Assembly (NCBI GenBank): GCA_027491155.1
Contig: JAIXWR010000046.1
Span: 62,001 to 126,000 of the forward strand
Reading direction: 5' to 3'
Source of the DNA: Verrucomicrobiaceae bacterium
GTDB lineage: Bacteria; Verrucomicrobiota; Verrucomicrobiia; Verrucomicrobiales; Akkermansiaceae
DNA: 64,000 bases
Below are positions 1-64,000 of this stretch, one piece after another. Position numbers and translations under genes: made by a program. The notes under the pieces were generated by a model. That model was not told the DNA's origin, made no database searches, and saw only the letters and a program-made list of their open reading frames with translations. Position 1 is the stretch's first letter. Every line of letters begins with the position of its first letter.

Positions 1-209
1 AAATGAACCGCTTCCAGGCCCGCGAGGAGCTTTGCGACCGGCTCGAAGGAATCCGCCGCGACCTGGCACAGGCGAAGATCGACGAAGTCGAAAAACTGCG
101 CCGCCAGAACCGCCCGCTTTCACGGCGCTCGAAGCAGCGCTCCGTCGCCGACAAGCGGAAGACCTCCCAGAAGAAATCCCTCCGCCGCTCGCCGCGCGGC
201 GATGATTGA
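1..209 (+). CDS. C-terminal fragment of a peptide chain release factor-like protein (5' end outside window)
   Basis: The frame is open from the window edge, so only about the last 68 codons are visible and the first Met may be internal. The fragment is strongly basic and ends in a Lys/Arg-rich tail (DKRKTSQKKSLRR). Such tails close ArfB/ICT1-type and PrfH-like release factors, where they sit in the mRNA channel of stalled ribosomes. The diagnostic GGQ loop would lie upstream of the window, so the family call rests on tail composition alone. The gene ends 18 bases before thyA on the same strand. Another small basic RNA-binding protein cannot be excluded. Confidence 0.4.
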   Translation, partial: MNRFQAREELCDRLEGIRRDLAQAKIDEVEKLRRQNRPLSRRSKQRSVADKRKTSQKKSLRRSPRGDD

Positions 210-227
210 ACTCCTTTTTCCTCCGCC

Positions 228-1037
228 ATGAAAACCTACCACGACCTCCTGCGCGACGTGCTCCGGAACGGCGAGTCCCGCGCCGACCGCACCGGCACCG
301 GCACGCTCTCGGTCTTCGGCCGCCAGGTCCGCTACGACCTCCGCGAGGGCTTCCCCTGCCTCACCACCAAGAAGCTCCACCTCCGCTCGATCATCCACGA
401 GTTGCTCTGGTTCCTCAAAGGCGAGACCAACATCGCCTACCTCAAGGAGAACGGCGTCCGCATCTGGGACGAGTGGGCCGATGAAAGCGGCGAGCTCGGC
501 CCGGTCTACGGCCGCCAGTGGCGCTCCTTCCCCGCGCCCGACGGCCGGACCGTCGACCAGATCGCCGAGCTGGTCCACGGCCTCAAGGGCAACCCGCATT
601 CGCGCCGCCATCTCGTCGTCGCGTGGAATCCCGGCGAGGTCAACCGCATGGCCCTGCCGCCCTGCCACTGCCTGTTCCAGTTCTTCGTCCACGACCCGGA
701 TTCCGAGCGCCCCGGCCTCTCCTGCCAGCTCTACCAGCGTTCGGCCGACCTCTTCCTCGGCGTCCCCTTCAACATCGCCTCCTACGCCCTGCTCACCCTC
801 ATGCTCGCCCAAGTCTGCGGCTACGAGGCCCGCGAGTTCATCCACACCTTCGGCGACCTCCACCTCTACAAGAACCACCTCGACCAGGCCAACGAGCAGC
901 TCGCCCGTGAGCCGAGGCCGCTGCCGACGATGTGGATCAATCCCGCCGTGACCAACATCGACGGCTTCACCTTCGACGACTTCCGTCTCGAAAACTACGA
1001 TCCCCACCCCCACATCAAGGCCGACGTTTCGGTCTAA
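228..1037 (+). CDS. thyA: Thymidylate synthase
   Basis: Converts dUMP to dTMP using 5,10-methylene-tetrahydrofolate, releasing dihydrofolate. The 269-aa product is close to the usual 264 aa of the short ThyA form. Conserved blocks are the N-terminal DRTGTGT dUMP-phosphate loop near residue 20, the active-site LPPCHC with catalytic Cys146, the [20 protein letters not shown] block, and the C-terminal [10 protein letters not shown] (normally ending in V, here with the same ADV core). A 2-TM protein starts 5 bases downstream and folA follows, so the dihydrofolate made here can be recycled by a linked gene. The ATG start matches the conserved MKTYHDLL beginning of the family. Confidence 0.97.
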
Positions 1038-1041
1038 GGGC

Positions 1042-1398
1042 ATGCTCCGCTTCGAACACCGCCAGGAAAAGCCGATCAGCACCCGGGATTTCATCCTGCG
1101 GATGCTCCGCTCGGCCGCGATCGCGGTCGTCGTGACCGGCATCGCCCTGTTGATCGGGATCGCCGGCTACCATTGGATCGGCGGCCTCGGCTGGACGGAC
1201 GCGTTTCTCAACGCCTCGATGATCCTCGGCGGCATGGGGCCGGTCGATCCGATGCAGGGAACCCCCGCGAAGATCTTCGCCGGCTGCTACGCCCTGTTTT
1301 CAGGACTGGTCTTCATCGGCCTGGCGGGTTTCTTCATCGCTCCAATCGCCCACCGCGTGCTCCATCGCTTCCACTACATCGACGACCGAGATTCATGA
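1042..1398 (+). CDS. Small two-helix membrane protein resembling a 2-TM ion-channel subunit
   Basis: The 118-aa product has a short basic N-terminus, a first hydrophobic helix at about residues 22-44, a re-entrant-looking segment at 52-70 containing SMILGGMGPVDP, and a second helix at about 78-103. This TM-P-TM layout is that of the potassium-channel pore fold. The selectivity sequence TVGYG is absent and GGMGPV stands in its place, so ion conduction is only a suggestion. The gene lies between thyA (4-base gap) and folA, whose ATG overlaps its TGA, so translation of the three is probably coupled. No link between the membrane protein and folate metabolism is visible. Confidence 0.6.
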   Translation: MLRFEHRQEKPISTRDFILRMLRSAAIAVVVTGIALLIGIAGYHWIGGLGWTDAFLNASMILGGMGPVDPMQGTPAKIFAGCYALFSGLVFIGLAGFFIAPIAHRVLHRFHYIDDRDS

Positions 1399-1850
1399 CC
1401 CGCCTGATCGCCATCGTTGCCATGACCCCGGATCGCGTGATCGGCCGCGACGGGACCCTTCCCTGGCACCTGCCGGAGGACCTCGCCTTCTTCAAGCGCA
1501 CCACTTCCGGCCATCCGATCGTGATGGGCCGCAAGACCTACGAATCGATCGGCCGCCCGCTGCCGAAGCGCCGCAACCTCGTGCTCACCCGCGATCCCGC
1601 CTGGCGGGCCGACGGTGTCGAAGTGATCCACTCGCCGGACCAGTTGCCCGCGACCGACGGCCCGGTCTTCATCATCGGCGGCGCGGAGATTTACGCCGCC
1701 TTCCTCGACAAGCTCGACGAATTGCTGGTATCCCGCGTCCACGAATCGCACCCCGGGGACACCCGCTTCCCGGAGTTCGAGCACCTCTTCCCCGCTCCCG
1801 TCGTCGTGGAAAGCCACGACGCCTTCCAAGTCCTCCGCTACACCCGCTGA
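1395..1850 (+). CDS. folA: Dihydrofolate reductase
   Basis: Reduces dihydrofolate to tetrahydrofolate with NADPH, replenishing the cofactor oxidised by ThyA. The 151-aa product is a little shorter than the typical 159 aa. It shows the N-terminal IAIVAMTPDRVIGRDGTLPWHLPEDL block with the substrate-binding acidic residue, the VMGRKTYESIGRPLPKR cofactor block near residues 40-57, and the IIGGAEIY block near 95. The ATG at 1395 overlaps the upstream TGA as ATGA and gives the canonical N-terminus. A longer frame from 1173 runs inside the preceding gene and is not credible. The thyA to folA order suggests co-transcription. Confidence 0.95.
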   Translation: MTRLIAIVAMTPDRVIGRDGTLPWHLPEDLAFFKRTTSGHPIVMGRKTYESIGRPLPKRRNLVLTRDPAWRADGVEVIHSPDQLPATDGPVFIIGGAEIYAAFLDKLDELLVSRVHESHPGDTRFPEFEHLFPAPVVVESHDAFQVLRYTR

Positions 1851-1864
1851 ACCGCATTCCCGCC

Positions 1865-2239
1865 ATGGCCCAGACATTCGAAATCGAAGGAACCCTCAAG
1901 CTGCTCTACGACACCCAGACCTTCGCCAGCGGCTTCGCCAAGCGCGAGTTCGTCGTCGAGGTGCCCGATGGCAAATACCCGCAGCTCATCAAGTTCGAGT
2001 GCGTGAAGGACAAGATCCCGATGCTCGACGGCATCCGGGTCGGCGACCCCTTGAAAGTCGCCTTCGACATCCGCGGCAGCGAGTACAAGGACCGCTTCTA
2101 CGTGAACCTCAACGCCTGGAAGATCACCAAGGGCCAAGGCGGCGAAGGCGAATCCCGCATCGAGCGCGAGCCTTCCAGTTCGTCCTTCGACTCCCAGTTC
2201 GACAACGAGCCCGATTCCACGGACAACATTCCGTTCTAA
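1865..2239 (+). CDS. DUF3127 family protein with an SSB-like acidic C-terminal tip
   Basis: The first ~90 of 124 residues form a compact beta-rich domain (FEIEGTLKLLYDTQTFASGF, FVVEV, KFECVKDK, GDPLKVAFDIRG) of the kind annotated DUF3127, which is small and OB-fold-like. A Gly/Ser/Asp-rich linker then leads to the terminus DSTDNIPF. Bacterial single-stranded DNA-binding proteins end in nearly the same way (DDDIPF), and that tip docks DNA-repair and replication partners. What I see is the domain and tail; a role in ssDNA or RNA binding and partner recruitment is inference. The gene starts 14 bases after folA and ends in a convergent gap with cinA. Confidence 0.85.
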   Translation: MAQTFEIEGTLKLLYDTQTFASGFAKREFVVEVPDGKYPQLIKFECVKDKIPMLDGIRVGDPLKVAFDIRGSEYKDRFYVNLNAWKITKGQGGEGESRIEREPSSSSFDSQFDNEPDSTDNIPF

Positions 2240-2270
2240 GCAAGACGGCCGACCCGACGGGCGGTGCACT

Positions 2271-2296
2271 GGACCGCGGACTTCAGTCCGCTTGGA
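2271..2296. repeat. Palindromic hairpin between convergent genes (REP-like)
   Basis: GCGGAC at 2276-2281 and GTCCGC at 2286-2291 form a perfect six-pair stem around a TTCA loop, flanked by GGACC/TTGGAC sequence. It lies in the 68-base gap between the converging DUF3127 and cinA genes. There is no T-run, so it is not a textbook intrinsic terminator. Its position and sequence fit a dispersed REP-like element that could act in both directions. Copy number elsewhere in the genome cannot be judged here. Confidence 0.45.
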
Positions 2297-2307
2297 CGGC
2301 AGTCACC

Positions 2308-3537
2308 TTACCCCACCAAGCGCCGCACCCCGTCCAGCGCCGCCTGGCTCACCGCCAGCTTGAAGTCCTTCCGGTTGCGCGGGTGGATCTGCCGCAGCGA
2401 AAGCGTCTCGCGCCCCTTGGCCGCCCAGGCCAGCCAGACGGTGCCCACCGGCTTGTCCGCCGTCCCGCCGCCCGGACCCGCGATCCCGGTGACCGCCACG
2501 GCCACGTCGGCACCGCTCGCTTTCAAGGCCCCTTCCGCCATCGCCCGCACCACCGGCTCGCTGACCGCGCCATGCTCGTCGAGCATCGCCTGCGGCACGC
2601 CCAACAGATCGCGCTTCGCCTCGTTCGCGTAGGTTACGAAGCCATGCGTGAAGACCTCGCTGCTCCCCGGCACGTCGGTGACCCGGTTGGCGATCAGCCC
2701 GCCGGTGCAACTCTCCGCCGTCGCCAGCTTGAGCCCGCGCGCCGCCATCAGCCGCACCACGGTCGCTTCCAGCGAGGAGCCGTCTTCCGAAAAGATCTGC
2801 TTGGCGAACATCGACACCGCGATCTCCCGCCCGGCCGCAACCGCCGCGTCGTCGCCGATCAGGCGCAGGTCGACCTCGCCGATCCGCGCGCAGTAGCCGA
2901 CCTCCAGCCCCGGGATCGCGGCCAGCTTGGCATCGATCTCCTGCTGCAAGTCGCTCTCCCCGATCCCCGTGAGCCGCAGTTCCAGCATGCCCGGCGGCTT
3001 CGACAGCCCGGCCAGCGCGACCAGCCGCGGCGCCACCTCGTCGCGGAACATCGGATACAGCTCGCGCGGCGGCCCGGGCAGCAGGAACACCGCGCAATTC
3101 GCCGCCTTGTTCAGCCGCGGCGGCACGTAGATCCCCGGCGCGGTCCCGTTCGGATTCGGCAACACGTCCGCCCCCACCAGCACCTGCGCCTGCTTGCGGT
3201 TGGAATCGGCCATCACCTTGTTGCGGGCGGCGAAGAAGGCCTCCAGCGAGCGCAGCGCCGCTTCATCCTCGATCAATTCCGCACCGACCACCGCCGCCGT
3301 CGCTTCACGCGTCAGGTCGTCGCTGGTCGGTCCCAGCCCACCGGTGACGATCACCGCATCCGCCCGCCCCACGCATTCGCGGAGCGCCTCGGTGATCGCA
3401 TCGCCGTCCGGCACCGTGGTCAGCCGCTGGATTCTCATCCCCAGCTTGAACAATTGCTCGCCGAACCACTTGCCGTGGGTGTTGAGCGTCGTCCCCAACA
3501 ACAGCTCCGTCCCGGTATTCAGAATCTCGATGCGCAC
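2308..3537 (-). CDS. cinA: CinA family protein, nicotinamide-nucleotide amidohydrolase
   Basis: Two domains are clear. The N-terminal ~170 residues are a MoaB/MogA-like domain with the ILNTGTELLLG and TGGLGPTSDDLTREA signatures. The C-terminal ~160 residues are the PncC deamidase domain with the catalytic-serine block AESCTGG, which recycles nicotinamide mononucleotide in NAD salvage. At about 409 aa the length is normal for full CinA. I prefer the GTG at 3537 because it gives the conserved RIEILNTGTEL N-terminus; a TTG at 3573 would add 12 unconserved residues. It is downstream of rsfS on the same strand with a 46-base gap and is probably co-transcribed with it. Confidence 0.93.
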   Translation of the reverse strand: MRIEILNTGTELLLGTTLNTHGKWFGEQLFKLGMRIQRLTTVPDGDAITEALRECVGRADAVIVTGGLGPTSDDLTREATAAVVGAELIEDEAALRSLEAFFAARNKVMADSNRKQAQVLVGADVLPNPNGTAPGIYVPPRLNKAANCAVFLLPGPPRELYPMFRDEVAPRLVALAGLSKPPGMLELRLTGIGESDLQQEIDAKLAAIPGLEVGYCARIGEVDLRLIGDDAAVAAGREIAVSMFAKQIFSEDGSSLEATVVRLMAARGLKLATAESCTGGLIANRVTDVPGSSEVFTHGFVTYANEAKRDLLGVPQAMLDEHGAVSEPVVRAMAEGALKASGADVAVAVTGIAGPGGGTADKPVGTVWLAWAAKGRETLSLRQIHPRNRKDFKLAVSQAALDGVRRLVG

Positions 3538-3544
3538 GGGCCGA

Positions 3545-3576
3545 GACAGAAGACCAGAAGACGCAAGACGCAAGAC
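3545..3576. repeat. Short direct repeats between rsfS and cinA
   Basis: The octamer CAGAAGAC appears twice (near 3547 and 3555), followed by two back-to-back copies of GACGCAA (3560-3566 and 3567-3573). The block is purine-rich on the plus strand and fills the gap between two leftward genes. It could be slippage-prone spacer DNA. No function is visible. Confidence 0.4.
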
Positions 3577-3583
3577 CGGATGC

Positions 3584-3937
3584 TCAGGCCTTCCAATCGA
3601 TCTCCTTCGCGTCGGCCCACATTTCCTCGAGGCCGTAGTAGTCGCGCAGTTCCTCGTGCATCACGTGGACCATGACGTCGATGTAATCGAGCACCACCCA
3701 CTTGGTGTCGGCGTTGCCTTCGGCGTTGGCCGGCTTGACGCCGTGCCAGTCTTCCACATGACCGCGAACGTCCCGCAGGATGGCGCGCAGGTGCGGCATC
3801 GAGGAACCCGAGCAGACGACCATGAAATCCGTCAGATTCGAAAGCCCGCGCAGATCCCACACGCGGATCTTCTCCGCCTGGATCTCATCCGCCGCCTTCG
3901 CACACGCTTTTGCCAGTTCCAATCCTTCTACAGCCAT
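3584..3937 (-). CDS. rsfS: Ribosomal silencing factor RsfS (Iojap family)
   Basis: RsfS binds ribosomal protein uL14 on the 50S subunit and blocks subunit joining when nutrients are scarce. The 117-aa product is of normal family length. It carries the conserved KAADEIQAEKIRVWDLRGLS start, DFMVVCSGSSMPHLRAI near residues 38-54, and the C-terminal WVVLDYIDVMVHVM plus LRDYYGLEEMWADA block that contacts uL14. cinA follows on the same strand. The 85-base gap upstream is the likely place for a promoter serving rsfS and cinA, but I see no strong -10/-35 pair. Confidence 0.95.
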   Translation of the reverse strand: MAVEGLELAKACAKAADEIQAEKIRVWDLRGLSNLTDFMVVCSGSSMPHLRAILRDVRGHVEDWHGVKPANAEGNADTKWVVLDYIDVMVHVMHEELRDYYGLEEMWADAKEIDWKA

Positions 3938-4022
3938 ATCGTCCCGCTCGGGACGCGGACGCTAGCCTGCCGATCCGGCTTGGCCAAACAATTTCAGCCC
4001 GCCGGCCGGCCGGAGCCCGCTC

Positions 4023-5993
4023 TCATCGGCCGCCCGCGCGCACGGGCAGCTCCGGCCCGCCGGACTTTTCGCCCCGCAACATCGCCCCGATCTCCCCGGT
4101 CAGCCAAAGGTAGTGGTCCGTCGGCAAGCCCGGTTCGGAAAGGAAGCGGCTCGCCCCCACCGGCGGATCCTGGCTGGTCTTGAAGATCGCGGTTCCCTCG
4201 TCGAGTTCATCGAACATCGCGACGTAAACCGCCTTCGCCCCGGCCTGCTTGGCGGCGACCGCCTGGCTCCACAGGAACTTGCCTCCCCGCCGCGGGATCG
4301 CGTCGAACTTCGCCTCGGCTCCCCGGCTTCTCTGCAAGTTCTGCCAGCTGAACCCCGGAAAGACCACCGGCAGGTAATCCAACCCGTGCTCACGGCACCA
4401 CGCAAGGTCCGGCTTCAACAGCTTGTCGACCCGCGCCGCGGCATCCTCCGGCGTCCCGAAGCGGCCGACCGCCCAGGGACTGACGATGTCCGCCAGCCCC
4501 ATGATCCGGTGCAGTTCCGCGTCCGCGATGGCATCCCGATCGAGGCTCCGCCAGTAGCAAGGCACCCCGAGCATCACCGCGAACCCGTCGTCCCGACACT
4601 GCCGGACGAGAAACTCCCACTCCTTCAAGACCGGCGGGCGGTCGTTGAATCCCAGCCCCCACAAGGCGATCAACGGCTTGCCCCGATAGGTCAGATACTC
4701 CGCCCCGCGGTCCTTCAGCGGCCCCTCATGCATCAGCTGCCGGCGGTCCTCGTTCACCCGGACGAAGTTCTCCGCCTTCACCCCGGACAAATCATACATC
4801 AGCGCCCACTTCCGGCCCTCGGCGATCGCGGAGGCGCGGCAATGCTTCATCACCTCGTCCATCGGCCCGCGGAAGCGCGGGTCCAGCGCCGGCGCGCCGA
4901 AACGCTGGAGAAACACCCCGTCGATCCCGTGTTCCTTCATCCAGCGGAAATGACGTCGGATCGTCGGCTCCTTCACCGAACTGAAAACCTCCGCCACCCG
5001 GCCGTCGGCATGGCGGAAAGGCGTGGCGAAGCGCTCCTCCGGACCCAGTTCGCTGACATCCGGCCACATCTCGATGTGCGAGTGCCCGGGCTCGAACTTC
5101 CCGTTGACCGCGTAATGGCTCCAGCCGTTGTTCGAGCCGTCCCCCCCGGTCCGGAACCAGCCCTGATAGCCGCACAGGACCATGCCGTCGAGGCTTCCCG
5201 TCATCTTCCGCCAGGCCGCCATCGACCTCCGCAGGTTCTCCCGCTTGTCGCCGGGCACCGCATAGCCCTGCAGTCCCACCGGCCCGCTCCATTTCACCTC
5301 GTCGCGCAAGCGGCGGAGGAAAGCGCCGACATCATAGCTGCCGCGGTCGAGCGGCTGGATCAGCCGGTCCCAGCCCATCGACTTGGTATCCCCCTTGTCG
5401 GCCCCGTTGATCGTCACGAACTGGAGCTTCGCCGCCTCCGCCTGAAGGGACGGGATCGGATCGACATCGCCCTCGACCTTCAGCCAGTGGCAAAGGTTGA
5501 AGGTGGTGCCGACGTCCTTCCGGTCGACCAAACCCGCGACGCGGACCGAATCGGAAAACCGCGCCAGCCAGAAGCCGGTGTGCGGGTAGAGCGAGACTTT
5601 CACACCCGCCGTTTCCGCATGGGCCGCGATCTCCCTCACGGCCGCCACCGCGACCTCGTCGCCGCCCTGCACCTCCTGGATCGCGATCCACAGTGTGGAG
5701 TCGTGGCCCTTCAGCTCCTCGATGTAGCCGCGGATCTCAGGCGTCAGCGCAGGCACTCCGGGCGCGAACTTCAGGGTGAGATAGATGTTCCAAAGCCGGC
5801 CTCCCTTCCCCTCCAGCGCCTCGCGCAGGACCTTCACCCCGGGACCGCGGCCGCCGAGGCCGTCGTAGCCCAGCTCCTGCAAGGTCGCCGCCACCTCCGC
5901 CGGCCCGCCGGGGACCCCGTTGTCCATGGCGAAGAACGGCGAGGCCTTCAACCCCGAGGCGAGAACCAGGAAAGCGAACAGGTGGCGGATCAT
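4023..5993 (-). CDS. Exported fusion: epimerase-type TIM barrel plus GH71/99-like glycosidase domain
   Basis: The 656-aa product starts with a signal peptide (about residues 1-18). Residues ~20-265 resemble AP-endonuclease-2/xylose-isomerase-type barrels: a regular beta-alpha series with KVSLYPHTGFW, VGTTFNLCHWLKVEGD and VTINGADKGD, the last holding candidate metal ligands. Residues ~270-640 resemble the GH71/99 endo-mannosidase-like clan (GMVLCGYQGWFRTGGDGS, SHIEMWPDVSEL, HFRWMKEHGIDGVFLQRF, YVAMFDELDEGTAIFK). The final block contains the acidic pair expected of the catalytic centre. It is encoded 43 bases downstream of a stand-alone sugar isomerase of related fold. Substrate is unknown; an exported role on a mannose- or xylose-type glycan is inference. 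Confidence 0.8.
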   Translation of the reverse strand: MIRHLFAFLVLASGLKASPFFAMDNGVPGGPAEVAATLQELGYDGLGGRGPGVKVLREALEGKGGRLWNIYLTLKFAPGVPALTPEIRGYIEELKGHDSTLWIAIQEVQGGDEVAVAAVREIAAHAETAGVKVSLYPHTGFWLARFSDSVRVAGLVDRKDVGTTFNLCHWLKVEGDVDPIPSLQAEAAKLQFVTINGADKGDTKSMGWDRLIQPLDRGSYDVGAFLRRLRDEVKWSGPVGLQGYAVPGDKRENLRRSMAAWRKMTGSLDGMVLCGYQGWFRTGGDGSNNGWSHYAVNGKFEPGHSHIEMWPDVSELGPEERFATPFRHADGRVAEVFSSVKEPTIRRHFRWMKEHGIDGVFLQRFGAPALDPRFRGPMDEVMKHCRASAIAEGRKWALMYDLSGVKAENFVRVNEDRRQLMHEGPLKDRGAEYLTYRGKPLIALWGLGFNDRPPVLKEWEFLVRQCRDDGFAVMLGVPCYWRSLDRDAIADAELHRIMGLADIVSPWAVGRFGTPEDAAARVDKLLKPDLAWCREHGLDYLPVVFPGFSWQNLQRSRGAEAKFDAIPRRGGKFLWSQAVAAKQAGAKAVYVAMFDELDEGTAIFKTSQDPPVGASRFLSEPGLPTDHYLWLTGEIGAMLRGEKSGGPELPVRAGGR

Positions 5994-6036
5994 CGGAAAC
6001 CCCTTACGCGGCGACCCGCCGCGATCTCGCCGGCTC

Positions 6037-6918
6037 TCAAAGCTTGCCCAGATACGCCGCGCTCTGCCGGATGCTGGCCAGCGGGTCGGGCGAGTGGTCC
6101 TGCTCGACGTGGCAATGCTTCACCCCCGCTTTCTCCGCGGCGGCGAGGATCGGCTCCATCGGGATCATGCCGTTGCCCAGCTCCTTGAAGGCATCCTCGG
6201 GCAGGCTACCGAACTCCGGCAGCTTGATCCCGGCCTTGAGGTCCTTGAGGTGCAGCTGCGAGACCCGGCCGGCCAGTTTCCCGATCAAGTCCGCCGGTTC
6301 GTGACCGCCGACTTTCACCCAGAAGACGTCGAGCTCGAACATCATGTCCTTGGAGAACTCCTCGATGAAGACGTCGAAGCCGCACTTGCCGCCCTCCTTC
6401 GGCTGGAATTCGAAGGCGTGGTTGTGGTAGGCGAGTTGGATCCCGGCGGCCTTGGCCTTCTCGGCGGCCTTGTTGGCGTTCTCGGCCACCTTCTTGTAGG
6501 CGTCGAGCGTCCCGCGGTTGCCGTCGGCCAGGTAAGGGATCACCAGATGGCTCAGCCCCGCTTCCTTGGCCTTGTCGAGGATCTTCATGAAATCCGACAT
6601 CCCCGCGTCCTTCGGATTGACCACGCTGTCCCACTCGAAATGGGACGAGTGCATCGCCAGCCCGGCCGCCTTGGCGCCGTCGATCAAGGGCTGGCAATTC
6701 GGGAATCCATAGGGCTCCACCTGCTTGTAGCCCGCCGCCGCGACCTGCTTCAGCGTGCCGGCCGGATCCTTCGCCAGGGCGTTGCGCAGGGTGTAGAGCT
6801 GGATCCCGATGTTCTTGCGGTAAACATTGTCCGGCGCGAGCGCGGCCAGCAGGTTGCCGGCCGGTGTCAGGACGAGGGTCGAAGCGGCGGCGGAGCGGAC
6901 GAAGGAGCGGCGGTTCAT
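6037..6918 (-). CDS. Tat-exported sugar phosphate isomerase/epimerase family protein
   Basis: The 293-aa product begins MNRRSFVRSAAAS, a twin-arginine-type export signal, cleaved probably near residue 27. The remainder is an AP-endonuclease-2 TIM barrel with NIGIQLYTLRNAL, QVEPYGF, HSSHFEWDS, LVIPYL, LAYHNHAFEF, MFELDVFWVKVGG, LHLKDLK and a terminal VEQDHS block. The His, Glu and Asp residues in these strands are the usual metal ligands. Such proteins are common in Planctomycetes and Verrucomicrobia and often act on keto- or inositol-type sugars; the substrate here is not readable. It is the first gene of a leftward pair with the GH71/99-like fusion and diverges from nuoD across a palindromic operator. 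Confidence 0.87.
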   Translation of the reverse strand: MNRRSFVRSAAASTLVLTPAGNLLAALAPDNVYRKNIGIQLYTLRNALAKDPAGTLKQVAAAGYKQVEPYGFPNCQPLIDGAKAAGLAMHSSHFEWDSVVNPKDAGMSDFMKILDKAKEAGLSHLVIPYLADGNRGTLDAYKKVAENANKAAEKAKAAGIQLAYHNHAFEFQPKEGGKCGFDVFIEEFSKDMMFELDVFWVKVGGHEPADLIGKLAGRVSQLHLKDLKAGIKLPEFGSLPEDAFKELGNGMIPMEPILAAAEKAGVKHCHVEQDHSPDPLASIRQSAAYLGKL

Positions 6919-6987
6919 GATGGGGAAAGCTCGCGGCCCGGGCTCCCGATGGCAAGCTCCGGGCGTGGCTGCCGGCCCGGTCCCGAC

Positions 6988-7007
6988 TTTGTGAAAATTT
7001 TCACAAA
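6988..7007. promoter_or_regulatory. Perfect 20-bp palindrome of CRP/FNR-family type in a divergent promoter region
   Basis: The 20 bases read the same on both strands and contain TGTGA-N6-TCACA, the consensus spacing of CRP-family operators, with an AAATTT centre. The site lies 53 bases before the nuoD ATG and 70 bases before the start of the exported sugar isomerase, so it could serve both genes. It is a strikingly AT-rich island in GC-rich surroundings. The sequence symmetry is directly visible; binding by a CRP/FNR-like regulator is inferred from the consensus. Confidence 0.7.
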
Positions 7008-7059
7008 CCCCTTGCCCGCGGCCCGCTCTTGGGGCCTCATTCCCGCCGCCGGGATTCCC

Positions 7060-8310
7060 ATGAGCAGCACTTCCACGACCGAATACCAAGCTCCTGACGT
7101 GGCCGCCAAGGCAGCCTCCTACCACGAGGAAACGTCGGACCTGATGGGCGAGAAAATGGTCCTCAACATGGGCCCATCCCACCCCGCCACCCACGGCGTG
7201 CTGCGCCTGATCCTGGAGCTGGACGGCGAAGTCATCACCAAGGCGGATCCCGACATCGGCTTCCTCCACCGCGGTGACGAGAAGATCGCGGAGAACATGC
7301 ACTACAACCAGTTCGTGCCCTACACGGACCGGCTGGACTACCTCGCCCCGCTCGCCAACAACGTCGCCTACGCCTGCGCGGTCGAAAAGCTGATGGGCTG
7401 GGAACTTCCGCCCCGCGGCCAGGCCCTGCGCGTCCTCTGCTGCGAGCTGGCCCGGATTTCCTCCCACATGCTCGGCGTCGGCGTCTGCGCCATGGACGTG
7501 GGCGCGATGACCGTCTTCCTCTACACCTTCACCGAGCGGGAAAAGATCTACAACCTCTGCGAACAGCTCACCGGCGCCCGCTTCACCACCTCCTACACCC
7601 GCGTCGGCGGCCAGGTCCGCGACATGCCGCCGGGCTTCGACAAGGCGGTCCGCACCTTCCTCGACGAGTGCGAGGTGACGGTCGGCGAGGTTTCCAAGCT
7701 GCTCGACAAGAACAAGATCTTCATCGACCGCATGGCCGACATCGGCGTGATCTCCAAGGATTCCGCCATCGCCTGGGGCCTCACCGGCCCGAACCTCCGC
7801 GCCTCCGGCGTCGCCCGCGACCTGCGCAAGGACAACCCCTACCTCGGCTACGAGAAATACGACTTCGACGTCGCGATCGCCGACGAGGGCGACTGCTACG
7901 CCCGCTACCTGGTCCGCATGGAAGAGCTCCGGCAGTCGATCAAAATCTGCCGCCAGGTGCTCGACACCATGCCTTCCGGCCCGGTCAACCTCGCCGAGTC
8001 CAAGAGCATGCTGCCCGACAAGGAGCGCGTGCTGATGTCGATGGAGGAACTGATCCACCACTTCATCGTCGCCACCCAGGGCATCGACGCCCCTCCCGGC
8101 GAGGTCTATTTCGCCGCCGAGAATCCCAAGGGCGAGCTCGGCTTCTACATTCACTCGACCGGCGGCGGCGTCCCGCACCGCTTGAAGATCCGCAGCCCCT
8201 CCTTCTGCAACCTCGCCCCCTTGTCCGTGCTGCTGCCCGGCCACATGGTGTCCGACATCCCCGCCGTGCTCGGTTCGCTGGATTTCGTGATGGGCGAGTG
8301 CGACCGCTGA
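7060..8310 (+). CDS. nuoD: NADH-quinone oxidoreductase subunit D (49 kDa subunit)
   Basis: Peripheral-arm subunit of respiratory complex I that lines the quinone-binding pocket with NuoB. The 416-aa product has the usual length and the family blocks MGPSHPATHGVLRLILELDG, DPDIGFLHRGDEKIAENMHY, YTDRLDYLAPLANN, ARFTTSYTRVGGQ and the C-terminal SVLLPGHMVSDIPAVLGSLDFVMGECDR. The quinone-site His sits in SHPATHG. I start at the ATG at 7060 because the upstream in-frame extension reads through the divergent gene. nuoE follows after 14 bases and nuoF after that. nuoA-C are not next to it. Confidence 0.97.
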   Translation: MSSTSTTEYQAPDVAAKAASYHEETSDLMGEKMVLNMGPSHPATHGVLRLILELDGEVITKADPDIGFLHRGDEKIAENMHYNQFVPYTDRLDYLAPLANNVAYACAVEKLMGWELPPRGQALRVLCCELARISSHMLGVGVCAMDVGAMTVFLYTFTEREKIYNLCEQLTGARFTTSYTRVGGQVRDMPPGFDKAVRTFLDECEVTVGEVSKLLDKNKIFIDRMADIGVISKDSAIAWGLTGPNLRASGVARDLRKDNPYLGYEKYDFDVAIADEGDCYARYLVRMEELRQSIKICRQVLDTMPSGPVNLAESKSMLPDKERVLMSMEELIHHFIVATQGIDAPPGEVYFAAENPKGELGFYIHSTGGGVPHRLKIRSPSFCNLAPLSVLLPGHMVSDIPAVLGSLDFVMGECDR

Positions 8311-8324
8311 TACCCACGCCTGCC

Positions 8325-8912
8325 ATGTCCCGATCCCTGCTCGAAGAAAACGTCGCCTCGCCGGAAACGCCCGGTTCGAAGTTCTTCCCGCCCTTCGTCC
8401 CGACCGCCGCCCTGGAGGCCGAAGCCGACAAGCGCCTCGCCCAGTTCCCCGGCGACCAGAAGCGCTCGGCGGTCCTGCCGCTGCTCCACTTCGTCCAGCA
8501 CCACCACGGCTACATTTCCGCGGAGGCGATCGAATGGGTCGCCGCACGGTTGGAAATCGCCCCGATCAAGGTGCTGGAAGTCGTGACCTTCTACCCCGGC
8601 TTCCGCCAGTCGGCCCCGGGCAAGACCCACATCCGCGTCTGCCGCACCCTGTCCTGTGCGATGGGCGGCTCCCACGAGCTGATGGAAAAGCTGTGCGAGC
8701 TCACCGGCATCGACCGCTCCCACGCCGACTCCCACCACCACCCGGTCACCGTTTCCCCCTGCGGGAACTGGTCGGTCGAGTTCGCCGAGTGCCTCGCCTC
8801 CTGCGGCACCGCCCCGGTCTGCCTGGTGAATGACGATTTCCACGAAGCGGTCACGCCGGACAAGGCCCAGGCCCTTCTCGATGCCTACCAAGGCAACACC
8901 ACTTCCCACTGA
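8325..8912 (+). CDS. nuoE: NADH-quinone oxidoreductase subunit E (24 kDa, 2Fe-2S)
   Basis: Thioredoxin-fold subunit of the NADH-dehydrogenase module of complex I. The 195-aa product has the helical N-terminal part (LPLLHFVQHHHGYISAEAIEWVA) and the ligands of the N1a 2Fe-2S cluster: a first Cys pair in CRTLSC and a second pair in CLASCGTAP. A His/Asp/Ser-rich insertion (DRSHADSHHHPVT) between the two pairs is longer than in many NuoE proteins. It begins 14 bases after nuoD and ends 9 bases before nuoF, as expected for an operon. Confidence 0.95.
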   Translation: MSRSLLEENVASPETPGSKFFPPFVPTAALEAEADKRLAQFPGDQKRSAVLPLLHFVQHHHGYISAEAIEWVAARLEIAPIKVLEVVTFYPGFRQSAPGKTHIRVCRTLSCAMGGSHELMEKLCELTGIDRSHADSHHHPVTVSPCGNWSVEFAECLASCGTAPVCLVNDDFHEAVTPDKAQALLDAYQGNTTSH

Positions 8913-8921
8913 TCAGCGCCC

Positions 8922-10328
8922 ATGATCACCTACAAAGCCGGCAAACAGCCCGATCCCCGCGAGTTCCGCCTCATCTTCAAGAACGTCGACCGCGAGGGCT
9001 GGGATCCCTCCATCGATTGCTACCTGCGCGATGGCGGCTACGAGGACCTGCGCAAGGCGATGGGCATGGAGCCCAAGGCGATCACCGAGGAAGTCAAGAA
9101 GGCCGGCCTTCGCGGCCGCGGCGGCGCGGGCTTCCCGACCGGCCTGAAGTGGACCTTCATTCCGCCGAACAACACCAAGCCGGTCTATCTGATCTGCAAC
9201 TGCGACGAATCCGAACCCGGCACCTTCAAGGACCGCTACATCGTCCACCAGGACCCGCACCAGCTCATCGAAGGCATGGTGATCTCCTGCTTCGCCGTCG
9301 GTGCCAAGGTCGCCTATATCTACATCCGCGAGGAGTTCCCGGAAGCCGCGATCATCCTCGAAAACGCCATCGCCGAGGCCCGCGCCAAGAACTTCGTCGG
9401 CCCCAACGTCCTCGGTTCCGGCTTCGACGTGGAAATCTACGTCCACCGCGGTGCCGCCGCCTACATCTGCGGCGAGGAGACCGGCCTGATCGAGTCGCTC
9501 GAAGGCAAGCGCGCCTACCCGCGCATCAAGCCGCCCTATTTCCCCGCCGCGCTCGGGCTCTACATGTGCCCGACCATCGTCAACAACGTCGAGTCGCTGT
9601 GCCACGTGAAGCACATCGTCCGCATGACCGGCGAGGAATACGCCAAGCTCGGCGTGAAGAACAACACCGGCACCCGCATCCTCTGCGTCTCCGGCGATGT
9701 GAAAAAACCCGGCTACTTCGAAGTGCAGGTCGGCAAGGTGACCATGCGCGAGCTGCTCTACGACATGTGCGGCGGACCCAAGGACGGCCGCGAATTCAAG
9801 GCCGTCATCCCCGGCGGCTCCTCCGCCAAGATCCTCCGCTGCGACGAGGGATTCACCCTCAAGGGCAAGGGCCCGGACGGCAGCGACCTGAAGATGTCGT
9901 TCTGGGATATCCCGATGGATTTCGACTCGCTCGCCGCCGTCGGCTCGATGGCCGGCTCCGGCGGGGTCATCGTCATGGACGACTCCCGCAAGATGTCCTG
10001 GGTCCTCAACAATCTGAACACCTTCTACGCCCACGAATCCTGCGGCCAGTGCACGCCTTGCCGCGAAGGCTCGATGTGGATGAAGAAAATCTCCGACCGC
10101 ATCGTCGCCGGCGAAGCCTCGCCGAAGGACATCGCCACCCTCGAAAGCGTCGCCTACCAGATCGACGGCCGCACCATCTGCGCCTTCGGCGAAGCCTCGT
10201 CCTGGCCGGTGGAAGCAATCATCGCGAAGTTCCGCGAGGAACTCATCGCCGATACCAAGCCGGAGAACGAAAGTGTCCCGCACAACCCCGAGGCCGAGGC
10301 CCAGCGCCGCTTCCTCCAGCCGGCGTAG
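8922..10328 (+). CDS. nuoF: NADH-quinone oxidoreductase subunit F (51 kDa, FMN and 4Fe-4S)
   Basis: The NADH-oxidising subunit of complex I. The 468-aa product contains the NADH/FMN-binding glycine-rich block LRGRGGAGFPTGLKWTF, NCDESEPGTFKDR, the HRGAAAYICGEETGLIESLEG FMN block, and the 4Fe-4S site SCGQCTPCREG with its fourth Cys in DGRTICAFGEA. It is the last gene of the nuoD-E-F set; the next gene is convergent, so nuoG and the membrane-arm genes are not adjacent. A stem-loop follows the stop. Start ATG at 8922 gives a normal N-terminus. Confidence 0.97.
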   Translation: MITYKAGKQPDPREFRLIFKNVDREGWDPSIDCYLRDGGYEDLRKAMGMEPKAITEEVKKAGLRGRGGAGFPTGLKWTFIPPNNTKPVYLICNCDESEPGTFKDRYIVHQDPHQLIEGMVISCFAVGAKVAYIYIREEFPEAAIILENAIAEARAKNFVGPNVLGSGFDVEIYVHRGAAAYICGEETGLIESLEGKRAYPRIKPPYFPAALGLYMCPTIVNNVESLCHVKHIVRMTGEEYAKLGVKNNTGTRILCVSGDVKKPGYFEVQVGKVTMRELLYDMCGGPKDGREFKAVIPGGSSAKILRCDEGFTLKGKGPDGSDLKMSFWDIPMDFDSLAAVGSMAGSGGVIVMDDSRKMSWVLNNLNTFYAHESCGQCTPCREGSMWMKKISDRIVAGEASPKDIATLESVAYQIDGRTICAFGEASSWPVEAIIAKFREELIADTKPENESVPHNPEAEAQRRFLQPA

Positions 10329-10346
10329 TCGCACCGCTTTGCAAGC

Positions 10347-10380
10347 TTTGACGGAGCGCGGGACCACCGCACGCGTCAAA
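10347..10380. terminator. Imperfect stem-loop between convergent nuoF and methyltransferase genes
   Basis: TTTGAC (10347-10352) pairs with GTCAAA (10375-10380), and an inner CGG/CCG stem closes a GACCA loop, with a few mismatches between. The gap of 86 bases separates two converging genes. No T-run follows on the plus strand, so termination in either direction is only plausible. Confidence 0.35.
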
Positions 10381-10414
10381 ACACGTCCGGGCTCCACCTG
10401 GATCGAGCCCGCGC

Positions 10415-11308
10415 TCAGTCCGCAGTGAGCCCGTGTCCGCCATGGGCGGCACCGTCACGAAACCCGAATCCGCGGCGTACCGCGGCCATCGCGGCGGTCA
10501 GGCGGCCGCTCTCCTCGCGCACGACCAGCGGTTCCTCCACCTCCACCGGACCGCCGGCTTCGTCGCGGTGACGACAGGCGAAAAGCGTGAAGAGCGGCGG
10601 CAAGGACTGCCGCGGGACCACGTCGCGCATTCGCAGCACCTCCAGCCCCGCCGCGGCGATGCCGTCCAGCGCGCGCTGCTTCTGCGGCGTCGGAAAACAC
10701 AGCACGAACCAGCCGCCCGGCGCGAGATGCTTCACGGCGGCCTTCGCATAGTCGGAAACATCGCCCCGCAGCTCGAAGCGGGCATGCGCCTTCTGCGAGT
10801 CCTGCGGCACCACGCCGGCCGAGACCGGGAAATACGGCGGGCTGCCGGTCACCAGCGGGAACCTCGTGCCCAGGTCCAAATCCCGCAGGTCCCCGAGCGA
10901 GCATTCGACGCGGTCCCTCAGGCCGTTGGCGACGAGGTTCGCTTGCAGCAACCGATAACTGATCTCCTGGGCTTCCACGCAGGTCAGCCTCGCGTCGGGT
11001 CCCATGCCCCACAGCGTCAGCAACCCGACGGTGCCGATACCGGTGCCAAGATCAAGGTGGCGGTCCACCGGCGGCGACACCTGCAAGGCGTACCAAGCGG
11101 TGAGGACGTCGTCGGCCGAGTGACGGTGGCCCTTCTTCCGCTGGGCGATCAGCCAGCCGGCCTCCGCGCCGGAGTCGTCGTGCCACGCCTCGCGGTCGAG
11201 CCCCTGCGGCCCGGTAAGTGCGTCCAGCGTGATGCGCTCGCCGAGCTCAGACTCAAGCCGCCGCCGCTCCTCCCGCCAATGCTCCATGCTCGTCATCGGC
11301 ATCCTCAT
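10415..11308 (-). CDS. Class I SAM-dependent methyltransferase, TrmN6/YfiC-like
   Basis: The 297-aa product has the S-adenosylmethionine-binding motif I HLDLGTGIGTVGLL near residue 85, a VEAQ acidic motif II, and a GSPPYFP motif IV. That last motif matches the (N/D/S)PPY active site of N6-adenine methyltransferases such as the tRNA1(Val) A37 enzyme TrmN6. The N-terminal ~75 residues (HRHSADDVLTAW) resemble the substrate-positioning segment of that group, where K/R-x-G-x-R-x(2,4)-D is usual. The ATG overlaps the TGA of the PhnA/YjdM gene, indicating translational coupling. The exact RNA target is not certain and a protein N5-glutamine target is the main alternative. Confidence 0.8.
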   Translation of the reverse strand: MRMPMTSMEHWREERRRLESELGERITLDALTGPQGLDREAWHDDSGAEAGWLIAQRKKGHRHSADDVLTAWYALQVSPPVDRHLDLGTGIGTVGLLTLWGMGPDARLTCVEAQEISYRLLQANLVANGLRDRVECSLGDLRDLDLGTRFPLVTGSPPYFPVSAGVVPQDSQKAHARFELRGDVSDYAKAAVKHLAPGGWFVLCFPTPQKQRALDGIAAAGLEVLRMRDVVPRQSLPPLFTLFACRHRDEAGGPVEVEEPLVVREESGRLTAAMAAVRRGFGFRDGAAHGGHGLTAD

Positions 11309-11643
11309 GCGGTCACCTTCTTCACATACATCGCCTTCAGCGCGATGGCCATGCCTTCCATCTTGCAGGAGATCTCGTGGTCGCCATCGACCAGCCGGAT
11401 CGGCCTGGACTTCGTGCCGGTCTTCAAGACCTGCGAGGTGCCCCCCAGCTTCAAGTCCTTGATCATCGCGACCACGTCGCCATCGGCGAGAACGTTTCCG
11501 TAGGCATCCTTGACCACGCGCACGGTCGCAACTTCATCCGCGGCGGCATCGTCCCATTCGTGGCCGCAGGTCAGGCACTCGTGGTGGAGGTCGGTGTCGA
11601 GGATCTCGCTCATCTCGCAAAGCGGGCAGGTCAGGTCGGCCAT
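11305..11643 (-). CDS. yjdM: PhnA/YjdM family zinc-ribbon protein
   Basis: The 112-aa product begins with a zinc ribbon, CPLC followed 15 residues later by CLTC, then a small beta domain with VVKDAYGNVLADGDVVAMIKDLKLG, KTGTKSRPIRLVDGDHEI and the family-typical end MALKAMYVKK-like segment (AIALKAMYVKKVTA). Despite the name 'alkylphosphonate utilization', YjdM has no established C-P bond chemistry. The ATG at 11643 places the zinc ribbon at the N-terminus as in homologues; a longer upstream frame is unsupported. It overlaps the downstream methyltransferase by 4 bases. A 150-base divergent gap separates it from the next lipoprotein gene. Confidence 0.9.
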   Translation of the reverse strand: MADLTCPLCEMSEILDTDLHHECLTCGHEWDDAAADEVATVRVVKDAYGNVLADGDVVAMIKDLKLGGTSQVLKTGTKSRPIRLVDGDHEISCKMEGMAIALKAMYVKKVTA

Positions 11644-11793
11644 GGCGTCCAGCAAGCTCCTTCCGCGCACGCGGCTCAAGCGCGGAATGCCCTTGGAGAA
11701 GCGTCGTGGCCGATCTCCGCCGCGATCCGGGACCCAGGCAGGGGATCGCCGCGCTTGCCGGAGGGTCACCCTTGAGCATGATCGGCCAATCGC

Positions 11794-12216
11794 ATGAATC
11801 CACCCACCCGCTTGCTGCCGGTCTTCGCCGCCTCGATCCTCGCCGCCTGCACTCCGGGACCGGCCGAGCCCCCTCCGCAGGAAAGCCGGCCGACCCCGGC
11901 CGCCAACAACGGCACGGCCCCGCGCGGCATCGCCGGGAGCACGCTGCAATACTCCGACCTCCACAGCCGGAACACTTATGAGTTCGGGACTACCGGCCGG
12001 TTCGTCTTCCGTTACATCCACCACGGAAGCGGCGATTCCGGCGAGCGCGACGGCACCTACCGCTACCGGATCACCGGCGCGGACCAGGCGCGGGTCGATT
12101 TCGGCGACGGAGATTTCATGATGATGGAGTTCGACACCCCGCTTTCGGGGACCTGCGTCTTCGACGGCGACGTCCGGCGCTACGGCTTCACCCTGACCCG
12201 GCCGGACGGGGAGTAG
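11794..12216 (+). CDS. Small hypothetical lipoprotein
   Basis: The 140-aa product has a lipoprotein signal (RLLPVFAASILAAC, lipidated Cys19) and a Pro-rich linker. A compact domain of about 85 residues follows, rich in Tyr, Phe and Gly (TLQYSDLHSRNTYEF, GRFVFRYIHHGSGDSG, RYRITGADQARVDFGDGDF). Alternating polar and aromatic residues suggest a beta-sandwich or a lipocalin-like barrel. I do not recognise the family. The next gene encodes a PotD-like lipoprotein 72 bases downstream on the same strand, with no functional link visible. Confidence 0.75.
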   Translation: MNPPTRLLPVFAASILAACTPGPAEPPPQESRPTPAANNGTAPRGIAGSTLQYSDLHSRNTYEFGTTGRFVFRYIHHGSGDSGERDGTYRYRITGADQARVDFGDGDFMMMEFDTPLSGTCVFDGDVRRYGFTLTRPDGE

Positions 12217-12288
12217 CCGGGCCGGGACATCGGACCGGCTTCGATTGAGGATTGAATCCTGGTCGATTGCTGGTTTCCTCCCACAAGC

Positions 12289-13347
12289 ATGAACCGCCGC
12301 CACTTCCTCACCGCTTCCTCCGCAGCGCTCGCCGCCGCTTCCCTCCCCGCCTGCAAGTCCAAGGGAACGGCGGGTTCCGGAGAGAAGAAGACCCTGACCG
12401 TCTTCACCTGGGCCGACTACCTCAGCGACTCCGCCAAGGAAGGCTTCGAGAAAGCCCACAACTGCACGGTGGTCATCGACACCTTCGATTCCAACGAGTC
12501 GATGCTCGCCAAGCTGGAGTCCGGCGCCACCGGCTACGACATCCTCGTCCCGTCCTCCTACGCCGTGCAGGCGCTCAAGCGGAAGGACATGCTTCAGACG
12601 CTCGATCACGCGAAGCTGCCGAATCTGAAGAACATCGACGCCAGTTACCTCGCCAAGGCCCTCGATTCCAAGATGGCGATGTCCGTGCCCTACATGATGG
12701 CGCCGACCTGCCTCGCCTATCTCGCTTCAAAGGTGAAAGACCCCGTGGAATCCTGGGCGCTGCTCGACCGCGCCGACCTCAAGGGCCGGGTGACCCTGCT
12801 CGACGACATGCGCGAGGTCCTCGGCGCGGCCTTGAAGTTCCTGGGTCACTCCCTGAACTCGACCGATCCCGCCCAACTCGCCGCCGCCCGCGACGTGGCG
12901 ATTCGCTGGAAAGCCAACATCGCGAAATTCGAGAACGAGCAGTACAAGACCGGCATCGCGTCCGGCGAGTTCCACCTCGTCCAAGGATACGCCGGCGACC
13001 TGATCCAGGTCAGCGAGGAAAACGAGGACATGCGGATCTTCATCCCGAAGGAAGGCACCACCTTCTCCTGCGACGACCTGTGCATCCCGAAGTCAGCCAA
13101 GGAGCCCGACCTCGCCCACGCCTTCATCAACCACCTCAGCGGGGCGGAAGTCGCCGCGGAAAACATGGAATGGATCGGCTACCGTGCGCCGAACAGCGCC
13201 GCTTACAGCCATCTCAGCGAAGACTTCCGCGGCAGCGCCGTGCTCTTCCCGCCCGATGAACTCTTCGCGAAGTGCGAGCCGATCGGCGACCTGGGCGACC
13301 AGTTGCCCCTGTGGACCGCGGAATGGGACAAGGTGAAGACGGCCTGA
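12289..13347 (+). CDS. potD: PotD-like spermidine/putrescine-binding lipoprotein (solitary)
   Basis: Periplasmic solute-binding protein of the extracellular solute-binding family that serves polyamine ABC importers. The 352-aa product begins MNRRHFLTASS with a twin-arginine-type motif and a lipobox SLPAC (Cys22), so it is probably a Tat-exported lipoprotein. Family blocks are LTVFTWADYLSDS, the YDILVPSSYAVQAL region, LPNLKNID, and a C-terminal LCIPKSAKEPDLAHAFINHL. Acidic and aromatic residues that bind the amines are expected in these blocks. No permease or ATPase gene is adjacent, so it either works with components encoded elsewhere or has become a sensor. It converges on the sialidase-like gene across a 35-base gap. 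Confidence 0.85.
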   Translation: MNRRHFLTASSAALAAASLPACKSKGTAGSGEKKTLTVFTWADYLSDSAKEGFEKAHNCTVVIDTFDSNESMLAKLESGATGYDILVPSSYAVQALKRKDMLQTLDHAKLPNLKNIDASYLAKALDSKMAMSVPYMMAPTCLAYLASKVKDPVESWALLDRADLKGRVTLLDDMREVLGAALKFLGHSLNSTDPAQLAAARDVAIRWKANIAKFENEQYKTGIASGEFHLVQGYAGDLIQVSEENEDMRIFIPKEGTTFSCDDLCIPKSAKEPDLAHAFINHLSGAEVAAENMEWIGYRAPNSAAYSHLSEDFRGSAVLFPPDELFAKCEPIGDLGDQLPLWTAEWDKVKTA

Positions 13348-13382
13348 GCACCGATCCGCATCAGGCCCGATCTTCGGTCCCC

Positions 13383-14960
13383 TCAGTCCGCGTCCAGAAT
13401 CAGGATGGCTCCCGTCCAGTTCCCGCGCGGCAGGCGGAGCACCTCGCCGGCCTTGATCGGCCGGGAAAGCACGCGGACCTTCGTGTTTCCGGCGTCATCG
13501 TAGGAGAACTCCTGCGCTTCTTCGGTCCAGCCATCCAGATCGATGCCCGCCTGCCCGGTGGCCGTCGCGATGCGAACCACCGCATCCCGCTTCGCCTTCA
13601 CCTGCCGGACGTCCTTTGCCCCGCCATCGAAGCGGGTGAAGGACTTCCCTGCCAGCCCGGCAGGGATCTCCCGCCACCGGTAATCGCGATTGCCGAAGGC
13701 CTTCGCCCCGTTCTCGAGGCGGGCGATTTCGCAGGCCCCGCCGCGGATCGTAAGGCCGCCCGTTTCCAAAGCAGAGCCCGAGAACTCCGGCATCGCGACA
13801 TCGTCCCCGCGGTCGAGCGAGCGGAAGCCAGGCCAACGGTGGAAAGTCAGGAAATTCGCGTCGTGATGATTCCGTGCCCCGCCCTCCGCGTCGTCCCAGG
13901 CGGTCCTGCAAACGGCAATGAGATCCTCACCCTCGAACTGCCAGTCCACATACTGGAAGCCGTGGCGGACCACATCCGGGTGATAGAGCAGGATGCACCG
14001 GAGGTCCCACTTGCGCAGGTCCGCCGAATGCAGCAACGCGAGCGTGTTGCGGACCGACGCGGGACGCCCGTCGCCGCGGTGGCGCTCGGGAACGATCGTC
14101 GCTAGCGTCCAATAGCCGGGGCCGTCCGGATCCTTGCGGATCGTGAACTTCTTCGCCCCGCCGGGAAGTTCGATGAAATCCCTCTCCGGATCGAAGCGGG
14201 CCGTCGTGCCGTCCTTCGAAACCCGGACCATCGCGGCCCGCTCCGGCTGCCGCGACGTGTCCACCCGGAGTATGTTCACGATGCCGCCATCCGGGGCAGC
14301 GACGGCATTACCCTCCAGCCACGCCGCAAAGTCGCCCTCCAGCCAGGCGGGATCGCGGCCCAGAGCCTCGCTGACCGTCCAGTTCGCCGGATCGAGCAAG
14401 TCCGCCGCCGCGGGTGCCGACATCATGCGAGCCCGATAGCGCTCGCCCCACTTGTCGCTGGTATGCGCGTCTTCGATGGCACGCCAGAGCCTGCCGTCGT
14501 GCTCGACCACCGGCACCGGCGCGGTGTGCCATTGCCCGTCCAGCAGCACCGCGGGGTCCGACCACGACTTTCCGGAATCCTCCGAACGCCGGATCACCAC
14601 GCGGCCGTGATGCTTGTCGGTGCCCATCAAGTGGACCGCGCCCCGATGAACGAAGAGACCGGTCCAGAAGAAGCCTTCGAAGTCCCGGACATGCCGCCAG
14701 CTCTCGCCGCGGTCGGTCGAGCGGTAAAGCCGGCCCCGCCCGAACCCGTGCTCGCGGCTCGCCGGGCCGAAGAGATCGTGACTTGCCAGATAGGAACCGT
14801 CCGGCGCGATGCAGATCGAAGGCGAGCCGATATACAGCCCCGACGATGCCGGCGAATGATGGATCACCGTCCCGGGCGGTGGAGGCACGGCCGCGGCCGG
14901 CAGGACAGCGCTGCAAAGCAGGTTGGCGAGGAGAATCAGGGAACGCATCACGGGCTTCAT
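13383..14960 (-). CDS. Exported sialidase/BNR-repeat family protein
   Basis: The 525-aa product has a signal peptide (about residues 1-24). Residues ~30-390 read as a six-bladed beta-propeller of the sialidase superfamily. Asp-box-type repeats are visible (STDRGESW near 82 and SEDSGKSW near 128), with ICIAPDGSYLASHD and a Tyr/Arg-rich core. The last ~120 residues (GGLTIRGGACEIARL onward, to the terminus NWTGAILILDAD) form a separate beta-rich domain. Related Verrucomicrobia and Planctomycetes proteins are annotated exo-alpha-sialidase, but the arginine triad cannot be assigned from sequence alone, so other glycan hydrolysis is equally possible. It diverges from the large cluster beginning at 15339. 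Confidence 0.75.
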   Translation of the reverse strand: MKPVMRSLILLANLLCSAVLPAAAVPPPPGTVIHHSPASSGLYIGSPSICIAPDGSYLASHDLFGPASREHGFGRGRLYRSTDRGESWRHVRDFEGFFWTGLFVHRGAVHLMGTDKHHGRVVIRRSEDSGKSWSDPAVLLDGQWHTAPVPVVEHDGRLWRAIEDAHTSDKWGERYRARMMSAPAAADLLDPANWTVSEALGRDPAWLEGDFAAWLEGNAVAAPDGGIVNILRVDTSRQPERAAMVRVSKDGTTARFDPERDFIELPGGAKKFTIRKDPDGPGYWTLATIVPERHRGDGRPASVRNTLALLHSADLRKWDLRCILLYHPDVVRHGFQYVDWQFEGEDLIAVCRTAWDDAEGGARNHHDANFLTFHRWPGFRSLDRGDDVAMPEFSGSALETGGLTIRGGACEIARLENGAKAFGNRDYRWREIPAGLAGKSFTRFDGGAKDVRQVKAKRDAVVRIATATGQAGIDLDGWTEEAQEFSYDDAGNTKVRVLSRPIKAGEVLRLPRGNWTGAILILDAD

Positions 14961-15338
14961 CGACAGGAACCGGCCGGACGTGGGGATTCTTTCGGACGCC
15001 CCGCACCCGTCGCCACCACCTTCTTGCCCCCTCCCTCCGCCTCGAGAGATTCAGCGCCTGCGATCCGGCGACTTCCCATGGCGGTGAAGGGAGCCACGGC
15101 GTTCCAGAGGAAATGCCGGCGAATGCGCAATTTCCAATAAACTATACGCATTCCTGTCTGGAAGAAACAGGCCCGCCATGAGACATCTTTAGGCTGCCCC
15201 GGGGCATGGTCCGGGGCGACCCGCGGCGCCCAAGATGTACCGGGAAAACCACCCGCCGGCACCGGGGGGACGCACGATCCGGGAAGGTCGGAGCACCACC
15301 CGTAAACGGATCCTCGCCAAGGCCGAAAACCCAACCTC
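14961..15338. other. 378-base divergent intergenic region with a structured leader candidate
   Basis: The region separates the leftward sialidase-like gene from the 3,806-aa gene. It has an AT-richer stretch at about 15128-15150. Within this stretch TATAGT on the minus strand (15141-15146) is a fair -10 for the sialidase-like gene, without a convincing -35. A small hairpin (CCTGT/ACAGG) lies near 15153-15171, and a larger fold occupies 15183-15238. I find no credible ORF here. Confidence 0.5.
15183..15238 (+). ncRNA. Candidate structured 5' leader of the 3,806-aa gene
   Basis: ACATCTT at 15183-15189 pairs perfectly with AAGATGT at 15232-15238. Inside, GCCCCGG (196-202 of the 15 kb block) pairs with CCGGGGC (211-217) around an 8-base loop. 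A nested two-stem RNA therefore sits about 100 bases before the ATG at 15339. It does not match any riboswitch consensus I know. A regulatory leader is inference; chance pairing in GC-rich sequence is possible for the inner stem but less so for the AT-rich outer stem. Confidence 0.3.
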
Positions 15339-18300
15339 ATGAGACTCTCACCCGCCTCACTCATCTGCCTGCCGCTCCTCTCTTCCCCCGTCCACGCCCA
15401 GGCAACCTACGAGCAGCGCCACGACGCCTACTTCGACGACATCAGCGGGCGCAGGATCAATACCGGCCAGCGCGACGGCCCCCACCGCGCCGGGCGCACC
15501 GGCTTCTGGACCACCCAGGGAAAACTCCAGCGCGGCAACGAGTCGTCCGGCGTCTGGTCGAACCTCAGCTCCACCATCACCGACGCCGACGGTTCGGGCG
15601 ACGCCGGCGGTGCGAACGGCGGCTTCTCCGGCTGGCCCGGCATGGACACCTACCTGCGCTGGCAGCACCGCTTCCCGCAGTCGATCAAGGACCAGTATTA
15701 CACGGAGTACACCACCATGCCGACCTATGGCAACGGCTCCACCCCGAACCAGCGCATCATGTGGGCCGCCGCCTGCAAGCTCGCCTGCGAAACCTGGGGC
15801 GTCCCCGCCGTCACCTCCGTCTCCAACGCCGCCAACCGCTACGGCGACCCCACCGGCAAGGCCTACATGATGGCCATCTGCGACCGCACGGTGAAATACA
15901 ACTTCGAGGAACGCTGGGCGAAACACTACCTGCAATACACCCTCGGCCCGCTCCGCTCGATCGCCGACCTCTCGAACGACCCGGAGCTCGTCAACCGCGC
16001 CCGCATGACCTGGAACTGGGGCTGGATGGACATCGCGTCCTTCTCCTTCAAAGGCCGCTGGGCCATCCCCGCCGGCCGCGGCTCGATGGTGCAGGACGGA
16101 AATTCAAGCGACATCTCCGAGTTCGGCTCCTGGCTGATGTTCGAAGGCACGCCCCGCGCCAACCCGCTCGATATGGACCAGTCGCTGCTCTACACGCAGC
16201 CACGGATCGGCCAGGCCCATCTGGTCACCCAGCCGCCGATCCTGCCCGAGATGTTAGAAGCGGCCACCGACCGCTCCAAGCCCTTCACCCGCCGAGGCAT
16301 GGCCCGCGTCCACGAAACGCAGTTCGCCACCAGCCACCTCACCAAAGACTGGGCGCTCTACAGCCAGCTCGAAGCCGACACCACGCTCAACGCCGACGGC
16401 ACGCTCAAGATCAAGGACCTCAACAATGGCGGCGTCCCCTCCAACGACTGGTCGTCCGAGCGCTGGGCCGTGATGTGGGATGAGACCGGTCCCGCCGGCC
16501 TCACGATGAAAGCCCCCACCGGCTACGGCTGGTGCCAAGGCTGCGGCCTCGGCCCGCACGAGGACATCGTCCAGCACGAAGGCACCATCGCCGGGATCTT
16601 CAACATCCCGGCCACCAGCGATTGGCAATACACCCGCGACTCCATCCCCACCAACACCACCGCGGTCATCAACGACTCCGCCACCACCGGTCGCCTCTAC
16701 CTCCACTACAGCAAGGTCCTCGTTGCCATCACCCGCAGCGACATCGGCAACTTCACCTGGCCGCCCGCCGCCCAGACCTTCTGCAACAAGCGCGGCTACG
16801 CGGTCGAATGCGCCTCGCTCGACGAATACCCGCAGTCCACCGCCGCCGCCCGCCTCGCCGCCTTCAAGGCCGACATCGAAGCGAACCCGCCCGACTTCTC
16901 CCACGTCAACGACGCCGTCCCGCGGATGATCTACACCACCCGCGACGGCACCGTGCTCGACATCACCTACGGCGAGGGCGGGAAGATCAACAACGACCCC
17001 GTCGATTACACCAGTTGGCCGCTCCACGAATCCCCCTGGGCCCGCCAGGACCAGATGGGAAACATGTGGGTCTTCGGCAAGGACCGCCACCTGCTCTGGA
17101 ACTACAAGAACTGGACCGAACGCAGCGACTACCGCCCCACCGCCACCACCAGCGCACCCGTCACCGCCGCGGCCTCCGTCGATATCGACCTTTCCACCCG
17201 CGTCAGCGATACGGAAACGCCCGCCGCCAATCTCAACTACCGCATCACCGGCTCGAACAACGGCAGCGCCGTCCTCCTGCCCGATGGCAAAACCGCGCGC
17301 TTCACCCCCGCCGCCAACCTCGCCGGGGAAAGCAATCTCACCTTCACCGCCGGCGGCGAGTTCCCCGACCAGCGCTTCATTTTCCACTACGACTACGAAC
17401 AGGCCGATCCCCTCGCCGGCGGCATCGTCAAGGACCAGTCCACCAACGACCGCCACGCCACCGCCAGCGTCGGAGGCTTCGCGTCCCTAACCGGCGAGCC
17501 CGATCAACCCGCCGCCCTCACCAGCCACGACACCCAGTCGCTCCGCGTCGTCTCCAGCAATTTCGGCTCCGCCAAACTCTCCCGCCAGATCCACCCGGCC
17601 ACGCTGAATTTCTCCAACCACGACTGGACCTTCGCCACCTGGTTCAAGCGCTCCAGTTACGCCGACGAGGACTTCCTCTTCTACATCGGCAACAGCGACG
17701 GCAACAGCGGCAACGTGGACGAACTCCAACTCTTCCTCCCCGCCCAGTCGAAGACGCTCTCGCTCCGCCACTGGACCGCCGCCAACGTCCTCGACGTCAA
17801 TCTCACCACCGCCCCCGTCGTGGAAACCGGCAAGTGGCACCATGTCGCCGTCCAATACGATCGCACGTCCTTCAATACCGGCGTGATGAAGCTTTTCCTC
17901 GACGGGAAACTCGTCGCCACCACCGCCCCGCTCACTTTCGCCCTCGACCAATCGGGTCCCGTCTTCATCGGCGGTCCCGCCGCGAATACCGCGCTCAGCC
18001 GCAACTTCAACGGCTGGCTCGACGATACCATCCTCGCCCGCGGCGAACTTTCCACTGAGGAAGTCAACGCCCTCGCCTCCTCCACCGCCTCCCACCTCGG
18101 CGGCGTGAAACTCGCGCAAACCGTCCGCGTCATCGCCAGCCCGCTCGCCCCGACCTCTCTCACCGCCACCGCCTCGAACAACACCATCCAGCTCGCCTGG
18201 TCAGCCACCAGCGGCGCGGCCGGCTACACCGTGAAGCGCGCCACTTCCGCCAGCGGCCCCTTCACCACCCTCGCCTCCGGCATCACCGGCACCAGTTACT

Positions 18301-21300
18301 CGGACGCCACCGCCGCCTTCGGCACCACCTACCACTACGTCGTCACCGCCTCGAACAGCTCCAGCGAAAGCACCGACTCCAACCCCGCCAGCGCCCAACT
18401 CCCCGCCACCGATCCCTCGATCTGGAACGGCGGCACCATGGCCGCCTGGGCCCGCGGCGCGCGCATCGCCTTCCCCGGTTACACGAACTCGGAAACCCTC
18501 TCGAACATCCCGCTGCTCGTCCGCCTCGATGCCACGAACGTCCCCGGCTTCAGCTACTCCCAACTCGCCTTCGCCAATGGCGCGGACCTCCGCTTCACCG
18601 ACTCCACCGGCACCACCGAACTCGCCTACGAGATCGAAAAGTGGGACCCCGCCGGCACCAGCCTCGTCTGGGTGCGAGTCCCGTCGCTGAGCGCCAACAC
18701 CAGCATCCTCGCCTTCTGGGGAAATCCCGCCGCCACCGCCAGCGCCCAGCCTAACAGCCTCAGCGGCCTCGCCCTCTGGCTCAAGGCCGACGCCATCACC
18801 GGCCTCGCCGACGGCGCCACGCTCACCACTTGGAACGACTCATCCACCAACGCCCGCAACGCCACCGTCCTCGCCGGCACGCCCACCTTCGAGACCTCGG
18901 AGCTCAACGGCCAACCCGTCGTCCGCTTCCCCGCCAACGGCGAGACCTCGCTCCAGTTCCCCTCGCTCAACACCATCCGCACCGTCTTCTGGGTGGTGAA
19001 GGAAACCGCGCCCGGCACGCACTTCCTGTTAGGTGACGACAACACCTACCACTTCCACCGCGGCTCCACCGCTGGAAACCTCTGGGACGCCGCCTACACC
19101 AGTGCCAACGTCCGCAACGGAACGACCAAGCTCAACGGCACAGCCGTCAACGGCACCACCACCCCGCTCGGCAACGGTTGGAAACTCGTCTCCGTCGTCA
19201 CCACCGGAAACTGCGAAGCCAGCCGCATTTCCAAGGACCGCAGCATCGCCGCCCGCTCCTGGGACGGCGACATCGCGGAAGTCATCATCTACGACCGCGC
19301 CCTCAGCGCGAACGAAGAGCTGCTCGTCGGCGGCTATCTCTCGCAGAAATACGCGCTGCCCGCCGCTTACTCCGGAGCCGCGCCCGCCTACACCGTCAAC
19401 GGCTCCGCCTGGACCGGCGGATACACCGGCGTCTGGCACTTGAACTCCACCACCGTCAACGACTCGACGTCCGTCCAACAAAACACCACCTCCAACGCCA
19501 CTCTAACAAGTCCCGGCAAGGTCGCCTCCGCCCTCGTCCACAACGGCACGTCCCAGCACGCCATCATTCCCCACGCCACCGAGCTCAATCTCTCCAACAA
19601 CTACGAAATCTCCGGCTGGTTCAAGCTCGCTGCCGCCGACAAACCCGCTTCCGGCAACTACCGCTCGCTCTTCACCAAGGAAACCGACTCCAACACCCGC
19701 AATTGGTGGCTCTCCATCAACAGCGACGGCAAGCTCTGGTGGAAAAGCAGCGCCGGCATCGATGTCACCAGCCCCAGCGACCTCGCCGACAACCAGTGGC
19801 ACCACTTCTCCGCCGTGCACGACGGCTCCACCGCCCGTCTCTACCTCGACGGCGTCGAAGTCGCCACCGGCAGCGCCCCGGCCAACGAGGAACTCACCAC
19901 GTGGGCTGTTAGGTTGGGCAGCGAAAACTCGACCCGCTGGTTCAAGGGCACGCTCGACGAGTTCCGCATCGCCAATGTGAAACGCAGCGCCGCCTGGGTC
20001 CGCGCGGTGTATGAAAACATCCACAACCCCGCCTTCATCCGCATCGCCCCGGCCACGCCCTACGCCGCCGCTTTAGCGCCGATGCTCGCCAACCTCCCCG
20101 CCACCGCGGTCACCAGCACTGCCGCCACCCTCAACGGCACCCTCGTTTCCACCGGCGGCTCCACCACCACCGTCACGATCTACCACGGCCCCAGCGACGG
20201 CGGCACCACTCCCGCCAACTGGGCCGGCAGCCTCAACCTCGGCACCCGCCCCGTCGGAAACTTCGGCGGCGCGATCAGCGGCCTGCCCACCGGCAGCATC
20301 CGCTACTTCCGCGCCTTCGCCAGCAACGCCACCGGCGGCACCTGGGCACCCGTCAGCTCCAGTTTCATCACCCCCACCGCCGCGCCCGCGGGCCTCGCCG
20401 CCATCCCCACCAGCGGCCTCGTCAGCCTATCGTGGACCGCGACGTCCGGCGCCACCAGTTACCAACTCAAACGCTCCAGCACCCCCGGCGGCCCTTACAC
20501 GCCCGTCATATCCGGCATCCTTGGCACCACCACCAGCGATCCCAGCACCGCCGTCGGCACCAGCTACTACTACGTCCTCAGCGCCTCGAACGCCGGTGGT
20601 GAAAGCGCGAACTCCGCCGAGCTCGCCGTCACCACCCTCTCCGCACCTTCCACTCTAACAGCCACCGCCGGAAACAACAGCGTCGCCCTCTCATGGAGCG
20701 CGGTCGCCGGAGCAACCAGCTATACCGTGAAACGAGCCACCAGTCCCGGCGGCCCCTTCACCACCCTCGCCAGCGGCATCGCTGGCACCAGCCACAACGA
20801 CGCCACCGCGCTCAATGGCACTGCCTATTTCTATCAGCTGACCGCGCTCAATGGCGGCTATGAAAGCGAGCGCTCCTACACCGCCACCGCCACCCCGTCG
20901 GCCAGCATCGCCGCCCCCACCGGGCTCGCCGGAGCTCCCGTCAGCACCGGCGCGAACCTGACCTGGAACGCCGTCGCCGGAGCCACCCACTACCGCGTCA
21001 AACGCTCCACCACCAGCGGCGGCCCCTACACCACCATCGCCAACAACCTGCTCGCCCCCAGCCACGGCGATACCGGCCTCACCAACGGCACCACCTACTT
21101 CTACGTCGTCAGCGCCTTCAACGGCAGCATCGAAAGCGCGAACTCCGCCCAGATCAGCATCGTCCCCGCCGCTCCGCCCACCACCTTCACCACCGCCAGC
21201 GCGGGCAATTGGAGCAGCGCCACCTGGACGCCCCAGCAGCCGATCTCCGCCTTCGCCACGACCATCGTCTTCAACAACGCCGGCTCGATTTCGTCGAACA

Positions 21301-24300
21301 ACAACCTCGGCCTGCTCCTCGCCAACAAGCTCAACCTCACCAACGGCGCGGTGAACCTCACCGGCGATGCGCTCTTCCTCGCCGGCAGCGCGCCCGCCGT
21401 CACCAGCACCGCCAACGTCGCCCACAACCTTGGCGGCATCCTCACCCTCGACGCCGCCACCACCTTCAACATCCCGTCGAACACCACCACCGTCAGCGGC
21501 GTGATCAACGGCAACGGCGGCGTCACCAAAACCGGCGCGGGCAACCTCGTTCTATCCGGAGCCAACTCGAACACCGGCCCCACCACCGTCAGCGCCGGCG
21601 TCCTGAATCTCCGCCACTCCGACTCCCTCGGCTCGTCCAACATCACCGTCGCCAACGGAGCCTCGCTCGATCTCCAAAACAACATCACCCTCACCGGCCA
21701 CCGCGCCACCCTCACCGGCCAGGGCAGCGGCACCGGCGGCGTGCTGCGCAATGTTTCCGGAAACAACACCTGGGCCGGCGAAATCACCGCCGTCGCCGTC
21801 AGCGGCGTCACCCGCATTTCCAGCGATGCCGGCACCCTCACGCTCTCCGGCGAGATCAACCAGGACAACGGCAGCAGCGACCAACTCGTCTTCCAAGGCA
21901 ACGGCAACACCGTGGTCACCGGCGCAATCGACGGAAGCTCGGACGTCACCCGCAGCTCCTCGGGTAGCGGTGTCGTCTCGCTCCTCGGCGAAAACACCTA
22001 CACCGGCCAGACCCTCGTCAACGGCGGCATCCTCGAAATCAACAGCCTCAACAGCCTGATCGGTGAGGAAGGCGACGAGGAAGTCGCCCTCAGCGCCTCC
22101 AGCCTCGGCCTCCCCACTAACGTCGCCAACGCCACCATCAACCTCGGCAACACCTCGACCACCGCCACCCTCCGTTTCATCGGAGCCACCACCAAGACCG
22201 ACCGCGTCCTCAACCTCGCCGGCACCAGCGGCGGCGCGGTCATCGAACAAAACGGCAGCGGCAAACTCACCTTCCTCAGCCCTCTAACAGCCACCGGCGC
22301 GGGCACCAAAACGCTCACCCTCACCGGCACTTCCGAAGGACTGCTCGCCGGAGCCATCGTGGACAACAGCACCACGAACAAAACCAACCTCGTCAAATCC
22401 GGCAGCGGTCTCTGGAGCCTCGGCGGAGCGAACGCCTACACCGGCACCACCAACGTCAACACCGGCACCCTGCTCCTCCAGAACGCCAGCATCGCCGCGG
22501 GCGGAAACGTCACCGTCGCCACCAGCGCGACCTTCGGCGGCTCCGGCACTGTCACGCCGAACAGCACGGTCAATGGCAACCTCGCCCTCACCCCGGGCAC
22601 TCTAACATTCAGCGGCACCCTCGCCTTCGGAGCCAGCGCCCGCGTGAAGTGGAATCTCACCGAAAATTCCGCCACCACCGGCTTCGGCCAGGTCAGTGCT
22701 CCCGCCGCCAATGTCACCACCGGCGCGGTCGTCGATGTCATCCTCAATCCCGCCGACGGACTCGCCGACTTCGCCGATCCCTTCTGGTCCTCACCGCGCA
22801 ACTGGCCCGTCCTCAGCGCCCTGTCCCGCAGCGGCACCTTCACTCTCGGCACCATCAGCGCCGATTCCGCCGGCCACCCCGTCAGCGGCTACGGCAGCTT
22901 CGCGATTGAGCAGACCACCAGCGGCGTGAACCTCACCTGGACTCCCCTCTCGCCCATCGAGCAATGGCGCTTCACCCACTTCGGCGTCACCACCGCCACC
23001 GGCAACGCCGCCGACAGCGCCGACCCCGACAACGACGGCGTCAACAACCTCACCGAGTTCAACAACAACACGCTCCCCACCGACGCCACCTCGCTGCCTG
23101 CCTTCGTCTGGCACCAGCCGCTCTCCGGCAACTGGTCCACCGCCACCAACTGGAACCTCGGCCTTGCCCCGACCTCGAATCCCGCCACCAAACTCGAATT
23201 CCTCAGCGGCCTCACCACCCTGACCGCCGGCACGATCACGCCCACCAACGACAACGCCGGCACCTTCTCGCTCAACAGCCTGCGACTCGCCGGCAGCGGC
23301 AGCGGATCCATCAACGTCAACCCCGGCGGTGGCCCCCTGCGCTTCCACGCCAACGGCGAACTCCCGCCACAGCTGCTCCTCAACGCCTTCTCGACCAACT
23401 TCAGCTACAACCTCGCCAACGCCATCGATCTCACCGCCGACCTCACCATCGACGGCGCGAACACCGGCAACTTCACCCTCGGCGGGCCGATCACCGGCAG
23501 CGGCGGCATCACCCGCATCGGCACCAACAGCCGCCTCATCCTCGGCGGCTCTAACAGCTACACCGGACCCACCGTCCTCTCCGCCGGCGTCACCGCCATC
23601 ACCACCGCCAACAACCTCGGCGCGCCCACCGCCCCGCTCACCCTCGACGGTGGCACGCTGCAAATCCTCGGCTCGTCCCTGAGCTCCCTCAGCGCCCTCA
23701 ACCGCCCGGTCACCTTCACCCCGGACAAGGCCGTCACCCTCGACATCTCGACCTCCACCCACAGCGTCACCGCCGATCTCCTCCTCGACCAAGCCAGCGG
23801 CGGCCTCACCAAGAACGGCTCCGGCACGCTGGTTCTCAGCCAGTCTAACAACTACACCGGGCCGACCACCCTCAACGCCGGGACCCTCGCCATTTCCGCC
23901 ACCACCCAGCTCGGCGACCCCGCCGCGCCTCTCGTCTTCAACGGCGGCAACCTCCGCGTCACCGGCACCGGACTGGCGAACCTCTCCGACCTCGCCCGCC
24001 CGATCACCTTCACCGCCACCAGGTATGTCGGCATCGACGTCGCCGATGCCGCCCACGTCTTCGCCGTAGACCTCCCGCTCGACCAGACCACCGGCAGCTT
24101 CACCAAGCTCGGCGTGGGCATCCTCGAACTCGCCGCCGCCAACACGTTCACGGGTAATATCACCGCCAGCGCCGGCGTGCTCCGCATCTTCCAAGCCTCC
24201 GCCCTCGGTGGCGCGACGAAGGACGTCTTCTGCACCAGCGGCACTGCCCGCATCGAACTCGACGGCACCAGCGGCGACATCACGCTTCCAGCGACCACCC

Positions 24301-26759
24301 GCTTCCAAACCAGCGGAACACAGACCAACGGAGCCCTCCGCAACGTCGCCGGTAACAACACCATCGCCGGCCAACTCCTCCTCACCACCGGCGCGGGCAG
24401 CACCCAGATCCTCAGCGACGGCGGCACGCTCAATCTAACCGGCGCGATCACCACCTCTCCCAGCGCCGGTGCCCGCACCCTCTTCCTCGGCGGCAGCGCC
24501 AACGGCATCACCAGCGGCGGCATCGCCGACAATTCCTCGAACGTGGTCAGCGTGACCAAGAACGGCACCGGCACCTGGGAAATCCGCGGCACCAACACCC
24601 ACAGCGGCCTGACCACCCTCAGCTCCGGCACCCTCGCTCTCACAGGCACGCTCGCCGGTCCGCTCACCGCCACCTCCGGCACCTTCGCCCCGCTCGGATC
24701 GCCCGCCGTCGGCGGCAATCTCGCCCTCCAATCCGCAGCGAAAATCCGCACCCGCATCAACGGCGGCACCCCCGGCACCCAATACGACCAACTGACCGCC
24801 GCCGCCAACGTCACCCTCGCCGGCACGCTCGAAGTCGTTTCCGCCCCCGGCCTCACTCCGGGCAGCAGCTTCACCCTGATCCAGAAGACCAGCCCCGGCG
24901 CGATCTCCGGCACCTTCAGCGGACTCCCGCAAAACGCGACTTTCGCCCAGGCCCCGAACTACGTCTGGCAGATCAGCTACACCGGCGGCGATGGCAACGA
25001 CGTCGTCCTCACCCTCGCCGCGATGACGTCGCTCGAAGCCTTCCGCTTCCAATACTTCGGCACCATCGCCAACTCCGGCAACGCCGCCGACAGCGCCGAC
25101 CCCGATGGAGACGGCCGCAACAACCTCGCCGAGTTCAACGCCGGGACGAACCCGCTCGAAGTCACCGCGCCCGACGTGGTCATCACCAGCCCCGCCGCCG
25201 AACCGGTCACCGTCGCAGCCCTAGCCGACACGCTCCATCTCAACGCCGCCATCCAGCAAAGCAGCGCCACCGCCCCGCTCTCCTGGGCTTGGGCGAAACT
25301 CTCCGGCCCCGGGACCGCGACCATCAGCCCATCTAACAGCGCAACAAGCACCGTCACCTTCGACACCGCCGGCACCTACGTCATCCAAGCCACCGCCACC
25401 CTCGGCACGACCACCGCCTCCGCCACTCGGACGGTCCTCGTCGCCGCCCCCGCGACCCTGACTTTCCGCCAGGGCGAGAACAGCTACTCCCACGCCGCCA
25501 CCTTCATCCGAGGCGACACCGCCACCTGGAACTCCGGCACCCGCGACCAGCTCCTCATCGGTCGCAACAGCAACTCCGGCATGCGCGGTCTCTTCGCCTT
25601 CGACCTCACCGGCGTCCCCGCCAACGCAACCGTCACCAGCGCGTCCTTTGACCTCTGGGCCGCCTCCGCCGGCAGCGGCACCATCAACTCCCTGCAACTC
25701 CGCCCGCTGCTCAAGGACTTCACCGAAGGCAGCGGCAACGGCAGCAACTCCACCAATGGCGCGAACACCGGCGCCGACTGGAACTCCCGCACCGGCCCCA
25801 CCACGGCCAATCTCTGGGGCACTGCGGGCGGCCAGAGCGGCACCGACTTCTCCGCCACCGTCATCGGCAGCCTGGCCGGCTTCGACACCGCCACCACCGC
25901 CGCCGGGACCCAGCACGCCTTCACGCTCGATCCCGCCTTCGTGACCGAAGCCAACGCCGCCCTCACCGCCGCCCGCCCGCTGCGATTCATCCTCACCATG
26001 GCGAACGACACCACCGCCGGCACCAGCGTCTTCGCCCGCTTCGCCTCGGACGACCACCCAACTCCCGCCTACCGCCCTCGCCTGACCCTCGGCTTCACCG
26101 CCAACCCCGCGCCCGTCATCACCACCGGCACCGCCCCCGCGGCCGCCAGCGGCTCGCCCACCGCTCTAGCAGGCAGCGCCAGCGGAGCCACCGCTACCAC
26201 CTGGACCCTCGTCTCCGGCACCGGCACCGCCACCTTCGCCGACTCGAACAACCCGGCCACCACCGTCACCTTCAGCCAGCCCGGCGCCTACACCCTCCGC
26301 CTGTTGTCCTCGAACGCCAGCGGCACCGTCTCCCGCACCCTCGCCGTCACCGCCACCGCGTCTAACAATCCCGCCGTCTTCGCCGACTGGCAGCAACTCA
26401 CCTGGCCCGGCCAAAGCAACCCCGCCATCATCGGCCCCGACGCCGACCCCGACGGTGACGGCCTCGACAACCTCACCGAGTGGGCCCTCCACCTCAACGC
26501 CACCGCCCCCGACGTCCACCAGCCCGCCTTCGCGAAGAACGGCAGCGTCCTCGACTTCACCTACACCCGCCGCAAGGTGGCACCCGGCGAAGCCACCTTC
26601 ACCGTCGAGTGGTCCGACACCCTCGCCGCCCCCTGGACCCCCGCCGCCAGCGATCCGCCGGTCTCCCTCGACGCCACCCGCGAGTCCGTCCGCACCACGA
26701 TTCCCGCCGGCCCGAACGGCCGCCGCTTCGTGCGGGTCCGCATCACTCCGTCGCCTTGA
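15339..26759 (+). CDS. 3,806-aa exported multidomain protein (LamG, FN3, DUF2341, PATR beta-helix, DNRLRE, C-terminal module)
   Basis: Signal peptide at 1-21. Residues ~22-605 are a Trp/Tyr-rich domain I do not recognise, possibly an alpha/alpha-toroid enzyme. Then follow a LamG domain (~680-920), FN3 (~935-1020), DUF2341 (~1035-1140), two further LamG-like domains to ~1565, a beta-sandwich and three FN3 domains (to ~1945), and a PATR beta-helix (~1950-2530). After a calcium-loop half-module (22959-23095) come a second PATR region (to ~3230), another half-module (25035-25165), a PKD-like domain, DNRLRE (~3370-3590), a PKD-like domain, and the C-terminal module from 26382. The internal half-modules look like old C-termini, suggesting fusion of several proteins. 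Surface-attached polysaccharide degradation or adhesion is inferred. The next gene starts 4 bases after the stop. Confidence 0.85.
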   Translation: MRLSPASLICLPLLSSPVHAQATYEQRHDAYFDDISGRRINTGQRDGPHRAGRTGFWTTQGKLQRGNESSGVWSNLSSTITDADGSGDAGGANGGFSGWPGMDTYLRWQHRFPQSIKDQYYTEYTTMPTYGNGSTPNQRIMWAAACKLACETWGVPAVTSVSNAANRYGDPTGKAYMMAICDRTVKYNFEERWAKHYLQYTLGPLRSIADLSNDPELVNRARMTWNWGWMDIASFSFKGRWAIPAGRGSMVQDGNSSDISEFGSWLMFEGTPRANPLDMDQSLLYTQPRIGQAHLVTQPPILPEMLEAATDRSKPFTRRGMARVHETQFATSHLTKDWALYSQLEADTTLNADGTLKIKDLNNGGVPSNDWSSERWAVMWDETGPAGLTMKAPTGYGWCQGCGLGPHEDIVQHEGTIAGIFNIPATSDWQYTRDSIPTNTTAVINDSATTGRLYLHYSKVLVAITRSDIGNFTWPPAAQTFCNKRGYAVECASLDEYPQSTAAARLAAFKADIEANPPDFSHVNDAVPRMIYTTRDGTVLDITYGEGGKINNDPVDYTSWPLHESPWARQDQMGNMWVFGKDRHLLWNYKNWTERSDYRPTATTSAPVTAAASVDIDLSTRVSDTETPAANLNYRITGSNNGSAVLLPDGKTARFTPAANLAGESNLTFTAGGEFPDQRFIFHYDYEQADPLAGGIVKDQSTNDRHATASVGGFASLTGEPDQPAALTSHDTQSLRVVSSNFGSAKLSRQIHPATLNFSNHDWTFATWFKRSSYADEDFLFYIGNSDGNSGNVDELQLFLPAQSKTLSLRHWTAANVLDVNLTTAPVVETGKWHHVAVQYDRTSFNTGVMKLFLDGKLVATTAPLTFALDQSGPVFIGGPAANTALSRNFNGWLDDTILARGELSTEEVNALASSTASHLGGVKLAQTVRVIASPLAPTSLTATASNNTIQLAWSATSGAAGYTVKRATSASGPFTTLASGITGTSYSDATAAFGTTYHYVVTASNSSSESTDSNPASAQLPATDPSIWNGGTMAAWARGARIAFPGYTNSETLSNIPLLVRLDATNVPGFSYSQLAFANGADLRFTDSTGTTELAYEIEKWDPAGTSLVWVRVPSLSANTSILAFWGNPAATASAQPNSLSGLALWLKADAITGLADGATLTTWNDSSTNARNATVLAGTPTFETSELNGQPVVRFPANGETSLQFPSLNTIRTVFWVVKETAPGTHFLLGDDNTYHFHRGSTAGNLWDAAYTSANVRNGTTKLNGTAVNGTTTPLGNGWKLVSVVTTGNCEASRISKDRSIAARSWDGDIAEVIIYDRALSANEELLVGGYLSQKYALPAAYSGAAPAYTVNGSAWTGGYTGVWHLNSTTVNDSTSVQQNTTSNATLTSPGKVASALVHNGTSQHAIIPHATELNLSNNYEISGWFKLAAADKPASGNYRSLFTKETDSNTRNWWLSINSDGKLWWKSSAGIDVTSPSDLADNQWHHFSAVHDGSTARLYLDGVEVATGSAPANEELTTWAVRLGSENSTRWFKGTLDEFRIANVKRSAAWVRAVYENIHNPAFIRIAPATPYAAALAPMLANLPATAVTSTAATLNGTLVSTGGSTTTVTIYHGPSDGGTTPANWAGSLNLGTRPVGNFGGAISGLPTGSIRYFRAFASNATGGTWAPVSSSFITPTAAPAGLAAIPTSGLVSLSWTATSGATSYQLKRSSTPGGPYTPVISGILGTTTSDPSTAVGTSYYYVLSASNAGGESANSAELAVTTLSAPSTLTATAGNNSVALSWSAVAGATSYTVKRATSPGGPFTTLASGIAGTSHNDATALNGTAYFYQLTALNGGYESERSYTATATPSASIAAPTGLAGAPVSTGANLTWNAVAGATHYRVKRSTTSGGPYTTIANNLLAPSHGDTGLTNGTTYFYVVSAFNGSIESANSAQISIVPAAPPTTFTTASAGNWSSATWTPQQPISAFATTIVFNNAGSISSNNNLGLLLANKLNLTNGAVNLTGDALFLAGSAPAVTSTANVAHNLGGILTLDAATTFNIPSNTTTVSGVINGNGGVTKTGAGNLVLSGANSNTGPTTVSAGVLNLRHSDSLGSSNITVANGASLDLQNNITLTGHRATLTGQGSGTGGVLRNVSGNNTWAGEITAVAVSGVTRISSDAGTLTLSGEINQDNGSSDQLVFQGNGNTVVTGAIDGSSDVTRSSSGSGVVSLLGENTYTGQTLVNGGILEINSLNSLIGEEGDEEVALSASSLGLPTNVANATINLGNTSTTATLRFIGATTKTDRVLNLAGTSGGAVIEQNGSGKLTFLSPLTATGAGTKTLTLTGTSEGLLAGAIVDNSTTNKTNLVKSGSGLWSLGGANAYTGTTNVNTGTLLLQNASIAAGGNVTVATSATFGGSGTVTPNSTVNGNLALTPGTLTFSGTLAFGASARVKWNLTENSATTGFGQVSAPAANVTTGAVVDVILNPADGLADFADPFWSSPRNWPVLSALSRSGTFTLGTISADSAGHPVSGYGSFAIEQTTSGVNLTWTPLSPIEQWRFTHFGVTTATGNAADSADPDNDGVNNLTEFNNNTLPTDATSLPAFVWHQPLSGNWSTATNWNLGLAPTSNPATKLEFLSGLTTLTAGTITPTNDNAGTFSLNSLRLAGSGSGSINVNPGGGPLRFHANGELPPQLLLNAFSTNFSYNLANAIDLTADLTIDGANTGNFTLGGPITGSGGITRIGTNSRLILGGSNSYTGPTVLSAGVTAITTANNLGAPTAPLTLDGGTLQILGSSLSSLSALNRPVTFTPDKAVTLDISTSTHSVTADLLLDQASGGLTKNGSGTLVLSQSNNYTGPTTLNAGTLAISATTQLGDPAAPLVFNGGNLRVTGTGLANLSDLARPITFTATRYVGIDVADAAHVFAVDLPLDQTTGSFTKLGVGILELAAANTFTGNITASAGVLRIFQASALGGATKDVFCTSGTARIELDGTSGDITLPATTRFQTSGTQTNGALRNVAGNNTIAGQLLLTTGAGSTQILSDGGTLNLTGAITTSPSAGARTLFLGGSANGITSGGIADNSSNVVSVTKNGTGTWEIRGTNTHSGLTTLSSGTLALTGTLAGPLTATSGTFAPLGSPAVGGNLALQSAAKIRTRINGGTPGTQYDQLTAAANVTLAGTLEVVSAPGLTPGSSFTLIQKTSPGAISGTFSGLPQNATFAQAPNYVWQISYTGGDGNDVVLTLAAMTSLEAFRFQYFGTIANSGNAADSADPDGDGRNNLAEFNAGTNPLEVTAPDVVITSPAAEPVTVAALADTLHLNAAIQQSSATAPLSWAWAKLSGPGTATISPSNSATSTVTFDTAGTYVIQATATLGTTTASATRTVLVAAPATLTFRQGENSYSHAATFIRGDTATWNSGTRDQLLIGRNSNSGMRGLFAFDLTGVPANATVTSASFDLWAASAGSGTINSLQLRPLLKDFTEGSGNGSNSTNGANTGADWNSRTGPTTANLWGTAGGQSGTDFSATVIGSLAGFDTATTAAGTQHAFTLDPAFVTEANAALTAARPLRFILTMANDTTAGTSVFARFASDDHPTPAYRPRLTLGFTANPAPVITTGTAPAAASGSPTALAGSASGATATTWTLVSGTGTATFADSNNPATTVTFSQPGAYTLRLLSSNASGTVSRTLAVTATASNNPAVFADWQQLTWPGQSNPAIIGPDADPDGDGLDNLTEWALHLNATAPDVHQPAFAKNGSVLDFTYTRRKVAPGEATFTVEWSDTLAAPWTPAASDPPVSLDATRESVRTTIPAGPNGRRFVRVRITPSP

Positions 26760-26763
26760 TCCG

Positions 26764-29700
26764 ATGCGCCTCGCGATCCTCCTCGCCGCTCTTGCCGCGA
26801 CCGGCCTCGCCGGCGCCCAAGTGCTGGTCAACCAAAGCGGCTACAACACCTCGGGCAGCAAACGTTTCACCGCCCCGCTCGCTCCGGCCGGCACGCCCTT
26901 CTCCGTGGTGACCGATCCCGGCGACAGCGTCGTGTTCAGCGGCACGCTCGAAGCCACCGGCGACGGCTCGGTCGGCGACTTCAGCGCCTTCCAACCCGCC
27001 GCCACCGGCAACTACCGCATCGTCCTCGCCACCACGCCCTCCCCCCAGCAGTCCCACGTCTTCGGCATCGGCCCCTTTTGGATCGAACGCGTCAGCTACC
27101 GCCGCATGGTCCAGTTCTTCATCGACAGCCGCAGCGGCTTCGGCGACGCGACCTCGTGGAATGTCGCCGGCGGCAAGAACAGCTCCGGCATCGCCTGGCG
27201 CGACTCCCACCAGTTCTCCTTCGAGCTGCGCACGCTCATCCAGTGGTACGCCGCCAACCCCGACGCCTTCGGCCCCGACCGCATGCCGGTCGAAGGCAGC
27301 TACCTCGGCCTCCGCAACACGTTGCCCGCCGACACCCCGGAGATCGTCCGCCTCATCCACTGGGGCGTGGACATCTACCTGCGGGGAAATCTCAACCACA
27401 CCCTGATCAAGGAGGAGCTCGCCTACTTCCTCTACTACTACCCGCTCTATCAGAAGTGGATCCCGCTCTCGCTCTACCATGAAGCCCGCGACTACCTCTT
27501 CCCGCTGTGGACGAACACCGCGCGCGACCGCTGGAACTGGTACGACATCGCCCACACCGCGGACCTGCTCCAGACCTACACCGTGATGGGCGGCACCAAG
27601 GGCTCGCTGCCGCCCGGCCACTCCATCGTGCCGAACCTGCTGATGCACCAGGTCGCCCTGCGCGAAGGCCGCGGCGACGCCGCCCTCTATCTAACAACAG
27701 CACGCAACCAGGCCCAGTGGATCGTCAACAACCTCAGCGCGACCGATCCCCTCGTCACCAAGGGCCAGAGGATGTCCGAGCACATCCTCGTGCCCGCCCT
27801 CGCCGAGTTCATGCTGCGCGATCCCGCGACACCCGTCACCGGCATCGACACCTGGCTTGCGAACTGGACCGACACCGTCATCGCCCGCTCCGCCAACCTC
27901 TGGGATTTCCGGAAATACTCCGACACCATCTGGACGCCCGAGAACGTCCCCGGCGGCCACCCGTGGTGGAACGAGCCCGGCAACATCGCCGGCTTCCCCG
28001 CCTCCGCCCTCGCCGCCGCCACCCGCATCACCGATCCCGCGAAAATCGCGCGCCTCCGCCAGATCGCCACCTCCCAGCTCGACCAGATCTTCGGCCGCAA
28101 TCCCCACAACCGCCACTTCTGCTTCCGCGCCACCCAGCCGACCCATGGCTTCGAAGGCGTGGAAACCGGCTGGTTCTCCCAACACATCGGCGGCCTCGGC
28201 ATCCTGGAAAACGCCCGCGGCGTGCTCGACGCCTCCGCCAAGCACCCCGCCTTCCCCTACAACCCCACCGTCTCCCCCGGCTACGTCGAGGGCTGGGTCG
28301 CCTTCAACTCCGCCTGGAACGCCGGCATGACCTGGGCCGCCCGCGACCGCTCGTCGATCACCTTCCTCGGCAACGGCGCGCCCAACGGCACGATCGAGAT
28401 CGAACTCCGCGCCCCCCTCAATTTCAACCGCGGCCTCGCCGAATCCGCCACCGTTCGCGTCACCAGCCGGAATGGCGATGCGGAAGACCTCGTGCTCACC
28501 GAGACCTCCGCCGACAGCTCCGTCTTCCGCGGCCAGATGGCGCTGGAGAACGCCGCCACCCCGCAGCCCGATGACGACTCCCTGGAAGCCCCGGCCGGCA
28601 CGCCGCTGACCGCTAGCTACGGCCACGACATCTTCGCCCGCAGCGCCACCGCCAACGCCGCCGATGTCGGCTCCCTGCCGCTGGTCATCGTCACCCCGAC
28701 GCTCCCGCTTGCACGCGTCGGCGTCGCCTACCCGCCCTTCGCCCTCAACAGCGCCCATGGCGATGGCGCGCCTCAGTGGCAGCTCCTCTCGGGCTCGCTG
28801 CCCGCCGGCATGGAAATCACCACCGCCGGCATCCTCCAAGGCACGCCCACCGTTTCAGGCGTCTTCAACCCCGTCTTCCGAGTCGTGGATGGCAGCGAAC
28901 AAGCCGACAAAGCCCTGGCGCTCTCCTGCTCCGGACTTCAGATCACCACCACCACGCTGCCAGCCGCCACCAGCGGCCAGGCCTATCAGCAGAACCTTCT
29001 AACAGCCGGCGGTCTGGGTGCCGTGACCTGGTCCATCGCCTCCGGTTCCGTCCTGCCCGGCGGTCTGACGTTGGATCCCGCCGGCCAGCTCTCCGGCACG
29101 CCCACGAACGCCGGGAACCACACGTTTTCTCTCACAGCAACCGATGCCGCCGGCGCCACCGCCACCACCACCTGCCAACTCCTCGTCGCCGGCCCGCCCG
29201 CCGGGGTGATCTTCACCGACAGCTTCGACAACGGCACCGGTGCCTGGTTCAAGGCCGCGCCCGTGACCGGTGATTCACTCTCCAACAACTCCGGCGCGCT
29301 CGTCTGGTCGGAAAACGGCACCTCGATGTCCGAGTCCATCGGCCGCTCCTTCCCCGGCGTGAACCTCGGAGTCGGCCAGACCCTGCGGCTGGCCTTCGAC
29401 TACCGCCAGACCGGCACCCAGCCCGCCACCCACATCATCCGCGCGGGATTCTATCAGCTCGCCAATCCCATCACCGCCCACAACTGGGCCGGCGCCAACA
29501 CCATCGGCGCCTGGAAAGGCTACGGCACTTTCGTCCGAGACAACAGCACCAGCACCCAAACCCACGTCGCCCGGGTCGAAAGCGGCAGCAGCACTTCAAC
29601 CACCGCCGGACCGAACAACGGCACCGCCGGCGCCTACACCGACATCGGCAGCACGATCCTCCAACACAACCTCGCCGACGACGGCAGCGTGACCTACCGC

Positions 29701-30315
29701 TTCGTCTTCGAAGCCACCCTCGTCTCCGCCACCCGCATGGACACCCTGCTCACCGTCACCAGCGGCAGCGGCCCATCCGCGATCACCCATTTCTCCATCC
29801 CCGGCACCCAAACCACGGGCACCGTTCACACGAGCTTCAACACCGTCGTGCTCAAGCAATCCGGCGGCAGCAACATGCCCGCCACCTACGACAACCTGAG
29901 CGTCGAACTGATCGGCGGCCTCGATCCCGCCGTCTTCGCCGACTGGCAGCAACTCATCTGGCCCGGCGTCACCGACACCAACACCACCGGCCCCGACGCC
30001 GATCCGGATGGCGACGGCCGCGGCAATTTCCTCGAATGGGCGCTTCACCTCGACGCCACCCGCCCGGACCCCTTCCAACCCGGCCTCGTGCGCGACGGCG
30101 ATTTCCTGCTCTTCACCTATCAACGCCGCACGACCGCCCCCGGCGAAGCAAGCTGGCGCGTCGAATGGTCCGACACCCTGGGCAACGACTGGACCGACCT
30201 CGACGTCGTCACCGCCCCGCCGAACCCGATCGACGCCACCCGCGAATCCGTCACCGCCAGCGTCCCCGCCGGCACCAACGGCCGCCGTTTTGTCCGCGTA
30301 AGGATCACACACTGA
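26764..30315 (+). CDS. Exported GH9-like glycoside hydrolase with Ig-like domains and C-terminal module
   Basis: The 1,183-aa product has a signal peptide (1-18) and a CelD_N-type Ig domain (VLVNQSGYNTSGSKRF, GPFWIERVSYRRM), the arrangement that precedes GH9 catalytic domains. The catalytic-like six-hairpin region (~109-530) contains WNWYDIAHTADLLQTY, DQIFGRNPHNRHFCFRA and EGWVAFNSAWNAGMTW. The last resembles the GH9 acid block NE-V-x-x-x-Y-N-A-G. The usual DAGD nucleophile motif is not seen, so activity is uncertain. Then come an Ig-like domain, two He_PIG domains (~636-800), a jelly-roll domain (~815-1055) and the C-terminal module from 29938. The ATG is 4 bases after the preceding stop. 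Confidence 0.8.
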   Translation: MRLAILLAALAATGLAGAQVLVNQSGYNTSGSKRFTAPLAPAGTPFSVVTDPGDSVVFSGTLEATGDGSVGDFSAFQPAATGNYRIVLATTPSPQQSHVFGIGPFWIERVSYRRMVQFFIDSRSGFGDATSWNVAGGKNSSGIAWRDSHQFSFELRTLIQWYAANPDAFGPDRMPVEGSYLGLRNTLPADTPEIVRLIHWGVDIYLRGNLNHTLIKEELAYFLYYYPLYQKWIPLSLYHEARDYLFPLWTNTARDRWNWYDIAHTADLLQTYTVMGGTKGSLPPGHSIVPNLLMHQVALREGRGDAALYLTTARNQAQWIVNNLSATDPLVTKGQRMSEHILVPALAEFMLRDPATPVTGIDTWLANWTDTVIARSANLWDFRKYSDTIWTPENVPGGHPWWNEPGNIAGFPASALAAATRITDPAKIARLRQIATSQLDQIFGRNPHNRHFCFRATQPTHGFEGVETGWFSQHIGGLGILENARGVLDASAKHPAFPYNPTVSPGYVEGWVAFNSAWNAGMTWAARDRSSITFLGNGAPNGTIEIELRAPLNFNRGLAESATVRVTSRNGDAEDLVLTETSADSSVFRGQMALENAATPQPDDDSLEAPAGTPLTASYGHDIFARSATANAADVGSLPLVIVTPTLPLARVGVAYPPFALNSAHGDGAPQWQLLSGSLPAGMEITTAGILQGTPTVSGVFNPVFRVVDGSEQADKALALSCSGLQITTTTLPAATSGQAYQQNLLTAGGLGAVTWSIASGSVLPGGLTLDPAGQLSGTPTNAGNHTFSLTATDAAGATATTTCQLLVAGPPAGVIFTDSFDNGTGAWFKAAPVTGDSLSNNSGALVWSENGTSMSESIGRSFPGVNLGVGQTLRLAFDYRQTGTQPATHIIRAGFYQLANPITAHNWAGANTIGAWKGYGTFVRDNSTSTQTHVARVESGSSTSTTAGPNNGTAGAYTDIGSTILQHNLADDGSVTYRFVFEATLVSATRMDTLLTVTSGSGPSAITHFSIPGTQTTGTVHTSFNTVVLKQSGGSNMPATYDNLSVELIGGLDPAVFADWQQLIWPGVTDTNTTGPDADPDGDGRGNFLEWALHLDATRPDPFQPGLVRDGDFLLFTYQRRTTAPGEASWRVEWSDTLGNDWTDLDVVTAPPNPIDATRESVTASVPAGTNGRRFVRVRITH

Positions 30316-30325
30316 AGCCATCAAC

Positions 30326-33300
30326 ATGATTCGACTGCTCCAGTTCATCCGGCGTGTCCGTTTCCCACTCACGGGAATGATCATCTCGCTCGCAGGTTGC
30401 CCCTCCGCGCTCCACGCCGCGGGTTTCGACCAGCAATCCTTCACGCCCTCCCACGACGCCTTCATCCAGCGCGGATCACCCACCGCCACCGCCGGCACCG
30501 GCGACGAGTTCCTCGTCAAACGCGACTCCGCCACCGTCTCCGGAGGCTCCGACCGCCTTGCCTACCTCCGCTTCAGTACCGCAGCGCCCTACGCCGTCGT
30601 CGATAGCGCCAGCCTCTTCCTCACCCTCAACAACTACTCGGGCGACGGCACCACGCCTTTCACCTTCGAATTGTTCGGCCTGCCCGACGGCCACCCGAAC
30701 GAGTCCTTCAACGAAACCCTCCTTACCTTCAACACCGCCACCAACGCCACCACCACGATGCCCGGCAGCCTGAACCCGGCCGGGCTCACCTCACTTGGCA
30801 CCTTCACGCCATCGGTAGCCTCCGGCGGCACCCGCATCGAGTTCTCCACCACCGCCCTGCGCGACTTCATCGCCGCCAGCGGAAACTCCGAAATCACCTT
30901 CCTCCTCTTCCGCCAGACCCCGAACGCCGGCCTGCCCACCTACTTCGCCAGCAGCGAGGACGCCTCCTCCAACAACCGCCCGACCCTCCTCATCCGCACC
31001 GCCAGCGATTCCCTCGCCGTCGCGAGCACCACCGCCAGCTCGACTCTAACAGGCTCCGCGGTAACGAACGCCACCGACAGCGACTTCACCACCCGCTGGA
31101 TCGCCAACGCCGACACCTCCACGACCAAATCCTGGATCACCCTCGACCTCGGCTCGCCGCAAACCGTCAACCGCCTCAACTTCATCGCCTACCAGCACGG
31201 CCGCTCCTTCAAGCTGGAATCCTCGGACGACAACGCCACCTGGAGCCTCATCACCACCAATTTCCGCAGCGGCGTCGGCACCGGCGTCAACCCGCTGCTC
31301 CAGGACACCAACCGCTATTTCCAACCGCGCACCGCCCGCTACTTCCGCCTGAGCTCGCTCACCTCCACCAGCGGCAACAGCCACTCGCTCTGGGAGATCA
31401 AGCTCTATAACGATCCCGCCGCCGCCCCCACTCTCGCCCGCCACGCCTCGCTCACCACCTCGGTCGCGGCACTTCCTAACAGCAGCAACGCGGAGCAGCT
31501 CAAGCGCGTCGTGCTCGAACTCGCCCTCGAACGCGCCCAGGCCTGCCTCAACATCGGCGACTTCGCCGCCGCCAACCTGCTGCTCGACGACGCCCAGAAC
31601 AACCTCGCCACCGATCCCGCCACCATGGCCGCCGTCGCCACCGGCGTCACCCAGGTCCGCGCCATCCGACCGCTGATCGAGACCACCCCCGCCACCAATC
31701 CCTACCTGAAACGCATCAACGACGGCGCGGCGCTCTATCTAACAACCACCGATCTCCCCTGGGAAAAGAACACGCCCGAGCTCAACGTCTTCGCCGACTT
31801 CAACCTCGCCCGCAGCACCGCCGCCGACATGGACGCGCTGCTCTGGGTCTTCGCCCACCCGAACAGCGGCCTGCGCCACCACCCGGAAATTCTCCGCCGC
31901 CTGCTCCGCCGCACCTACGCCTACCTCGACGCCATCAACGTCCACGGCCCGCTCCTCCCCGCCGGCCAGCTCGCCAGTTTCTACGACGACTTCGCCAGCG
32001 CCCCCGCCTCCATCGTCTTCCGCGAGTTCCAGCTCCTCTACCCCGGCCTCATCCCCGCGAACTCCAACACCGAGTGGGACAACGCGATGACCACCGCCGC
32101 CAACAACCTCTGGGCGGCTTTCGGAAACCGCACCGCCTCCTGGGTCAACACCGACGTCGCCATCGCCGTGGAACTCCACAACCTCGGCATGAAAACCGGC
32201 CGCCAGGAACTCATCGACAAGGGCCGCTACTTCATCGACGACGTCCTGACAAGCGGCCGCATGTTCGCCGACGGCGCGGTCGGCTACATCGGCACCCAGA
32301 ACGAGGCCGGCGGCTACCAGGGCACCGTCGAGTCCTACGTCAACCGCTACTACCAGATCACCGGCCGTCCCCAGGCACTCGAGATCCTTCAAAAAATGGA
32401 ATGGTACGGCCCCATCAACGGCCGCATGATCGACTGGTGGACCTCGCCCTCCTGGAAGCACGCGTGGAATTTCATCAACGGCTCCGGCCAGACCGGCGAG
32501 TCCACCAACGGCAAAAACCCCTACACCCGCGCCAGCCTCGACGCCTCCATCGCCGCTCCGGCCACCGCGACCAACTGGACCGGCAGCGTCTCGCAGGTCG
32601 GATGGTATGAAAGCGGCACTCCCGCCCTCACCCGCCCGGACACCTACACCGTCTTCGACCGCAACCTCCAAGGCCCGCGCTCCTGGCAGGGCGGCCTTTG
32701 GAACACCACCGGCACCCTCCGCGCCATCAACGACAACGAGTCCGGCCACCACACCATCATGGGCGCCCAGGTCATGGACCCGGACCCGAACTTCCGCGTC
32801 AACGCCTCGGTCATGGGCGTCTTCCCCCGCATCCGCACCGCCAGCGGCGGCTCGCGCGACGCCGACGGCACCTTCGCCGAAACCCGCCACGCCTGGCTCA
32901 CTTCCAAACTAACAGGAGCCACCACCGTCACCCCCTCTTTCACCGCCATCGGCGCCTCGCACAAGATCCACGTCTTCGGCAGCTCCACCAAGGGCACCGA
33001 GCACGATTGGACCGCCCGCCAGGTCTGGCTCAACCTGCCCGACCGCAGCATCGGCCTGTTGGACCTTTCCCCGAACGCGAACCTCAACGCCTACGAAGTT
33101 CAGGGCGCGATCCGCCTCGGTCACGGCGGAACCGCCTACAGCCCCGCAAAGACCCTCGTCTCCACCGGCACCAACGCCTGGAGCTATGGCAAGCTCCGCA
33201 TCAAACTCCACGATCACAATTACGCCGAAGTCGTCCCGGAAGAATACGAGTTCCGCGTCGCCAACGCCCCGATCACCGAGATCACCCTGCGCGACCAGCC

Positions 33301-35266
33301 CGGCGGCGGATCGAACAACACCCCGATCCCCTACACCGCCGGCACCCGTTGGAAATACATCGCCGAAGTCCGCCCCGACACCACCACGGATGAAGTCACC
33401 GTCACCGAAGTCGCCACTCCCGGCGGCCTGATCGGCCTCGACGTCGAGAATCCTTCCAACAACCGGCGTCACCGCGTGCTCTACAATCCCGGCAGCGCCG
33501 CGGTCGTCCACACCCCCGCGCTGAACTGGCCCGGCTCGCTGCGCATCCACCGCAGCGGCCAGCATTTCCGCCCGGACTGGGTGCCCGATCCCACCGGCCC
33601 GCCCGTCGCCGAGTATCTCACAAACGGCCAGTCCCTCACCCTCGATCCCAAGGCCCACGTGGTCATCGAGCTGGATCCCTTTCCCACCCCCACCGTCTCG
33701 ATCACCGGCCCCACCGAGTCCGCCACGCAGCCGGACACCGCCCTGAAACTCCGCTGCACCGCCGCCATCGACACCCACGGCGCCCTTGGTACTCCCAGCA
33801 TCGCCTGGTCGCAAGTCTCCGGCCCCGGCACAGTGAGCTTCGACAACCCGTCCGCCCTCGATACACGCGCATCCTTCTCCGCCGCCGGCATCTATCGGAT
33901 CCAATGCGCCGCCACCCTCAACGGCATCACCGGCACCGCCGCGCGCACCGTGAACGTCGACACGCCCACCGAAATCATTCTCCGCCAGAACGGCGCCGGC
34001 TACTCCCAGGAAACCACCACCGTCCGCGCCGACAACCCCACCTGGAACGCCGGCGCCCGCAACCAATTCCTCGTCGGCCGCATCGGCACCGGCAACAGCG
34101 CCGCCCGCGGGCTGCTGTCCTTCGATCTAACAGGCATCCCGTCCGGCACCACCATCGGGTCCGCGCAACTCGAACTCGTCACCAGCAGCGATGCTGGCAC
34201 GGGCACCGTTTCCCAACTCGAACTCCGCACCCTCACCGCCGGCTTCACCGAAGGCAGCGGCAGCGGTACAAGCTCCAGCCCCGCCGATCCGAACACCAAC
34301 TCCGGCGCGAACTGGAATCGCCGCACGGACGCCACCGCCAATCTCACCTGGACCAACCCCGGCGGATCCCTCGGCACCACCGTGCTCGCCACCCTTCCCG
34401 GCTTCAACGCGAACACCACCACCAGTTCGCCCCGCTCCTTCGCCAGCACTCCCGACTTCATCGCCGCGGTGCAGTCCTCGCTCGCATCCGGACGCCTCAA
34501 TCTCACCGTCGTCTCACCGCTCAGCGAAGCCATCGCCGCCGCGAACTTCACCCGCATCCACTCGGACGACGCCGCCGTCGAAACCAACCGCCCGACCCTC
34601 CGGCTCCTCTGCGAAACGAATGCGCTCCCCGCCATCTCACCAGGCAGCGCACCCGCCGCCGTCACCGGTCTCCCCGCCCCGCTCGCCGCCACCGTGACCG
34701 CGGCGCAAAGCTCCCTCTGGTCGCTCGTCTCCGGCCCCGGCACCGCGACCTTCACCAACCCGGCAAGCCCCGCCACCTCCGTCACCTTCAGCCAACCCGG
34801 CGGCTATTTTCTCCAGCTCACGTCTTCTAACAGCTCCGGCGAAACCAGCCGGTCGCTCGTGGTCGAAGTTCTCACACGGCAGCAGGACTGGCGGTTCACC
34901 CACTTCGGCACCACGCAGGACAGCGGCACCGCCGCCGACAGCTTCGACGCGAACGGCGATGGCGAAGTGAACCTGCTGGAATTCGCCACCGGGCAGAATC
35001 CACACGCCGCAACGATCGCCGCCCCCACCCTCGTCAAAGCCGGCAACACCCTCGAATTCACCTACACCCGCTCCCTCGCCGCGCTCGCCGACGGCATTCT
35101 TTTCACCGTCGAGTGGAGCGACTCGCTCGCCGGCTCAAGCTGGTCCGACGCCGGAGTCACCGAGCTGCCCCTCGGCGACAACGGAACCTTGCAGTCCGTG
35201 AAAGCCAGCGTCGCGGCAGGGTCGGGCGGACGACGTTTCCTCCATCTCAAAGTCTCGAAGCCATGA
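30326..35266 (+). CDS. 1,646-aa exported protein: DNRLRE and F5/8-type domains around an unrecognised catalytic-looking core
   Basis: The N-terminal signal has an ambiguous end: SLAGC is a lipobox (Cys25), but cleavage after ALHA is also possible. DNRLRE domain at ~40-235, then an F5/8-type C (CBM32-like) domain at ~235-365 (ATDSDFTTRWIAN, SWITLDLGSPQTVNRL). The core at ~400-1115 has a helical half with FADGAVGYIGTQNEAGGYQG and MIDWWTSPSWKHAWN, and a beta half with VMGVFPRIRTAS and NLPDRSIGLLDL. That layout is typical of alpha/alpha-toroid plus supersandwich polysaccharide lyases, but I cannot assign a family. PKD-like, second DNRLRE (~1210-1430) and PKD-like domains precede the C-terminal module from 34880. 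The TGA overlaps the next ATG. Confidence 0.78.
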   Translation: MIRLLQFIRRVRFPLTGMIISLAGCPSALHAAGFDQQSFTPSHDAFIQRGSPTATAGTGDEFLVKRDSATVSGGSDRLAYLRFSTAAPYAVVDSASLFLTLNNYSGDGTTPFTFELFGLPDGHPNESFNETLLTFNTATNATTTMPGSLNPAGLTSLGTFTPSVASGGTRIEFSTTALRDFIAASGNSEITFLLFRQTPNAGLPTYFASSEDASSNNRPTLLIRTASDSLAVASTTASSTLTGSAVTNATDSDFTTRWIANADTSTTKSWITLDLGSPQTVNRLNFIAYQHGRSFKLESSDDNATWSLITTNFRSGVGTGVNPLLQDTNRYFQPRTARYFRLSSLTSTSGNSHSLWEIKLYNDPAAAPTLARHASLTTSVAALPNSSNAEQLKRVVLELALERAQACLNIGDFAAANLLLDDAQNNLATDPATMAAVATGVTQVRAIRPLIETTPATNPYLKRINDGAALYLTTTDLPWEKNTPELNVFADFNLARSTAADMDALLWVFAHPNSGLRHHPEILRRLLRRTYAYLDAINVHGPLLPAGQLASFYDDFASAPASIVFREFQLLYPGLIPANSNTEWDNAMTTAANNLWAAFGNRTASWVNTDVAIAVELHNLGMKTGRQELIDKGRYFIDDVLTSGRMFADGAVGYIGTQNEAGGYQGTVESYVNRYYQITGRPQALEILQKMEWYGPINGRMIDWWTSPSWKHAWNFINGSGQTGESTNGKNPYTRASLDASIAAPATATNWTGSVSQVGWYESGTPALTRPDTYTVFDRNLQGPRSWQGGLWNTTGTLRAINDNESGHHTIMGAQVMDPDPNFRVNASVMGVFPRIRTASGGSRDADGTFAETRHAWLTSKLTGATTVTPSFTAIGASHKIHVFGSSTKGTEHDWTARQVWLNLPDRSIGLLDLSPNANLNAYEVQGAIRLGHGGTAYSPAKTLVSTGTNAWSYGKLRIKLHDHNYAEVVPEEYEFRVANAPITEITLRDQPGGGSNNTPIPYTAGTRWKYIAEVRPDTTTDEVTVTEVATPGGLIGLDVENPSNNRRHRVLYNPGSAAVVHTPALNWPGSLRIHRSGQHFRPDWVPDPTGPPVAEYLTNGQSLTLDPKAHVVIELDPFPTPTVSITGPTESATQPDTALKLRCTAAIDTHGALGTPSIAWSQVSGPGTVSFDNPSALDTRASFSAAGIYRIQCAATLNGITGTAARTVNVDTPTEIILRQNGAGYSQETTTVRADNPTWNAGARNQFLVGRIGTGNSAARGLLSFDLTGIPSGTTIGSAQLELVTSSDAGTGTVSQLELRTLTAGFTEGSGSGTSSSPADPNTNSGANWNRRTDATANLTWTNPGGSLGTTVLATLPGFNANTTTSSPRSFASTPDFIAAVQSSLASGRLNLTVVSPLSEAIAAANFTRIHSDDAAVETNRPTLRLLCETNALPAISPGSAPAAVTGLPAPLAATVTAAQSSLWSLVSGPGTATFTNPASPATSVTFSQPGGYFLQLTSSNSSGETSRSLVVEVLTRQQDWRFTHFGTTQDSGTAADSFDANGDGEVNLLEFATGQNPHAATIAAPTLVKAGNTLEFTYTRSLAALADGILFTVEWSDSLAGSSWSDAGVTELPLGDNGTLQSVKASVAAGSGGRRFLHLKVSKP

Positions 35267-37134
35267 CGTTCGCATTTCTCGCACCCGCCCCGCTTCGCCC
35301 TGCCTTGCGCGCGGCCTTGCTGGCCTTCGCCGCGCTCTTCGCGATGCCCCATGCAGGAGCGCAAGAGAAGACCACCACCCCGAACCCGCGGCTCACCGGC
35401 AAGACCTATGCGGAGCGTGCCCTCGCCTGTTCGAGATACTTTGCGACCGCCACTCCCCGCAGCACCACTTTCCCGAAGGACGGCATGCCCTTCCTCGCCG
35501 CGCGCTTGCAGCACGGTATCGACACCCCGGGCACGCTGGCGGCACTCGACAAGATGCTCGACGCCACCCTGAAGGCGAGGCCGGACCCCTTCAACCTCCA
35601 CGCGGTGATGCACTGTTATCTGGTGCACAAGGAGAAGTTCACCCCTGCCATGGCGGCGAAGGTGAAGCGGCTGGCGGCAAGCTGGAAGTATTCCAAGCCG
35701 ATCGGCGTCTCCTTGAACTACGAACTCATGCGCGATGGCGCGGGCTGGCTGGCCGCCCAGGAGTGGCCGGACCTCGTGGATGCCGCCGGCAACGATGCGG
35801 CGAAGATCCAGAAGAACTGCGCGGGCTGGCTCTGGCGGATCTGGCGCGAGACGACCGATCGCAACGCCAGCGAATACGACGCCCCCGTCTACTACGGCAC
35901 CGACTTCGCCCCCACCCGGATGATCGCCGAGTTCAGCCGGGATCCCGCGATGAGCAAGGCCGCGGCGATGACGCTCGACTTCATGCTCATCCACACCGGC
36001 GCGCACTGGCATCGCGGCTATCACATCAGCAGCGCCGGGCGCGGAAAATACTGGGGCTCGCTCAACCTCAGCCCGCACGCCGCTTCGGCGACCAGCAGCA
36101 TGGCCTGGCTGCTCTACGGCAGCGACCAGCCCTTCAACATCAATTCCGCGCCCCAGTCCTACTGGCTGGCCCATCCCGGGCGCGTCTTCCAACCGGACTT
36201 CCTCAGCACCTGGCAGGCCGCGCTTCCGGACACCCGCACCGTCTTTGCCAACCACATCTGGCCGAGCCACAAGCAGATCGTCCGCAAGATGGCCTGGTTC
36301 ACCACCGGCTACGGCCTCGCCAGCCAGCGCGACGACGGCAGCCCCTTCGATTCCTTCCTCTTCAAGGAATGCCGGCGCACGATGCTCAAATGGCACAGCC
36401 CGCATCCCGCCAGCACCTTCACCATCATTCAGGAAAACCGTCGCCGCCCCAGCGAGAAGATCCGCAACGCCTTTGCCTACGGCGAGAACCCCTACTGCCA
36501 GACGTTGCAATATGAAGGCACCCTCATCGGCGTCCACGACGTGCCGACCGACTACGGCTTCTGGACCACCCGCGCGCCGTTCACCACCACCGGAGCCATC
36601 GTCAAGCGCACCGAGCGCGACGGCTGGGTCCTTTGCCACGGCGGCAGCATGCTCTTCGCCTTCCGTTTCACCGAGCCTGCAACGTGGGACAAGCCCGACA
36701 AACGCGAGAAGCTCGACCTCCTGCGCTGCGACGCCCAGCGCGGCGGCTGGATCCTTGAAACCAGTCCCCTCGCGCCCTTCGCGGGCGGCGGCCCCGATGC
36801 CGAGCTGGCCAATTTCGCCGATGCGCTGAGGACCAGGACAAGGTTCACCGCAAGCACCGGGGCATCCCCGCCGAAGCTGACCTTCACCAACCTCCGCGGA
36901 CGCACCCTCAGTCTCCGCTGGAAGCCGGCCGAACCGATGGTAAAGGACGAATGCCAGGTCGATGGTAAGCCGGTGCGCTACGACCTCTTCCCGCTCCTGA
37001 AAACCAACGGCGTCCATCATCCCAACGGCGGAACGCTCTCGCTCCAGGCCGGCAAGCGGATTCGGAGGTATGATTTCAAGAAGTGGACCATCACCGAATC
37101 CACCGGCACCTTGTCCATGCCCGCCAAGAACTAG
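35263..37134 (+). CDS. Exported 623-aa protein of unrecognised family, lyase-like architecture
   Basis: The ATG overlaps the previous TGA (ATGA), and a signal peptide occupies about residues 1-34. The mature protein has a helical first half (LDATLKARPDPFNLHAVMHC, LLYGSDQPFN) with conserved-looking His and Tyr residues (HWHRGYHISSAGRGKYWGSL). A beta-rich second half follows from ~400 (YCQTLQYEGTLIGVHDVP, GGSMLFAFRF). An alpha/alpha barrel followed by beta-sandwich is the plan of several polysaccharide lyases, which is the only functional hint. It lacks DNRLRE, PATR and the C-terminal module of its neighbours. A longer frame from 35113 is within the previous gene and rejected. Confidence 0.75.
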   Translation: MTFAFLAPAPLRPALRAALLAFAALFAMPHAGAQEKTTTPNPRLTGKTYAERALACSRYFATATPRSTTFPKDGMPFLAARLQHGIDTPGTLAALDKMLDATLKARPDPFNLHAVMHCYLVHKEKFTPAMAAKVKRLAASWKYSKPIGVSLNYELMRDGAGWLAAQEWPDLVDAAGNDAAKIQKNCAGWLWRIWRETTDRNASEYDAPVYYGTDFAPTRMIAEFSRDPAMSKAAAMTLDFMLIHTGAHWHRGYHISSAGRGKYWGSLNLSPHAASATSSMAWLLYGSDQPFNINSAPQSYWLAHPGRVFQPDFLSTWQAALPDTRTVFANHIWPSHKQIVRKMAWFTTGYGLASQRDDGSPFDSFLFKECRRTMLKWHSPHPASTFTIIQENRRRPSEKIRNAFAYGENPYCQTLQYEGTLIGVHDVPTDYGFWTTRAPFTTTGAIVKRTERDGWVLCHGGSMLFAFRFTEPATWDKPDKREKLDLLRCDAQRGGWILETSPLAPFAGGGPDAELANFADALRTRTRFTASTGASPPKLTFTNLRGRTLSLRWKPAEPMVKDECQVDGKPVRYDLFPLLKTNGVHHPNGGTLSLQAGKRIRRYDFKKWTITESTGTLSMPAKN

Positions 37135-37176
37135 CCCGAAGCACGGCGATCCATCTTGCCTGATCTCACTGCACCC

Positions 37177-40100
37177 ATGTCACGCGCTGCCACCCTCTCC
37201 GCTTCCTTTCTCGCTGCCGCTTCCGCCGTGGCGCAGATCCCGTCTTTCCCCGGTGCCGAAGGCTACGGCTCCCACGCGACCGGCGGGCGCGGCGGGGATG
37301 TCTACATCGTGACCAACCGCAACGCCTCGGGTGCCGGCTCGTTCGCGGATGCGGTCAATACGGCACCGGTCGCCGGACGCACCATCGTCTTCGCGGTCAG
37401 CGGCCACATCCGCCTGCCCAGCGGCAGCGGCGGCGGGCTTTCGATCTCGAAGTCGAAGATCACCGTCGCCGGGCAAACCGCCCCGGGCGACGGCGTGTGC
37501 TTCTGGAACAACACGATGAACCTCACGGGCGACGACCTCGTGATCCGCAACGTCCGCTGGCGCTACGGCAAATCCCCCGCGGGCGGCGACGCGGTCGACA
37601 TCAGCGGCTCGCAGCGCATCATCCTCGACCACTGCGAGGTGATGTTCGCCACCGACGAGAACCTTTCCTCGTTCGGCACCCCGCCGGAGTTCTTCACCTT
37701 CCAATGGAGCATCAACGCGTGGGGCCTCAGCGGGCACTCCGCCGGCGGCCTGTGGGACGTGGACCACGCGACCTCCCACCACTGCCTGTGGGCGAACAAC
37801 CACACGCGCAATCCGAAGCTCATCGCGCCCTCCGTCTTCGATTGGGCGAACAACGTGACCTTCGGTTGGAACAACGGCTTCAACCTTGCCGAGAGTCCGA
37901 CGGGGGGAACCGGATACGTCCACCGGGTCAATGTCCGCGGCTCCACCTTCGTCCACGGCGCCTCGACCAACTCGGCCCTCTACGGCGGCGGAACCAACTC
38001 CGACGGCTCGAACAAGTTCAAGCTGCACGTCGCCGACAGCGCGCTCGACGGGAACAACAACGGCGTGCTCGACGTCTCCCGCACGAACTACCAGATGGTT
38101 TCCTCCACGACCTACGACCCGGTCGCCACCGCATGGCCGCAGACGATCGACGGCGTGACCGGCGGCACCGCCGTCGGCGCCCCGGTGGCGCTCGACCCGC
38201 GGATCACGGCTTACAAGAAAGTCCTCTCGAAAGTCGGCGCGGTCCGCATGGAATACGACGCCGGACGCCCCCTGCGGGACGAGATCAGCCAGCTCTGCGT
38301 GACCCGCACGGCGGCTCTCCAGCGCGGCATCATCAGCGATCCGCTGGAGCTGGGACTCAGCACCGGCACCGCCTTCGCCGCGCTCAATTCCACCACCCCG
38401 CCGGCCGACACCGACAAGGACGGGATGCCGGATGTCTGGGAAAACTCGCTCGGCATGAACGCGGCGCTGGCGAGCCACAACACGGTCTTCCCGGGCAGCG
38501 GCGGCTTCATCACCGGCACCACCCTCTTCCCGCCGAACACCCCGGCCGGCTACACTCATCTCGAGGAGTATCTCCATTTCAAGGCCCAGCCCCACGCGAC
38601 ACTCCCGATGAACACGAGCGGAGCCCCGAGCTTCCTCGACATCGACCTCTCCCGCTACACCGGCGGCTTCACCGCCAGCCCGGTCTTCACCGCGACCAAC
38701 GCCAACGGCGGCAGCGTCACGCAAAGCGGGGACGGCGGGAAGATCGCGCGCTTCACCCCGGCGCTGGATTCGTTCGGCCGCGCCTGGTTCGACTTCACGG
38801 TGACCGACTCCGCCGGCAGCACCTGGACCCAGCGCTTCCATGTCCTCGTCAGCAACACCACCTTGCCACGCGATCTCGTCTGGGTCGGAAACGGAACCAC
38901 CAACCCCTGGGACGGCACCAGCAGCATGTGGTCGCTCGCCGGCGAAGCGACGGACTTCAACAACGGCGACTTCGTGAGCCTCGACGACAGCGGGTCGGCA
39001 AGTCCCGCGCTCGCCTTGAGCGGCACCCTCCAGCCCGGCGCGGTGCTGGTGGATGCCTCGGCCAAGGACTACACCCTCACCGGCGGCAACTTCGCCGGTC
39101 CGATGGCGTTGACCAAGCGCGGCAGCGGCACGCTCACCCTGCGCTCGAACCACGCGCACACCGGCGGCACCATCATCGAAGACGGCGCGCTCGTGCTCGG
39201 CCTCGCAGGCACCACTTCTAACAGCACAGGCAGCGTCGGCAGCGGCCCGCTCACGCTGCTCGGCGACTCGACGGTCACCAATGCCTGGTTCGGCACGCAG
39301 CTCCCGCTGAGCGCGCCGATCAGCGTGCCGGAGGGCAGCGAACCCGTCATCCACACCGGCCGCAACATCCGCTTGAGCGGCGCGCTCACCGGCAGCGGCA
39401 CCCTCACCCTGCTGAACCAGACGGTCCCGGGAAACACCTTCGAACTCACCGGCCCCTGGGCCGCCTTCGCCGGCACGCTCCGCATCCAATACGCGGGCAC
39501 CAACCCCGGCATCCGGACCATCTTCAACGGCGGCTCCTTCAACGGCTTCACCGGCGCGACGCTCGATCTCGGCGGCGGCAACAGCATCAACCCGGTCACG
39601 AACTCCGGCGGCAACACCTTCAACATCGGCGCGCTCACCGGCACCGCGGCGGATGCGATCCTGAACGGCGGCACTGCCGGCGCGCCGATCTACACCATCG
39701 GCGCTCTCAACACCTCCACCACCTTCGCGGGAAAGCTCCAAGGCAACGCAAGGCTGACCAAAACCGGCACCGGCACCCTCACCCTGACCGGTGCCAGCAC
39801 CCACAGCGGCGCGACCGCCGTAAATCTCGGTGCCCTCGTCGTGAACGGCAGCTTCGGCACCAGCCCGGTCACCGTGGCCGGCGGCGCGACGCTCGGCGGC
39901 AGCGCGACGCTCGCGGGCACGGTGGGCATCTCAAGCGGCGGCATCCTCGATCCCGAGGGCACGCTCTCCACCGGTCCCCTGACCAGCACCGCGGCGACCT
40001 TCCGCACGGCCCTGTCCAACTCCCCCGGCGGCGCGAACGATCGGGTCGCCGTCACCGGCAATGCCACGCTCACCGGCGCGCACACGGTGGAAATCACCGC

Positions 40101-41994
40101 GAAAGACGGAAGCTTCGGCCCCGGCAGCTACCCGCTCGTCAGCACGACCGGCACGCTCGATGCCAGCACCGCCACCTTCTCCCACAACCTCGCCAACAAT
40201 CCGCGCCAGACCTTCGCGATCCAACCCTCGGCAAGCTCGGTCGACCTCGTCGTCACCGGCGCTCTGGCGACGCTCGCGTGGACCGGCGCGCAAACGCAGT
40301 GGGACGTCGCCACCACCGCCTCGTGGCTGAACGGTGCGGCCACCGATGTCTTCCTGAACGAGGACGCCGTGACCTTCACCGACGCCGCGACCAGCGGCAG
40401 CGTGACCATTGCCGCTCCCGTCTCGCCGCGCGACGTCCTCGTGAACAACACCACCCGCGCTTTCACCCTCGGCGGCTCCGCCATCGGGGGCAGCGGGGCC
40501 CTGCGGAAATCCGGCAGCGGCACGCTTACCCTGACCTCCTCCAACAGCTTTACCGGCGGCACCGTGATCAACGGCGGCACGATCCAGCTCGGCAATTCCA
40601 CGGCCAACGCCGGCGCCCTCGGCAGCGGCACCGTGACGCTCAATGGCGGCATCCTGAGAATGTTCAGCGCCGGCAACGACACCCACGCCGGCACGCTGGC
40701 GAACCCGCTCCACATCGCCGGCAGCGCCCGCTTCGACATCCCGCCCCGCGGCGGCTTCAGCGGCAGCGTGAGCGGGGCTGGCACGCTCGAGTATCGCACC
40801 GGCTACGTTCGCGGCGACATCACCGGCAACTGGAGCGCCTTCACCGGCCAGCTCAACGTCACCACCGGTGGCAGCGGCGACTTCCGCATCGCCGCCAGTT
40901 ACGCCTGGCCCGGCCTGCCGAACGCCTCCGTGAACCTCGCGGCAGGCACCTACTTCTACATGAGCGGCATCGTGAACAACGGCGCGGGCACCACCATCAC
41001 CATCGGCTCGTTCAGCGGAGCCAGCGGATCCTTCCTGCGCGGCGGCCCCACCGGCGACCGCACGCTCACCTACCGCATCGGCGGGAAGAATGTGGACGCC
41101 ACCTTCTCCGGAAACATCAGCGAGCAGAACTCCGCCACCACGACCGCCCTGACCAAGACCGGCAGCGCCGTCTGGACCCTCGGCGGAACCTGCGGCCACC
41201 GCGGTGCCACCATCGTCGAAAGCGGCACTCTCCGCCTGACCGGCACCGCCAGCATCACGCAGAGCGCCGATCTCACCGTCCGCAACGGTGCCGTCCTCGA
41301 TCTCCAGGGCGCCTCCGTCACCGCCGGCGGCATCAATCTCTCCGACGGCTCCACCCTGCTCTACCGCGGCGGTACCCTCACCGGCGAGGCCTCGCTCGGC
41401 GGTGCCCTGCAGGTCGATCTAACAGGCGTCTCCGCGGGCCAGGAGCTCACGGTCGTACAGAACCCCGCCACCACGCCGGTCAGCGGGATCTTCGCCGGAC
41501 GACCGGAAGGCAGCACGCTCGCCAGCGGCGGCCGGACCTTCCTCATCAGCTACGCCGGCGGCGACGGCAACGACGTCACCCTCACCGCCCTCAGCGCCCG
41601 GGAAGCGTGGCGGCTCACCCACTTCGGCACCACGGAGGACAGCGGGAATGCCGCCGACACCTTCGACGCGAACGGCGACGGCGAATCCAACCTGATGGAA
41701 TTCGCCACCGCGCAGAACCCCCACGCCGCCACCCGCGCCACCCCCACCCTTGTGAAGAACGGTGCCGTCCTCCAGTTCACCTACACCCGATCGAACGCCG
41801 CCCTCGCGGACGGCTTCGTTTTCACCGTCGAATGGAACGACGCGCTCGCCACCGGCGTATGGAGCACCGCCGGCGTCACCGAGCAACTCCTCAATGACAA
41901 CGGCACCCTGCAAACCGTGCTCGCCAGCCTTTCCACTGGAACCGCAACCCGGCGCTTCCTCCGCCTCCGCGTGACCGAACCTTCCGCTCCCTAA
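37177..41994 (+). CDS. PL1-family pectate lyase-like protein with PATR beta-helix and C-terminal module
   Basis: After a signal peptide (1-19, ATG at 37177; a TTG at 37156 is less likely), residues ~20-400 form a right-handed beta-helix. Its start, FPGAEGYGSHATGGRGGDVY, is characteristic of PL1 lyases and is followed by KITVAGQTAPGDGV, DLVIRNVRWRYG and SQRIILDHCEVMF. These enzymes cleave alpha-1,4-polygalacturonate by beta-elimination with calcium. A TSP3-like loop (DTDKDGMPDVWEN) and an Ig-like domain lead into ~900 residues of PATR repeats (KTGTGTLTLTGASTHSGAT and similar). The C-terminal module starts at 41602. The stop codon TAA falls inside a CTAACA hexamer. Substrate could also be another uronan. 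Confidence 0.87.
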   Translation: MSRAATLSASFLAAASAVAQIPSFPGAEGYGSHATGGRGGDVYIVTNRNASGAGSFADAVNTAPVAGRTIVFAVSGHIRLPSGSGGGLSISKSKITVAGQTAPGDGVCFWNNTMNLTGDDLVIRNVRWRYGKSPAGGDAVDISGSQRIILDHCEVMFATDENLSSFGTPPEFFTFQWSINAWGLSGHSAGGLWDVDHATSHHCLWANNHTRNPKLIAPSVFDWANNVTFGWNNGFNLAESPTGGTGYVHRVNVRGSTFVHGASTNSALYGGGTNSDGSNKFKLHVADSALDGNNNGVLDVSRTNYQMVSSTTYDPVATAWPQTIDGVTGGTAVGAPVALDPRITAYKKVLSKVGAVRMEYDAGRPLRDEISQLCVTRTAALQRGIISDPLELGLSTGTAFAALNSTTPPADTDKDGMPDVWENSLGMNAALASHNTVFPGSGGFITGTTLFPPNTPAGYTHLEEYLHFKAQPHATLPMNTSGAPSFLDIDLSRYTGGFTASPVFTATNANGGSVTQSGDGGKIARFTPALDSFGRAWFDFTVTDSAGSTWTQRFHVLVSNTTLPRDLVWVGNGTTNPWDGTSSMWSLAGEATDFNNGDFVSLDDSGSASPALALSGTLQPGAVLVDASAKDYTLTGGNFAGPMALTKRGSGTLTLRSNHAHTGGTIIEDGALVLGLAGTTSNSTGSVGSGPLTLLGDSTVTNAWFGTQLPLSAPISVPEGSEPVIHTGRNIRLSGALTGSGTLTLLNQTVPGNTFELTGPWAAFAGTLRIQYAGTNPGIRTIFNGGSFNGFTGATLDLGGGNSINPVTNSGGNTFNIGALTGTAADAILNGGTAGAPIYTIGALNTSTTFAGKLQGNARLTKTGTGTLTLTGASTHSGATAVNLGALVVNGSFGTSPVTVAGGATLGGSATLAGTVGISSGGILDPEGTLSTGPLTSTAATFRTALSNSPGGANDRVAVTGNATLTGAHTVEITAKDGSFGPGSYPLVSTTGTLDASTATFSHNLANNPRQTFAIQPSASSVDLVVTGALATLAWTGAQTQWDVATTASWLNGAATDVFLNEDAVTFTDAATSGSVTIAAPVSPRDVLVNNTTRAFTLGGSAIGGSGALRKSGSGTLTLTSSNSFTGGTVINGGTIQLGNSTANAGALGSGTVTLNGGILRMFSAGNDTHAGTLANPLHIAGSARFDIPPRGGFSGSVSGAGTLEYRTGYVRGDITGNWSAFTGQLNVTTGGSGDFRIAASYAWPGLPNASVNLAAGTYFYMSGIVNNGAGTTITIGSFSGASGSFLRGGPTGDRTLTYRIGGKNVDATFSGNISEQNSATTTALTKTGSAVWTLGGTCGHRGATIVESGTLRLTGTASITQSADLTVRNGAVLDLQGASVTAGGINLSDGSTLLYRGGTLTGEASLGGALQVDLTGVSAGQELTVVQNPATTPVSGIFAGRPEGSTLASGGRTFLISYAGGDGNDVTLTALSAREAWRLTHFGTTEDSGNAADTFDANGDGESNLMEFATAQNPHAATRATPTLVKNGAVLQFTYTRSNAALADGFVFTVEWNDALATGVWSTAGVTEQLLNDNGTLQTVLASLSTGTATRRFLRLRVTEPSAP

Positions 41995-42008
41995 CAGGAC
42001 ATCCCGGC

Positions 42009-43817
42009 TTGAAAGCCTTCATTGCACTCCTCTTCCCCTTGCTGGTCTCGCTACCGGTGGCCCCCGCCGGTGACGACCCCGTTGTCGATCCGCCGGTCCC
42101 GGGCCTCGCCGCGTCGGCGCCCCTTCCCCTCGCTGGCGATGCCGGCACCGGGAATCTGGCGCCGCATCAACGCGCGATCCTCGGGTCGAAGTCGCCGCCG
42201 CCGGTCACCACCCGCTTCCGCTTCGATGCCCCGCCCCGTCCGCGCTTCACGGAGGAGGAGCGAAAACAGCAGCGCGAGCGCGGCAGCGGGCTGCTGCCAC
42301 TGGTCCGCGCGGCCTTCGATGCCGGTGCGGCGGAAGTTCGGGTGCCACCCGGCCACTACCGGTTTGCCTCCGCTGCTAAGCAGGGCGGCAAGGCGGAATA
42401 TGCCCTCTTGTTCGACGGACTGCGGCGCGGCGATGACCGGCCCTTCGTCATCGATGCCACGGGCGCGACGCTTTGGTTCGATCTGCCGGACACCCAGATG
42501 CCGCCAGGCCACCGCTGTGTCGGTTTTCGCAACTGCAGCAATCTCGTCCTCCGCGGCGCGACCCTCGCGCGGGCCACCCCGGGGCAGATCGAAGGCCGCA
42601 TCACCCGGATCGACCGCTCGAACAAGCGCTTCGAAATCGAACCTTCACCGGGCGTGACCGTGCCCGAACGATTCAACGGCAGCGACGAGCAGCGCCTGCT
42701 CCCCTTCAAGAGCGACGGCCGCTTTTGCGCCCCGCTCTACGACCTCCAGCCCGGCATCCGCAAGCTGCGCTACTCCGGCATCGTGCCGTCCGAGAACGGA
42801 CGCTATTGGGTCACCTTGCGCGATCCCGACCTGATGGAGCGCATCCACGACGCGGGCTGGGAGCGCCGCTTCGGCGAGCTCGGCGTGCTGCGCGTCGGCG
42901 ACGGACTCTGCTGCCTCTACGTCACCGGCGCGGCCATCACGCTGGAGAATTCCGGCAACCTGACGATGCACGGATTGAACGTCCACGTCGACAAGGGTGG
43001 CCCCGTCGAGGTCGGCGGCGACGGCGCGCACCTGTGGAAGGATTGTTTTTTCGGCCCGCAGCCGGGCACCTGCCAGTGGAAGGGCGCGGACGGCTTTCTT
43101 TCCCGCTCGCTGCGCCACGGCAGCACCTTCGACAACGTCACGATCCGCCACACCGCCGACGACCTCGCCAATTTCCACGGCATCTGGGGCAAGGTGCGAT
43201 CGGTCTCCGGCCACCAGCTGACCTTCGAGCGCAACGCCTCGCTCCGCCCCACCCTCGGCAACGCCCGGGCCGGCGACCGCTTGCGCTTTATCCACCGCGA
43301 AAGCGGCGAGTTCCTCGGCGAGGCGAAGCTGGTTTCGCTCAAGGAGTTCACCGTCACGCTCGACCGCGACGCCACCCCCTTTTCCGCAGGCCAGGCATCG
43401 TGGCCGGATCACGAATGCGCGGGCTGGACCGTGCAGAACTGCCGCTGGGAGGACTCCTTCCAACGGCTTCTCATCATGTCCGGCCCCGGCACCATCCGCG
43501 GCAACACCTTCTCGCGCTGGGGCGGCGGCATCGTCCTAAACACCGGCATGGGCACCGTCGGCGGCATTCCCAGCGGCATCACCATCGAAGGCAACACCTT
43601 CACCGACATCGCCCCCCGCCCGAACGGCATGGCCATCGAAGCCCGCGCGCACAACGCCCGCGGCCGCGACGGCATCCCGCCCATCGAACGCCTCGTGATC
43701 ACCGGCAACACCTTCATCCGCTCCGGCGGACCGGACTTCAAGATCATCGGCGCCCCGCAGTGCCGCATCGAAGGCAACCGCTTCGAAGCGCCCGCCCCCG
43801 ACTCCACGCCCGAATGA
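42009..43817 (+). CDS. Exported right-handed parallel beta-helix protein
   Basis: The 602-aa product starts at a TTG 14 bases after the PL1-like stop. No in-frame ATG gives a signal peptide, whereas this TTG yields MKAFIALLFPLLVSLPVAPA. Residues ~100-590 show beta-helix coils: FRNCSNLVLRGATLARATPG, TLENSGNLTMHGLNVHV, TFDNVTIRHTADDLANFHG, GITIEGNTFTDI, LVITGNTFIRSG and CRIEGNRFEAP. The double-Asp TADDLANFHG turn and HVDKGG loop are candidate catalytic sites of the kind found in beta-helix glycosidases such as GH28, GH110 and PL families. I cannot choose among these. Its stop overlaps a C-terminal-module fragment. Confidence 0.8.
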   Translation: MKAFIALLFPLLVSLPVAPAGDDPVVDPPVPGLAASAPLPLAGDAGTGNLAPHQRAILGSKSPPPVTTRFRFDAPPRPRFTEEERKQQRERGSGLLPLVRAAFDAGAAEVRVPPGHYRFASAAKQGGKAEYALLFDGLRRGDDRPFVIDATGATLWFDLPDTQMPPGHRCVGFRNCSNLVLRGATLARATPGQIEGRITRIDRSNKRFEIEPSPGVTVPERFNGSDEQRLLPFKSDGRFCAPLYDLQPGIRKLRYSGIVPSENGRYWVTLRDPDLMERIHDAGWERRFGELGVLRVGDGLCCLYVTGAAITLENSGNLTMHGLNVHVDKGGPVEVGGDGAHLWKDCFFGPQPGTCQWKGADGFLSRSLRHGSTFDNVTIRHTADDLANFHGIWGKVRSVSGHQLTFERNASLRPTLGNARAGDRLRFIHRESGEFLGEAKLVSLKEFTVTLDRDATPFSAGQASWPDHECAGWTVQNCRWEDSFQRLLIMSGPGTIRGNTFSRWGGGIVLNTGMGTVGGIPSGITIEGNTFTDIAPRPNGMAIEARAHNARGRDGIPPIERLVITGNTFIRSGGPDFKIIGAPQCRIEGNRFEAPAPDSTPE

Positions 43818-44011
43818 ACACCGCCCTCGCGGATGGCTTCGGTTTTGCGGTCGAGTGGAACGACACACTCGTGACCGGAGCCTGGAGCAATGCCGGCGTC
43901 TCCGAACAGACCCTGGGCGACAACGGCAACCTGCAAACCGTCCGCGCCAGCCTTTCCACGGGCACGGCAGCAAGGCGCTTCCTCCGCCTCCGGGTCACCC
44001 CGCCTCCCTGA
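43814..44011 (+). pseudogene. Orphan fragment of the shared C-terminal module
   Basis: Sixty-five codons beginning at an ATG that overlaps the beta-helix stop (ATGA) encode ALADGFGFAVEWNDTLVTGA and end ARRFLRLRVTPPP. This is the second half of the C-terminal module, and aligns almost without gaps to the end of the PL1-like protein (roughly three residues in four identical by eye). The calcium-loop first half is missing and there is no signal peptide, so as a separate gene it would make an unexported stub. It is most simply a remnant left by recombination. Alternatively, a frameshift in the beta-helix gene has cut its own C-terminus off, which would require loss of the first half as well. Confidence 0.7.
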
Positions 44012-44045
44012 TCCGCCCGGCCGTCAAGCAGCCAGCCGAGAAAAA

Positions 44046-44118
<73 letters not shown>

Positions 44119-44415
44119 TGGAGTCCGGAACGCCGGGAAGAGTTGGCGGGAGCTGCTTGAAATGGCAAGCACCGACACCCGGGGGATCCGCAACGAACAC
44201 TCCACCCGGGGCCGCGGAGGGGACAATCCTGACCGGGTGATCGACGCGGGCCACCCGTGCCCGGATCAGCAATCCCTTGAGAAAATGACAAATCGCCCAA
44301 AAAATCTTCCGACAGCTTGACGCCGAATTGCGGATCTGTTCGGTTCCTAGCCTACTGGAGCGCCGCCAAGGACGCGAAACCAGAGAACCCAAACGTCCCC
44401 AACCCCTCAGAACCC
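44119..44415. other. 297-base intergenic region between tRNA and large PATR gene
   Basis: This gap must contain the promoters of the tRNA (leftward) and of the 2,721-aa gene (rightward). It turns AT-richer from about 44275 to 44345. TTGACG occurs at 44317-44322 but no -10 lies at the right distance. I see no ORF, repeat or clear hairpin. Confidence 0.4.
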
Positions 44416-47400
44416 ATGAAGCCGAAATTCACATTCGTCCGCTATCGCGTCTCCCGTCGTTTCAGCATCCCCGGCGTTCTCGCGATCGCGGTGGCCATGG
44501 CTCTGGCATCAAAGCCCGCCCGCGCCGCCAGCGGCAGCTGGGCCCTCACCACTGGTGGAAGCTGGGGAACAGCGGCCAACTGGTCTCCCGTTGCCGTTCC
44601 TGGCAATGCCATCAACGACACGATCACTTTCAATACCAACCTCACAGCCAACGTAACGATCACCCTCGACGGCGGCCGGACCGTGGGCGACCTGAACATC
44701 GGCGACTCCACCACGGGGTTCTTCAGCTATGCCATCAATGCAGGCACCGGCGGCACCCTGACGATGGATGCCACCACCTCTCCGGCTTCCATCGACTTCC
44801 TCAACGCAGGAACCGCATCCGCCACCAACTCGATCGGCGCGGGCCTCACTCTCATCGATGCCACCGTCATCCGTTCGAACAATGACAAGGTGCAAACCCT
44901 CGGCGGCGTGATCAACGACGGCGCCGCGACCCTCGGCCTGACCTTCAACAACGACGTCAACGGCACCGCCGCCGCCGCGGCGACCAACCAGGGCCAGTTC
45001 GTCCTCAGCGTGGCCAACACCTATGACGGCGGCACTTCCATTTCCGACGTTCGGGTCGCATCAGGCATCGCCGCGGGCTTCGGCACCGGCGCGGTGAGCA
45101 TCGCCGGGGCCGGTCAGGCCTATCTCACCGGTGGCACCCACACGAACACCTTCAACCTGAACAGCACCGGCTGGGTGGAGTCCGCCGGCAACCTGGGGGC
45201 CTTGCGAGTCGAGGCAGCCACCCTCTCCGGCACCATCAACCTCCAGCGCAACAGCGAGATCGGAGTCAACTCCGGCACCGGCACCATCTCCGGTGCGATC
45301 AATGGCTCGTTCGCCCTGACCAAAACCCGTGGCGCCCTGTTGACCCTCACCGGCAACAGCAACTACGCCGGCATCACCACCGTCCGCGACGGCCAGCTTC
45401 GCCTCGGCAGCGCCGGCGCGCTGGGCAACAGCCCGACGGTGATCGTTCAGAATCCGGACAACCCCGGAGCGGCCGACACCAACACCCTCCAACTCACCGG
45501 CGGCCTCACCTTTGGCGCGGGCCGCACGCTGATCCTGCGCAACGATTCGACCAGCAACGCGGTGAACGCGCGCACCGCCCTCGAAAACGTCTCGGGCACC
45601 AACAACACCTGGGCGGGCAGCATCGTGCTGGAAGGTGGCCTCAACCAGACCATCACCTCGGCGGGCAATACCCTGACGATTTCCGGGAACATCACCCAGG
45701 GCGTCACACCGTCCACCCAGCTCTTCATCCGCGGCAACGGCGCCGGCGTGCTGACCGGCAACCTGAACATCGGCTCCGCCAATCTCTTCAAGACGGACGG
45801 CGGCACCTGGACCTTCAACTCGTCCGGCCACGTTTACAGCGCGCTGGGCATCGGCAACGGCACCCTGGTCGCCAACACCACCAACGCCTTCAATCCGACG
45901 ACCGCCTTCACCTTGGGCGAGAACAACGCGAACAATACCCGGCTGACGATCAACTCCGGCTTCACCCAGTCCTTCGCGTCGATCTCGACCTTCCCCACCA
46001 CCAACGGCTCCCACACCATCGACGGTGCCGGCTCGCTGGACGTCGGGGCCGGCGGCACGGTCGTCACGGTCAACGAAGGCACCGCCGTCAACGACCTCAC
46101 CATCACCGCCGGCATCGTCGGTGCGGGCGGCATCACCAAGGCCGGCGCGGGCAACCTGCAGCTCAACAACACGACCAGCGGACCCGTCGCCGTCACCGGC
46201 GGCACCCTGAGCGGCAACCCCACCCTGGGAGGCTTGACGCTGGCCCCCGGCACCACGCTCGCACCCGGCACGACCACCACCGCCGGCACGGTCACGACCT
46301 CGAGCCTGGCCCTCACCGATGGCACGATCGCCGTCAACCTGGGCTCCAATGGCTCGGATCTGATCAACGTCACCAACTCCGGCGGTCTCACCCAAAGTGG
46401 AACCACCTCCATCACGGTGACCCCGAACGGCGGCTTCAGCCCGCTCTCCACCTTCTATCCGGTCATCACCTACAGCGGCACGTCCCCCGGAGTCGCCGGG
46501 TTCACCGTCGGCACCCTGCCGGGACGCCTGGCCGGCAGTGTCACCGACACCGGAAGTGCCATCGGCATCACCGCCACCAACGACCGCATCATCTGGACCG
46601 GAGCCGCGGCCAACGGCAACTGGGACGTCAACACGACCGCCAACTGGAAGAAGTCCAGCGACAGCCTGGGGACGAACTTCCTCGCGCTCGACGACGTGAT
46701 CTTCAACGACGACGGGATCGCCCAGAACCTGATCGCCCTGGCCGGCACCATCAACCCGCTCCGCGTCGAGTTCGCCCATACCACCGGGAACACCTACAGG
46801 CTGGCCAGCGGCACCCTCTCCGGGGAGGGGCCGATGCCCCTGCTGGTCAACGGCGGCGGCACCCTGGTCCTGGCGAACACCAACACTTACACCGGCGCCA
46901 CGACCGTCACCAACAACAGCACGTTGGAGGTGGACCAGAGCACCGGCACATTGACGGGCACCAGCGGTGTCCTGGTGGATGCCGGATCCACCCTCAAGCT
47001 CGCCCAAAACAACGGGAACATCGCCTTCAACCGCAACATCTCGGGTGCGGGCACCGTGCTGGTCGATGCCAACGTGTCCGGCGTCGCCGGACCGCGCGAT
47101 GTCGCCTTGACCGGCAACAACAGCGGCTTCAGCGGCACCTTGGACCTCGACCCGAGCGGCACCTTCGCCACCAACGGCACCTTCCGGACCAACGCCGCGG
47201 TGAACCAGAGCAACCTGGGAACCGCCAATGTCATCGTCCGGGACGGCGCCCAGTTGTGGATGGGCGGCACCACCATCGCCAACACCCTCACGCTGACCGG
47301 CGCAGGATACGCAGAGCCCTCGGGAGGCCCCGTTGCAACCGCCGCGACCGGCGCGGACGGCAGCACCCCCTCGGTTCCGGCGCTGGCCTACGCTGGCATC

Positions 47401-50400
47401 GGCGCGGTCCGCATGGATAACAACGGCATCCTGTCGGGCAACATCACGCTCGCCGGCCCCGCCAAGATCATGCCCTACAACGGCACCGGCACCCTCAGCG
47501 GCACCGTCACCAATACCGGCGCCACCGATGACCTCGTCATCGGCGGTGGCGCCGCGGGCACCAACGTGTTCCTCACCGGCGACAGCTCCGGGCTGGAGCG
47601 CATCTGGGTCAATGGCGGCGGCACCGCAGGCACCAACCAGCTTCTGGTCGGCAACAACACCACCACCGGAACCCTCGGCACCGGCGATGTGATCCTCTAT
47701 CAGGATCTGGCGGCGGCCACCTTGCGCTTCCAGCGCAGCGACGGCTACACCCTGGGCGCGGGCCAGAAGATCCTCGCCGCCCACAACGGAACCGCGACCA
47801 ACCTGACCAAGTCCAAGGTCACCATCAACACCCCCGGCACCGGGGTCGTCCTCAACGGCGGCACGGTCGACCTTTCCGACGGCACCAACGGCGGCAACTT
47901 CTACGTCGGCGGCTTCGACGGCGGAAACGGCATCAACGGCTCGAAGCTCACGATCGACGCGGGCTCCACCGTCCAAGCGGCCAACTTCTTCCTCGGCGAC
48001 CAGTCCGGCATCTCCGGCACCGTGGACCAGAGCGCCGGCGATGTTTCCGTCATCAATCAGATCCGCGTCGGCCACTACTCGAACAACACCTCCACCTACA
48101 CCATCGGCAGTGGCACCCTCGCCATCACGGGCACTCCCCTCGCGGAACCCAGTGCCGGAGGTGAGGCAGCCGGCGTCCTCTACATCGGCATCGACGGAAC
48201 CGGCATCTTCAACCAGTCCGGCGGCACGGTCAGCGTCCCCGCCGTGGTGCTCGACAACCGCGGCGCGACCGGAGGGGCCGACCAATACAACCTCTCGGGC
48301 GGCACCCTGCAACTGAACTCCAGCTACGGCCTCGTCGGGCGCAACCCCGATGCAATCGTCGCCCTCTCGGGAGGCACGATCCGGAACACCGGGTCCACCG
48401 TGGACGTGGCGATCAATGCGTCCAACATCACGACCTCGGGCACGACCACGCTGGACACGAACATCCCGGGGAACACCATCAGCCTGATGTCGTCGATCAC
48501 CGGCGCCGGGACGCTCTTGACCACGGGTGGCGGTGTCATCGAACTCCAGCCGGACAGCAATACCCAGAAAACCAGCGTCTCCACCGGCACCGGCACGCAA
48601 TCGATCAGCGCGATCCTCGCGGGCACCAGTGCCTTCACCAAACTGGGCACCGGCACCACGACACTCAGCGCGGCGAACACTTACAGCGGCGCAACCACCA
48701 TCAGCGCGGGACGGCTCAATCTCACGGGCAGCGTGGCGAACTCGGCGCTGACCGCCAACAACACCACGGTGCTGGGTGGCGAGGGCTCCGCGGCGTCGCT
48801 CACCTTCGGCACCGCCGGCACCGACACCGCCACGCTGGTCATTGACGGCGTCAGCCCGGGAGCGATCACCTCCGCGGGAGCGCTCACCGTCAACGGAACG
48901 GTGAACGTGGACTTCAGCGTTCTGCCCACCGCCACCACGGGCATCGTCGTGCTCAACCATGGCGGCACCACCGCCACCCCTGCGAACTTCGCGCTGGCAA
49001 ACGCCGCGAACTTCAGACCCGCGACGTTCACCGTGAACCCCGCCACCGTGACCATGGACCTGGGCAAGGCGGCCCTGGTCTGGGACGGTAGCACGGCGAC
49101 CTGGGAGATTGGTGGAACGGAGAACGACTGGAACGGTGTCACCCCGGAGAACTTCTTCAACAACGACGACGTGACCTTCGATGACAGCCTGGTGGCGGCA
49201 AACCAGACGATCACCATGGCCGCCGGCCTGCAGCCCGGTTCGATCACGGTCAACAATTCGACCTACACCTACGCCCTGACCGGCGGCGGCATCGCCGGCA
49301 GCACCGGCATCACCAAGACTGGCAGCCTCGGGCTCGACCTCGGGGGCACCAACTCCTACACCGGCGCGGTTTCGGTCAACAACGGCATCCTGAAGATCAC
49401 CAGCACCACCGCCCTCGGATCGACGGCGGGCGGGACCACCGTCTCCGGCACCGGGACTCTCGATATCGGCGGCATCGCAACGGCCAACGCCCTGAACATC
49501 CAGGGTGAGGCCGTGACCATCTCCGGCGCCGGCGTCGGCGGGGCCGGTGCCATCATCAACAGCAGCGCCGTCGACCAGCAGAATGCCTTCGGCCTGGTCA
49601 CCCTCGCCGGGAATGCCTCCATCGGCGGCACCGCCCGCTGGGACATCCGCGGAGCAAGCTCGCTACTCAACCTCGCCGGCAACAAGCTGACCAAGGTGGG
49701 CAGCAACCTGGTCTATGCCACGGTCGACGGAACCATCAGTTCCGGCGACGTCGAGGTCAACAGCGGGACCCTCGCCATCTGGAACGGCACCGTGCTCGGT
49801 GCCGGCGACATCAAGGTGAATCCCGGTGCCGTCCTCGAACTCAGCAACATGGTGGCCGGCAAGTTCGACCGCCAGATCACGCTCAACGGCGGCTCGATCA
49901 CCAGCGCCAGCACCAACGGGGCCACCAGCGGCGGCAGCGTGATCTACACCGCGGCCTCCACGATCAACAATGCCAACAACCTGACCCTGTCCGGTGCCAT
50001 CACGGAAACCGGCGGATCGTATGATCTGGTCAAAACCGGTGGAGGCACGCTGATCCTCACCGGAACCAACGGCCTGACCGGAAAAGTCAATGTCTCGGCC
50101 GGTATCCTGCGGGTGCCGAGCGACGCGCTGCTCGGACCGGCAACCGGTGCGGACGCGATCACGCTTCAAGCCGGCGGCAGGCTCCAGGCGGGCACCGCCA
50201 CCGCCGGGGTGGATCTCACGCTGTCCTCAAGCAAGGGAATCACCCTGCCGTCCGGCGACGGCGGCTTCCATGTGTGGACCGGCTTCAGCTTGAACTACGC
50301 CGGCGCGATCACCGGCCCGGGGAACCTGACGAAGACCGACGGCGGGACCCTCGTTTACACCGGAACGGCGGACCACACCGGTGCGACCACCATCAACGGC

Positions 50401-52581
50401 GGGACGGCTACCCTGAACGGCGCGACGGTCAGCAACACCAACATCCTCCAGGTGGGCACCGCCACGCTCAACATCAACGCCGGGACCACGATCACGTCGC
50501 CGAAGTTCGTCACCAGCCAGGGCTCCGGCACGGTGTCGGTGGTCAACCAGACCGGCGGCACGGTGAATGTCACCGGAACGGACAGCAGCAACACCAACAC
50601 CGCTTCCTTCCTGTTCGGCCACTGGGGCAACGGGGCAGCCTCCACCTACAATCTCAGCGGAGGCACCCTCAACTCCACCGGGGCCGAACTCAGCTTGGGC
50701 TGGGATTGCCTCTCCTCCATCTTCAACCAGACCGGCGGCACCGCCAACCTGCTGGGTCTCGATCTCGGCAACGGCCGCAACAACGGAGCCGCCTACAACC
50801 TGAACAGCGGCCGGTTGAACATCGGAGCCAACGGAATCACCGCCAACGCCAACAAGCTGGTCTACCTAGGCGGCGGCACTCTCGGTGCCTTCGCCGATTG
50901 GAATTCCGCCCAGGCCATGGTGATCACCGCCAACGGCGGGAACACCACCATCGACACCCTCGATTCCGCCGATAACACCACCGCGCGGAACATCAGCCTC
51001 ACCGGTGCCCTTTCCGGCCCGGGTGGAGTGGTCAAGACCGGGGCCGGCACGCTCCTGTTCAATGGCCCCGCGCAATACGCCGGCACCACCACCGTCAATG
51101 GCGGGGTCCTGGCCGTGGATGGCAACCAGACCTTCAACCGCCTCAGCAATAACAACCAGGTCACCGTGAACAACGGCGGCACCTTCCAGATCAACGGGGT
51201 CAACGCCCTGAACTCCGCCGGCAATTCGGTGGACGTGACGGTGAACCCGGGTGGAGTCCTGAGCGTGGTAAGCGGCGGCAGCACGGCCATCACCGCTACG
51301 GGCCAGAGCCACAGCCACCTGCGCAACATCACGCTCAACGGCGGCACCGTGAATCTCGGTTACTCGGGCGCCGGCACTGCCTACAATGGCGAGTCGTTCC
51401 AGCTCAACGGCACGATCGCCGCGACCGGTTCGGCGGTTTCGACGATCCAGTATTCGAGCGGCGATTCCACCAACAGCGGCGTCGCCCTCAACGGCACCGG
51501 AACCTTCAACGTCTCCGACGTCACCGCCAGCACGGCCACGGACCTGATCGTTTCCGCGGAAATCGAGGACAACGACACCGCCGGGGACATCCTGGCCAAG
51601 ACCGGCGCGGGAACGATGGAAGTCACGGCTCCCAACAGCCACACCGGCGGCACGAACGTCAACGTGGGTCGCCTCCTCGTGAACAATACGACCGGCAGCG
51701 GCACCGGCAGCGGTGCCGTGACGGTGGCAACCGGCGCCTTCCTCGGCGGCACCGGCACCGCCGCCGGAGCCACCACGGTGAACGGCACGGTGGAACCCGG
51801 AAACCTCGCCGTCGGCACCCTGAACTTCGGCTCCACCCTCGGACTCAGCGCCGGCTCCACCTACGCGGTGGAGATCACCGGTGCCCTGACCAACGACAAG
51901 GTGGTCGCCACCGGCGCCCTGACCGCCAACGGAACCATCGCGGTGACCCTGAACGGTTACGTGCCCGTGAACAACGATACCTTCGACATCGCCGATGCGT
52001 CGGGCATCACCGGCACCCCCGCCTTCAACTTCGCGGCGGCTCCGCTCACGGCGGGACTGGTCTGGGATACCTCGCAGTTCCTCACCAACGGCACCATCCG
52101 GGTGATCACCGACGATCCTTACAACGCCTGGGCCACCGCCAACAATGTCACCCTCGGCAAGTCGGGCGATGACGATGGCGACGGCGTGACGAACCTGATG
52201 GAGTTCGCCACCAACTCGAATGCCAAGGACGGCTCGTCCGGTGCGCGGGTTTACGCGAAGATGCACAGCCTCGGCGGTGACAACGTCCTCACGCTGACCG
52301 TCGCGGTCAGGAAGCTCGCGACCTTCGCCACCGTGGCGACCCGCCAGGAAGCCACGAAGGACAAGATCCAGTATGTCATCGAGGGCACCAGCGACCTCGC
52401 CGCATGGACCGAACCGGTCACGGAGCTGAATCCGGTCGACTCCGCCGCCGTGCAAGCCGCCATCACCCCGGCCCTGCCCGCGCTGGATGCGGATTGGGAG
52501 TGGCACACCTTCCGCACCGACGGCGGTGCGACCGCCGACAGCCGCGACTTCATCCGCCTGCGGGTGGAGGAAGCTCCCTGA
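44416..52581 (+). CDS. 2,721-aa exported PATR (autotransporter-associated beta-strand repeat) protein
   Basis: A signal peptide with a long basic n-region (MKPKFTFVRYRVSRRFSIPG, cleaved near residue 38) precedes ~2,500 residues of right-handed beta-helix. It is built of PATR repeats such as LANTNTYTGATTVTNNST, LSAANTYSGATTISAGRL, LTGTNGLTGKVNVSAGIL and FNGPAQYAGTTTVNGGVL. Two 'WTG/WDG...W' caps near residues ~735 and ~1555 separate helix blocks. The C-terminus has a calcium loop (DDDGDGVTNLMEFATN) and a beta domain ending SRDFIRLRVEEAP, a divergent relative of the cluster's C-terminal module. There is no autotransporter beta-barrel, so despite the repeat's name it is not a type V autotransporter. 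Function is unknown; an adhesive or structural surface fibre is inferred. The ATG at 44416 is chosen over an upstream in-frame TTG. Confidence 0.82.
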   Translation: MKPKFTFVRYRVSRRFSIPGVLAIAVAMALASKPARAASGSWALTTGGSWGTAANWSPVAVPGNAINDTITFNTNLTANVTITLDGGRTVGDLNIGDSTTGFFSYAINAGTGGTLTMDATTSPASIDFLNAGTASATNSIGAGLTLIDATVIRSNNDKVQTLGGVINDGAATLGLTFNNDVNGTAAAAATNQGQFVLSVANTYDGGTSISDVRVASGIAAGFGTGAVSIAGAGQAYLTGGTHTNTFNLNSTGWVESAGNLGALRVEAATLSGTINLQRNSEIGVNSGTGTISGAINGSFALTKTRGALLTLTGNSNYAGITTVRDGQLRLGSAGALGNSPTVIVQNPDNPGAADTNTLQLTGGLTFGAGRTLILRNDSTSNAVNARTALENVSGTNNTWAGSIVLEGGLNQTITSAGNTLTISGNITQGVTPSTQLFIRGNGAGVLTGNLNIGSANLFKTDGGTWTFNSSGHVYSALGIGNGTLVANTTNAFNPTTAFTLGENNANNTRLTINSGFTQSFASISTFPTTNGSHTIDGAGSLDVGAGGTVVTVNEGTAVNDLTITAGIVGAGGITKAGAGNLQLNNTTSGPVAVTGGTLSGNPTLGGLTLAPGTTLAPGTTTTAGTVTTSSLALTDGTIAVNLGSNGSDLINVTNSGGLTQSGTTSITVTPNGGFSPLSTFYPVITYSGTSPGVAGFTVGTLPGRLAGSVTDTGSAIGITATNDRIIWTGAAANGNWDVNTTANWKKSSDSLGTNFLALDDVIFNDDGIAQNLIALAGTINPLRVEFAHTTGNTYRLASGTLSGEGPMPLLVNGGGTLVLANTNTYTGATTVTNNSTLEVDQSTGTLTGTSGVLVDAGSTLKLAQNNGNIAFNRNISGAGTVLVDANVSGVAGPRDVALTGNNSGFSGTLDLDPSGTFATNGTFRTNAAVNQSNLGTANVIVRDGAQLWMGGTTIANTLTLTGAGYAEPSGGPVATAATGADGSTPSVPALAYAGIGAVRMDNNGILSGNITLAGPAKIMPYNGTGTLSGTVTNTGATDDLVIGGGAAGTNVFLTGDSSGLERIWVNGGGTAGTNQLLVGNNTTTGTLGTGDVILYQDLAAATLRFQRSDGYTLGAGQKILAAHNGTATNLTKSKVTINTPGTGVVLNGGTVDLSDGTNGGNFYVGGFDGGNGINGSKLTIDAGSTVQAANFFLGDQSGISGTVDQSAGDVSVINQIRVGHYSNNTSTYTIGSGTLAITGTPLAEPSAGGEAAGVLYIGIDGTGIFNQSGGTVSVPAVVLDNRGATGGADQYNLSGGTLQLNSSYGLVGRNPDAIVALSGGTIRNTGSTVDVAINASNITTSGTTTLDTNIPGNTISLMSSITGAGTLLTTGGGVIELQPDSNTQKTSVSTGTGTQSISAILAGTSAFTKLGTGTTTLSAANTYSGATTISAGRLNLTGSVANSALTANNTTVLGGEGSAASLTFGTAGTDTATLVIDGVSPGAITSAGALTVNGTVNVDFSVLPTATTGIVVLNHGGTTATPANFALANAANFRPATFTVNPATVTMDLGKAALVWDGSTATWEIGGTENDWNGVTPENFFNNDDVTFDDSLVAANQTITMAAGLQPGSITVNNSTYTYALTGGGIAGSTGITKTGSLGLDLGGTNSYTGAVSVNNGILKITSTTALGSTAGGTTVSGTGTLDIGGIATANALNIQGEAVTISGAGVGGAGAIINSSAVDQQNAFGLVTLAGNASIGGTARWDIRGASSLLNLAGNKLTKVGSNLVYATVDGTISSGDVEVNSGTLAIWNGTVLGAGDIKVNPGAVLELSNMVAGKFDRQITLNGGSITSASTNGATSGGSVIYTAASTINNANNLTLSGAITETGGSYDLVKTGGGTLILTGTNGLTGKVNVSAGILRVPSDALLGPATGADAITLQAGGRLQAGTATAGVDLTLSSSKGITLPSGDGGFHVWTGFSLNYAGAITGPGNLTKTDGGTLVYTGTADHTGATTINGGTATLNGATVSNTNILQVGTATLNINAGTTITSPKFVTSQGSGTVSVVNQTGGTVNVTGTDSSNTNTASFLFGHWGNGAASTYNLSGGTLNSTGAELSLGWDCLSSIFNQTGGTANLLGLDLGNGRNNGAAYNLNSGRLNIGANGITANANKLVYLGGGTLGAFADWNSAQAMVITANGGNTTIDTLDSADNTTARNISLTGALSGPGGVVKTGAGTLLFNGPAQYAGTTTVNGGVLAVDGNQTFNRLSNNNQVTVNNGGTFQINGVNALNSAGNSVDVTVNPGGVLSVVSGGSTAITATGQSHSHLRNITLNGGTVNLGYSGAGTAYNGESFQLNGTIAATGSAVSTIQYSSGDSTNSGVALNGTGTFNVSDVTASTATDLIVSAEIEDNDTAGDILAKTGAGTMEVTAPNSHTGGTNVNVGRLLVNNTTGSGTGSGAVTVATGAFLGGTGTAAGATTVNGTVEPGNLAVGTLNFGSTLGLSAGSTYAVEITGALTNDKVVATGALTANGTIAVTLNGYVPVNNDTFDIADASGITGTPAFNFAAAPLTAGLVWDTSQFLTNGTIRVITDDPYNAWATANNVTLGKSGDDDGDGVTNLMEFATNSNAKDGSSGARVYAKMHSLGGDNVLTLTVAVRKLATFATVATRQEATKDKIQYVIEGTSDLAAWTEPVTELNPVDSAAVQAAITPALPALDADWEWHTFRTDGGATADSRDFIRLRVEEAP

Positions 52582-52606
52582 CCCCGGTCTCCAGGTCATC
52601 GACAAG

Positions 52607-52642
52607 CCCCCGGTCAGCGGCAAACGCTGGCCGGGGGTTTTT
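52607..52642 (+). terminator. Strong Rho-independent terminator
   Basis: A 13-pair stem (52607-52619 with 52625-52637, one T-G wobble) closes a GCAAA loop and is followed directly by TTTTT. It lies 26 bases after the stop of the 2,721-aa gene and terminates rightward transcription before the convergent lipoprotein gene. No T-run exists on the opposite strand. Confidence 0.92.
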
Positions 52643-52737
52643 GTTTCCGGCGCCAAAGGGTCCGTGCCGTGTCTGCCGCGGAAGCTTCCGGGCGGAGCAA
52701 AAGCAGGACGCCACCGGTCACCCGTAAGCCGAGCTGC

Positions 52738-53568
52738 TCACGGCGGAGGCTGCGAAAGGATCGCCTCGATCCCCTTGCGGACCTCGGGATCGCGGAAATG
52801 AGCGAGGCGGTCCGCTTGCCGGTCGGGAGCGGGACGCAGGGCCTCGGCCGCGGCGTGGAGGGCCTCGGTGCGGAGCGCGGCGTCATCGATCGACTCGACC
52901 CAGGCGGCCATCTCCGCGGGCCCGGCTTCGACCCAGGCGACGGCCACCTCTTTCAGCCCGGCGCTCCGTGCTGCCCCTTGCGGGAAGCCGGTGATCCAGC
53001 CGGCGGCATCGGCCGGCGACGCTTGAACCCATCGCTGCAGCACCTGGACCACGGCGCGGTCGCGCGAGGGCCCGGCACTCATCTGCTCGGCCACCAGCGT
53101 CGCCGCTGCCGCCGGGTCCTTGGCGGAAATGACCACCGCGATGCGGCCGAAGGCGTCCGACCGCTCTTCCGGCTGTTCCAGTTCGCTCGCCCAGGCGATC
53201 GCCTTCTGCGGATCCTCGTCGGCGAGGCGCATCGCGAAATGCCCGACCAGGCGGCGGCTCGAGGCGCTGTCGGGTGCCAGGGCGGAAAAGGCTTCGCGGG
53301 AGAGCGCGGGATCGACATCGATCGCATCCCACGCCACGGACTCGAGGATCTTCTCGCGGACTGCGGTGTCCGCTTCGCCCTTCGCCCGGTCGAAGCTGGC
53401 CCTCAGGGCGATCCGCGGGTCGGGCTCTTCCTCGTCCGCGGTCGACCTCGCGGAACTGCGGCCCGGCAAGGCCTCCGCGGAGCCGGCAGGCGGAGTGCCC
53501 ACTTCCTCCTTCTTCTTGCACGCGGTGGCGAGAAGAAGGGTGCTGGCAAGAAGAAGTCGGGATCTCAC
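52738..53568 (-). CDS. Helical-repeat lipoprotein
   Basis: Starting at the GTG at 53568 the product is 276 aa with a lipoprotein signal RSRLLLASTLLLATAC (lipobox LATAC, Cys17) followed by KKKEE. The longer ATG frame would place this signal internally and is rejected. Residues ~75-255 contain repeats of about 35-40 residues with the pattern DP-x-x-A-x-x-W followed by R-x-x-A (DPQKAIAWASELEQPEERSD, SPADAAGWITGFPQGAARSA, GPAEMAAWVESI). They predict an alpha-solenoid that binds other proteins. The start codon overlaps the stop of the upstream metalloprotease (GTGA), so the two are translationally coupled. A partner or scaffold for the secreted protease is inference. Confidence 0.8.
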   Translation of the reverse strand: MRSRLLLASTLLLATACKKKEEVGTPPAGSAEALPGRSSARSTADEEEPDPRIALRASFDRAKGEADTAVREKILESVAWDAIDVDPALSREAFSALAPDSASSRRLVGHFAMRLADEDPQKAIAWASELEQPEERSDAFGRIAVVISAKDPAAAATLVAEQMSAGPSRDRAVVQVLQRWVQASPADAAGWITGFPQGAARSAGLKEVAVAWVEAGPAEMAAWVESIDDAALRTEALHAAAEALRPAPDRQADRLAHFRDPEVRKGIEAILSQPPP

Positions 53569-56500
53569 GGGCTGACCGAAATTTGGCTGAACGACGCCGA
53601 AGCGGAAGTCGAAAGGCTGCCGGAAGAAACCGCGAGCCCGAAGTAGCAGGTGGCCGGCAAGGAGGCGGTCAGGCTGCCGACCTCGATCCAAGCCGTGCCG
53701 TCGGGGCTCTTGAACGCCGTGATGCGGTCGCCGTTGCGGACCAGGCGGACCCAGGCATTCGGCCGCACGGCGCTGCCGCTGGACGAGGTGGACGTGTTCC
53801 CGGCCAGCCCCGTGCGGCGCACCCAGCGGTAGCCGCCGTCGCCGGTCATGCCCATGAAGACATGGCGCGAGTTGGCCGCGAGGCTGTCACGGATCATCAC
53901 GCCGGCGCGGGAGGCGGAGCCGGTGCCATCGAAGGTATCGATCCGCGCCGTGATGCTCCCGTTGCTGCCCAGCGGCTGCCACACGAAATGGAGCGAGTCG
54001 TTCCTGCCGGAAAGCAAGCCGGAGCCGGTGATCTGAAATCCTCCCGCGAGCACGGCCGACGTTCCCGCGGTCGCCGCGCCGATGCCCGATTCATCCCAAG
54101 GCAGCGGCAGTCCGGCCGACGCGATCTCGATCAGCAGGGTGGCCTCGTCGAAAGCCCCGCCGGGATCCGAAGCGCGCACGGTGAACTGGTTCAAGCCGGC
54201 GCTTCCGGCAGGCGGCGTGCCGGACAAGGCGCCGTCGGGCGCGACAACGAGCCACGAAGGTCCGGCGACCAGGGAGTAAACCGGAACTTCCCCCGCATCG
54301 TCATCCGTCGCGCTGCCCGCGAGGGACGGCGCCGCGTAGGCGGCGAGCTCGGTGCCGCCGGGTCGCAGGATCGGATCGGCCGCGAAGACCGGCGCATCCG
54401 GGGCATTCGTCACCGCGATGGAAAGACTCGTCTCCGCGTGATCGCCGGCGGCATCCGTGACCCGCACGGTGAAGAGGTTCGCGCCGACGTCGGCATTCGC
54501 GGGTAGCCCGGACAGGGAACCATCCGCCGCGATCAGAAGCCAGGCGGGCCCGCCGGTCTTCGAGTAGGTGAGGATCTCCGAGGGATCGGGATCGGAGGCC
54601 TGGCCGGCGATGCTTCCGGAGTAGGCCGCGTCCTCGGTCGCAGCGGTTCCCGAAAGCGGTCCGGGCGGGAACAGCGGCGGGTCGTTCACGTTCGCGACGG
54701 TGATGGAAAGGGTTGTCTGGCTGAAGTCGCCGGCGAGATCGGTCACTCGGACCGTGAACACGTTGCTTCCCACGTCGGAATTTCCCGGAGTGCCGCCCAG
54801 GCTGCCGTCCGGACCCACCGTGAGCCAGCCGGGACCGCTGACCTTGGAGAAAGAGAAGGAGTCCGCCGGATCGATGTCCGTCGCGTTGCCCGCCAGGCTG
54901 GCGGTGAAAGGCACGTCCTCGGTCGCCGGTCCGGCCGCCAGCGTCTCCACGGTGAAGAAGGGGGCATCGTTGACGTTGGCGACCGTGACCACGAGCTGCG
55001 CCTCGTCGAACGCTCCCTCGGGATCGGTGACGCGCACGGTGAAGGAGTTCACCCCGTGATGCACGTTGCGGGGGACGCCCGAAATCGCGCCGCCCGCGCC
55101 CACCGAAAGCCAATCGGGCCCGCCGACCTTCGAGAATGTGAGGAGATCGCCGGCATCGGGATCGGACGCGGAGAGCGCTGCCGTGAAGGCGAGATCCTCG
55201 GTCGCCGCGGCAGGGATGACCGGCGATGCGAAGGATGGCGGCTGGTTGTTGCTCAGCACGGTGACCGTGACCGCCTTCGATGCCGTGCGCAGCGGATAGC
55301 CGCCGCCGATGCCCGCGTCCTGGGCGCCGACCGTCAGCGCATGCACGCCCGGCACGAGCAAGGAGGCGTCCGCCACGGTGATCCGGCCGGTGGCGACGTC
55401 GATCGCGAACCACCCGGCAACTGGCGTTCCGGTGATCGCGTGCAGGGGACTTTCGCCTTCGGGATCGGTGGCGGCCACCGTGCCGACGACCGTGCCGTTC
55501 GCGCTGCCTTCCGGGATCGTGAAGGCCGCGGGCGCTGCCGAAAACACCGGAGGAGCGTTGAGATCGAAGGGCTGGAGCGCGCTGCCGGGGATCACCGTGA
55601 TGCTTTCGATCCCCGGTCCGGTCCATGCCACGCGGACATGGTCCCCGCCGCCGCCTTCCTTCTGGAGGGTCTCGATGTAATAGGGCTGACCGGCCACCAG
55701 GCTGACCGGCTGGGACTGCTGCGAGGCATACTTGTTCCAGACATTGTAGGAGGACCACCCCGTGATGGAGGCGATCTGCACGGCACCCGTTGCCGAGGGC
55801 CCGCTGCCTAACAGAAGGCGCGAGTCGTCGTCGCTGGTGAGGTAGAAGGTGTAGTCGCCGCTGACCGGCGGCGTGACCAGCGCGCGGATCCGCGAGCCGT
55901 AGTTGTCGCCCGTGTTCTCGCCGCTTTCGAAGGCGGACAGCGTGCGGACACTGCCGGGCCGGTAGGGGTAGTTGGCATTGCCGGTGAGGCCAGCGAGCGA
56001 GGTGCCGCCGATGCCGGACCACACCTGCTGGCGGATGCCGTTGTTGGCGAAGGTGCCCGCGGGAAGCACCTGGATGGTGACGGTGCCGCTCCCGGACAAG
56101 GAGGGCACGCCGTTGTCGAAGGCCTGCACCGTCAGCGTGTACGAGGGGATGGAAGCATGGCTGAGCACCGGGGCCGCGACGGTGATGCGGCCGCTGGAGG
56201 GATCGATCGCGAAGGCGCCGCCGGCATTGCCGGCCGTGATGGCGAAGTTGCCGGGAATATCCGCCGCGTTCACGTCGGTGACGCCCACCGTGCCGACCAC
56301 CTGCCCGGCGAAGGCCTCTTCCGCGATCGTGAAGGTGGCGGGCACCACCTGGGGCGCGTAGTTCTGGAAGTAAGGCGCGGTATGGACACCGGTGAGCAAC
56401 TGCTTGCCGATCCCCGGGCCCGACCAGGCGACCGAGACGTGGTCGCCTCCCCCGCCCTCCTTGTGGCGGGCCTCGATGTAGTAGGGCTGCCCGGCGGTCA

Positions 56501-59060
56501 AGGCGACCAGTCCCGACATCTGGCTGCCGCTGTCCGGCCAACTGTAGGGATTGGTCCATCCCGACACGGAGGCGATGGCGACCGCCGAGGACGGATTGGC
56601 CGAGGTGCCGAGGCGGAGCTGGCTCGCATCGTCCGAGGAAATCCAGAAGCGGTAGCTGCCGCTCACCGGCGGGATCACGTAGCCGCGCACGGTGCTGCCG
56701 TAGTTGTCCCCGTGCTCGCCGCCGTCGAAGGTCTCCAGGAATTCCTCGCTGTCCGGCCGGTTCGGCCACTTCGAGGTGGCGGACGTCAGGTTGCTCACCG
56801 AGGTCCCGCCGATCCCTTCGAAATAGGTCCTCATCACGCCGCCGGGTTCATAGCCTGGGGCGATGTCCACGATGGTCAGGCTGACGTCGGCGGTGACCGA
56901 CTGCTGCGGGGTTCCCTGATCGGATACGCTGACGGTCAGGGTGACCGGAGTCGTCGCCGCCACCTCGATGGTGGAATTCACGCGCAACTCGCCGGTGCCG
57001 GGGTTGATCGAGAACCACCCGTTTTCGTTGCCGCCGGTGATGCTGAAACTCGGAAAGTCGAAGCGGTCCGGATCCGTGGCGGCAAGCGTCAGCAGCCGGG
57101 TGCCCGGGCGGGTCCTCTCGAGCATCGCGAGCCCGGCCCCGCTCGCCGTCGGCGGCTCGTTCGCGTTGCCCACCGTCACCACCACGCGGATCGACTCGTC
57201 CAGCCCCGGATCGCTGCCATCGGCGATCCTGACAAAGAGCTCGATATCGGGCGGATCGTCCCAGCGCAGCGACAGCGCCTCGAAATCGAGCGCCGCGGGA
57301 TTGGAGACGCTGAGCTGGCCGGTGGCCGGATCAATCGCGAACGCGCCGCCGGCATTTCCGGACTCGATGCTCCAGGCGAGCGTGGCGGCCCCGTGCCCGG
57401 CCCTCGCCGCGACGGTGCCCACGACCGTGGCCGCGGGCGAATTCTCCGCGATGGTGAAGCGGTCCGGCTTCACCCCGCCGGCCACGCTTCCGCCGACCAG
57501 ATAGGAGCCGAGCGAGGCGTAGTCCGTGTAGCCGTCCCCCAGCGGGTCGCCGCGTCCGACCCCGCTGACCCTGAGCAGGTATTCGCCGGCCGGGAGATTC
57601 GCCGAAACCGAGGCGTTGAGGCCGAGGTCCGGGTTGGCGGAAGCGACCACCGTTCCGCTGGCGGCATCGACCAGTTCGGCGAGCAGATCGAGGTTCGGAT
57701 TGGAGGAGACCGTGTTGACGTCGAGCACGACCGCTCCGCCGGCGGTGGCGAAGCGGAAGGCATCGACATCGGCGCGGGTCTCGATGATGCCTTCGTTGGA
57801 GACGCTGCCGCTCGCGGAGATCTCGAGGTAGGAGGCGGTGGCAAGCGCTTCGCCATGGTCGTCTGCCCGGTAGTCGATGTCGTTGTTGGAGACGATCAGC
57901 GCCAGATCGTCCTGCGTCTGGTTGGCGGAGAGATACTCGCCCTTGGACCACTGCGTGAGCGTCCGGTAGTAGCCCACGCCCATGATGGGAGCCCAGCCGG
58001 TGCTGCCGCTGCCGTGGCCCGCATAGTAGCCCTCCGCGGGCGAGATCCTGCCGTCGTGGCTGAGGCCGAGCGTGTGGCCCACCTCGTGCGAGATGACTTC
58101 GGCGGCCGACTTGCCGGTGCTGTAGAAGGCCCAGCACACGGTGTTGCCGGACCAGTTGTAGGACCCGATGTAGGCCACGCCGCCGGCCCCCGGGGCCGCG
58201 GTGGTGGTGGGGCTGATGACCACGTGCTGGCGACGTCCTTCCGGCGCGTTGTCGAAGACCTTGCGGTCGGTGGTCACGTTCAGGTTGAAGGCCTGGAGAT
58301 CCTCGGAAACCATCCGCCACACCTCGTGGACCTGGCTGTTGGAGGCGCCGGAGGGAGCCGCATCGAAATCGCCCCAGCCGGCGAACGGCCCCTGCTCGCC
58401 ATCGAAGTCGAGATAGATCACCCCGGTCGCGCCCGGCAGGCTCTGGAGCGGGATGACGCTTTGGTAGGAAGGAATCGGGATGTTGGTCGGATGGGTCTGC
58501 GGCGCTTCCGCGATCTCCGCGGCGGCGGGCGGGAGGGCGGCGTAGTTGAAGCAGACGATGCCGTCGCGATGCGTCTCCACCAGCTCCGGACTGCCGCCGG
58601 GACCGCTGGGTTCGACCTTCCAGCCCTGTTCGTTCGCGTCGAAAAGGATGTGCCCGACCCACTCGCCGGCCACTCCGGGCACGGTCTGGCGCTGGAAGAA
58701 AAAGCGGCCGGGTTCCGGTGCGGCGAGCCTGCCCTCGAAGCGGAGCGGCCCGCCGTTCTCATGGCGGATCGCGGCGATCTCGCCCGCGGCCTCGCGACCG
58801 TCCGGCAGGGTCATGGCGAAGCGGCTCCCCTGCACCGCCTCGCCGGCAAACCCGGGATCGAGGGCACGCGTCCGGGCGGCTCGCTCACCGCCCTTGGCCG
58901 GCAGCGCGACGACCGCCGCCCGCGCCGGCGGAACCTCCGGAGCGGCGGACCCGCCGGCGCCGGTGGCGTCAACAAGCGGATCCGAGGGAGACCGGAGCAG
59001 GACCACGCCGGTGATCGCGACGAGGGCCAGAGGGAGAAAAAGCGCGGGATTCCGTTTCAT
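53565..59060 (-). CDS. 1,831-aa exported metzincin-type metalloprotease with PA14 and Ig/cadherin-like domains
   Basis: An N-terminal hydrophobic signal or anchor (1-22) is followed by a probable propeptide. The zinc site HEVGHTLGLSH (His325, His329, His335, with Glu326) fits the metzincin pattern HExxHxxGxxH, and IMG about 25 residues later is a Met-turn candidate. A PPC-like domain (~397-520) and cadherin-like domains follow, then two PA14 domains (~744-890 and ~1007-1153; both with the SDD and KEGGGGDHVxVAW blocks). About five He_PIG/cadherin-like repeats of the form ATEDxxYxGS...FTVRVTD come next, and a concanavalin-like C-terminal domain (~1650-1831). That last domain also ends the neighbouring M60-like protein. 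A secreted protease acting on glycoprotein or extracellular matrix is inferred. Confidence 0.85.
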   Translation of the reverse strand: MKRNPALFLPLALVAITGVVLLRSPSDPLVDATGAGGSAAPEVPPARAAVVALPAKGGERAARTRALDPGFAGEAVQGSRFAMTLPDGREAAGEIAAIRHENGGPLRFEGRLAAPEPGRFFFQRQTVPGVAGEWVGHILFDANEQGWKVEPSGPGGSPELVETHRDGIVCFNYAALPPAAAEIAEAPQTHPTNIPIPSYQSVIPLQSLPGATGVIYLDFDGEQGPFAGWGDFDAAPSGASNSQVHEVWRMVSEDLQAFNLNVTTDRKVFDNAPEGRRQHVVISPTTTAAPGAGGVAYIGSYNWSGNTVCWAFYSTGKSAAEVISHEVGHTLGLSHDGRISPAEGYYAGHGSGSTGWAPIMGVGYYRTLTQWSKGEYLSANQTQDDLALIVSNNDIDYRADDHGEALATASYLEISASGSVSNEGIIETRADVDAFRFATAGGAVVLDVNTVSSNPNLDLLAELVDAASGTVVASANPDLGLNASVSANLPAGEYLLRVSGVGRGDPLGDGYTDYASLGSYLVGGSVAGGVKPDRFTIAENSPAATVVGTVAARAGHGAATLAWSIESGNAGGAFAIDPATGQLSVSNPAALDFEALSLRWDDPPDIELFVRIADGSDPGLDESIRVVVTVGNANEPPTASGAGLAMLERTRPGTRLLTLAATDPDRFDFPSFSITGGNENGWFSINPGTGELRVNSTIEVAATTPVTLTVSVSDQGTPQQSVTADVSLTIVDIAPGYEPGGVMRTYFEGIGGTSVSNLTSATSKWPNRPDSEEFLETFDGGEHGDNYGSTVRGYVIPPVSGSYRFWISSDDASQLRLGTSANPSSAVAIASVSGWTNPYSWPDSGSQMSGLVALTAGQPYYIEARHKEGGGGDHVSVAWSGPGIGKQLLTGVHTAPYFQNYAPQVVPATFTIAEEAFAGQVVGTVGVTDVNAADIPGNFAITAGNAGGAFAIDPSSGRITVAAPVLSHASIPSYTLTVQAFDNGVPSLSGSGTVTIQVLPAGTFANNGIRQQVWSGIGGTSLAGLTGNANYPYRPGSVRTLSAFESGENTGDNYGSRIRALVTPPVSGDYTFYLTSDDDSRLLLGSGPSATGAVQIASITGWSSYNVWNKYASQQSQPVSLVAGQPYYIETLQKEGGGGDHVRVAWTGPGIESITVIPGSALQPFDLNAPPVFSAAPAAFTIPEGSANGTVVGTVAATDPEGESPLHAITGTPVAGWFAIDVATGRITVADASLLVPGVHALTVGAQDAGIGGGYPLRTASKAVTVTVLSNNQPPSFASPVIPAAATEDLAFTAALSASDPDAGDLLTFSKVGGPDWLSVGAGGAISGVPRNVHHGVNSFTVRVTDPEGAFDEAQLVVTVANVNDAPFFTVETLAAGPATEDVPFTASLAGNATDIDPADSFSFSKVSGPGWLTVGPDGSLGGTPGNSDVGSNVFTVRVTDLAGDFSQTTLSITVANVNDPPLFPPGPLSGTAATEDAAYSGSIAGQASDPDPSEILTYSKTGGPAWLLIAADGSLSGLPANADVGANLFTVRVTDAAGDHAETSLSIAVTNAPDAPVFAADPILRPGGTELAAYAAPSLAGSATDDDAGEVPVYSLVAGPSWLVVAPDGALSGTPPAGSAGLNQFTVRASDPGGAFDEATLLIEIASAGLPLPWDESGIGAATAGTSAVLAGGFQITGSGLLSGRNDSLHFVWQPLGSNGSITARIDTFDGTGSASRAGVMIRDSLAANSRHVFMGMTGDGGYRWVRRTGLAGNTSTSSSGSAVRPNAWVRLVRNGDRITAFKSPDGTAWIEVGSLTASLPATCYFGLAVSSGSLSTSASASFSQISVSP

Positions 59061-59091
59061 TCAAACGGCAAAACAGGGTGAAGGGTGGGCC

Positions 59092-59121
59092 TGCACTATG
59101 CCCGAACCCGGGCACGGTGCA
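59092..59121. terminator. Hairpin between the two metalloprotease genes
   Basis: TGCAC/GTGCA and TGCCCG/CGGGCA halves form a 30-base nearly perfect hairpin, 30 bases after the stop of the M60-like gene and before the start of the metzincin gene. Neither side has a T-run, so partial termination or mRNA-end protection between the two giant genes is possible but unproven. Confidence 0.45.
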
Positions 59122-59150
59122 AGGACGGATCCGGATCACGCGCCTGTCCC

Positions 59151-62100
59151 TCAGGGAGTTACCTGCACGTTGCCGAACCGCGAGGTGTTCAAGGTCGTGT
59201 TGCTGCCGCTCGCCACCGCCAGGCCGACGTAGCAGTTCTCCGGGAAGCTCGCGGTCAGGCTGCCGACGGTGACCCAGGAAATGCCGTCGGTGCTCTTCGA
59301 TGCGGTGACGACGTTGCCGCTGCGGACGAGGCGCACCCAGGCGGCGGGCGCGGTGCCGGAGCCGCTCCGGGAGTTGGAGGTGTTCCCGTTGAAGCTGGTG
59401 CGGCGCACCCAGCGGTACTGGCCGTCGCCGCTGAGACCGATGAAGACATGGCGCGAGTTGCCGGCCAGCGTGTCGCGGATCATCACGCCCACCCGGGCCT
59501 CGCCGCCGGTGTTCTCCAACTGGTCGATGCGCGCGACGATCGACCCGTCGCCGCTCATCGTCTGCCACGCAAACTGGAAGCTGTCGCTGCGGCCGGCCAA
59601 CTGGCCGGAACCGGCGACCGTGAAGAGACCCGCGGCATGGCTGGCCGATCCGGCGAGGTTGCCGCTGCCGACGGTCAACCCGTCCCACGGCAGGGGCAGC
59701 GAGGCACCGGTCACCACGATCGTCAGGGTGGCTTCGGCAAACGCGCCCGCGGCATCGGTGGCACGGACGGTGAAGACATTGTCCCCCACGCTGCCGGCCG
59801 GCGGGGTGCCGCCCAGCGCGCCGTCCGCGGCGACGGTCAGCCACGCGGGACCGGCGGCCTTGGAATAGCTCAACGTGTCGCCTTGATCCGCATCGGTGGC
59901 GCTGCCCGCCAGGCTGGTGCCGGCGTAGGCCACCCCTTCCTGCCCGCCCTCGCGGACGAGGTTGGATTGGGCGAAGACCGGCTCGTCGTTCACGTTGGTC
60001 ACGGTGATCGAAAGCGCGGCCTCGTCGAAGAGGCCGGCGGCGTCGGTCACACGGACGGTGAAGCTGTTAGAGCCGACGTCGCCGTTGCCCGGGGTGCCGG
60101 AGAGCGCGCCATCGGCTGCCACCGTGAGCCAAGCGGGACCGCCGGTCTTGGTGAAGGTGCGGGTGTCGCCCGCATCCGGATCCGTGGCGCTTGCGGCGAT
60201 GCTTCCCGAATAAGCCGCGTCCTCGGTGGCGCTGCTTCCGGCGATGGGATCGGCGGTGAAGACCGGCTCGTCGTTCACGTTGGTCACGGTGATCGAAAGC
60301 GTGGCATCGTCGAAGAGGCCGGCGGCGTCGGTCACACGGACGGTGAAGTCGTTAGAGCCGACATCGCCGTTGGCCGGAGTGCCGGAGATTGCTCCATTGG
60401 CTGCCACCACGAGCCACGCCGGACCGGCTGTTTTCGTAAAGGTGCGGGTATCGCCCGCGTCCGGATCCGTGGCGCTCGCGGCGATGCTTCCCGAATAAGC
60501 CGCGTCCTCGGTGGCGCTGCTTCCTGCGATGGGATCGACGGTGAAGACCGGCGCGTCGTTCACGTTGGTCACGGCGATCGAAAGCGTGGCCTCGTCGAAC
60601 AAGCCGGCGGCGTCGGTCACGCGGACGGTGAAGTTGTTAGAGCCGACGTCGCCGTTGGCCGGGGTGCCGGAAAGCGCGCCATCGGCTGCCACCGTGAGCC
60701 ACGCCGGACCGCCGGTTTTCGTAAAGGTGCGGGTGTCGCCCGCGTCCGGATCGGTGGCGCTCGCGGCGATGCTGCCCGAATAAGCCGCGTCCTCGGTGGC
60801 GGCGCTTCCGGCGATGGGATCGACGGTGAAGACCGGTGCGTCGTTCACGTTGGTCACCGCGATCGAAAGCGTGGCATCGTCGAACAAGCCGGCGGCGTCG
60901 GTCACGCGGACGGTGAAGTTGTTAGAACCCACGTCACCGTTGCCCGGGGTGCCGGAGAGCGCGCCATTGGCTGCCACCAGGAGCCAAGCGGGACCGCCGG
61001 TCTTGGTGAAGCTGCGGGTGTCGCCTGCGTCCGGATCCGTGGCGCTCGCGGCGATGCTGCCCGAATAAGCCGCGTCCTCGGTGGCGCTGCTTCCGGCGAT
61101 GGGATCGACGGTGAAGACCGGAGGGTCGTTCACGTCCGCAACGGCGATGCTCAGCTGGGCCTGGGCGAACTGGCCGGTGCTGTCGGTGACGCGGACGGTG
61201 AAGACGTTGGTTCCGAGGTTTGCCTGACCGGGCGTGCCGGACAAGCTGCCGTTCGACGCGACCGTGAGCCAGGCGGGACCGGCGATCTTCGAGAAAGAGA
61301 GCGTGTCGCCGGGATTCGGATCGCTGGCATCGGCCGCGAGGCTGCCGGAGTAGGCGCTGTTCTGGATGGCACCGGCTTTGACCAACGAGGCGGAGGAAAA
61401 CGCGGGAGCCGCAGGCAGGTTGTTGGTGGCGGTGATGCCGCTCTGGTTCGGGATCAGGTGGGCACCGGCGATGATCGAGCGCACGGGGATGCCGGCACCT
61501 TGCCAGGCGACGGAGAGGTGGTCGCCGCCGCCGCCTTCGGCCTGCTGTGCCTCGAACCAGTACATCCTCCCGGCCACGAGCGGGACCGGCGCGGAAACCT
61601 GCGAGCCGGAGTCATCGAAGTTCTGGAAGCCGGTGTAGCCGCTGACCGAGGCAAGCTGCACCCTGGAGCCTTCGGTCTCGTCGGTGCCGAGGTAGAAGCG
61701 GCTGCCGTCGTCGCTGGCGACCCAGAAGGTGTAGTTGCCGCTGACCGGCGGCACGAGCCAGCCGCGGACGCGGCGGCTGTAGTTGTCGGCGACGTTCTCG
61801 GCGGTGGTGGAGGACGCCAGGTTGCCGGTGAAGGCGGCGGTGCCGGTCCAGGTGTTGTTGTTGAAGTTCGTGGTGCCGGTCCATCGCTGCTCGCGCAGGC
61901 CGGGGGTGGCGTTGACGAGGACGCGGACCGTGGCAAAGCCGGTTTCGCCCGCATTGTCGGTGCCGGAGACGACCACCGATAGCAGCGAGGTGGCTGGAAG
62001 CGCGCCGGGATTCTGCAGCACGAGCTGGCCGCTTGCGTTGAGCGAAAAGGCACCGGAACCGTTGCCGGAAAGGATGGACACCGAGGACAGCGTGCGGGTG

Positions 62101-64000
62101 CTGTCGGCGGCGATCACCGGACCCAGCAGCGTGCCGGCGGACATGGCCGTGGTCGCGTTGAGCACGGCGGCGGAGACACTCCTCGGCGGCTCGACCACGT
62201 TGCCCAGGTTGACCGTGACGCTGCGGGTGGCGGAGTAGCGCGGCACGCCGTTGTCGTCGGCGCGGACCGAAAGCGTGTAGCTGGCGGCGCGCTCGCGATC
62301 GAGCCCCGCGGCGGAGACTTTCAACTGGCCGCTGCGCGGGTCGACGGCGAGGGCACCGTGGGTGTTGCCGGACTCGATCGTCCAGGTCCACTGCGTGCCG
62401 GGCTCTTCCGGATCGTTGGCGGAAAGGGTCGCGAGCACCGTGCCCGGCGCCACGCTCTCGCTGGCGGCCAGCGGGCCGGGATCGGAGATCGAGTCCACCG
62501 GCGAGTTGTCCGTCCAGACCGGGTAGCCTTTCGCGGCGATGTGGGATTTCGCGGTGGCGCTGATTTCATAACCGCGGCCGGTCACGCCCAGGCCGTAGCG
62601 CTGGAAGTAGCTGTCGAGGTTCCGGCCGGTGGCGTCGCAGAAGATGATGAAGAAGCGGTCGCGCTTCGCCTGGTCGCCGGTGCCGCCGAAAGAACTCAGC
62701 GTGGCATCGGCCCCACCCTGGTTCCACGCCATCAGGCGGGCCAGCGCGGTCTTGTAAACGTTCCAGCCGAAGGCCTCGGCCAGGTTGAAGTAGAAGTCGT
62801 AGGCCGTGGCACCGTCGTTGCACGCGAAGAGCCAGGTCTGCTCCGTGGAAGGCATGGCGAGGAAGGCCGTGCGCTTCGAAAGGCGGTTGCCGCCGTTGAA
62901 GGTCGAGTGGATGTCGCCGTCCCAGCAGGTCTTGTCGTGGACGATGTTGTTGAGCAGCGCGGGGACGAGGTTGACGTCCACCTCGCCGTGGGTGGCGATG
63001 CCGTAGGTGCCGTCGAAGCTGTCCTGGAAGGTGTGGCCGATCTCGTGGTAGAAGCCCCAGTCGCCGCTCTTCAGCACGCCGTTCACCAGCACGTCGCTGT
63101 CGCCGTAGGCCATCATCACCGGCCAGCCGGCATGACCGAAGCCGGCCACGATGTCGCGGTCGCTCAGCGCCGCCTCGCCGCGCTTGCGGAAGGCGGTGTA
63201 GCCCATGCGGTCGTCCGCGGTTTCGATCACGTTCTTCCAATGCTGCGCGACCGCCTCGGCGGAGGTCACCGACTGGAGCTTGGCCCGCGAGACATAGACC
63301 GTGAAGCCCGGCGTGTTGCCGTAGCCGGGGACGTTGTTGGTCATGATGCAGCCCCAGGCGCCGGGCAGGTGCTTGAGGGTGGAGTTCCACGTTTCATCCG
63401 TGTCCACGCCGAGCTGGAAGCAGGGTGCCTCCAGCGCGCCGTCGATGGTCACGTTGAAGTTCCCCAGGTTCGCGCCGGGCGGCACGGTGATCCAGACGAT
63501 CCCGCCGAAGACGCTGCCGGTCTGCGTCACCGTCTGGGTCAGCGGCACCTTGCGCGCGAGCTTGGGAAAGCGGTTCCACTGGGAGAGGTGGAAGTTCTCG
63601 TCGATGTGGCAGCCGATATCGAGCGTGATGCCGCCGGCCACCTTGTCGGCCGGGATGGTCACGGTGAGCGTGGCGCCGGGCGCGGCGTAGAGGCGGGTCT
63701 CGATCCGCCGCCCGCGGTCGCCCCAGTTCATGTAAGAGTCGGCGGGGACGGTGCCGTTGACCGGGATCACCTTCGACACCGGCGATCCCGCGGCGGGCGC
63801 ACCGGGCCAGTCCGATGCCGAGGGATGGGCGATGAGCTGCGCCGCGGTCATCGCGTCGAACTTGCCGGACTGGAAGCGCGCCAGCATGGCTTCGACCGGC
63901 TTGTTGTTCTTCACCAGCGGGGCGGCGGCGGTCACCGGGATGATCCCGTAGCCGCTGTTCTCGAGCGTCTGGAGCCCGGCGAGCAGGTCCGCCTGGGCCG
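59151..64000 (-). CDS. M60-like metallopeptidase with PA14 and tandem Ig/cadherin-like repeats (N-terminus outside window)
   Basis: The frame is open to the window edge, so the 1,594 codons from the GTG at 63935 plus about 21 upstream codons are a C-terminal portion. The catalytic region is Peptidase M60-like (enhancin/SslE type): the zinc motif FYHEIGHTFQ is encoded at 63033-63047, preceded by the ENFHLSQWNRFP and VPGYGNTPGFTVYV blocks of the family. M60 enzymes cut mucin-type glycoproteins. Cadherin-like domains, a PA14 domain (about 61,450-61,910), a run of He_PIG/cadherin-like repeats (four nearly identical) and a concanavalin-like C-terminal domain follow. The gene precedes the metzincin gene on the same strand. 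Host or dietary glycoprotein as substrate is inference. Confidence 0.88.
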   Translation of the reverse strand, partial: AQADLLAGLQTLENSGYGIIPVTAAAPLVKNNKPVEAMLARFQSGKFDAMTAAQLIAHPSASDWPGAPAAGSPVSKVIPVNGTVPADSYMNWGDRGRRIETRLYAAPGATLTVTIPADKVAGGITLDIGCHIDENFHLSQWNRFPKLARKVPLTQTVTQTGSVFGGIVWITVPPGANLGNFNVTIDGALEAPCFQLGVDTDETWNSTLKHLPGAWGCIMTNNVPGYGNTPGFTVYVSRAKLQSVTSAEAVAQHWKNVIETADDRMGYTAFRKRGEAALSDRDIVAGFGHAGWPVMMAYGDSDVLVNGVLKSGDWGFYHEIGHTFQDSFDGTYGIATHGEVDVNLVPALLNNIVHDKTCWDGDIHSTFNGGNRLSKRTAFLAMPSTEQTWLFACNDGATAYDFYFNLAEAFGWNVYKTALARLMAWNQGGADATLSSFGGTGDQAKRDRFFIIFCDATGRNLDSYFQRYGLGVTGRGYEISATAKSHIAAKGYPVWTDNSPVDSISDPGPLAASESVAPGTVLATLSANDPEEPGTQWTWTIESGNTHGALAVDPRSGQLKVSAAGLDRERAASYTLSVRADDNGVPRYSATRSVTVNLGNVVEPPRSVSAAVLNATTAMSAGTLLGPVIAADSTRTLSSVSILSGNGSGAFSLNASGQLVLQNPGALPATSLLSVVVSGTDNAGETGFATVRVLVNATPGLREQRWTGTTNFNNNTWTGTAAFTGNLASSTTAENVADNYSRRVRGWLVPPVSGNYTFWVASDDGSRFYLGTDETEGSRVQLASVSGYTGFQNFDDSGSQVSAPVPLVAGRMYWFEAQQAEGGGGDHLSVAWQGAGIPVRSIIAGAHLIPNQSGITATNNLPAAPAFSSASLVKAGAIQNSAYSGSLAADASDPNPGDTLSFSKIAGPAWLTVASNGSLSGTPGQANLGTNVFTVRVTDSTGQFAQAQLSIAVADVNDPPVFTVDPIAGSSATEDAAYSGSIAASATDPDAGDTRSFTKTGGPAWLLVAANGALSGTPGNGDVGSNNFTVRVTDAAGLFDDATLSIAVTNVNDAPVFTVDPIAGSAATEDAAYSGSIAASATDPDAGDTRTFTKTGGPAWLTVAADGALSGTPANGDVGSNNFTVRVTDAAGLFDEATLSIAVTNVNDAPVFTVDPIAGSSATEDAAYSGSIAASATDPDAGDTRTFTKTAGPAWLVVAANGAISGTPANGDVGSNDFTVRVTDAAGLFDDATLSITVTNVNDEPVFTADPIAGSSATEDAAYSGSIAASATDPDAGDTRTFTKTGGPAWLTVAADGALSGTPGNGDVGSNSFTVRVTDAAGLFDEAALSITVTNVNDEPVFAQSNLVREGGQEGVAYAGTSLAGSATDADQGDTLSYSKAAGPAWLTVAADGALGGTPPAGSVGDNVFTVRATDAAGAFAEATLTIVVTGASLPLPWDGLTVGSGNLAGSASHAAGLFTVAGSGQLAGRSDSFQFAWQTMSGDGSIVARIDQLENTGGEARVGVMIRDTLAGNSRHVFIGLSGDGQYRWVRRTSFNGNTSNSRSGSGTAPAAWVRLVRSGNVVTASKSTDGISWVTVGSLTASFPENCYVGLAVASGSNTTLNTSRFGNVQVTP
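59971..61110 (-). repeat. Four tandem 285-bp repeats inside the M60-like gene
   Basis: Units start at 59971, 60256, 60541 and 60826, each exactly 285 bp (95 codons) and nearly identical by eye. Each encodes one Ig/cadherin-like domain with ATEDAAYSGSIAASATDPDA and GDVGSNxFTVRVTDAAGLFD. Differences are mostly single substitutions such as NGD with P-G or P-A before it, and GG or AG before PAWL. Flanking domains on both sides are clearly diverged. The pattern indicates recent unequal duplication or gene conversion within the gene. Confidence 0.93.

Follow-up and report, generated by a model that had tools for sequence, protein, structure and literature searches.

A candidate polysaccharide lyase family of Verrucomicrobiota with likeness to toroid lyases in its helical half

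Known lyases of the toroid kind hold their active-site Asn and Tyr at spacings of 53 to 63 residues, PL40 (245/305) included, as given in PMC12088678 and PMC12915356. The table in PMC12088678 lists chondroitin AC lyase with Asn/His/Tyr at 183/233/242 and heparinase III with Asn/Tyr at 240/294; in that table some enzymes carry Arg, Glu or Asp instead of the Asn, and every toroid lyase has a His. PL35, PL39 and PL40, which join a toroid to an antiparallel beta part, use a His of the beta domain according to PMC12915356, where this residue is described in PL39 and PL40 as being helped by Asp, His and Mn2+. Among the modules found with lyases, CBM96 was founded on an alginate-binding module, and DNRLRE domains have been noted in alginate, hyaluronate and pectate lyases (PMC9971899). 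PMC8857213 portrays Verrucomicrobiota as specialised in consuming polysaccharides rich in fucose and rhamnose, with gene clusters around GH29.

The DNA analysed here (the window) is a stretch of 64,000 nucleotides from a Verrucomicrobiaceae bacterium, and it encodes a multidomain protein of 1,646 residues (Table 1) whose signal-like N-terminal stretch, judged by inspection, suggests secretion. The flanking domains are assigned to CBM96 by two models that both exceed their curated cut-offs, Pfam PF24517 (CBM96; E 9.2e-12, 45.5 bits against a cut-off of 26) and NCBIfam NF033679 (DNRLRE; E 1.7e-19, 70.5 bits against a cut-off of 34), each matching in two stretches; the Pfam model for K319L-like PKD domains also matches in two stretches. 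The core lies where a sequence-only reading of this DNA had placed it, bracketed by two DNRLRE domains and, more closely, by an F5/8-type and a PKD-like domain, and the three blocks named in that reading are all present in the ORF as given. By inspection, the protein ends in a tail with the motif DANGDGE-NL-EFAT-QNPHAAT (window ~34883-35263), which is found again at ~41600-41991, at the end of the protein encoded at 37156-41994; this common tail is likely to serve in anchoring or secretion.

Table 1. Features of the core gene and its upstream neighbour; positions are those of the window.
Feature	Residues	Position	Strand	Basis
Upstream neighbour		26455..30315	+	CelD_N (cellulase N-terminal Ig) E 1.2e-6; GH9 E 0.0027, below cut-off
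Whole gene, 1,646-aa multidomain protein		30326..35266	+	ORF
First CBM96/DNRLRE domain	37-224	30434..30997	+	PF24517, NF033679
F5/8 type C domain	235-357	31028..31396	+	PF00754 E 1.1e-12
Helical half of core	387-771	31484..32638	+	hhalign to PL8 and heparinase II/III toroids
Asn608, candidate carboxylate neutraliser	608	32147..32149	+	25/26 rows; aligned to Asn of L043 and L063
Tyr654, one residue before the PL8 His place, candidate replacement	654	32285..32287	+	25/26 rows; role inferred
Block GGYQGTVESYVNRYY	662-676	32309-32353	+	
Tyr664, candidate catalytic acid/base	664	32315..32317	+	25/26 rows; aligned to Tyr of L043 and L063
Block IDWWTSPSWKHAWN	702-715	32429-32470	+	
Lys711 of the W-K block	711	32456..32458	+	26/26 rows
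Beta half of core, with D-R-N-x-x-G-P-R block	772-1122	32639..33691	+	conservation
Block FDRNLQGPRSWQGG	777-790	32654-32695	+	
PKD-like domain	~1123-1211	33692..33958	+	K319L-like PKD (Pfam); limits by inspection
Second DNRLRE domain	~1213-1412	33962..34561	+	second stretch of NF033679/PF24517; limits by inspection
Second PKD domain	1443-1515	34652..34870	+	PF22352 above cut-off; PF00801 just below cut-off

Searched alone (31484-33760, aa 387-1145, the unassigned core proper spanning about aa 387-1122), the core gave zero matches in Pfam, NCBIfam and PHROGs at E values up to 1, and the Pfam scan of the whole protein returned a single sub-threshold match touching it (HisK_N, aa 380-414, E 0.25). 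Against PDB sequences, the single core gave chance matches only (best E 0.39), and a ten-row profile of its family gave nothing meaningful, its hits being an antibody chain and, at E 0.041 in the beta half, a prolyl oligopeptidase; viral contigs (three alignments) and plasmids held no relative of the core. The uncharacterised core that had been proposed is real by these searches, and the clear match to a PL or GH family that would have spoken against its novelty is absent from Pfam, NCBIfam, PHROGs and the PDB sequences. Moreover, the core is coding and under purifying selection: a relative, L002, is 89% identical, with differences distributed 58/35/167 over the three positions of 759 codons and with dN at 0.060 and dS at 0.366.

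Using the core alone as query, matches were found in 8 of 288 genomes of the phylum, its own included, three of them with weak matches only (E 0.002-0.007). The ten-row profile gave matches in 22 of 384 genomes of the class and long matches in 17 (own genome included in both counts), with G317, G494, G535, G547 and G553, which hold short partial matches only, being left out of the latter. We then counted residues over 26 rows, comprising the window and 25 further cores above 200 bits, after dropping sequence repeats and matches below 200 bits (the long, divergent L040 at 172.5 bits, and cut-off copies). Six of these rows make up one group, of which five were compared and show 83-87% identity, so the counts are not over independent sequences; other rows are only 17-28% identical to the window core. 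In the tree, the window joins G432, a genome of its own genus (100/100), and then G215 (100/100), the three belonging to an eight-member clade. Four family members or fragments occur in a single stretch of G432. At L005:172-3843 (+), a Gfo/Idh/MocA oxidoreductase runs in frame and with no stop into a signal-peptide-like stretch followed by a family core, a reading which may reflect a fusion, or a matter of assembly or of annotation.

That the core belongs to an existing CAZy PL family, for instance a recent high-numbered one beyond the sequence reach of Pfam, NCBIfam and solved structures, is unlikely, if still to be taken seriously. Several recent PL families have no Pfam models, and the core was judged unclassified by Pfam, NCBIfam, PHROGs and PDB sequences. 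Numbering of alginate lyase families reaches PL44 in PMC13274419. Against such membership, the core has no NCBIfam name and its ten-row profile has no meaningful match in the PDB, which includes PL5, 8, 12, 15, 17, 21, 23, 35, 38 and 39 enzymes according to the table in PMC12088678. Furthermore, no paper on such a family was found in the literature on PL37 and PL44, nor any description of the core family in the literature within reach, which did not extend to CAZy and most subscription papers.

We compared the 26-row family by profile-profile alignment (hhalign) with reference sets of PL8 (n=20, from PF08124 matches) and heparinase II/III toroids (n=14), and with control sets of GH88 (n=14) and GlcNAc-2-epimerase (n=12). 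The family matched PL8 with a probability of 84.8% (E 6.6e-6, score 59.6) and Hepar_II_III_N with 69.8% (E 4.1e-5, score 52.5), as against 0.2% for GH88 and 0.1% for GlcNAc-2-epimerase, and the helical half alone gave 87.5%, 66.0% and, for GlcNAc-2-epimerase, 0.2%. By comparison, the PL8 and heparinase II/III sets reached 2.0% against each other. The reversed family profile gave 0.0 (PL8) and 0.1 (Hepar_II_III_N), and 60 column shuffles gave maxima of 0.5% and 0.3%, with score maxima of 23.9 and 21.2. When the window clade was removed, the values were 74.8% for PL8 and 70.0% for Hepar_II_III_N; the window clade alone (3 rows) gave no signal (1.6% and 0.6%), and the toroid assignment consequently rests on the wider family. 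A lyase of the toroid kind, as suggested from the sequence, is borne out to this extent for the helical half.

This likeness extends to two other groups, each of which was picked up by a search with the core family's own profile. The L030/L032/L034/L041/L042 toroid group, which has no Pfam family, matches the core family with 97.8% over 259 columns; its Asn, Tyr and Lys align with those of the core family, and it differs in carrying, in 4 of 5 rows by alignment, a His in an E-H stretch near the PL8 place. Against the PDB, this bridging group gave the alginate lyase AlgL17 at a non-significant E of 0.11. Most of its rows show N..SHH or N..AHH and E-H..Y motifs, closer to an Asn-His-Tyr plan. 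The second group, L031/L033, matches the family with 90.7% over 95 columns. Its Pfam likenesses, all below cut-off, are mixed (pectic acid lyase, squalene-hopene cyclase and GlcNAc-2-epimerase), so that a resemblance over this stretch is not peculiar to lyases, and a PDB search with L033 gave nothing significant, terpene cyclases appearing at E 0.016 or worse. Toroid likeness by itself is therefore no proof of a lyase, and the residue pattern is the stronger point.

In all three hhalign modes, Asn608 and Tyr664 align to Asn277 and Tyr336 of the PL8 protein L043 and to Asn237 and Tyr291 of the heparinase-type protein L063, pairs that are catalytic there; both residues are likewise candidates for catalysis in the core family. 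Their spacing of 56 compares with 59 in L043, whose His is residue 327 and whose Asn-His spacing is 50, both spacings being those of chondroitin AC lyase, and with 54 in L063, as in heparinase III; for PL35, PL39 and PL40 the range is 53-60 in PMC12915356 and PMC12088678. Counting spacings against the published numbers, the catalytic Tyr of the PL8 motif is its second Tyr, the one that aligns with Tyr664. The place of the PL8 His, nine residues before this Tyr, is Ile655 in the window, and no conserved His stands there among the 26 rows (I 12, L 4, V 3, T 2, H 2, N 2, Y 1). Indeed, no His is conserved anywhere in the family, the best column holding 18 of 26; this is the position directly after Tyr664, where L063 likewise has a His and the window has Gln. 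The earlier statement that a PL8 Asn-His-Tyr context is missing accordingly stands for the His but not for the Asn and Tyr, which are both present by profile alignment.

Beyond the three candidate residues, Asp778 (26/26 rows) and Arg785 (25/26) are conserved in the beta-half block. The single row that departs from the pattern, L027, has lost Asn608, Tyr654 and Tyr664 together (to V, A and L) and kept the Lys, Asp and Arg, its match ending at profile position 619 of 728. A single natural example, it offers no more than a hint that the three residues function together. L027:127-2334 (-) is possibly a natural inactive paralogue.

The likeness to PL8 and to heparinase II/III (PL12, PL21 and kin) is thus one of the alignable toroid half with its Asn and Tyr, and other features set the core family apart from both. 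At E values up to 1, the core and eight relatives have no match to PF08124, PF02278 or PF02884 for the former, nor to PF16889 or PF07940 for the latter. The beta half of the core family could not be aligned with PL8. Heparinase II/III enzymes have a beta-domain His; the beta half of the core family has no conserved His (best columns 15/26 and 13/26) and cannot be aligned to the heparinase domain, so that the place itself is not comparable. PL35, PL39 and PL40 share the two-part plan with the core, as far as the latter can be inferred; the core family has neither a conserved His corresponding to their beta-domain His nor, with the ten-row profile, a PDB sequence match.

The beta half alone scored 0.1% or less in hhalign against all five sets tried, PL8 and heparinase included. 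An AlphaFold2 model of the window core with L002 (pLDDT 29.5) shows 16 helices within the first 356 residues of the core and no strand ahead of residue 512, a hint at best of a helical-then-beta order. Of the proposed succession of a helical and a beta half, the first part is upheld by the profile matches to toroids, and the second, which found no independent support, may be beta in fold; the supersandwich type of plan, also suggested from the sequence, finds no backing in the hhalign comparison or in this model.

To place the family in its genomic context, we collected neighbourhoods for 16 regions from 12 genomes and picked 105 neighbour proteins, each 200-1,100 aa long, which come from 13 of the regions and 10 of the genomes, excluding family members and the regions L109, L112 and L114; 101 were scanned. 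The 25 commonest of 92 families include GH29 fucosidases (6), periplasmic-binding-protein-like proteins (6), Gfo/Idh/MocA oxidoreductases (5), GH43 (4), sodium-solute symporters (4), NANM-like proteins (4), SDR (3), GH3 (2), sulfatases (2) and RraA-like proteins (2). A GH29 gene lies less than 8 kb from a family member in at least G215, G439, G210 and G227; with 6 to 44 GH29 genes per genome in these four, among the matches listed, we claim no enrichment. In the genus of the window, the upstream neighbour of the core gene has an 85% identical counterpart beside L002, in a G432 cluster with a GH106 rhamnosidase, a GH3, an FAD oxidoreductase and a GH16 multidomain protein.

KduI and GH88, tried as pathway markers for the core family, failed as such. 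Present in 12 and 8 of 19 genomes, respectively, they were found near no family member, lying on other contigs throughout except in G536, where both are ~2.9 Mb away, a comparison limited by short draft contigs. In the genome from which the window comes, KduI is absent, a single GH88 lies on a different contig from the core gene, and GH29 is represented by two weak hits among the matches listed; the toroid models of PL8 and heparinase found nothing there.

The gene following the core gene (35113-37134, +), called as 673 aa and 621 aa long if started at 35269, is matched by neither Pfam nor NCBIfam. Its relatives, many of them weak, occur in 14 of 145 phylum genomes, its own included, and its own genome holds three more matches. 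The protein encoded at 37156-41994 (+) shows likeness to PelZ-like pectate lyase over aa 11-284 (E 4e-17, well short of the model's cut-off for whole proteins); autotransporter-type repeats come after it. Elsewhere, a large neighbour of ~1,100 aa recurs (L105:7692-11129, L106:13371-16769 and L113:7999-11304), 55% identical between L105 and L106 and ~34%, in part, to L113; the L105 protein has no Pfam match.

This context also bears on the idea that the toroid and its Asn/Tyr site serve another reaction, that of a polymer C5-epimerase, as in dermatan sulfate epimerase, or of a hydrolase. PMC8006597 describes human DS-epimerase 1 as remarkably similar to bacterial proteins, and the neighbourhoods, with no KduI or GH88 near members and with many hydrolases and Gfo/Idh/MocA oxidoreductases, would be compatible with such a role. 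However, the multidomain build with CBM96 and F5/8C, the degradation-type neighbourhoods, the Asn and Tyr at lyase spacing and the lack of a match to GH88 and GlcNAc-2-epimerase toroids all argue against it, and we consider it quite improbable. A non-catalytic carbohydrate-binding or structural toroid is more doubtful than either alternative, for while the one row of 26 without all three candidate residues implies that the scaffold can persist without them, the other 25 keep all three, even at 17-28% identity to the window.

Taken together, these results make it probable, if far from assured, that the core is a secreted alpha/alpha-toroid polysaccharide lyase of a family of its own, which would act on an acidic polysaccharide bound by the DNRLRE and F5/8C modules and have its putative centre at Asn608, Tyr664 and Tyr654. 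It would form a candidate new PL family, related to PL8 and the heparinase families but, by the tests made, a member of neither. Besides the profile matches and the residue pattern, the lyase reading is favoured by the alginate-binding founder module of CBM96 and by the nearby GH29, GH43, GH3, sulfatases, symporters and, in G432, GH106; the missing conserved His, the unmatched beta half, the lack of signal from the window clade alone, the low pLDDT of the model, the lack of nearby KduI or GH88 and the L031/L033 match speak against it. In such a lyase, the DNRLRE and F5/8C modules would bind the acidic polysaccharide, Asn608 in the toroid cleft would neutralise the carboxylate of a uronic acid, Tyr664 would act as acid/base in beta-elimination, Tyr654, next to the PL8 His place, might be the partner base or a helper, and Arg785 and Lys711 may assist chain binding. 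The target would probably be a mucilage or exopolysaccharide that contains uronic acids and is rich in fucose and rhamnose. More tentatively, and as a possibility that we would not yet call probable, this may be a new Verrucomicrobiota PL family in which a second Tyr replaces the His (Asn-Tyr-Tyr), with an unseen beta-half sequence, acting on the uronic acids of algal or bacterial mucilage rich in fucose and rhamnose.

Overall, nameless proteins in the degradation clusters of Verrucomicrobiota conceal part of the chemistry of fucose/rhamnose polysaccharides, and a recurring lyase-like family that lacks the customary His offers a concrete candidate for the cleavage of uronic acids in such polymers. 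The core family is, moreover, a test of how far the mechanism of toroid lyases varies.
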